32,132 nt of DNA from Planctomycetaceae bacterium. GTDB lineage: Bacteria > Planctomycetota > Planctomycetia > Pirellulales > Pirellulaceae. The stretch is from positions 1 through 32,132 of the forward strand of contig JAHEJI010000040.1 in NCBI GenBank assembly GCA_024638965.1. Direction: 5' to 3'. Shown piece by piece: positions 1-32,132 of the stretch. The notes beneath the pieces were generated by a model. That model searched no databases. It had not been told where the DNA came from and saw only the letters and a list, made by a program, of their open reading frames with translations. The position numbers were made by a program, and so were the translations under genes. Every line of letters starts with the position of its first letter. The first letter of the stretch is position 1.

Positions 1-287
1 AGTTCTTTGGTTGGAACGGGCAAACCGATTACGGGCAACGACGTATGAGCGGCGACGACACCGGCCAGATGAGCTGCACCACCGGCTGCAGCGATAAGGA
101 CTTTGATACCTCGTTCGTCGGCTGACGTTGCATAATCGGCAACGACATGCGGAGTTCGATGGGCACTCATAACATTGACTTCAAAAGCCACGCCAAACTC
201 GTTTAGCGCGTCGGCAACCGCATTGATCTTGGGCCAGTCACTATCACTGCCCATCACGATCCCAACGACTGGATTGTTTTCACTCAT
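1..287 (-). CDS. purE: PurE, N5-carboxyaminoimidazole ribonucleotide mutase (partial, C-terminus outside window)
   Basis: This is a step of de novo purine synthesis in the cytoplasm: PurE moves the carboxylate of N5-CAIR to C4, giving CAIR. About 95 residues are visible from an ATG at 287. Near the N-terminus they show [10 protein letters not shown], the PurE substrate-binding signature, followed by MSAHRTP with its conserved histidine, and then the glycine- and alanine-rich [11 protein letters not shown] stretch and [10 protein letters not shown]. Together these are diagnostic of class I PurE. The usual length is about 160 residues, so roughly the last 40% lies off the left edge. A purK partner might lie beyond the edge but cannot be seen. 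No clear Shine-Dalgarno precedes the start. Confidence 0.95.
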
Positions 288-344
288 ATCTTAAACATTT
301 CTAAGGGTTGAAGTGCAAATCGCCAAAAATCTTATTTTTAGTTG

Positions 345-404
345 TACTCGTAATCGTAATCGTAATCGTACTCGTAATCGTAATCGTAATCGTACTCGCA
401 ATCC
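345..404. repeat. Hexanucleotide tandem repeat with a 24-bp higher-order unit
   Basis: On the plus strand there are nine perfect hexamers from 345 to 398, arranged as TACTCG, three TAATCG, TACTCG, three TAATCG, TACTCG. A degenerate CAATCC follows. The array therefore has a 24-bp super-period. Read on the minus strand, it would encode alternating Glu/Asp-Tyr at the end of a 62-codon open frame (338-526). That frame overlaps the 3' end of the alanine dehydrogenase gene by about 30 bases and is probably not a gene. I recall similar CGATTA/CGAGTA arrays from other planctomycete intergenic regions, but this is from memory and was not checked. Confidence 0.9.
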
Positions 405-494
405 TGTTTCTTAATCAAAGTCCCTGTCCGTCTCATGCGTTTTTGGATTACGACGACGATTAAGACTAAGATTTTCGTGTCGGTATTAATTCTA

Positions 495-1601
495 CTACGC
501 CGAAAGTGGCGTAAAATCCATATCAAACGTTTGGGCGACCGGTTCGTAGGTTACTTTTCCTGCGTGGATATTGACCGCATCTTGAAGCGGCTTGGAGTTT
601 GATGCAGCAGATAAAACTCCGCCATTTGCGATCTTGATCGCCCACGGCAACGTGACATTACAAAGCGCAAATGTGCTTGTGCGACCGACGGCGCCCGGCA
701 TGTTTGCAACACAGTAATGCACGACATCTTCGATGACGAAAACGGGGTCGCTATGAGTCGTCGGGCGAGTGGTTTCGACGCAGCCACCCTGGTCGACGGC
801 GACATCAACAATCACGCTCCCCGCTTTCATGATCTTCAGGTCTTCGCGCGAAATGAGGCTGGGCGATTTGGCTCCAGGAATCAGAACGGCGCCAATCACG
901 AGATCGGCCAAAACCAGTTCCTCACGGATTGTGTTGCGGTCACTGAAAAGCACGTTGACGTTGGCCGGCATGATATCATCAAGATAGCGAAGCCGATCCA
1001 TGTTGACATCAAGGATGGCCACGTCCGCTTGAAAACCAGCCGCGATTTTTGCGGCGTTGGTTCCAACTACTCCGCCGCCGATGATCGTAATATGCGCCGG
1101 TGCGACGCCAGGGACCCCGCCGAGTAGAATTCCGCGGCCCATTTGAGGTCGCTCAAGAAAACGAGCACCCTCCTGGATGCTAAGTCGTCCGGCGACTTCG
1201 CTCATCGGAGTCAGCAATGGCAGAGACCCGTTAGGGCCACTGAGCGTTTCGTAGGCGACGCTGGTCGAACCTGACTTGAGCATCGCTTCAGTCAGTTCAC
1301 GGCTGGCAGCGAAATGAAAATAGGTAAAAAGAATCTGGCCTTCTCGAATCAGTGGCCATTCCGCGGGGAGCGGTTCCTTGACTTTCACGATCATGTCGGA
1401 ACGATCAAAAATCTCTTTCGCCGAGTCAACCAATTCGGCCCCTTCGGCCGCATACTGTTCATCGGTGAGTCCGGAACCGAGACCTGCGCTTTTTTGGATA
1501 AGTACTTCGTGCCCGTGGTTTCTTAATTCGTGGACGCCAACGGGCAGCATCGCAATCCGGTATTCGTCTTTTTTTATTTCTTTAGGAACGCCAACAATCA
1601 T
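495..1601 (-). CDS. ald: Alanine dehydrogenase
   Basis: The enzyme catalyses NAD-dependent reversible deamination of L-alanine to pyruvate and ammonium in the cytoplasm. I start the protein at the ATG at 1601 (368 residues, the normal length for Ald). The family's universal N-terminus, MIVGVPKEIK, begins exactly there, and GAGG lies about 11 bases upstream; the frame stays open another 39 codons but with unrelated sequence. Visible landmarks are KVKEP in the N-terminal domain (substrate lysine region), FTYFHFA with the catalytic histidine, MSEVAGR, and the dinucleotide-binding loop IIGGGVVGTNAA. Near the end is AVDQGGC with the catalytic aspartate. NAD(P) transhydrogenase alpha subunit is the closest alternative, but the length and C-terminus fit Ald. 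The gene is co-directional with der but separated by about 195 bases, so co-transcription is uncertain. Confidence 0.95.
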   Translation of the reverse strand: MIVGVPKEIKKDEYRIAMLPVGVHELRNHGHEVLIQKSAGLGSGLTDEQYAAEGAELVDSAKEIFDRSDMIVKVKEPLPAEWPLIREGQILFTYFHFAASRELTEAMLKSGSTSVAYETLSGPNGSLPLLTPMSEVAGRLSIQEGARFLERPQMGRGILLGGVPGVAPAHITIIGGGVVGTNAAKIAAGFQADVAILDVNMDRLRYLDDIMPANVNVLFSDRNTIREELVLADLVIGAVLIPGAKSPSLISREDLKIMKAGSVIVDVAVDQGGCVETTRPTTHSDPVFVIEDVVHYCVANMPGAVGRTSTFALCNVTLPWAIKIANGGVLSAASNSKPLQDAVNIHAGKVTYEPVAQTFDMDFTPLSA

Positions 1602-1795
1602 TTCCGAACTCAGCCTCAAGGGTATTGCGTTAAACGAACGCTTAACATTCAGCTTTTGATGGCCCGATTTCAACAAAACCGTTAATAAGACACAAGCACC
1701 TAACCAACGTTTTGGCAAGAAAATTTAGCGGGCTGGTGGAATTGTTGACGATTGCCAAAGCCGCAGGGCCATTCGTCACCGATTTGGCCGTCAAA

Positions 1796-3184
1796 TCACG
1801 ATTCGCCACCGCGAGATGGCGACTTAATCACGGGATCATTCAAGACTTCGTTCGGATCGGTTTGACTGCGTTTTTCCAATACCAGGCGAATTGGCACTTC
1901 TCCAAAATCCAACGAATCGCGGAGCACGCCGAGTAAGTATCGCCGGTAGGTCTTGGGAAACGAATTCGGATCGCTGCATTTCAACATGATCGTGGGCGGT
2001 TGAATTCCGATCTGGGCGGCATAATAGATTTTTGGGCGCCGACGGTTAGACATCGGTGGCGGGTGATGCGTCAATGCGCTTTTGATAATCTTATTTAAAC
2101 GAGGCGTGCTGATTCGAGACCGCGACTGCTTGAACAACATCTGCGCGTGATTTAGCATCCGCTTACAATTTTGCCCTGTCTGGCCCGTCACAAATGCAAT
2201 CGGAGCATTCCACATCGTGCTGAAATTGTCACGAATGTAGTCGGCCCAGCGTTGCGTTGGCATCTCGTGCTCCATCATCAAGTCCCATTTGTTGACGACG
2301 AAGATGCAAGGTTTGTACAGATTTTCAATGTAGGTACACAGTTTTCGTTCAACCTTGCTAATGCGTTTGCTGGCGTCGAACATGACCAACACGACGTCTG
2401 CGTGGCGAATCGAACGGTGGGCCCGATGGGTTCCATAAAAATCGATATCGGTTTTGACGCTTTTCCCGCGACGAAGACCGGGGGTGTCGATCGCGACCAT
2501 CGTTTTTCCATCGATTTCAAATCGAACATCGACGCTATCACGCGTTGTCCCGGCAACTTCGCTGACGATCATGCGTTCGGATTCAACCAGCGTGTTGATG
2601 AACGTGCTCTTACCAACGTTGCGTCTTCCGACGATCGCAAACTTCATCTCGGGGCGAGCCGTTTCGCTTTCGTCAATCTCGCTTTGCGACGGAAGGTTTT
2701 CGGTAATCCCAGCGAATAGTCTGCTCTTGTGTCGATTGTTTTTGGCGCTAACAACAATCGCTTCACCCAACCCAAGCGAGAAAAAGTCGTTTGCGTGAAC
2801 TTCCCAGTTATCGCCATCGCATTTATTGGCGACCAGAAGAACAGGCTTCTCGAGAGTCCGCAGCCTCCTGGCGACGGTTCGATCCAAGGCGGTGACACCG
2901 TCTTTGGCGTCAACAACGAACATCAACAGGTTGGCGCCCTGAATACCGACCTCGATCTGAGCTTCGATTTCCTTATCCAACTCATCGACGTCATTGATCC
3001 CAATTCCGCCCGTATCAACGATCTCGAAATAACGATCGTCATGCTGGAGCAAATGAATCATGCGGTCGCGAGTCACCCCGGCCATGTCGTCGACAATTGC
3101 GAGACGCCGTCCCACCAGCCAGTTAAAAATACTGGACTTGCCGACGTTCGGGCGACCGACAATTGAAACTTGAGGAATGGGCAT
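1796..3184 (-). CDS. der: Ribosome biogenesis GTPase Der (EngA)
   Basis: Der is an essential double-GTPase that assists maturation of the 50S subunit. The 462-residue product has both G domains. The first has the P-loop GRPNVGKS at 10-17, DTGG at 57-60 and NKCD at 120-123. The second has GRRNVGKS at 186-193, DTPG at 223-226 and NKWD at 288-291. A KH-like C-terminal domain follows, roughly 350-450. The length is normal for the family (about 440-490). The extreme C-terminus is a short charged tail. The ATG at 3184 opens directly into the first beta strand, as is usual, and no strong Shine-Dalgarno is present. The upstream gap towards the divergent DNA glycosylase carries a palindromic repeat. 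Confidence 0.97.
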   Translation of the reverse strand: MPIPQVSIVGRPNVGKSSIFNWLVGRRLAIVDDMAGVTRDRMIHLLQHDDRYFEIVDTGGIGINDVDELDKEIEAQIEVGIQGANLLMFVVDAKDGVTALDRTVARRLRTLEKPVLLVANKCDGDNWEVHANDFFSLGLGEAIVVSAKNNRHKSRLFAGITENLPSQSEIDESETARPEMKFAIVGRRNVGKSTFINTLVESERMIVSEVAGTTRDSVDVRFEIDGKTMVAIDTPGLRRGKSVKTDIDFYGTHRAHRSIRHADVVLVMFDASKRISKVERKLCTYIENLYKPCIFVVNKWDLMMEHEMPTQRWADYIRDNFSTMWNAPIAFVTGQTGQNCKRMLNHAQMLFKQSRSRISTPRLNKIIKSALTHHPPPMSNRRRPKIYYAAQIGIQPPTIMLKCSDPNSFPKTYRRYLLGVLRDSLDFGEVPIRLVLEKRSQTDPNEVLNDPVIKSPSRGGES

Positions 3185-3270
3185 TAGAACGATTCGGAGT
3201 ACTTGTGATGACGATTTTTTACGGACTCAAGCCAGATTCAATTATGACTTCCGCAATTGGGAACATGTTC

Positions 3271-3340
3271 GGGAGGGCGAAGCTCCTGCTAAGCCGAGAA
3301 TTGCTTGGTAGTTCACGCCTCTGCAGGAGCCTCGCCTCCC
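3271..3340. repeat. REP-like imperfect inverted repeat in the der/udg gap (3185-3488)
   Basis: The left arm at 3271-3289 (GGGAGGGCGAAGCTCCTGC) pairs with the right arm at 3323-3340 (GCAGGAGCCTCGCCTCCC), with one extra base and one mismatch; the spacer is about 33 bases. The long GC-rich stem and its intergenic position between divergent genes fit a REP/MITE-like interspersed palindrome. The rest of this 304-base gap shows no gene or other clear signal, although the promoters for der and the glycosylase gene must lie here. Confidence 0.75.
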
Positions 3341-3488
3341 AATCCGCGATATTGTCAGGGAACAATTGGTTCCGCAGCAATTAATACGGCTGGTTGACTG
3401 GCGAACCAAGCCAAGATTCTTTCAAATGGTTCTGGATTGTCAAACGTAACGGACAATCGGTTCGAGCGATACATCGGAAAATTCAAGC

Positions 3489-4436
3489 ATGTCAGATTCT
3501 GGAAAAGATTCTCTATCCGACCAGCGAACCGGTCGGCCATTCGTCCCGGACAATGTCGCCAGAGCAATTCATCAGCGGCTAGTCAGTCTGAAATCGGCAG
3601 GGATTGCGGAGCTGCCAAAATCGACGGACGAGCTGAAATTTCCGGGATTGGTATTGGAGAAACCCAAGACTCAGAATACGGCTCCATCAATCGTCGCTGA
3701 ACGACCTGCATCCAAAACGAAATATGTTTCCCCGCCGAACGTTCAGAAGGCTGCACGCCCGGCGAAGAAAAATGCGACCAGGCAACCGACGCCGTCCGAA
3801 ATCCCAGTGGCCGGATATGCAGGAGGTGCCCTGTTTCCGCCGGCAGAAAACTATGGTCCCGGTGTACCCGTTGAAGAGCGTGCGACGCAGCTTGAGGTAA
3901 TTCAACAGGAGGTCGCCGGATGTACGGCTTGCCCTGAATTGGCTGCGACCCGGAAACAAACCGTGTTTGGAGTTGGTGCGGTTCATCCGAGACTGGTGTT
4001 TCTGGGCGAAGCTCCGGGTGCTGATGAGGACCGCCAAGGCGAGCCGTTTGTGGGCGCGGCGGGGCAGCTTTTGACCAAGATTATTGAAGCGATGAAACTC
4101 TCGCGGGAAGAGGTTTACATTCTAAATACGCTCAAGTGTCGTCCTCCCGGCAATCGAAATCCTCTCGAACTCGAATTGCGGAACTGTTGCGATTTTTCAA
4201 TTCGACAGTTGGAGATTTTGCAGCCCGAGTTTATTTGTTGCTTGGGCAGTATTGCGGCGAAAACGCTTTTGAATACCAAGCAGTCGATTGGCCGACTCCG
4301 TGGGCAATTTTACAAATGGCGTGGCAGCCGTGTTTTGGCGACCTATCATCCCGCTTATCTGTTGCGATCCCCCGATGCGAAGAAGCATGTCTGGAACGAC
4401 ATGAAACTGATCATGGCAGAAATGGGAATGGAATAA
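3489..4436 (+). CDS. Uracil-DNA glycosylase, family 4 (Fe-S type)
   Basis: The enzyme removes uracil from DNA to start base-excision repair. The protein has 315 residues. Its first roughly 135 are a proline-, lysine- and alanine-rich, probably disordered extension. The catalytic core follows and matches type 4/5 UDGs: GEAPG at 173-177 and FVGAAGQLL soon after (uracil pocket), CRPP at 207, and HPAYLLR at 277-283 (the second catalytic motif). Cysteines 145, 148, 207 and 223 (or 224) have the spacing expected for the 4Fe-4S cluster. The GEAPG form favours family 4 over family 5. The start at 3489 is the first ATG that leaves the core complete, but the low-complexity N-terminus makes its exact position uncertain. 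Confidence 0.93.
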   Translation: MSDSGKDSLSDQRTGRPFVPDNVARAIHQRLVSLKSAGIAELPKSTDELKFPGLVLEKPKTQNTAPSIVAERPASKTKYVSPPNVQKAARPAKKNATRQPTPSEIPVAGYAGGALFPPAENYGPGVPVEERATQLEVIQQEVAGCTACPELAATRKQTVFGVGAVHPRLVFLGEAPGADEDRQGEPFVGAAGQLLTKIIEAMKLSREEVYILNTLKCRPPGNRNPLELELRNCCDFSIRQLEILQPEFICCLGSIAAKTLLNTKQSIGRLRGQFYKWRGSRVLATYHPAYLLRSPDAKKHVWNDMKLIMAEMGME

Positions 4437-4689
4437 TGCGGAATACGGAATGCGGAGCGGAATAGGGTCACTTTTTCGGCAAAACCGTTATTTTCGGGGT
4501 TGGGCCAAATCGGGCTGTTTCTTCCTGCGGGTTTAGTGTGGTTTTCCTTGCTCCCGTGGGACGACGCAATTACCATTGAGTACAGATACCGCAATGCACA
4601 ATGAACCCAGCCGGGGCATTTTCGGGGGGCTTGGGTTCGATTTTTGGGATAGTCAAATGAAAGCCGCGACGGATAGGAGAACAGGTTTA

Positions 4690-6102
4690 ATGGCCGGTCG
4701 GATCATGCACAAACTCGCCGTGTTTACAGCAATACTTGGCATGGCACTCATAGCAAATTCAGCTCACGCCCAAGGTGGCCCTGGTGGTCCTGGTGGAGGC
4801 GCGGGTCAAGACGACCCGGGAACGGGCGGTGTCGAAATTGACGCAACTGGAACATTGCGCTCGCGCGCATTGTTTGGTGGCAATCGTGCTTTTGATCAGC
4901 AGCGTGCTGAAGCAGCACATGCGAGTATGAACAAAGACTTGCGTGCGAAAAGCAAAATGCGTTGGATTTCGCTGACTCGCATGGAACGCGAAGCCCAAAA
5001 GTTGATCGACGAAGGTAAGCCGCTTCCTCCAGAAATGAAATATCTCGCCGGTTTGAACCGAATCACGCATGTCTTTTATTTTCCAGAAACCCAAGATATT
5101 GTGATCGGCGGTCCGGCTGAAGGATTTTTTGTCAACAGTCAAAATCGAGTTGTTGGTCTTAGATCTGGTCAGGCAACATTACATTTGCAAGACCTGATCG
5201 TCGCGCTGCGGGCGTTCGGCCCCGATGGTAGCCATCCACCCGTGATTAGTTGTTCGATTGATCCAACCCAAGAAGGCTTGCTGCGCATGAAGCAAGCCTA
5301 CGCGCAGGTTCAACACCGCTTCCAACCGGGCGATGCGGCCGGCGTTGTCAACATGTTCCAACAGGCGTTGGGCATGCAGAACATTACGGTCAAAGGTATC
5401 TCGCCTAATACTCACTTTGCCCGAGTCATGGTCGACGCCGACTATCATATGAAATTGATCGGGATCGGGCTGGAAAACCCACCCGTCCGAATTACCAGCT
5501 TCATCGAAAAGGCAACGCCCACTTCGGTTGCCAAGAGTTCACTACAGCGATGGTTCTTCCAACCAAATTACGAGTGCGTGAGCATCAGCGAAGACGAAAC
5601 CGGGATGGAATTGGTCGGTGACGGAGTCAAACTGGTTGGTGAAGATGAGAGTGTTGCCAATGACGGAACTCGTAAACGCACGGGCGGAGTCAACCGCGCC
5701 AGCAAAAACTTCTGCAATTCGTTTACGAAGATGTACGACGAACTGAGTGAGAAAGCTCCTTTGTATGCGGAGCTACGCAATGTAATCGACATTTCGATCG
5801 TTGCCGCGTTCATTCAAGAAATGGATTTCTACGGCCAGGCTGGCTGGAAAATGGAATTATTTGGTGATGAATCCAAAATCCCAGTCGAGGTTTACGACGC
5901 TCCGAAACAAGTTGCTCCAGCCATCAATGCGGTTTGGAAGGGTCGTTACTTTATGACCCCGATCGGCGGCGGTGTTAATATTCAACCCCGAGTCGCTTTG
6001 TCACCCGATCGAATGAAGACCGACGATAAAGGCGAAATCAGTGCGGTCAAGCAGGGTGTCGATCTGAGCGAACTTGCTGAAGGTCAGTGGTGGTGGGACT
6101 AA
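4690..6102 (+). CDS. Secreted DUF1598-like planctomycete protein
   Basis: The function is unknown. I place the start at the ATG at 4690, giving 470 residues, because AGGAGA at 4675-4680 sits 9 bases upstream. It yields a clean signal peptide: a short basic n-region, the hydrophobic core LAVFTAILGMALIANS, and AHA before a cleavage at about residue 27. The frame extends to 4576 but that adds no recognisable sequence; an in-frame ATG at 4657 is a weaker alternative. After a glycine-rich linker the mature protein is soluble and alpha/beta in character. Stretches such as SPNTHFARVMVDADY and MKLIGIGLENPPV match what I remember of DUF1598, a family described mostly from planctomycetes. That assignment is from memory. 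The gene ends 23 bases before a strong terminator and appears monocistronic. Confidence 0.8.
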   Translation: MAGRIMHKLAVFTAILGMALIANSAHAQGGPGGPGGGAGQDDPGTGGVEIDATGTLRSRALFGGNRAFDQQRAEAAHASMNKDLRAKSKMRWISLTRMEREAQKLIDEGKPLPPEMKYLAGLNRITHVFYFPETQDIVIGGPAEGFFVNSQNRVVGLRSGQATLHLQDLIVALRAFGPDGSHPPVISCSIDPTQEGLLRMKQAYAQVQHRFQPGDAAGVVNMFQQALGMQNITVKGISPNTHFARVMVDADYHMKLIGIGLENPPVRITSFIEKATPTSVAKSSLQRWFFQPNYECVSISEDETGMELVGDGVKLVGEDESVANDGTRKRTGGVNRASKNFCNSFTKMYDELSEKAPLYAELRNVIDISIVAAFIQEMDFYGQAGWKMELFGDESKIPVEVYDAPKQVAPAINAVWKGRYFMTPIGGGVNIQPRVALSPDRMKTDDKGEISAVKQGVDLSELAEGQWWWD

Positions 6103-6125
6103 AATCAGCTCCAAAAACGTAATGC

Positions 6126-6152
6126 AAGCGGCTGGAAACAGCCGCTTTTTTT
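6126..6152 (+). terminator. Rho-independent terminator of the DUF1598-like gene
   Basis: A perfect 9-bp stem, AAGCGGCTG (6126-6134) and CAGCCGCTT (6139-6147), encloses a GAAA tetraloop and runs straight into a T tract. It starts 23 bases after the stop codon. Confidence 0.93.
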
Positions 6153-6271
6153 GTGCGCATTACGAAGGATGGGGGATTTGGGGATAGCAACTCTCGAGAT
6201 CGCAGTATCTAATTTTGATTCTATAAAAAGAAGGTCAATTCATTGGCGAAAACTCTCTGTTAATAAAACTG

Positions 6272-6297
6272 TCTCTAGAGATTGCTGACATCAGCAA
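6272..6297 (+). promoter_or_regulatory. Palindrome plus hairpin just upstream of the App1-like start
   Basis: The perfect palindrome TCTCTAGAGA (6272-6281) abuts a hairpin TTGCTG-ACAT-CAGCAA (6282-6297) that ends only 7 bases before the GTG start at 6305. No Shine-Dalgarno is visible between them. The pair could be an operator, or an RNA structure limiting ribosome access. The function is inferred from position only. Confidence 0.35.
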
Positions 6298-6304
6298 ATT
6301 AAGC

Positions 6305-7357
6305 GTGGAACGAGTTCGACTAGTCGCCTATCCGGGATACGGTTTGCAAAGCGAAACTGGCAATTGGAAGCTGCGCATTTCCGGTTGCGCGTTTCAGCCA
6401 CCTGACGAATACAATATGCGGAAGCGAATGATTTTACGGATGTTGCGGAATGCAATGCAGGTATCGGCTGCTGAAACCAGCGGTGATTTGTTTCATTATC
6501 GAGTCAAACCGTTTCTGTCTGACGCCGAACATCGCGTGAAGATCTACGTGAAACTGGATGGGCGTCGATTTCGACTGAAAAAGAAAACTCGCCGCAACGG
6601 TCATTTTCAATCCTGGCTTAGCGTCCCGGATGATGTTGTGGAGCGAATGACCGAAGTCGATTCGTTCGGCAAACGATCGGTTCAGTTTCAAGTGTCCACT
6701 AATGATCCTGCAGTTCCAGCGGCCGAAGGCAGGGTCTATCTGCTTGAGCGAAAAGGGACGAGCGTCATTTCGGATATTGATGATACGATCAAAGAGAGTT
6801 TTGTGACGGATCGGCGGGAACTGTTGGCGAATACTTTTTTGCGGGAATTCCGCGGCGTCGATGGCATGGCTGGGGTCTATCAAGACTGGGCTCAGCGAGG
6901 AATCGATTTTCATTATGTCTCCTCGAGTCCATGGCAGCTTTATGATTCGTTACTGCAAATGCAAATTGACGAGGGGTTCCCTTCGGGGACGCTTCATCTG
7001 CGGAGTTTCCGTTTGCGTGATCAGCTGCTGAAAAAGGTGCTCATCATTCGTCGCAAAGGCAAAGTGTCCGCGATCAAAACGATCGTCAAAAATCTTCCGG
7101 AGAGAAAGTTCATTCTTATCGGTGACTCGGGAGAAAAGGATCCGGAACTCTATGGGAAGATTTACAACAAGTTTCCCAACCAGATCAGCGGTCTATTCAT
7201 TCGCGAGCTGCCAGATCGACCGGTCGATCGTGAGAGATTTGGCAAGCTAAATGGTTCGATTCCCCTCGGAGTTTACAAGAAATTTTCGCGTGCCGAGGAA
7301 TTGGTCAGCCACGCGGAAGAGGCAATCGAAAGGGCGACACGACGCCAACTGGTTTGA
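6305..7357 (+). CDS. App1-family phosphatidate phosphatase-like protein (HAD-type)
   Basis: The 350-residue protein resembles the catalytic domain of yeast App1 (DUF2183), a Mg-dependent phosphatidate phosphatase; the bacterial substrate is not known. The HAD-type DxDxT motif is at D157-D159-T161 within ISDIDDTIKES. It is followed by YVSSSPWQLY at about 205-214 (motif II serines), a lysine in KGKVSAIK, and LIGDSGEKD at 271-279 with the acidic motif IV. The start is a GTG at 6305. It is preferred because the upstream stretch LVAYPGYGLQ and WKLRISGCAF matches the typical beginning of bacterial members, before any ATG occurs. There is no signal peptide, so it is probably cytoplasmic. The next gene starts 16 bases after its stop, so the two probably form an operon. 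Confidence 0.88.
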   Translation: MERVRLVAYPGYGLQSETGNWKLRISGCAFQPPDEYNMRKRMILRMLRNAMQVSAAETSGDLFHYRVKPFLSDAEHRVKIYVKLDGRRFRLKKKTRRNGHFQSWLSVPDDVVERMTEVDSFGKRSVQFQVSTNDPAVPAAEGRVYLLERKGTSVISDIDDTIKESFVTDRRELLANTFLREFRGVDGMAGVYQDWAQRGIDFHYVSSSPWQLYDSLLQMQIDEGFPSGTLHLRSFRLRDQLLKKVLIIRRKGKVSAIKTIVKNLPERKFILIGDSGEKDPELYGKIYNKFPNQISGLFIRELPDRPVDRERFGKLNGSIPLGVYKKFSRAEELVSHAEEAIERATRRQLV

Positions 7358-7373
7358 AAGCGGGAGAACGCGA

Positions 7374-7673
7374 TTGATCCAGCTTGAAGCCCATGAACTA
7401 GGTGTGATCCTGCCGGTTCGAGCCCAACCCGGTTCAAAACAAAACCGGATCAAAGGGGAGCAGAACGGAGCTTTAAAGGTGAGTGTTACGCAAATCGCCG
7501 AAAAGGGAAAAGCCAACCAGGCTCTTCGAGCCGTGATCTGCAGACAATTGAATCTGCGAATGTCGCAGGTCGAGTTGATTTCAGGAGAAATCTCGTCGCA
7601 AAAACGCTTTTTGATTCGCGAGATTCTCGTTGAAGATCTGCGTCAGAGAATCGATCGGTGCCTGGGCCCGTAA
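7374..7673 (+). CDS. DUF167 / YggU family protein
   Basis: This small cytoplasmic protein of unknown biochemical role has 99 residues if it starts at the TTG at 7374. That start has a good ribosome site, GGGAG at 7362-7366, 7 bases upstream, and gives the standard family length of about 95-100. The frame is open back to 7251 inside the preceding gene, but that part is unrelated sequence. Diagnostic segments are LPVRAQPGSKQNRI near the N-terminus, LKVSVTQIAEKGKANQAL in the middle, and the strand VELISGEISSQKRF with the downstream I-L-V ending. The gene follows the App1-like gene by 16 bases and is probably co-transcribed with it. Confidence 0.92.
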   Translation: MIQLEAHELGVILPVRAQPGSKQNRIKGEQNGALKVSVTQIAEKGKANQALRAVICRQLNLRMSQVELISGEISSQKRFLIREILVEDLRQRIDRCLGP

Positions 7674-7906
7674 GATTGTCTCTCTTGATAAAAAAGCGGG
7701 GTTCAACGTGTAGTGATCAAGACTTCTTGATACCGAGCTGAGACAAAGCGTCCGCCTGGAATAACAGGCGAATTTTACCCCTTGCCGAAATCCCTTTGTT
7801 TCGCGAAAATCTGGGCAGTTTAAACGAAAATGGCCTGCCCTCGTCGGGTGACGATATCCGTAGAGCCATCACCGACAGTCACCAACAGCTTTAGGAGCTA
7901 TTGAAG
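7674..7906 (+). promoter_or_regulatory. rpsD leader region with several potential hairpins
   Basis: A 233-base gap precedes rpsD. It contains CGCCTG/CAGGCG (7753-7758 with 7765-7770), GGGCAG/CTGCCC (7813-7818 with 7835-7840), and a possible GGTGA/TCACC pairing further down. In other bacteria S4 represses its own mRNA through a structured leader, so such a role is plausible, but nothing here matches a named S4 leader. The rpsD Shine-Dalgarno AGGAG lies at 7893-7897. Confidence 0.35.
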
Positions 7907-8521
7907 ATGGCACGTTACACCGGCCCGAAAGGGCGCGTCAACCGACGTCTGCAAACACTTATTTACGAGAATGGAGGATCTTCTCGCGCGCTTGAAAAGC
8001 GTGGAAACCAACCTCCTGGAATGCACACCCGTTTTCGCCGGCCATCGACTTATGGTTCGGCGTTAATGGAAAAACAAAAGATCAAGCATTATTACGGTTT
8101 AGGCGAACGACAGCTGCGTCGTTACTTTGACAACGCGACACGTCAAAAGGGCAACACTGGCGAAAACCTGTTGCTGATTTGCGAGAACCGTTTGGACAAC
8201 GTTGTCCGTCGAGTTGGGTTGGCCAAAACTCGCCCCCAGGCTCGTCAGGGAATCGCCCATGGGCACTTTCGCGTTAACGGTGTGAAGGTCGACAAGCCGT
8301 CCTTTCAACTTCGTCCCGGTGACGTGGTTTCCGTTCGACCTCGCCCAAACCTGTTGACGATGTACAAGGGGATTCGTGAAGTTGGTGTAGATGGCGAAGG
8401 CATTGAATGGGTGACCTTTGATTCTGAAACATTAACGGCGAATGTTGTTGGCAAGCCGGGTCCATCCGACATCAGTCTTCCGGTTGATGCGAACACGGTC
8501 GTCGAATTCTTGTCACGATAA
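7907..8521 (+). CDS. rpsD: 30S ribosomal protein S4
   Basis: S4 is a primary 16S rRNA-binding protein that nucleates assembly of the 30S subunit. The start is the ATG at 7907, 9 bases after AGGAG; a TTG two codons earlier is less likely. The 204-residue length is standard. The N-terminus has ARYTGPKGRVNRR without a zinc knuckle, so this is the zinc-free (C-minus) form. The S4 RNA-binding domain lies around 93-160, with ENRLDNVVRRVG, RPQARQGIAHGHFRVNG and PGDVVSVRPR. The gene stands alone rather than in the alpha operon with rpoA, rpsK and rpsM, and is followed by its own terminator. Confidence 0.97.
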   Translation: MARYTGPKGRVNRRLQTLIYENGGSSRALEKRGNQPPGMHTRFRRPSTYGSALMEKQKIKHYYGLGERQLRRYFDNATRQKGNTGENLLLICENRLDNVVRRVGLAKTRPQARQGIAHGHFRVNGVKVDKPSFQLRPGDVVSVRPRPNLLTMYKGIREVGVDGEGIEWVTFDSETLTANVVGKPGPSDISLPVDANTVVEFLSR

Positions 8522-8563
8522 CCGACTCTCGTTGTTGAGATTTGCACCTGGACGAAAGCTATC

Positions 8564-8595
8564 ACGGCGAGTCACTTGTGGCTGGCCGTTTTTTT
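8564..8595 (+). terminator. Rho-independent terminator after rpsD
   Basis: ACGGC (8564-8568) pairs with GCCGT (8585-8589). An inner stem AGTCA/TGGCT with one G-U pair closes a CTTG loop, and a seven-T run follows. It lies 43 bases after the rpsD stop and 13 bases before lpdA. Confidence 0.9.
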
Positions 8596-8608
8596 CTAAG
8601 GAAACAAG

Positions 8609-10045
8609 ATGCATTCGCAACTGGTTGTTATAGGTGGTGGTCCGGGTGGCTATGCAGCCGCATTTCTGGCCGCTGACGAAGGCATGGATGTCGTGCTAAT
8701 CGAGGCGGAAGGGCGGTTGGGCGGTTCGTGTTTGCTGCGCGGTTGTATTCCCTCCAAGGCGTTATTGCATGTGGCCCGAGTCATTACGGAGGTTGAAGAA
8801 CTGAATCACGATTGGGGTGTGACGTTCGGTTCGCCCAACATCGCGATTGATCAATTGCGAGCTCGCAAAGAAAAGGTGATCGACACGCTTTCGGGCGGAC
8901 TCGGCTCATTGGCTAAGAGCCGCAAAGTGACCGTCATCAATGCCTGGGCAAAATTTGCGGATAACAAAACGATCTCACTTGAAGGCGACGATCCGTCGAT
9001 CCCGGATGGAAAACAAATCACGTTCGACCATTGCATTGTCGCAACAGGAAGTGTGCCGGCGATGCCGGGAGCCTTCGATGTAGGCTCCGATCGAGTGATG
9101 GATTCAACGGGGGCGCTCAACCTTGTCGATATCCCCGAGACCATGCTTGTCGTGGGTGGCGGTTACATCGGACTTGAAATGGGGACGGTCTACGCAAATC
9201 TTGGAACCAAAGTCAGTGTGGTCGAGCTTTTAGATGGATTGTTGATGGGTGCCGATCGCGATCTGGTACGTCCATTGGCCCGTAGGCTGAAAACCTTGTT
9301 TGAAGACCGGATTTTCCTCAACACGAAAGTCGGAGGTCTTGCTCTGCGTGGTGACAAAGTGGAAGTCACTTACGAAGGGCCTGGCAAATTTGGCACAGAA
9401 CAATATGACCGCGTGTTGATTTCCGTTGGGCGCAGCCCGAGTACTCACAATATCGGCCTTGAAAACACAGCAATTCAAACCGATCAACGTGGTTTTCTGG
9501 TTCACGATGAGCACCTCCGAACTGCCGAACCCAATATCTTCGTGATTGGCGATGCGGCCGGCGAACCGATGTTGGCTCATAAGGCCAACCACGAAGGTCG
9601 GCATGCGGTGGAAGTGATTCTGGGACATGCGACTGTATTCGATAAACGAGCGATTCCGGCCGTCGTGTTTACCGATCCGGAAATCGCATGGGCTGGATTG
9701 ACGGTCGAAGAAGCAAAACGTGACGGCATAAATCACACAGTTTGCAGTTATCCATGGGCGGCAAGTGGTCGAGCACAAGCGCTCGGACGCACAGAAGGAT
9801 TAACCAAATGGATTGTTGATCCGGAATCCGAACGCCTGCTGGGTTGCGGCATCGTTGGAGCCGGTGCGGGCGAATTGATTGCGGAAGCGACTCTTGCCAT
9901 CGAAATGGGCTGCGTTGTGCGAGACATCGCTGAGACGGTTCATGCACACCCGACGCTTGGCGAAACAATGATGAATTCGGCAGAAGTCTTCTTTGGAACT
10001 GCAACCGAAATCTATAAACCCAAAAAGAAACCCGCGCACGCTTGA
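8609..10045 (+). CDS. lpdA: Dihydrolipoyl dehydrogenase (E3)
   Basis: This flavoprotein reoxidises dihydrolipoamide in the pyruvate, 2-oxoglutarate or glycine-cleavage complexes, using NAD. The product has 478 residues, a normal length. The N-terminal FAD loop GGGPGGY is at 9-15 and the redox-active disulfide is C41-x4-C46 within GGSCLLRGCIPSK. The NAD-binding loop VVGGGYIGLEMG lies near 180, and the second FAD contact IFVIGDAAG near 310. The C-terminal catalytic dyad is in HAHPTLGET. The conventional CxxVGC between the cysteines is replaced by CLLRGC, a tolerated variant. The ATG at 8609 has AAGGA about 6 bases upstream. No E1 or E2 gene is nearby. Confidence 0.94.
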   Translation: MHSQLVVIGGGPGGYAAAFLAADEGMDVVLIEAEGRLGGSCLLRGCIPSKALLHVARVITEVEELNHDWGVTFGSPNIAIDQLRARKEKVIDTLSGGLGSLAKSRKVTVINAWAKFADNKTISLEGDDPSIPDGKQITFDHCIVATGSVPAMPGAFDVGSDRVMDSTGALNLVDIPETMLVVGGGYIGLEMGTVYANLGTKVSVVELLDGLLMGADRDLVRPLARRLKTLFEDRIFLNTKVGGLALRGDKVEVTYEGPGKFGTEQYDRVLISVGRSPSTHNIGLENTAIQTDQRGFLVHDEHLRTAEPNIFVIGDAAGEPMLAHKANHEGRHAVEVILGHATVFDKRAIPAVVFTDPEIAWAGLTVEEAKRDGINHTVCSYPWAASGRAQALGRTEGLTKWIVDPESERLLGCGIVGAGAGELIAEATLAIEMGCVVRDIAETVHAHPTLGETMMNSAEVFFGTATEIYKPKKKPAHA

Positions 10046-10071
10046 AAGACCCATCAAGATTCGAATCAAAG

Positions 10072-10914
10072 ATGCCAGACGTCAAACGGATCCTCCGTTC
10101 ACCGCGAGAAATCAGAAAAATGAGGGCTGCCGGGTTACTGGTTTGGCAAGCGCACCAAGCGGCGGCTCGAATTCTTGAACCGGGTGTGACGACAGGCGAA
10201 CTAAATGAAGTGTACCGGTCAACGTTTGCAGAATACGATGCAACCCCGTTGTTTCTAAACTACGGAACACCGCCGTTTCCGGCTGAAACTTGTATTTCCG
10301 TAAATGAGGAGATTGTCCACGGGATTCCTGGGAGCCGACGGATCGAAGAAGGCGACATTGTCAGCCTTGATACGGGCTGTCGACTCGATGGATGGTGTGG
10401 TGATGCGGCGGTGACTCATGCTGTCGGGGAAATTGATCACTCCAAAAGAAAATTGCTTGAAGTTACCCAGGGTGTCTTGAGTTTGGCCATTGAGCTGATG
10501 GGCAGTAAAACGATGTGGAGCGAAATCGCGATTGAAATGGAGAAATTCGTCAAGGACGCCGGATTCTCAGTCGTCGAAGACATGGTGGGGCACGGCATTG
10601 GGCAAAATCTCCATGAAGCACCCCAAGTTCCCAACTACTATAGCAAGTCGTTGCTGGAAACCGACGATTTTGATCTCCGCCCGGGTGTCGTTTTGGCGGT
10701 GGAGCCCATGGTGAACATAGGTGTCAAAGATGTCGTTTGCCTCAAGGATGATTGGACTCTGGTTACAAGCGATGGCAAGGCGAGTGCGCATTTCGAACAC
10801 ACGATTGCAATCACAAAAGACGGTCCCAAACGTCTAACCGGCCCCCCAACTGATGAAGAATTATCTAGGATGCCAGCCTGGGTTCATGACAAATCAAATT
10901 GGGTGACCTGGTAA
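10072..10914 (+). CDS. map: Methionine aminopeptidase, type I
   Basis: The enzyme removes the initiator methionine from nascent proteins in the cytoplasm. With the ATG at 10072 the protein has 280 residues. All five metal ligands are visible: D100 (VSLDTG), D111 (CGDAAVTH), H174 (GHGIG), E211 (VEPM) and E242 (HFEHT). The substrate histidine is H83 in IVHGIPG. The C-terminal tail is about 20 residues longer than the E. coli enzyme. The frame also has a TTG at 10042 overlapping the lpdA stop; the ATG is preferred because conserved sequence starts there, although no clear Shine-Dalgarno precedes either. The 26-base gap to lpdA suggests co-transcription. Confidence 0.95.
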   Translation: MPDVKRILRSPREIRKMRAAGLLVWQAHQAAARILEPGVTTGELNEVYRSTFAEYDATPLFLNYGTPPFPAETCISVNEEIVHGIPGSRRIEEGDIVSLDTGCRLDGWCGDAAVTHAVGEIDHSKRKLLEVTQGVLSLAIELMGSKTMWSEIAIEMEKFVKDAGFSVVEDMVGHGIGQNLHEAPQVPNYYSKSLLETDDFDLRPGVVLAVEPMVNIGVKDVVCLKDDWTLVTSDGKASAHFEHTIAITKDGPKRLTGPPTDEELSRMPAWVHDKSNWVTW

Positions 10915-12241
10915 CCAGCCAAAACGAGCGACGCGCTTACGAGCGGACGAAGCAACCGGACGTGCCTCCCCCGCACGGCCGGTAGGTGTTCGGCCTCAGT
11001 CGTCCAGCGGCCCCCTCAGCGCCGGATCGATCGCCTCGTCCGTCAACGCATGCAGGAACGCCTCGAGGTCCGCCAGCTCGTCGTCCGTGAGCCCGAGCGG
11101 CGTCAGCACCTTCTCCGCGTGGAGTCCGGTGAGCACGGAGTTCTCGAGCGTGTTGTAGTGCCGCAGCACGTCCATGAGCGTCGCGACCTGCCCTTGGTGC
11201 ATGTACGGCGCCGAGAGCGCGACGTTGCGCAGCGTCGGCGTCTTGAACGTGCCCCACAATTCCGTGTCGCGCACGAGGGACTGGACCTTGTCGAGCGCCG
11301 CGGCGCGCGCCTCCGGGCCGGCATCGCTGTACCGGCCCCCCGCGGTGAAGTCGGCTTGCTTGACGCGCGCGATGCCCTCGTAACGCCCCGCGTCGGCGGG
11401 CGCGCCGCCGTCGGTGGGCGGAACGCCGTTCGAGTGAAACGAATCGGTCGAGAAGTTCGGCCCCGCGTGGCACTCGCGGCAATTCGCGCGGCCGACGAAC
11501 AGCTTGAGCCCTCGTTGCGCCGATTCGTCAAGCGCCGTGAGCTTCTCGGCGTCGCCCTCGAGGAGTCCCTCGACGAAGACGTCGAACGGCGCGCGGCGCG
11601 AAATGAGCTTGCGCTCGTAGGCCGCAAGCGCCTTGCCCACGTTGACGAACGCGACGTTCACCGCGTGCCGGTCGTCGTTGGTCATGCCCGCCCAGGCGGC
11701 CGCACCGGCGGGATCTTCGTCGTCGGGGCGCCCGGACGGCGGGAAACGCACCTCGTCGTCCAGTTCGGGCAGCGTCCCGAAGATCGCCTCGTACTCCGCG
11801 CGGAGTACGGGGTCGTCGCGTACGACGTGCACGACGGCGAGCCGCGTCGTCGCGTGCTCGGCCGGCTCCTCGAGCGGTTCGAGCGCCTGGCCCCAAAGCG
11901 TGTCAACGCGGCCGTCCCAGAAGAACCAGTCGCTGTACGCAACGTTCCAGAGCGCCATCGAGTGTCGCGTCAAGGGGCCGAGGCCGCGCGCGAGCGTGCC
12001 GCCGTCGCCGAAGCCCTTCGCAAAGGCGTGACACGACGCACACGCGATGGAGCCGTCGGCCGAGAAACGCGGGTCGTAGAAGACGCGCTGGCCGAACCGC
12101 GCGGCCGAGGGATCGTCGGCGTAGCGATTCGTGGGATCGGGTGCGAGCGGCGGCAGCGGCGAGAGCGTGTGGATCGCGGCAAGCTCGTCGTCGGTGTACG
12201 GGATCGCGGTCTCGATGCGCGGCGTCTCGCACCCGCCGACC
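10915..12241. other. High-GC island of foreign composition
   Basis: Base composition jumps abruptly just after map, and drops back at about 12241. By eye it is roughly 70% GC inside against about 50% outside. Inside, codons end almost exclusively in G or C, and long antisense frames (for example 11050-12252) appear simply because stops are rare. The right border lies inside an open reading frame; the left border lies between about 10915 and 10960. No terminal repeats, integrase or transposase is seen. Either a recent acquisition or an assembly chimera would look like this. Confidence 0.85.
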
Positions 12242-12525
12242 ACTGGCAGTAAAAGTGCCACGTAGACCACGATCGCAACACGCCAATCGTAAAAACCGGT
12301 CAACGAGTCAGCGGTTAGCATACCCAGAACAGCGGCGCCAAGTCCAAGTAGTTGGCGATGAAAAAGGAAGCCTGCCAATAAGGCTAGCGCCATGACCGAC
12401 TTGAAATTGGGTACGTCGATGGTCAATCGACTTATCAGGATCAGCAAGACAATTCCGAGTGCCGACGTCAATTCCACCGACACTGGGCGATGCAACTTGC
12501 GATTTGTTTTGGATAGGGTGGTCAT
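10996..12525 (-). CDS. Di-haem cytochrome c peroxidase (MauG/CcpA type) fused to a DUF6580-like membrane N-terminus
   Basis: The 509-residue frame has two unlike parts. Residues 1 to about 96 hold four hydrophobic helices (about 19-36, 44-57, 61-76, 83-96) with PNFKSVMALALLAGF and the tail LTGFYDW, resembling the start of DUF6580 membrane proteins. From C99 onward it is a di-haem peroxidase, which reduces hydrogen peroxide in the periplasm. It has CASCH at 162-166 and CRECH at 349-353 as the two haem attachment sites, TRHSMALWN between them, and FKTPTLRN with APYMHQG near 435. The sequence VVGGC at 95-99 reads as a lipobox, so the donor protein was probably a lipoprotein. The switch coincides with the base-composition border. 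With four helices the haem domain would be expected on the cytoplasmic side, where haem c is not attached, so the fusion may not be functional. Confidence 0.85.
   Translation of the reverse strand: MTTLSKTNRKLHRPVSVELTSALGIVLLILISRLTIDVPNFKSVMALALLAGFLFHRQLLGLGAAVLGMLTADSLTGFYDWRVAIVVYVALLLPVVGGCETPRIETAIPYTDDELAAIHTLSPLPPLAPDPTNRYADDPSAARFGQRVFYDPRFSADGSIACASCHAFAKGFGDGGTLARGLGPLTRHSMALWNVAYSDWFFWDGRVDTLWGQALEPLEEPAEHATTRLAVVHVVRDDPVLRAEYEAIFGTLPELDDEVRFPPSGRPDDEDPAGAAAWAGMTNDDRHAVNVAFVNVGKALAAYERKLISRRAPFDVFVEGLLEGDAEKLTALDESAQRGLKLFVGRANCRECHAGPNFSTDSFHSNGVPPTDGGAPADAGRYEGIARVKQADFTAGGRYSDAGPEARAAALDKVQSLVRDTELWGTFKTPTLRNVALSAPYMHQGQVATLMDVLRHYNTLENSVLTGLHAEKVLTPLGLTDDELADLEAFLHALTDEAIDPALRGPLDD
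12235..12525 (-). pseudogene. N-terminal remnant of a DUF6580-like membrane protein gene
   Basis: Only the first roughly 96 codons remain, in native base composition, before the GC-rich peroxidase sequence takes over in the same frame. From memory, family members are about 170-200 residues with further helices, so about half is missing. The missing C-terminal half is not found on the far side of the island either, where the map gene ends. The ATG at 12525 has only a weak ribosome site. Confidence 0.6.
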
Positions 12526-13245
12526 GAATTTTGTTCCGATGCAGGCTTCAGCGGCAACCTCATATTTACCTGCTCGCCATTCTACCTCATCGCCCGACTT
12601 TAGTTGCTAGACCCCGGCCCCTTGCTGAGCGAGTTTTCCGTTCGCCTAGAAAATCCACCAGTTTTCGAATCGACGATTTCCGGCACAATTCCTGCGTCAT
12701 TAAACGTCAGTCCGAGGTTTTTGAGGCGAGTCGGGCAGATTCACCCCACATCGGCCCGATAAACCGGACGTTTCTTGCTCTAAAGTTTCGCGAAGATGAT
12801 TCTCTGGCGGCCCAACCTGAGAGGTCAACCACGCCTGCTAACAACTTTTTTTCAATCTTAAAAAATTTGAGCGAATCAGATGATTTGTCGTGCGTTTTGG
12901 AAATTCTCGCATCTCAGTGGGTAGTGTTCGTTTTCGTGTGCGGGATAAACCGGAACGGCGGTAGGGACGATTTATTGTTTGGGAAAATCAAAACCTGTGT
13001 CCTGTGACTAAAGAGGCGCTCGGATGAACGCCGATTGTGGCTGGTCGTTTATCAGTTTTATCATGACCGAAGCTTGTCATGTTTCGATTTAAGCTCTTGG
13101 AATAATAGTTATGTCGAGCCGGATTGGTAATCACATCCCCAAGCATATTTGAACAGATGGTTACTATACGGCAATCTTTTCGACAGTTCCATGTATCTAC
13201 GAAACCCGTGCGATCGCATTTTGAAGATTGATGGTCGACAGTATG
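12526..13245. other. 720-base gap without a convincing gene
   Basis: A 158-codon plus-strand frame (12531-13007, TTG start) has no recognisable protein character and no ribosome site. A small inverted repeat CATGAC/GTCATG lies at 13062-13067 and 13076-13081. Nothing else stands out; the promoter of the fused gene should lie near 12530-12600. Confidence 0.5.
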
Positions 13246-14523
13246 TTACTTAAGAAATAACGCGGCTTCGACGCGGGCTTGTTGTGACGCTGTCAAAATC
13301 GTGTTAATTCTTCGTCCTGATTTCGTATACCATTGGCTTTTGGATTGATTCCAAGGTCGATTTTGCGTTTGTACCAAAGTGGTTTCCGGGCCCTGGATGA
13401 TGACTCTTTTTCCACCTGTCGCGGTTCGTTCGTGCGTAATCGTCTTGTTGCCAATTCGCATTGGCTTGTTGAGCGGAACCGCTTTGTGAGTGGATTTTTT
13501 TTCGGCAGCTCGCTTGTTGTCTTGGACGAGAGCGTCGATCAATTTGCCTTTACCCGCGTCGATCGGTGTATCGACCATATACTTCTTAAGGAGCGATGAG
13601 GCCACCGTTCCGCGACCTACCACGGTCTTGGACTTCAAGCCAGTTTTCCAAGCCATCGGGATCCGATGAATAACAGAGGACTTTGCCAACATCCGGCGAG
13701 CTTCGGGAGTTTTCAAGAATCGTTCGATAGCGTCACCTCCCATATCGCCAACCTGATTTCCGGCGATCCCTAGCCCTGCAGAAACAAGTGCCTGAGTTCC
13801 GGTTTTTCCGTCAACCAATGCTTGAGTCGCATCGAAGGTAGCCCCCAGGAACAAAACGACTCCTTTTTGGCCGAGCGTTGCGGTTGGTCCGCCTGCCAAT
13901 CCGATTCCGATGGAGCCCATTACGAAAGACCCTGTGCCTTTAAAGATTGCTGCGCCCACGTTTCCGGTGTCCTGATAAGAGCTGAACCCATCAAGCGTTG
14001 CTCCGGTACCAAGCACCGCCAGCGCCGCTCCCCCGGAAAGAAACACACTTCCCAAGAGCAACGCGTCCACTGAACGGTTGCGGACAAACTCAGCGCCCCA
14101 CAACACGTCTTCGGCAACTCCGATGGCTTTCGAGAGGTTTCTCAGTGATTTGTCTGAGGCGCGGCGAATCCGAGTCTTGACTTGCTTGCGTACACGGGGA
14201 AGCTGGTTTTGGATGTAATTCAACTCTTTGCGAAGCTGTGTTGGGTTGTTTGTCGACAAGGGCTTGAGTCGGTTCTTGATGTAGTGTCGCGTCGTTAGCG
14301 AAGCTTCTTTGGCGACGTAAGACCAAGGCACATCGTAGACAACATAGTCAGATTTTCCCCAAGTCGATGGGCTTGTCCATTCTGACTGGGACAGCGTTTT
14401 CGTTTTTCCATACTTGAGCGCCGCCATCTCATAGAAATAAGCGTAACAGAGATTGAATACGGCTGACCAATCGGTATAGCAGATATCTTCCGAGTTGTTG
14501 TAGGAAGTAAGTTCAACGGTCAT
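13246..14523 (-). CDS. Unrecognised protein with a glycine-rich hydrophobic core, possibly an effector or toxin
   Basis: The 425-residue product is not one I can name. The ATG at 14523 has GGAG 8 bases upstream, a good ribosome site. The N-terminal 80 residues are rich in aromatic residues (YTDWSAVF, YAYFYEMAALKYG, YDVPWSYV). A basic, helical stretch follows at about 81-130. A long glycine- and alanine-rich hydrophobic region spans about 150-260, including SVDALLLGSVFLSGGAALAVLG and FVMGSIGIGLAGGP. The C-terminal 150 residues are basic and soluble. There is no signal peptide. A hydrophobic glycine-rich middle between soluble ends is seen in some contact-dependent or type VI effectors and in polymorphic toxins. 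That comparison is only architectural; no toxin domain or immunity gene is identified. Confidence 0.7.
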   Translation of the reverse strand: MTVELTSYNNSEDICYTDWSAVFNLCYAYFYEMAALKYGKTKTLSQSEWTSPSTWGKSDYVVYDVPWSYVAKEASLTTRHYIKNRLKPLSTNNPTQLRKELNYIQNQLPRVRKQVKTRIRRASDKSLRNLSKAIGVAEDVLWGAEFVRNRSVDALLLGSVFLSGGAALAVLGTGATLDGFSSYQDTGNVGAAIFKGTGSFVMGSIGIGLAGGPTATLGQKGVVLFLGATFDATQALVDGKTGTQALVSAGLGIAGNQVGDMGGDAIERFLKTPEARRMLAKSSVIHRIPMAWKTGLKSKTVVGRGTVASSLLKKYMVDTPIDAGKGKLIDALVQDNKRAAEKKSTHKAVPLNKPMRIGNKTITHERTATGGKRVIIQGPETTLVQTQNRPWNQSKSQWYTKSGRRINTILTASQQARVEAALFLK

Positions 14524-14776
14524 TTGGCGGACTCCATTTTCTTGGTGATTTGTTTCGTTTCTTTCCTATGACGCGAAAGACCCCAAAACGAAACAACTAT
14601 CTGGGGAAATGCACTTCGGCCACAATGAACATCGGTGGTTCCGTGTAAAAAGGAGTCGGGGACAGGCAACCGTTTTTCGTTCACAGAACAGCGAAATTGG
14701 CAAGAATAGGCAAACAGGAGAGTTTGCCGTAACAGGCAAATAAAGCGGACATTCGGGACATTCTTCTCATTCACAT
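14524..14776. other. Intergenic segment that may be repeat-derived
   Basis: This stretch upstream of the 13246-14523 gene contains GGAGTCGGGGACAGGCAAC. I recall near-identical strings from the edges of interspersed elements in unrelated bacterial genomes. A minus-strand 84-codon frame (14520-14774) crosses it and is probably fortuitous. No transposase is present. Confidence 0.35.
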
Positions 14777-14806
14777 ATGTGGTGTTTCAACAAGTCGACG
14801 AGCGTA

Positions 14807-14864
14807 CGTCAGGCTGTGCCTGACGGCTGTTTGAATCCGAACGTGATATTCAGACACAGCCTGA
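14807..14864. repeat. REP-like paired palindrome
   Basis: A perfect hairpin CGTCAGGC-TGT-GCCTGACG lies at 14807-14825. A near copy in inverse orientation, TCAGACACAGCCTGA, lies at 14850-14864; it is the reverse complement of the first core apart from one position. Two inverted palindromes about 40 bases apart is the arrangement of a BIME. It sits exactly at the 5' edge of the pseudogene that follows. Confidence 0.75.
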
Positions 14865-14894
14865 TCTGCAAACCTTGCGTCTACGCTCGAGACC

Positions 14895-15680
14895 AAAATT
14901 TAATGCTACAAATCCCGATTCCGTCGTTTGCGACCGGCGGTGACAGATTTGGCTACCACCTAAAACTTAATGAACCAGGTGATGTTCTGATCGCCTATGA
15001 CGACTCCGCCGGCGATATCAAAGGCTTCATTTTTAATCCGGGAATCGACAACGACCCAACCGATGATGAATTCATCGAACTGCTCGACGCCGATGGAACG
15101 CCCCTGCGAATGGATGGGGAACGAGATCTCTATTTTCATCGCGTGTAGTTGTGGCTGAGCGCCTCCGGTCGTCGTCGGAATCGGTCGTCGTTCGGTTTCC
15201 CGTGGGCGGCACTCCTCTGGATTACGAAGAGTTTCCAGCCTGGCAGGTTGTTGGAATCAATGAGTCTTCCGAAATTGTGGTTCGATTATTGCGAATTCAA
15301 ATTCGTAGAAACAGATACACAACCATCAGTGTTGCAAAAATCGGGGCAAATGGAGAGGTGCTTTGGCAAGCGAATGCTAACGAAGCCCCAAGTGCTGGCG
15401 ACTTGAATAACATGGGAGACGTCGTGGGGTACCTAGATGGTACCACAGGTTCGCCTTATCTCATGCAAGAGGGTGATCCGAACACGGCAGGGGACGAGTT
15501 GTTTCTGGATATTCGGGATCTGATCATTGAGGACTCTGATCCAGATCGAATCTTTCGCGACTCCCCTGTTGTTGCCAACGATCTGGTGTCGGATCGTGAT
15601 TCGACCGATCACTTGTTCATAACAAGATTCTGTTGTTCAAGGATAAGCCACCGTCAAGTTTCAGTTTGTCAATAATCCGG
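14895..15680 (+). pseudogene. Degenerate secreted repeat protein (HAF-like), frameshifted and 5'-truncated
   Basis: The coding character runs in one frame to the stop at 15146-15148 (FATGGDRFGYHLKLNEPGD, then GFIFNPGIDNDPTDDEF). It then continues in a second frame from about 15110-15150 to 15670 (GDLNNMGDVVGYLDG, then SPYLMQEGDPNTAGDELF). The two frames carry copies of the same repeat, a hydrophobic strand followed by Gly/Asp-rich DPxxDDE, as in HAF-type extracellular repeat proteins of planctomycetes. Beyond about 15620 further frame changes seem likely (LLFKDKPPS in the third frame, FVNNPVPHKPSGA in the first frame used). No start codon or signal peptide is left; the sequence begins next to the palindromic repeat. 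Confidence 0.7.
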
Positions 15681-15880
15681 TGCCCCACAAGCCCAGCGGC
15701 GCAATTACGCGCTGCTACGATGTTTCGAATCGGTTGTATGAATTCTTGCTACATCCATTGTGTAAACGGGAGGTCTCTACCTTCAGTTGGTTCAGGTCGT
15801 CGTTCTCCGACCGGGATACGTCTGATAACGAGCCGGATCACCAATTGAGCGCCCAACAGAAAGAAAGAGCGTGGCCGATA

Positions 15881-16849
15881 TCACCACTTCTCAAAAAAGC
15901 TGCGGTCGTCCCGAGTGTTCTTGTCAAAGTGGTAGTAAAGGTGATTCTTTGTCTTGAAGAGCTTCAAAACGTGATTGCGAAATTCTTTTTTTAACTTTTC
16001 TTCGTTACCGCGGCCGCCTCCGCTTTCTTGTTGTCGACCGAAGGGGCGAGTCATGTAGTTGAGTGAAGTCTTAATGTCGTTATCCAAATCAATTAAGGTT
16101 TCCTCGACTTTGTGTTTTTCCATTGTCCGGTTTCTGTATAGATCGATGAGCGATCGAATCGGGAACGTTCTGAAATCGAGCCCCATATAATGCCCGTCAC
16201 CGGTGAATTCGCCTTTAAGCGGATAACCTGCACCTGCTTTCTTCATTTCCTTGCGAACTTTTTCGTTCGCGATGCCCCACTCGCCGACAAAGTACTTGTT
16301 GTAGTGCCAAAGGAATGACATGTTGGGACGTCCAACTTTTTCTGCCAGATCAAGATAAGCGCGAATTCGTTTTCCTTGGTCTCCAGGAATACCGGCGGCG
16401 AAATCCTGAGCCTTGTCGATGATGTCTTTTATTATTTTGTCAAGATCAGAGACAACCTCGTGGCCGTCACCATCAATTATGACTTCGTCGAGTTGAATCC
16501 ACATCGCCCATCGTCGCTCTGGTACTCGGTCGTTTCTACGGACGATTTTGACGCCGAGTTTAATGGGTTCGCCCGTTCGACGGCCCATTTTTATACTGCT
16601 GTGGTAGATCTCAAGAAAACTTGCCGACGCAAGGACTTTGCCTGACGCCGAGATACCCTGGTTGCTTCGGTATTTCAAGCGATGGCCAAGGCGTCGCGCT
16701 ATAGCAGCCCCAAATTTTTTGACGTCTACCGAGAACGTCAATTCCATGATTCCCAAATCTTCGTAGTAGTAAGTGTCGGAGCGTTTGAACGAAGCAATTG
16801 TTTGTCGGTTCGCTCTTTTTATTGCATTGACGGTTGTATTGTCGCCCAT
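15881..16849 (-). CDS. Unrecognised soluble protein, 322 residues
   Basis: I do not recognise the family. I start it at the ATG at 16849 because AAGGAAG lies about 5 bases upstream; the frame is open 19 codons further without a better site. The protein is basic, lacks a signal peptide and hydrophobic helices, and looks alpha/beta. Notable stretches are MELTFSVDVKKFG, RRWAMWIQLDEVIIDGDGHE (an acidic loop) and WHYNKYFVGEWG, then a helical, charged C-terminus ending in KNHLYYHFDKN and FFEKW. It lies on the same strand as the unrecognised gene at 13246-14523, with a pseudogene between them. The two may belong to one accessory locus, but no shared motif links them. Confidence 0.7.
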   Translation of the reverse strand: MGDNTTVNAIKRANRQTIASFKRSDTYYYEDLGIMELTFSVDVKKFGAAIARRLGHRLKYRSNQGISASGKVLASASFLEIYHSSIKMGRRTGEPIKLGVKIVRRNDRVPERRWAMWIQLDEVIIDGDGHEVVSDLDKIIKDIIDKAQDFAAGIPGDQGKRIRAYLDLAEKVGRPNMSFLWHYNKYFVGEWGIANEKVRKEMKKAGAGYPLKGEFTGDGHYMGLDFRTFPIRSLIDLYRNRTMEKHKVEETLIDLDNDIKTSLNYMTRPFGRQQESGGGRGNEEKLKKEFRNHVLKLFKTKNHLYYHFDKNTRDDRSFFEKW

Positions 16850-17174
16850 GATTCTTCCTTTTGAATGGAGCAAAGGATCTTGCTTGTAAATCAATGCGAC
16901 AAGCACACTTGAACTCTGCCAACCAATTTCGAGATATTCCAGTTTTTTCCGAGAATCGAAGTAGAAGAATCTCGGCGCTCAAAGAGGGCTGGCGGCTATG
17001 TGTTTTCAGTTGGTGAGACTACCAGATTTGTGGAAGATTTGTTTCGGAGAAACTTTGGTAGGCTGCGGATCAAAAGACGATCTGGCGACAGCGCGGTCAC
17101 ATGTCATTTGCGATAAGATTCGTTGACTCAAGATGGATTCGATGGAACTTTGATGATTTGCGTCTTTGACGTCG

Positions 17175-20100
17175 CTACTCGTCTTCCAATCCGTCGAGCG
17201 TCTGTTGCCATTCGGCAGCTAGATCAGTTTTGGTGGGATCAGAACTGAAGATTTCAACAAGCCGGGTGGCTGCGATTTTTGTTCTTTTCAACAACTCTGG
17301 GTTATCAACAGAGGCGTCTTGATGCAAACCCTCGAAGCCCGAAATTAACAGTTTCTCGGCTTCGCTCAATAACTGCTTTGCCTTCGCCGATTCAGTAACA
17401 GACAACTGATTAGCTTGGTGGTAAATTGCCAAACCCAGAGAAACTTTGGCGTATAAAGACGCTGGATCGCCCGCGTTTCTCTCTTCTGTGAACTTTTTAA
17501 AAAGTTCGTTAGATTCGCGCAGATAATTTACCGCGGATTCGACTTGCGCGTGCTCCAACAAAAATTCACCTGCCACAGCTAATCGCTCAGCAAAAACGAG
17601 TTGATCGGTGTCCGGTGACTTTCGCATTTCATTGATTTGCCGATCAAACCATTTATTGGCGAGTTCAGGTTTCTTTACCTTGAGAAATGATTTGGCAACG
17701 TCGTCTGTGTTTTTGCATACTCGCGCACTGGCAACGCCAAATTTTGATACGAGCTGCGGATATGTCTCGGTGAGCAATTGTTCAGCTTGTCCCGAATCTT
17801 GTGTCTCAAAATAGGCGAACACCAGATTCATTTTTGAAAGGATGGTGTGCTGATGTTCTGGTCCGTAGGTAGTGGAACATCCAGAAACCAATTCCTCCAA
17901 CCACGTTCGAGACTGCTCATATTGCCCGGTTTTCTTATATCCTTTGACAAGATTTGAAATTGCCGTGAGTGTGTAAGCGTGTTGAGGGCCAAGTTCTGTC
18001 TTCATTTTTTCGGCCACTGCTTTCAAGAGCGTGATTCCTTTTTCGAGTTGGTCGTTTTGGATATACGTCTCCCCCAAATAGTTTTGAGCGCCCAAAGTAT
18101 GTCGATTTTCTGTCCCCAGGGCGTTCGCCATCCGCACAGAAACTTCCTCCAGAATCGAAATCGCTTTTTCAACTTTGCCGTCCGCGCGATAAATGATTCC
18201 AAGTGATCGCATCGCGATCAGGGTGTCGGGAGTTTCTTCGCCATAGCGGGATTTTCGGCGATCGTAGACGAACTCAGCGAGCGAAATGGCTTTGTCATAG
18301 TTGCCCAATTGTTGATAAACGGCCCCAAGGTTGGAGGCTAACAAAAGCGTGTCCGCGTGATCTTCGCCCAACGTTCTTTTTTGAATTTCGAGCGCCTCGG
18401 CGATTAATTTCGCAGCTTCCTCAACTTCGCCCATCTTGAATTGGACTCCGGCTAAATTGTTAATCGCCAGCAACGTTTCGGGATGATCTTCCCCTTTGTT
18501 TTTGCGAATAGCTTTAATGGCTGCGGTGTAGAGTTCGGCGGATTTGTCGTGCAGGCCTTCAATAGCGTAAACATAGGCCAAATTGCTCATGCAAACGGCC
18601 GTCGCGTTGTTGTCGATACCGAGGACGGCTGTGCATCGTGCCAAAGTCTCTTCCAGCAACGTTTTGGCTTCCGGCAGATTGCCTGTTTCATGAAGTGCCC
18701 AACCGAGGTTCATTTTGGCATCCAACACGACAGGATCGTCAGGCCCCAATTCGGTTTCAAGGCCAGCCGCTGCCGGCTGCAACATGACCAATCCATCGGC
18801 TGGATGACCGGCCGTGCGCAGTACATCTCCGAGTTCTTGCTGAACTCGATATGTTTCCAAATGCTTTTCGCCATGTTCCTGGACCAAGCCCTCATATGCC
18901 TGCTCCAACGCCAATGCGGCATCATCGTAGTGCCCGAGACCCCTCAATGCCCGCCCCAACATGTACTGCTGCTCAGCAACTAGCAAACGATCGGCCTCAG
19001 CATTGCTTCCAAGTTTGGAAAGCAAATCGGTTAACCGATCGCCAAGCGTTACACGAAGGGGTTTTTTGTTCGTTCCTTCTGTCTGAGGGTCAAGTTCATC
19101 AAAGATAGACGTCAGAATTTCGTGAGTTTCCTCCAGGTGCGCCAGACGTTGATTGGATTGTTCTTTCGCCGCCCGTTCCGATTCGGCCGAGGCAATTGCG
19201 AGTTTTCGCGCTGTCTCCTTGGCGTCTCGTTCATGAGTCACATCGATCAATCTCCGGTCAGCCAATCCTTGCGCTTGCGTGGCGCGGTAGGCTTGCCAGA
19301 TCGCGAGCGACAATCCGATCAAGAGCATCAGCAGCATAAGCGTTGCCGAAACAAGGGCGGCCCGATGCCGGGCGGCCAATTTCTTCAAACGGTAACTGGC
19401 GGTCGGCGGACCCGCGATGACGGGTTGGTCGTTCAGATATCGCTCAATTTCATCGCTTAGGGCGCCCGCACTGTCGTACCTTCGCGAGCGATCCTTCTCC
19501 AGGCATTTTGTCGTGATCCAGTCCAGATCGCCGCGGATCAATCGCTGTAGTCGCAAGGGATCTGATTGGCGTTGTTGAGCGATAACCGATACACACTCGA
19601 CCGATTCCGTTAATCGAGAGCTTGGCTTGGTCAGTTCTTCGTCGCGAATGAGTTTTCGAATTTGTTCAAAGGTCGCATTTTTCATACGATTGCGATCAAG
19701 CGGCGTCGTTCCGGTCAGTAATTCATACAATAGGATTCCCAGCGAATAAATATCGCTGCGCGTGTCAATGTCCAAATTGCTGGTGTCCGACTGTTCGGGA
19801 CTCATGTACAGAGGCGTCCCGACGACCTGCGAAATATGAGTGTAAACCGATTGTTCGGACAATTGCTGGTGCAAGGCTTTGGCCACCCCAAAGTCAATGA
19901 CTTTCACTAGCGGTCGATCATCATGAGAGGCAACCAAGACATTGGCTGGCTTAATATCACGGTGAATGATCCCCTTTTGATGAGCGTGCTCGAGCGCTTT
20001 GCAAACCTTCATGAAGAGCTTAAGACGACGTTCAATCGAAAGTCGGTTGACGTTGCAGTATTCGGTGATGGGAATGCTATGCACAAGTTCCATCGCAAAA

Positions 20101-20603
20101 TAAGGTTGGCCCGCGTCCGTTGTTCCGGCATCAAAGACTTTCGCAATATTCGGATGTTCCATCAACGCGAGCGCCTGGCGTTCGGCGGAAAACCGGGCAA
20201 TGATTTGTTCGGAATCCATCCCCGGTTTGATGATCTTTAGCGCGAGTTTACGGCGAACAGGTTTGAACTGTTCAGCGACGAAGACAAGGCCGAATCCACC
20301 TTCACCGATCTGTTCACGCAGAATGTAGGGACCGATTTGATCACCCGCAATTGCAGCCGCGGACGAGAATAATCGAGTTTCGCGCTCAGGATTGACCAAC
20401 GGAGTTTCGACCGCCGATTGCGGACCGATTGCCGGAATTTGCATGAAGCTTCCCAGCTGGAAATGGGCTTGAATCAATTCTTCGACCTCCGCCCGAAGCC
20501 GAGTGTTGTTTCCACACGCGTCGTTCAAAAATTGAGTGCGTCGTTTCTCGTCGATTGCCAGAGCATCGTTGAAAATATTCTCGGCTGGATTTCGATTGGT
20601 CAT
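17175..20603 (-). CDS. Membrane-anchored Ser/Thr protein kinase with C-terminal TPR repeats
   Basis: The 1142-residue protein is a Hanks-type kinase. It begins with a helical domain (about 1-90) typical of planctomycete kinases. The kinase domain shows IGEGGFG at 99-105, the ATP lysine K123, HRDIKPAN from 214 with catalytic D216, DFG at 237-239 and GTPLYMSPE at 262-270. One transmembrane helix lies at about 415-437, after a basic LKKLAARHR. A coiled-coil-like linker (about 440-490) leads into many TPR repeats at roughly 540-1000, several in the 42-residue kinesin-light-chain style (YEQAxxLxEExL...LGxxHPxTL). The ATG at 20603 has no strong ribosome site. A cognate ECF sigma gene lies upstream on the same strand, 314 bases away. 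In planctomycetes such pairing is common, and the kinase is thought to control the sigma factor in place of an anti-sigma factor. Confidence 0.95.
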   Translation of the reverse strand: MTNRNPAENIFNDALAIDEKRRTQFLNDACGNNTRLRAEVEELIQAHFQLGSFMQIPAIGPQSAVETPLVNPERETRLFSSAAAIAGDQIGPYILREQIGEGGFGLVFVAEQFKPVRRKLALKIIKPGMDSEQIIARFSAERQALALMEHPNIAKVFDAGTTDAGQPYFAMELVHSIPITEYCNVNRLSIERRLKLFMKVCKALEHAHQKGIIHRDIKPANVLVASHDDRPLVKVIDFGVAKALHQQLSEQSVYTHISQVVGTPLYMSPEQSDTSNLDIDTRSDIYSLGILLYELLTGTTPLDRNRMKNATFEQIRKLIRDEELTKPSSRLTESVECVSVIAQQRQSDPLRLQRLIRGDLDWITTKCLEKDRSRRYDSAGALSDEIERYLNDQPVIAGPPTASYRLKKLAARHRAALVSATLMLLMLLIGLSLAIWQAYRATQAQGLADRRLIDVTHERDAKETARKLAIASAESERAAKEQSNQRLAHLEETHEILTSIFDELDPQTEGTNKKPLRVTLGDRLTDLLSKLGSNAEADRLLVAEQQYMLGRALRGLGHYDDAALALEQAYEGLVQEHGEKHLETYRVQQELGDVLRTAGHPADGLVMLQPAAAGLETELGPDDPVVLDAKMNLGWALHETGNLPEAKTLLEETLARCTAVLGIDNNATAVCMSNLAYVYAIEGLHDKSAELYTAAIKAIRKNKGEDHPETLLAINNLAGVQFKMGEVEEAAKLIAEALEIQKRTLGEDHADTLLLASNLGAVYQQLGNYDKAISLAEFVYDRRKSRYGEETPDTLIAMRSLGIIYRADGKVEKAISILEEVSVRMANALGTENRHTLGAQNYLGETYIQNDQLEKGITLLKAVAEKMKTELGPQHAYTLTAISNLVKGYKKTGQYEQSRTWLEELVSGCSTTYGPEHQHTILSKMNLVFAYFETQDSGQAEQLLTETYPQLVSKFGVASARVCKNTDDVAKSFLKVKKPELANKWFDRQINEMRKSPDTDQLVFAERLAVAGEFLLEHAQVESAVNYLRESNELFKKFTEERNAGDPASLYAKVSLGLAIYHQANQLSVTESAKAKQLLSEAEKLLISGFEGLHQDASVDNPELLKRTKIAATRLVEIFSSDPTKTDLAAEWQQTLDGLEDE

Positions 20604-20750
20604 TGGAACGCTCTGCGATGGACAGGGCCTGGAAATACCGGGTTATCGATGGCAAATGTCATTCTGAAGAGCTTCTGTCTCGCAAAAAAACATAAATCCG
20701 TCAGTCACCTAGTGGTCAAAGATAACTAATATTGTGGGCGTTGTGTTTTT

Positions 20751-20821
20751 GTAGGCCGTACCGAGCGCAGCGAGATACGGCAAACCCAAAGCCGTAACTC
20801 GTTACACTCGGTACGGCCTAC
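20751..20821. repeat. REP-like long palindrome between sigma factor and kinase
   Basis: Perfect 15-bp arms GTAGGCCGTACCGAG (20751-20765) and CTCGGTACGGCCTAC (20807-20821) enclose a second stem, CGAGATACGGC (20771-20781) with GCCGTAACTCG (20791-20801), with one mismatch. The whole 71 bases can fold as one long interrupted hairpin. The rest of the 314-base gap (20604-20917) shows nothing else. The element separates the kinase from its presumed partner. Confidence 0.85.
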
Positions 20822-20917
20822 CTGATGACATGCGACAATCGCGCCAATTCACTGCCAAAATCAGTTTCTTTATGCGCAGGTTGCATTTGTGGACCGATTT
20901 GTCGGCGGAAATCGGAT

Positions 20918-21499
20918 CTATTTAGTTTTGCCTTCTTCGCCTAAGGCTTGAAACAGCCATGTTCGAGCAAAATTCCATTTCCGATAAACCGATCTTTCGG
21001 GCATTCCCATGACCCTAGCGGCTTCGGCGATCGTCATTCCAACAAAAAAATGCAACTTTACAATTTTCGCTGCGTCGTCATCAATTTTTTGTAGCTCGTC
21101 CAAAGATTGGTCAATCGCCAAAAGTTGCTCGACAGGAACCCGAATTTCGAACGGCACGTCCGGAAGTTCAACACGTGTATGTTGCCCACCATGTTTGGTT
21201 CTGCTTTTTCGGCGAGCATGATCGACCAGAATTCGCCGCATCGATTCGGCGGCTGCGGCAAAAAAGTGACCTTGTCCATCCCAGTTTTGTTGGTCGACCG
21301 CCGATGGGTCATTTCCGACCAGTCGCATGTAGGCTTCATGCACCAACGCGGTCGCGGTGAGGGTGTGCCCGGCCCGTTCACTGGCCATTTTGTGTGCGGC
21401 GAGCCTTCGCAATTGGTCGTAGACCAAGGGTAACAATTCCTCAGCCGCCTTCGGGTCGCCGTTCGCGGCCGCGTTGAGCAGTGTAGTCGTCTTATTCAT
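20918..21499 (-). CDS. ECF-type RNA polymerase sigma factor, kinase-linked group
   Basis: The 193-residue protein directs RNA polymerase to a special set of promoters. The sigma2 region spans about 20-90 and includes YDQLRRLAAHKMASER and TALVHEAYMRL, the form found in the planctomycete and acidobacterial kinase-associated ECF group. A conserved SMRRILVDHARRKS follows at about 85-100. The sigma4 helix-turn-helix is at about 150-185, with GMTIAEAARVMGMPERSVYRKW. No anti-sigma gene is adjacent. The next gene downstream is a Ser/Thr kinase, the usual partner for this group. The start at 21499 gives the complete sigma2 region. Confidence 0.95.
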   Translation of the reverse strand: MNKTTTLLNAAANGDPKAAEELLPLVYDQLRRLAAHKMASERAGHTLTATALVHEAYMRLVGNDPSAVDQQNWDGQGHFFAAAAESMRRILVDHARRKSRTKHGGQHTRVELPDVPFEIRVPVEQLLAIDQSLDELQKIDDDAAKIVKLHFFVGMTIAEAARVMGMPERSVYRKWNFARTWLFQALGEEGKTK

Positions 21500-22126
21500 G
21501 TCCAGATTCTAACACACCGTCGACTGAGCAAAATTATTGGTTTTGTTATAACACTGTTGGGCCTAGCGCAAACGAGCAGGAAATTCCTGCTTAATTTTAA
21601 CGGCCAAAACGCGGCGAATCGTTTAAACAAACGGCTCTCGGCTACTTGGCCCACAATAAACAACCCGAGAATCCCATGAAAAGTCTAGAGTGTTGGTAAG
21701 CTATCTCATTTTTCCGGCCAGCGATTGGCGATTGCATCTCAATATCATCGAAACCTACCCTGCCCCCCCAGGATTGCCAAGCTGGCAAGGGTCCTGCAAT
21801 CGGAAGGGACAATAACAGGTGCGCCTAAACGGGCTTCAAGTGTTCGTTCGTTCCGTCACTTTAATTGCAGTCCGATCGAACTCATTTGTCAAAAATAATC
21901 GGGATAACAGACGAATGGCAAGAATCTGTTCTCGCTAGAAAAAGTCAAACTGAAATCCCCCGCAAACACCAAACGGTGAGACCAAAATACCTTTGTGCAG
22001 GCACGATCGCGTTCGGAGGGATCGACAAATGCGTTAACAAATACAGGTGTTTTCGCTCTGGTAGATCCTGTGCGCATTGTCGCAACCTGCACTTAACGTG
22101 GCTAAAATCATAGAATCAAGGCCACA
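21500..22126. other. 627-base gap between the two sigma/kinase modules
   Basis: Two hairpins are visible. AGCAGGA-AAT-TCCTGCT at 21575-21591 is followed by TAATTTTAA and could be a weak terminator. TTGCC-AAGCT-GGCAA flanked by CAGGA/TCCTG spans 21769-21796. A plus-strand 82-codon frame (21865-22113) has no ribosome site and no recognisable sequence. The sigma gene's promoter must lie in the first part. Confidence 0.45.
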
Positions 22127-24946
22127 TCAGGCTGGCGCTGATCGCTCCAGGTCGGGACGAAAAGATCGCTGGGGGTTACGGCACGCCAAATGGGCAGCGA
22201 CAACCGCTAGGCAAAAGACTGACGCGTATCCTAACTCACCGATATCAACATAAGGTGCCGCCAGGTTGAAACCTGTCGGCCACGAAACAATTTGCCACAC
22301 AACCCATCCTGTCACCACCGTCAATACACCGAATCGAAACAGGAGCACAAAACCCAGCAGGACCCAAGTCATCACTACGATGGCGGCCGAGAAATCGCCA
22401 GTTGCAAACGATGGAAACGAGAAAAAAAGGGCGACCAAAAACGCAGCCAACCAACGATTTCGCAAGATCAGGTTCAGCAGAAACACAAAAACCAGACAAG
22501 CGAAAAAACCACCAACCAACCCAACAAACAACTCGCGACTCACCTGACCAATGGCGAAAGGAATTCCTGCTAGTGGTTCCAGCGGAAACGGTCCTTCGCC
22601 CAGTCTTACTATCGGATCGGCTGTCAACGCGAATTGACGAGGAAATCCAAAAATGATGCCCAGCGATCCGACAAGTTGCGCCGCCAGCCCGCCTACGATG
22701 CCTATCAAAATATCCCCGGCCACTTGGCGATCAAAAAATCCATTCGATAACAAGCGATTCCATCCCACCAACACTAGAGGCCAAGACTTGCGAACATAGG
22801 GTTCAACTCCCACGTAGGCAGCACAGATCAGCGTACCGCGGAGCATAGCTCGGGCCAAGGTTTCCAGAATCATCACCGCTTCGCCCGGTCCCGCGACATG
22901 ATGCGCCTGAAAAAGCCAGTAGATCAGCGAGGTTGCCATTACAAAAAGAAACAATCGCATCGTCCCTTTTCGATCGGCTGCACCTGACTTCCAGTTGCGG
23001 TGCGCCAAAAACAAGGCAGTACCGAACAGAGTCAGCACCGTGACGGCTAGAATGATGGGACGTATTCCAGGTGAAGAACTTCCCTTCTCAGGCCGCTTTT
23101 GAATCATCCGAAAATAAACGGGTATTCCGTGAAGCGCGGCCGCCTCCACAATCGTGGATGTCGATTTCGATTGCCAGACTTCCCATGTATCGGCGAAAAT
23201 AGGAGGCGAACGATTTGCTTCGCTCACACGATCGCGGGCAAACAAGTTTTCGAACTGTATGCGGTCCAAGCCGGCCGCTGACAACAACACTCGGCGCCAT
23301 TGATCGGCATCGTCCACCGTCCGAACCACGTCCGCTGGCGTAGGAACTGCTTGCCATTCCAACAGCTTGCCATCACTGTCCAGAATCAGCAGACACATAC
23401 CGGGCTCACTTAGGGGCGGATCATCGGGCGTGACAAGCATCGAGGAATAAGGACCGCGTCCCTGTTTGGGAACCAAATCGGTTGTCGATTGCCGATACCA
23501 AAAGGTGGTTGGTCGAGGCGACCGCCCGGTAAGTTGTCGCCATTCACCACTAGCATTCTCATTCGTTCGGAAATAACGAAAAAATTGGGTGTGCCACTTC
23601 AACCCCCACGCAACATCAGCGCGATCAGGCTGAAATCCCAATACTCCGGTAATCCGCTCGGCATCGCTGACACGAATCAGCTCGTGCAGTTCGATGTCCA
23701 TCATCGATTGAATTCTATGTGAAAGAAAACCCAAGACACCTAAGGCAAGCAGGATACCGGTCGACGTAAGTGTCGCCACTCCAATCGATATCCGCCGCTG
23801 ATCCCCAGCAGTGGCCACCAATTCGGGTGGCGGCATTTCACCAGCCGCTAATACCGCACTCAATGAGTTTTTTCCGGGTAACGCGTTGGCGACGGAGTCG
23901 GCCGATGGCGGCCTGAGACTTGGATCGGTTTCCAGGCACGCGAGCACCACGACGTCGACTGAAGAATCCAGGTCTTCGGCAATCCGCGATGGTGGCGCTG
24001 GGGATGTGGTCGGTCCGGACGCCTTCATCTCCTCAATTCCGGAGCCTGGCTTGAATGGCTGGCCGGTGAACAGTTCATAGAGTACCAACCCCAACGAGTA
24101 GATGTCACTCTGGACACTGGTCTTACCGCGGGAAAGCTGCTCGGGCGCCATATAGGCCGGCGTGCCATCGAATTCCTGCAAAGTTTGACTGGCCAACTGG
24201 GCCAAACCGAAGTCGGTAATTCGCACTTGGCCACGACCATCAATCATGACGTTGGCAGGCTTCAAGTCTCGGTGGAGTATTCCCTGGCAATGCGCTGCGG
24301 CCAACCCGCGACAAATCTGCTGCGCGAACTCGATTCCCTTCGCACGTGGCAGGCGGCCAATACGTTTCAGCAGAATCTTTAGGTTTTCGCCGTCGATATA
24401 CTCCATCGACAAAAAATGGATGCCATCCGCTTCGCCAATGTCATAAACCCGGCAGACATTGGGATGAGAGATTTGTCGGGAGAGTCGAACTTCATTAAAC
24501 AAATACTGCAATCGCTGGGAGTCGTGTGACATGGATCGAGCCAGAAACTTAAGTGCCACCGGATGACCAAGTTTCATGTCATCAGCTCGATAGACCTCCC
24601 CCATGCCTCCGACGCCCAATAGGGAGACGATTCGGTAACGGCCGGCGATTCGGGTACCTGGTAGGTAGTAGGATTGAGCCAATGATTCGGACCCCCAGCG
24701 CCCTTCGGAAGGCGTTAGTTGCTGAACCCAGTGCCGCGTCATTTCCAGCTGCTGTTCTGCAAACGAATCGTCTCGATTCCCATCAGCCATTAAAAGGAAT
24801 CCAACTTGACGACGTAAATCAACATCCCCGGCGCAAGCTTCGGACAGCCGCTGCTCGCGTTGGACCGCATCCAGGTCGCAAACCTCATGGAATAGCGCGC
24901 GGATTTGTTGATAACGATCTTTATTCAACGGACGCCTCACCGCCAA
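22127..24946 (-). CDS. Ser/Thr protein kinase with a multi-pass membrane C-terminus
   Basis: The product is up to 939 residues. After a short helical N-terminus (DRYQQIRALFHEVCDLD) comes the kinase domain: LGVGGMGEVYR at 110-120, K133, HRDLKPAN from 225 with D227, DFG at 245-247 and GTPAYMAPEQ at 261-270. A transmembrane helix lies at about 386-408. A region of about 230 residues follows that should be extracytoplasmic, then roughly seven or eight hydrophobic segments to the C-terminus, including PIILAVTVLTLFGTALFL. This suggests a membrane-embedded sensor. The start is ambiguous: TTG at 24946, GTG at 24940 and TTG at 24928 are possible; the last is nearest to where family members begin. The first two overlap the upstream sigma gene, so translation is probably coupled. 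Confidence 0.92.
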   Translation of the reverse strand: MAVRRPLNKDRYQQIRALFHEVCDLDAVQREQRLSEACAGDVDLRRQVGFLLMADGNRDDSFAEQQLEMTRHWVQQLTPSEGRWGSESLAQSYYLPGTRIAGRYRIVSLLGVGGMGEVYRADDMKLGHPVALKFLARSMSHDSQRLQYLFNEVRLSRQISHPNVCRVYDIGEADGIHFLSMEYIDGENLKILLKRIGRLPRAKGIEFAQQICRGLAAAHCQGILHRDLKPANVMIDGRGQVRITDFGLAQLASQTLQEFDGTPAYMAPEQLSRGKTSVQSDIYSLGLVLYELFTGQPFKPGSGIEEMKASGPTTSPAPPSRIAEDLDSSVDVVVLACLETDPSLRPPSADSVANALPGKNSLSAVLAAGEMPPPELVATAGDQRRISIGVATLTSTGILLALGVLGFLSHRIQSMMDIELHELIRVSDAERITGVLGFQPDRADVAWGLKWHTQFFRYFRTNENASGEWRQLTGRSPRPTTFWYRQSTTDLVPKQGRGPYSSMLVTPDDPPLSEPGMCLLILDSDGKLLEWQAVPTPADVVRTVDDADQWRRVLLSAAGLDRIQFENLFARDRVSEANRSPPIFADTWEVWQSKSTSTIVEAAALHGIPVYFRMIQKRPEKGSSSPGIRPIILAVTVLTLFGTALFLAHRNWKSGAADRKGTMRLFLFVMATSLIYWLFQAHHVAGPGEAVMILETLARAMLRGTLICAAYVGVEPYVRKSWPLVLVGWNRLLSNGFFDRQVAGDILIGIVGGLAAQLVGSLGIIFGFPRQFALTADPIVRLGEGPFPLEPLAGIPFAIGQVSRELFVGLVGGFFACLVFVFLLNLILRNRWLAAFLVALFFSFPSFATGDFSAAIVVMTWVLLGFVLLFRFGVLTVVTGWVVWQIVSWPTGFNLAAPYVDIGELGYASVFCLAVVAAHLACRNPQRSFRPDLERSAPA

Positions 24947-25499
24947 GATGACATCGAAGCCAGGCGCGAGCCATTCGCCAGTCTAATGCGACAGTTCGAG
25001 CAGAAATTCCCAGTGCGGTCGCTGTCTCGTGAATTGTCATGCCGGCTAAGAAACGCATCTCCACGATTTTTGCCTGACGCGGTTCGAGTTCGGCCAGACT
25101 CGACAACGCCTCCGAAAGGCTGATTAAATCAATCGCTACCGAATTTGAACCGTGCATGATCTGGCCCAAATCGGTCCGTTTCCAAGCACCACCCCGTTTG
25201 GCGGCATGGCGTCGACGCGCATGATCCACCAGAATCTGCCGCATGGCGCGAGCCGCCAGATTCAGAAAATGCGCACGGTCGATTTCGGAAATGCAAGACT
25301 GGTCCACTAGCCGCAAAAAAGCTTCGTGCACAAGCGCCGTGGGCTGCAAGCTGTTGTCGGCCGGATCACGCATGACTCGCCACGCCAACGCCCGCAACTC
25401 GTCATAAACGGCAACGAACAACTGGTCGGCTGCTTTTTCAACGCCTCGGGAACATTCAGTCAGCAAGTGTGTCGTATCGGAACGGGATAATTCTGGCAT
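24921..25499 (-). CDS. ECF-type RNA polymerase sigma factor, partner of the downstream kinase
   Basis: I start this 192-residue protein at the ATG at 25499. The frame continues to 25841, but that extra stretch is cysteine- and arginine-rich with no sigma homology. The sigma2 region includes YDELRALAWRVMRD and TALVHEAFLRLVDQ, followed by AMRQILVDHARRRHAAKRGG. The sigma4 helix-turn-helix is GMTIHETATALGISARTVALDW, ending near the C-terminus. It is clearly a relative of the 20918-21499 sigma factor, with the same DHARR signature. Its stop at 24921 lies inside or at the start of the kinase gene, a four-to-26-base overlap or short gap depending on the kinase start. That is tighter than in the first module. 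Confidence 0.94.
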   Translation of the reverse strand: MPELSRSDTTHLLTECSRGVEKAADQLFVAVYDELRALAWRVMRDPADNSLQPTALVHEAFLRLVDQSCISEIDRAHFLNLAARAMRQILVDHARRRHAAKRGGAWKRTDLGQIMHGSNSVAIDLISLSEALSSLAELEPRQAKIVEMRFLAGMTIHETATALGISARTVALDWRMARAWLRCHLGGEASVE

Positions 25500-25870
25500 C
25501 TTGCTTAACCAAGAGTACGACAATTTGATTTCATTGTAACACGTTGTTTGGCTCCTGAGTAAATGATGCGAAACTCGACAATTGGCGCCTCGGTGCATCG
25601 GCCACGAACCCCCCCGGTACATCGTCCACACAACCCCGATCGACGCCCTTAAATCGGACGGAATTGCATCCCTGTGGCTACATTTCAAACAGAGCCTCAA
25701 AAAAAGGTGAATTTTTTTGCGCGGTTGGAAGGTGCATTGCGTAATCAGTGCAGAAAACGCTCGCAAACCGTGGCGACGGAGTGCGGAGCACAAGGCTAAA
25801 TGATCCGGTCCGCCGCCCTGTCCGAGAAAATGTTCAGTCACACTTCAGTATTTGTTAGAGGAGTAAAAAA
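25500..25870. promoter_or_regulatory. Divergent promoter region with a spaced direct repeat
   Basis: This 371-base gap lies between the divergent sigma gene and the small secreted-protein gene. CGGTGCATCGGCCAC (25591-25605) and CGGTACATCGTCCAC (25615-25629) are direct copies with three differences, 24 bases apart start to start. They could be tandem operator half-sites or sigma-dependent promoter elements. No gene is seen here. Confidence 0.35.
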
Positions 25871-26323
25871 ATGAATTTTGCCAAATACTTTTTGGGGATC
25901 GCGGTTACAGCGGTTTTTCTCTCGAATGTTGCTGCGGCCGCCGATGGCATCACCTTGCCGTTTTTCGCAAAGGGCAACGTCGTCTCGCAAGTTCAGAATC
26001 CAGATGGCACATTGCAAATCGAGGCACTGGGTCAGGCAACCCACCTAGGGCAGTACACTGCCTACGTCACGTTAATGATTTTTCCGGGCGAGCCTCCGAC
26101 GTTTGCCGGGGTGATTACCATGGTAGCATCCAACGGCGACGAGCTGTATCTGATCAACTTTGGCATCGTCACCGAAGGACCACCTGTCCCGGGAGGTGAC
26201 GGTGGTTACGAAATCGTTGGCGGCACAGGTCGGTTTACTAACGCCGTTGGCGAAGGTGGATTCAGCAGCCATGTTGGGGAAACCAGATTTTGGGGCACCA
26301 TTACGCTCCCCAACCGCAATTAG
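25871..26323 (+). CDS. Small secreted beta-rich protein of unknown function
   Basis: The 150-residue product starts at an ATG with an excellent ribosome site (AGAGGAG about 8 bases upstream). It has a signal peptide of about 24 residues (basic start, core FLGIAVTAVFLSNV, cleavage after AAA). The mature part alternates hydrophobic and polar residues and contains GGDGGYEIVGGTGRF and FSSHVGETRFWGTI. The G-Y-x-I-x-GGTGRF pattern occurs in allene-oxide-cyclase-like and other small secreted beta-barrel proteins. No catalytic residue can be named. It is divergent from the sigma factor gene at 24921-25499 and could be one of its targets, though nothing in the sequence proves it. Confidence 0.85.
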   Translation: MNFAKYFLGIAVTAVFLSNVAAAADGITLPFFAKGNVVSQVQNPDGTLQIEALGQATHLGQYTAYVTLMIFPGEPPTFAGVITMVASNGDELYLINFGIVTEGPPVPGGDGGYEIVGGTGRFTNAVGEGGFSSHVGETRFWGTITLPNRN

Positions 26324-26426
26324 GGAAACGCGAGCCATGAGCTGATATTGCAAATGGATTTTAGCACCTGCCAGTTCAGGATGCTTTGGCTAAAACCCAA
26401 AATCTCGCAATCCAAAGGTCGCGAAA

Positions 26427-26460
26427 ACCCGGCTTTTTGAAAATGTTCGGAAAGCCGGGT
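26427..26460. repeat. Perfect 10-bp inverted repeat
   Basis: ACCCGGCTTT (26427-26436) and AAAGCCGGGT (26451-26460) form a perfect stem with a 14-base loop, about 100 bases past the secreted-protein gene. No T tract follows on the plus strand; on the minus strand only a short T run does. It is more likely an interspersed palindrome than a terminator. Confidence 0.65.
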
Positions 26461-26564
26461 GCGTCGGTCCGGCTCCTGCAGTTCTTTCAAAAACCGAAAT
26501 CAGATCAAGAGCATTGGCATCTGCAGGTCTTCAAGCCGGAGGCTAAGCAGCCGCCGGATCATGT

Positions 26565-26738
26565 TCAATAAGATTTGTTTTGATCGTGGTCATTACAGCA
26601 GTCGGGAAACCTGTCGCCCCAAAGATTATCGCTGCGTGTAAGTTTGGCGAAGATTTTGGATGTTGAATTCATCGTGGGCGCAATCCCGATGGAGGTCCAG
26701 CCACGGCGGTACCCGAGCAAAAAGAAATTAAATGCCAC
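26565..26738 (-). CDS. Possible small open reading frame within a repeat-like stretch (26324-27013)
   Basis: A GTG at 26738 opens a 57-codon frame whose translation begins VAFNFFLLGYRRGWTSIGIA and continues PTMNSTSKIFAKLTRSDN. I believe I have seen nearly this peptide annotated repeatedly as a hypothetical protein in Rhodopirellula-type genomes. If so, the DNA is an interspersed repeat rather than a conserved gene. No good ribosome site precedes it. The remainder of the 690-base gap has only the 26427-26460 palindrome and a GCCGG-containing imperfect one near 26535-26557. Confidence 0.3.
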   Translation of the reverse strand: MAFNFFLLGYRRGWTSIGIAPTMNSTSKIFAKLTRSDNLWGDRFPDCCNDHDQNKSY

Positions 26739-27013
26739 CAGCCCTTTATCGGGTCATCCATGAACACATCACAAAAAGATTTGGCATTAACTCTTTGGCG
26801 AAATCGCGTCGCGTCACCGAATAGTCATCGGACTTCTGCATCGCCGAAAATTGGACCCTTTTCCAGACGCCGAATGTCTCGTCTTTAACCCTTTGTGGCG
26901 ATTTCGTTGCAATACCAGACGCAGACCGTTACAACTTCGCGTGAGGCCGACCAAGAGGTCGTGCCTGAGAGCGAACCGCATCCCGAGAATAATTTTTTCG
27001 ACGAGAACGCACA

Positions 27014-27220
27014 ATGAAACACAGGCGGTACGAATACAAAATTCATTATCTTCAGCTTGACGTCGGGAGGGGAAACGAAGAACAGCTTGTCGAAGCGTTG
27101 AACGACTTAGGAAAAGACGGTTGGCGTCTTAATCGTTTGTATGGAGAAGTCAGTCTACGAACGATTACAGCGTGGAAGGGCGGCCTGAATCGACTTCTCG
27201 AACGAGAGAGTCACGAGTAA
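27014..27220 (+). CDS. DUF4177-like small protein
   Basis: The 68-residue product reads RRYEYKIHYLQLDVG at its start and, in the middle, LVEALNDLGKDGWRLNRLYG. The order Y-E-Y-K strand, a helix ending L-N-x-L-G-x-x-G-W, then a strand is the DUF4177 pattern (usually 50-70 residues), a family of unknown function. The start at 27014 is the first ATG; a weak GAGAA lies about 9 bases upstream. It is flanked by repeat-rich, gene-free sequence and stands alone. Confidence 0.8.
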   Translation: MKHRRYEYKIHYLQLDVGRGNEEQLVEALNDLGKDGWRLNRLYGEVSLRTITAWKGGLNRLLERESHE

Positions 27221-27905
27221 CACGAACAGCTGACGCTCCTGCTCTTTGGGGTTCCCCTTGCGCCAACGAAAACATGTTTTAAAGGGGGCCGGATTCCGGC
27301 AACCCATACCTTTTTTTTCGCCCGCGCTTAACTAACCACCTTTTTTTCAAATACTCATACCTTTTACGGCACACCCAAACCGTGGTCAAGAAACGTCTGA
27401 ATCGGGTTTTGAATAGCTGGGTGGCGGAGCGTTGGATTTCCGCCGATTTTCGTCGATTAACCCAACGTTTTCCGGGCCCGGCTTCCCGGGTTGCAATGAA
27501 CGCCTCGCCCGCGTGGTCCGCCTGACCGACGACGGTTCGGTGTTCTACGGCGCAGTACAACCAATCATTCGAGAACGGAAAAACAGTTTTTTCAAATGGG
27601 CCGTCCCGCGCTCTTCGAGCTGGTCAAAATATGGACACGACTCGTTTTCCCCATGCTTTAAGCGTGAAAAGAAAATTGAAGAATATTGAGACAGTTCACG
27701 CACAAACGTCCATTCAATAATAGCGCGATGGACGGATGGAAAAAAACCCAATGCTATAGTTAATTCGTCATCGCCGCGGCTGCATTAATAAGTTCAGTCT
27801 CTGATGTGATTTTCGGACGAAGATGGACACGCAATCGAAAATGTGCCTCAACCGTATTGTCGACATGGTCTAAAACCAAACGTTGATACTTCCGGCATAA
27901 TCTTT
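27221..27905. repeat. Repeat-rich 685-base gap
   Basis: Several palindromes crowd together: AAAACATGTTTT (27269-27280), GCCGG-ATT-CCGGC (27288-27300) followed ten bases later by an eight-T run, GGCGGA/TCCGCC (27423-27428 with 27439-27444), and CCGGGCCCGG (27472-27481). The first T-tailed hairpin might terminate the DUF4177 gene. The longest frames here (93 codons minus, 85 plus) look non-coding. I see nothing in 27700-27905. Confidence 0.55.
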
Positions 27906-29903
27906 CTATTGTGAATCATAATTCGGTGGAGGCGCAACCTGCAAATCGAACATGCCTGCCCCGGGATGGGTTTCCTTCAGCAAAGTTCGCGTCGTGGTCT
28001 CATCATTGACGAGTACGAAACTAAGGTACGGGACACCTCTCAACAACTGTTTGTCGGAGTCTGAGATGTCATTGTCAGAAATGTACAAGGCGTTGAGTGC
28101 ATATAGCCCCTGAAAATAAACAAGGTTTTCGAGTTGGATCGAAGTGTCTCGAACGTCCAGAAGCGAGACTTTTGATTGGGCCAATGCCGCCATTGCCGCA
28201 GGCGTGATTTTTGTGTCTCGTACGTTGAGGAACCACGGGCCATCTTCGCCGATGAGCGCCTTGATCCCTTCATCGGTAATTTGGGTTCCTGACAAATCCA
28301 TTCCGTAAAGCGGAAACTCTGATTGATATTGGAGCAATTCAGCAAGCTCGGCGTCGCCAAACTGCGAATCGGTCGATTTGATGACCCAGCCATTCCCGAT
28401 AATGTTTTGATTGCCGACATAAACATCGGTACGCGTTGTGATCTCCCACCCGGAATCCCGAAGCTTTTGGGCGAGTTCCTCGTAGTTGTTATCTGTTTGA
28501 AATTGATAAAACATCGCGTACGCGAAAAAACTGAGCACACCTATGATGCCAAGTAGCGCGATCGAGAAGAATACGTTGACGAAGAATTTTTGTCCCGGAG
28601 CTTCGTCGTAGTCGATCCAGTTCCATGGAACCGATAAAGAGCCTGCCAACGACGCGGCCAGCGGTTCGAGTTTTTTTCGCTGGGCCGACGAACTTCGAGT
28701 CCATTGATCGTTTCCGGTCACATGGATGCGTTTTCCTGAATCCAGACTCAATGCCAGTTTGCAATGATACTCTGTCCAGCTGGGACCGTTTTTTCGAGAG
28801 TGGGTTTGTTTGGTCCCTTTTAACACGACGCCGGTAATCTGCTGAAGCCGCTTATGGTTCGACAGCCAGCCTTTTTTCCAACTGAGCAGGTTGGAGTTCC
28901 AGTTCATTTCGACCACGCGCTGACAGTTTGATAATCGGTACAGCGTGGCCGTGACAAAGAATACACCACCGAAGGTAAGTGAAGTTGGAACGATGCGATC
29001 GAACAGCGGTTGGTCGCCCGCATTGAAAAAGTACAGGCACGCGATAAGCAGCCCCGCTCCAACGCCCACGATCAGCAATTGATCCCACGTTGCGGCCGGA
29101 CGCCGAAAACGGACCAGGTCACCGGGCTTCCATTGTTCCAGCTTCGTTTTCATACTGCGGTACTGTTCAGAATCAAACTTGGCTACTGCAGGTGTCGGAG
29201 CGACGAAGCTGGTTGACGTTTGGTCCAAATCATATCTCGGCGCCTGGGTTAATTCGGGGATCAACGTCATGCCGTCGTCCGGATATTGCGTCAGGCATAC
29301 TCCCAGGTCTTCAACGTCATTCTTTTCGATCGAAAAATGCGTCAAACTGGCGGCGCGGCCAATACGAAAAAGCAAGTCCATCGCTTCGGGTCGTTTGTCA
29401 ACATCCGGAACTGAGAATTGAACCGAACGACTCTCGCCATCGAAAAAACCAAAGGTCAGTTCGAGGTCCAGTGGCCCGGAGCCTTCCGATCCAATCGCCG
29501 CATCTATCATCACCAGACTCGACAAAGGGCAGTCGATTTTTACCTTTCCAAAACCCCACCAACCAGGGTTTATGGCTGTCAAACGATCGTTGGCAAAATC
29601 GAATGAGATTGTTTTCCAGTAACAATGCATCGAACTAACGATGCTGGCCGCCGTGTACAAAATCAGCAGCAACGGGACCAGGAAAATCAGCAGGTAAACC
29701 GCTATTCGCCACAACCAGTCAAATCGCAGAAACCAGTCTTCAGGTAATTTGGGTGCCAGTTGCTGGAAGACAAGCGTAAATGTGATCCCGGCGAGCAATG
29801 CGAGAAAAACTGCAAACAGGTGTCGGACTACAAAATTGGGCGCGAGGCCACGGTACTCGATTTTCACGCCTGTCGACTGATTGGCGAGCCGGTAGGTTCC
29901 CAT
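27906..29903 (-). CDS. Large membrane protein with duplicated TM-pair/beta modules and a C-terminal leucine-rich region
   Basis: I do not recognise a named family for the 665-residue product. Helices lie at about 24-48 and 64-90. They are followed by a beta-rich domain (WKTISFDFANDRLTAINPG, then a strand ending LELTFGFFDG) and an acidic linker. A second helix pair lies at about 280-330, followed by a similar beta-rich domain (VVEMNWNSNLLSWKKGWL, then KLALSLDSGKRIHV). A fifth helix at about 460-487 leads to a C-terminal region with leucine-rich repeats (MDLSGTQITDEGIKAL, FLNVRDTKITPAAMAAL, LYISDNDISDSDKQLL). The two beta domains resemble each other and bacterial PH-like domains. The ATG at 29903 lacks a strong ribosome site. 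Confidence 0.8.
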   Translation of the reverse strand: MGTYRLANQSTGVKIEYRGLAPNFVVRHLFAVFLALLAGITFTLVFQQLAPKLPEDWFLRFDWLWRIAVYLLIFLVPLLLILYTAASIVSSMHCYWKTISFDFANDRLTAINPGWWGFGKVKIDCPLSSLVMIDAAIGSEGSGPLDLELTFGFFDGESRSVQFSVPDVDKRPEAMDLLFRIGRAASLTHFSIEKNDVEDLGVCLTQYPDDGMTLIPELTQAPRYDLDQTSTSFVAPTPAVAKFDSEQYRSMKTKLEQWKPGDLVRFRRPAATWDQLLIVGVGAGLLIACLYFFNAGDQPLFDRIVPTSLTFGGVFFVTATLYRLSNCQRVVEMNWNSNLLSWKKGWLSNHKRLQQITGVVLKGTKQTHSRKNGPSWTEYHCKLALSLDSGKRIHVTGNDQWTRSSSAQRKKLEPLAASLAGSLSVPWNWIDYDEAPGQKFFVNVFFSIALLGIIGVLSFFAYAMFYQFQTDNNYEELAQKLRDSGWEITTRTDVYVGNQNIIGNGWVIKSTDSQFGDAELAELLQYQSEFPLYGMDLSGTQITDEGIKALIGEDGPWFLNVRDTKITPAAMAALAQSKVSLLDVRDTSIQLENLVYFQGLYALNALYISDNDISDSDKQLLRGVPYLSFVLVNDETTTRTLLKETHPGAGMFDLQVAPPPNYDSQ

Positions 29904-30059
29904 GAGGCGTCTGGGGTGTCTGAAAATGAAACGCGGCGGAATGGCTGGTATATTCTAATGCAACACGCCGGACTACGGACTGTCCTTCATTTCAATCAAC
30001 CAGCTGCCGTCAACTCCGTTTAGCGATCGCATGATTGCGTTGAAGATTCTCACCGAAAT

Positions 30060-31103
30060 TCAATGGATTCCCCCTAGTTGAATTCTGGCGTTAACAATTT
30101 GCGCGGGTTCCAAATTAATCGGTGGACCCGCATTGCCTTGGGCTTCCGCCATCAAATTGTCACTAGACTGCGCGTGTGTTGCACCAAAAAAATGATGGCC
30201 GATTTCATGCGCCAGAACGAGACCCATCGATTTTAATGGGAATATGTCCTCAACGATAACACACTTCGAAGTCTCATCGTAATACCCCTGGAGGTCAATT
30301 TTAGGTCGTTGGTGTTCATGAAGTGTGCCAACCAGAACAATATGGATACGTTCAGATGTTGGCCATTTTTGTTTCCGGAGAAACTTTTTCAGGTCTTCGA
30401 GTTCGATGGGGGAGCCGAAATCGTATTTGGATTCCAGTATTTCGCAAGATGAGCTTGGGTTGATTACAATATTCGCCTGAGGTTGGTAAACGGAATTGAC
30501 CGTGGGAATCAACGAAGTTTTGACGGTAGCACAACTGGCGTTCGGCTGACGCGATTCGTATTTCAAGCGATAGAAACCTACCTTGAGGTTTAGTTTACCT
30601 CCGACAACGATACGAAGCTTGGCACGGGTAGATCCATTTTGGTCAATCACAATCAGCCAAGTGTTATCTTCGCTCTTGCTTTGGATTCGAAATTTCCTAA
30701 CTGAAGTTTTTGGCCGTTGAAGTTCCGTAGACTCGGCTATCGAAGGGTCTCCGTCAACAACCGTCATATTATCTCCATTGAGCAACAAGACCTCTCTAGT
30801 TTCGTCCACTGGAATAAATTGCCAAAACTCAAACGCCCCAAAGGGACCTCCAAACCCCTGATCTGCGACTACCGAGTTGAATTTAACTTTTGTTCCAGTC
30901 GCCAGTGGGAGAATTGTGTCAGTCCCCAATACTCGCGCATCCACGAATTGTGCGGTACCTTGGCCTTTTACGTTTCCAATTGCCATTTTGCCTTCCGATT
31001 TCCTACCTTCATGCGGATGTAAATTTAAATCGGCGTTTAAGGGAACAAAATCTGCTTCTCCTCCTGAATGCCACAAGATCCCCAATCCGAAACAAAAAAC
31101 CAA
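30060..31103 (-). CDS. Metzincin-like zinc metalloprotease, probably exported
   Basis: The 347-residue frame carries HEIGHHFFGATH at 299-310, followed by DNLM and PAQIVNAR. That order is typical of bacterial metzincin-type proteases, in which two histidines plus a third bind zinc and a methionine turn follows. The spacing is HExxHxxxGxxH, one residue longer than the usual HExxHxxGxxH. The N-terminal 200 residues are beta-rich with no named domain. The frame has no ATG start: TTG at 31103 is the first candidate. An ATG at 31117 in another frame gives a hydrophobic leader (MLVIVWFF) that would join this frame by a -1 shift at a run of six A on the plus strand (31094-31099). An export signal is therefore likely, but its exact form is unclear. 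Confidence 0.8.
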   Translation of the reverse strand: MVFCFGLGILWHSGGEADFVPLNADLNLHPHEGRKSEGKMAIGNVKGQGTAQFVDARVLGTDTILPLATGTKVKFNSVVADQGFGGPFGAFEFWQFIPVDETREVLLLNGDNMTVVDGDPSIAESTELQRPKTSVRKFRIQSKSEDNTWLIVIDQNGSTRAKLRIVVGGKLNLKVGFYRLKYESRQPNASCATVKTSLIPTVNSVYQPQANIVINPSSSCEILESKYDFGSPIELEDLKKFLRKQKWPTSERIHIVLVGTLHEHQRPKIDLQGYYDETSKCVIVEDIFPLKSMGLVLAHEIGHHFFGATHAQSSDNLMAEAQGNAGPPINLEPAQIVNARIQLGGIH

Positions 31104-31323
31104 ACAATGACCAACATTATCCGGCTAATTGTCGGTACACGCAGTGGGTCGTCAAACGGAAACGTGAGCGGTGACGCCTGATCGGAATCGAAAACGCGCT
31201 CGTGACAGATTGGCTCCGCGAGGATTTTGCTTTGTTCGATTCAACAACTCATGCGTTTTCTGTTGACTGTAAAAATGGACCGTATTTCGGGACGCCCAAT
31301 CCGTCGCCAACAAACAAGCGAAA

Positions 31324-31357
31324 CCCATAAGCGCAACCTACCCATAAGCGCAACCTG
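31324..31357. repeat. Exact 17-bp tandem duplication within a 480-base gap (31104-31583)
   Basis: ACCCATAAGCGCAACCT occurs twice, back to back, at 31324-31340 and 31341-31357. Just beyond, GCAAGC and GCTTGC form a small palindrome (about 31366-31378). A further inverted repeat, GCCTGTCA (31497-31504) with TGACAGGC (31537-31544), lies upstream of the last gene and could be an operator. The remaining short frames here look non-coding. Confidence 0.85.
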
Positions 31358-31583
31358 GGACGTCGCAAGCCGCTTGCCAACGCCGTATAAATAAACAGAT
31401 TGGCAAGGTCGCCGAATGCTAGGAAACGAGTCTCGTGGCAACGGAGACGCCGCGTCACGATTTACGCTCACTTCCGGCGAATCATGGTTTGCAACCGCCT
31501 GTCAATCAATTGTCCGCTAGAATATTCAACTGTCGCTGACAGGCAGCTACAGATTCAGTTTCAAAACTTTACGGGAACACAAA

Positions 31584-32132
31584 ATGAAAAAATCACTCAA
31601 ATTATTTATCTTCGCATTTGGTTTCGCGATTGTTCAATGCAGCCTCATGCAATTCAACGCGGTTGCTCAGGTTCCGACTGCAGGCCCCGAATATGATGTT
31701 TTTAAAAACGATGTCGGGGAGTGGGATGTTGAAATCACCAATTACGCAAGTGGAACTCCTGAAGTCACCAAAGGCACTGAATCCAACAGGATGCTGGGCG
31801 AGTTTTGGCTGATCAGCAATTTTGAAGGCAAAATGATGGGATTAGAATTCAAAGGTCATGGGAGCACTGGCTATGACGCCGAGGCAAAAAAATACGTTGG
31901 AACCTGGGTGGATTCTTTGAGTCCTGGAATGATGCACATGAAGGGTGAATACGACAAAGACAAAAAGACAATGACACTTGACGGAATGGCACCTGGCATG
32001 GACGGCAACCCTGCCAAACACAGGTTGACCACAGTGTACAAGGATGGGAAACGGGTGATGACCATGTACATCACTCTCAAAGGCGGCGAAGAAACCAAAT
32101 TCATGCAAATGGCTTACACGAGAAAAAAGAAG
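31584..32132 (+). CDS. Secreted DUF1579-like protein (partial, runs off the right edge)
   Basis: The 183 codons visible begin at an ATG with GGGAA about 8 bases upstream. A signal peptide of about 28 residues (KKSLKL, core FIFAFGFAIVQ, cleavage after AVA) precedes the mature chain. DVFKNDVGEWDVEI, EFWLISNFEGKMMG and GHGSTGYDAEAKKYVGTWVD match the DUF1579 pattern of a beta-barrel built on Gly-x-Trp and G-Y-D motifs. Its function is unknown; the family is common in planctomycetes. The reading frame has no stop before the window ends; the family's usual length suggests only a few residues are missing. Confidence 0.85.
   Translation, partial: MKKSLKLFIFAFGFAIVQCSLMQFNAVAQVPTAGPEYDVFKNDVGEWDVEITNYASGTPEVTKGTESNRMLGEFWLISNFEGKMMGLEFKGHGSTGYDAEAKKYVGTWVDSLSPGMMHMKGEYDKDKKTMTLDGMAPGMDGNPAKHRLTTVYKDGKRVMTMYITLKGGEETKFMQMAYTRKKK

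Follow-up and report, generated by a model that had tools for sequence, protein, structure and literature searches.

Whether the fusion frame at this locus records a real horizontal acquisition or an assembly error is the question considered here. The locus lies in a window of 32,132 bases from a Planctomycetaceae bacterium, which is the whole of contig C126 with its end at 32132. A single frame of 509 codons (10996-12525, minus strand) consists of the N-terminal half of a DUF6580 membrane protein followed by an apparently complete di-haem enzyme of the cytochrome c peroxidase (CCP)/MauG type. A preliminary description of the sequence had reported this frame, its DUF6580-like N-terminus and a sharp composition change at about 12241, all of which are borne out by the frame list, the GC windows, Pfam and the codon log-odds, whose peak puts the first foreign codon at codon 95 (12243-12241), with codons 96-100 close behind. 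That description counted the feature from 10915, which takes in the frame together with about 80 untranslated bases. The coordinates are collected in Table 1.

Table 1. Features of the fusion locus and its surroundings (window coordinates).
Feature	Position	Strand	Basis
map, intact; island begins at most about 45 bases past its stop	10042..10914	+	Pfam and relatives
GC-rich foreign island	10925..12247		GC profile, likelihood borders, sampled stretches
GC-rich non-coding tail, 3' of the peroxidase stop, within the island	10925..10995		Frame list, borders
Di-haem cytochrome c peroxidase/MauG-like coding part, aa 96-509	10996..12240	-	Pfam CCP_MauG, homologue alignment, GC3 0.90
Second haem-binding motif CRECH, aa 349-353	11467..11481	-	Homologue alignment
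First haem-binding motif CASCH, aa 162-166	12028..12042	-	Homologue alignment
VGGC resembling a lipobox, aa 96-99, created by the join	12229..12240	-	Relatives' alignment, codon usage
N-terminal half (aa 1-95) of a native DUF6580 membrane protein that lacks its C-terminal half	12241..12525	-	Pfam PF20221, relatives
Candidate internal starts, ATG codon 69 and TTG codon 75	12301..12321	-	Codon listing; use as starts putative
Native right arm: two ECF sigma factors, two protein kinases, LRR protein	12526..32132		Frame annotation, contig overlap

The enzyme part lies on a sharply bounded GC-rich island. GC content in 500-base windows is 0.70-0.71 in the island and 0.44-0.58 in the rest of the window, with a step from about 0.51 to 0.70 at entry; by maximum likelihood the borders fall at 10925 (range 10900-10958) and 12247 (range 12234-12284). 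The left border must fall past 10914, because of the 25 other genomes having map 24 match it right up to its end, the exception being the closest relative, G024. In 62 sampled stretches, which total 948,059 bases of the 5.7-Mb assembly and include the window and one stretch all N, GC averages 0.502 (sd 0.039) over 500-base windows. The island is the richest of the six sampled stretches above 0.62, the other five being less rich, so chance is excluded as the cause of its GC excess. The foreign origin put forward in the preliminary description is thus supported by a 70% GC island in a genome of about 50% GC. A duplicate of the genome's own sequence was considered and rejected: no other match to the island DNA in the assembly is better than E 0.035, and the related di-haem enzymes there are only 29-30% identical. 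Another sharp interior GC-rich island, of about 750 bases, was seen on C127 of the same assembly (3050-3800); it reaches 0.64 GC per 500 bases, and the open frame of 244 residues that covers it matches nothing in Pfam.

The enzyme matches CCP_MauG (PF03150) at residues 141-320 (E 2e-38) with 132.8 bits against a gathering threshold of 25.6, and like the MbnH-like side of that family it combines a strong profile match with two CxxCH motifs. The MbnH model TIGR04039 is its top-scoring NCBIfam model, but the score of 163.8 lies below the curated cut-off of 362.85, as does that for MauG (TIGR03791; 146.8 against 443.85). Sequence comparison with proteins of solved structure gives cytochrome c peroxidases, a di-haem enzyme and MauG as its relatives, and we class it as a CCP/MauG-type enzyme with no finer subtype. 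It retains 68 of the 70 columns invariant among 12 homologues (the 11 best fetched loci of a phylum scan and one Chloroflexi locus), and the mature enzyme appears to be complete. The CCP_MauG homologues examined carry other leaders, whereas here the N-terminus is the DUF6580 half.

The phylum scan covered 392 genomes, sampled evenly out of a larger group, and 65 of them, this genome included, gave a match at E 1e-40 or better. The 64 others are all labelled as the same phylum, i.e. outside this class, and none exceeds 56% identity. The 11 best homologues are 51-56% identical to the enzyme, with loci of 0.66-0.73 GC and matches of 0.64-0.74 GC, and a GC-rich organism of the same phylum is the probable donor. 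The phylum scan and the contig, plasmid, viral and phage searches brought up no close donor, the best identity being 56%. Beyond the phylum, the searches comprised a short-pattern contig scan, which detects close relatives only and gave one locus (Chloroflexi AL-N1, 40%), together with plasmid, viral-contig and phage records. Plasmid and phage origins were both rejected: 245 plasmid records matched at the protein level, with at most 41.8% identity among the matches listed, and the plasmid search at the DNA level gave five matches with coverage of at most 29%; the viral-contig pattern scan returned no relative and the phage records four, at about 27% identity. Within 24 genomes of the genus, no match to the peroxidase is better than E 1.9e-18 (36% identity).

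The DUF6580 half gives a PF20221 match at residues 20-99 (E 3.6e-9) that is above the score cut-off yet covers only positions 8-81 of the 162 in the profile. It shares the PNFK..A..AGF and YDW..VVY segments with the family and resembles the LPV-type members of the order. It deviates at four (S43, M45, L50 and A72) of the 17 positions that are more than 80% conserved in 34 aligned relatives; comparable variants are found in relatives, so these deviations do not point clearly to decay. PF20221 occurs at two places in the assembly, the half in the window and a full-length copy on C171, which matches the profile from 6 to 156 and has a counterpart in G024. An orphan C-terminal half was not found in a PF20221 search (E up to 1) of the whole assembly, which is 88.57% complete. 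The earlier claims of an in-frame weld and of the loss of the C-terminal half are supported. An intact DUF6580 gene after map in a relative, which the preliminary description proposed to look for, did not turn up: map is missing from the fetched flanks (up to 1.5 kb) of all 25 other DUF6580 loci, which stem from 24 genus genomes and this genome's second copy; two of these loci are shortened by contig ends. No paper in the literature library searched mentions DUF6580.

The join can be placed to within a few codons. Among codons 105-509 none of the 42 leucines is encoded by TTA and none of the 28 prolines by CCA, whereas codon 92 is TTA and codon 94 is CCA, which leaves a zone of about 12 bases compatible with both sides. 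As possible shared sequence at the right border this is little for the usual assembly overlap, and a 21-base word common to both sides, as needed for a k-mer chimera, is unlikely, as judged with the donor sequence not in hand. The native protein extends to about LPV, because DUF6580 relatives of the order align through LPV; the window has VYVALLLPV where close relatives have VYAALALPV and VYGMLALPV. The join accordingly falls within reach of the lipobox-like VGGC, which is built from both sides, the hydrophobic helix before the cysteine being native and the cysteine itself most likely foreign. The preliminary description had the enzyme begin at what looked like its own lipobox cysteine; what follows the helix is indeed foreign or possibly so, but the helix before the cysteine came with the native protein.

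The last native hydrophobic segment is found in 19-residue windows starting at residues 75-86. A hydrophobic core and VGGC are thus present, and they resemble a signal peptide only from an internal start: initiation at codon 69 or 75 would leave one helix ahead of VGGC, in the manner of a lipoprotein signal. A protein begun at codon 1 would have several hydrophobic segments ahead of the enzyme, which might then be left on the wrong face of the membrane. Between 10800 and 12800 there is no match to a sigma-70-type promoter, the one promoter type covered by the scan, and there are five terminator-like sites (1.7 on average in shuffles), none of them at the left border of the island.

No hallmark of a mobile element was seen around the island, as the preliminary description had said of mobility genes and terminal repeats. 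The border regions share no word longer than six bases (6.8 on average in shuffles), and none of the repeats found flanks the island. A scan of 11 right-arm frames of the window and four pre-TPR frames of C143, the adjoining contig, gave no recombinase or transposase family above its cut-off; there is no tRNA in the window or in the stretch of C143 that was read.

The two native arms were then compared with the neighbourhood in relatives. The product of map matches Peptidase_M24 (Pfam, E 7.8e-42) and has 63-98% identical matches in 25 of the 27 other genomes of the genus; the right-arm genes are absent after map in the relatives examined. The end of the window (32002-32132) overlaps C143 1-131 end to end with 124 of 131 bases identical (seven mismatches), and the overlap sequence matches nowhere else in the assembly; strain variation or contig-end error must be assumed for the imperfect fit. 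C143 carries genes for a TPR protein, fumarase C (fumC), pyridoxamine-phosphate oxidase (pdxH) and a PMT-type glycosyltransferase, and four frames in that order stand directly 3' of map in eight of 16 relatives (the genomes with longer post-map DNA among the 25 others having map, G024 left out). Of the remaining eight, one has a fumC frame about 3 kb off and seven have other genes after map, some of these stretches being short. Compared with the genome G005, fumC of C143 is 80% identical and TPR only about 35%. The order here is map, island, DUF6580 half, 20 kb, C143 and TPR-fumC, with about 28 kb from map to TPR (10915-32132 plus C143 132-7023). The two arms are very probably true neighbours, because the contigs overlap at their ends and the map-TPR-fumC block is conserved, and a joining of unrelated contigs is therefore unlikely. 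Such a misjoin of the map arm to a wrong partner was first suggested by G024, which has no near-identical right-arm match, and by the want of any relative, among those examined, with the right arm after map; it was rejected in view of TPR-fumC on the contig overlapping the window's end. A wrongly filled gap between true neighbours is possible.

The closest relative has a join of its own close to this place. In G024, contig C197 follows window 5599-10778 at 96.5% identity, but its final 273 bases (C197 5183-5455) are unrelated DNA. It leaves map in frame about 150 bases upstream of the island; past residue 245, 36 residues (ending GFIWRYR) stand in place of the last 45 of map. The residues lost include HFEHT, presumably part of the metal site, and because its map is damaged this join is probably an artefact, a chimeric contig end. 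The G024 search, which left out window 1-5598, gave no near-identical match to 10779-32132, a weak silence in a genome only 71% complete. The fumC contig of G024 (C364) stops 43 bases beyond its match beside TPR, in a dispersed repeat. In both genomes, then, this place either varies or resists assembly, and the island deserves less trust on that account. The repeat lies at C364 5221-5280; stretches of about 25-55 bases with 83-96% identity to it occur in 12 sampled stretches of the present genome.

On balance we favour a real and fairly recent horizontal acquisition over an assembly error. We propose that a 70% GC piece carrying the di-haem CCP/MauG-type enzyme and about 70 downstream bases entered beside map, its gene having been cut at or inside the signal peptide, and that it displaced the C-terminal half of the DUF6580 gene resident there, within the roughly 28 kb between map and TPR-fumC. 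The recombination would have been illegitimate and have needed hardly any homology, the right border leaving room for about 12 shared bases at the most. With the frame open, the last native DUF6580 helix would run straight into the lipobox (LPVVGGC), and the foreign enzyme could borrow this helix as its signal for export and lipid anchoring. It might do so in the full fusion, though initiation inside the frame, at codon 69 or 75, would be the simplest route. The adjoining arms, the spared map, the apparently complete enzyme, the kept frame and the little sequence that could be shared at the right border speak for a real event; the draft state of the bin, the suspicious G024 join about 150 bases off and a junction seen in one genome only speak against it, as do the want of a close donor, the mismatches in the C143 overlap, the low TPR identity to G005 and the missing sigma-70-type promoter match. 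The fall of the right border at the lipobox is striking, yet we judge it post hoc. A tentative and rather doubtful addition is that a gene arose here in one step, a transmembrane helix from the broken resident gene being recruited to export the newly gained di-haem enzyme and to anchor it by lipid; the same caution extends to its having happened over an abrupt change of composition, with neither homology nor a mobile element in evidence. Horizontal-transfer fusions that capture export signals offer a parallel, likewise with a foreign mature domain behind a resident N-terminus.

Less probable than acquisition, though to be taken seriously, is an assembly artefact in which the gap between the true neighbours was filled or bridged by a 1.3-kb piece from a co-occurring high-GC organism, the in-frame fusion being a one-in-three accident. 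The preliminary description called a frame kept by chance remarkable, which is overstated with a chance of about one third and an unrelated in-frame join in map of G024. The assembly resembles a fragmented metagenome bin (292 contigs, 5.7 Mb, 5.14% contamination), joins such as that of G024 evidently occur here, and the junction, sought in related genomes as had been suggested, is absent from every other genome searched. In the same assembly the GC content of C250 jumps in the final 1.1 kb (to 0.56-0.71 per 100 bases), which is also consistent with an artefact. Yet the artefact needs two wrong joins that each hit the correct neighbour, has small room for a common k-mer at the right border, and would have left map unharmed and the enzyme apparently complete; an orphan DUF6580 half, expectable from a broken path, was not seen, in an assembly of limited completeness. 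The chimera that had been named as the sober alternative thus keeps its place but is weakened, since the native arms adjoin by the C143 end overlap and the TPR-fumC block. The C250 end (17290-18450) encodes a beta-propeller (SBBP) protein and is itself a foreign or chimeric contig end.

A third reading, that the insertion is real but dead, we regard as improbable; DUF6580 would have been destroyed and the enzyme, without signal peptide or promoter of its own, would be an unexported, haem-less passenger. Its share lies within that of a real acquisition, and what acquisition and artefact leave over goes to mixed cases. Fusion through the last of several hydrophobic segments, which presumably alternate in topology, could leave the enzyme cytoplasmic, and the promoter scan of the region is in keeping with silence; against this stand the fully open frame, the near-complete set of invariant residues with both CxxCH motifs, and the lipobox-like join.

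Export-signal capture is often assumed in the spread of periplasmic enzymes and is hard to catch fresh. If real, the fusion would be a young, un-ameliorated case in which an unrelated membrane protein supplied the signal. As an artefact it would serve as a warning, being a chimera that passes the checks of open frame, intact neighbour and conserved synteny, and it stands beside a second suspicious join in the assembly of the nearest relative. New here is the end overlap of C126 and C143, which links the island contig to TPR-fumC-pdxH.
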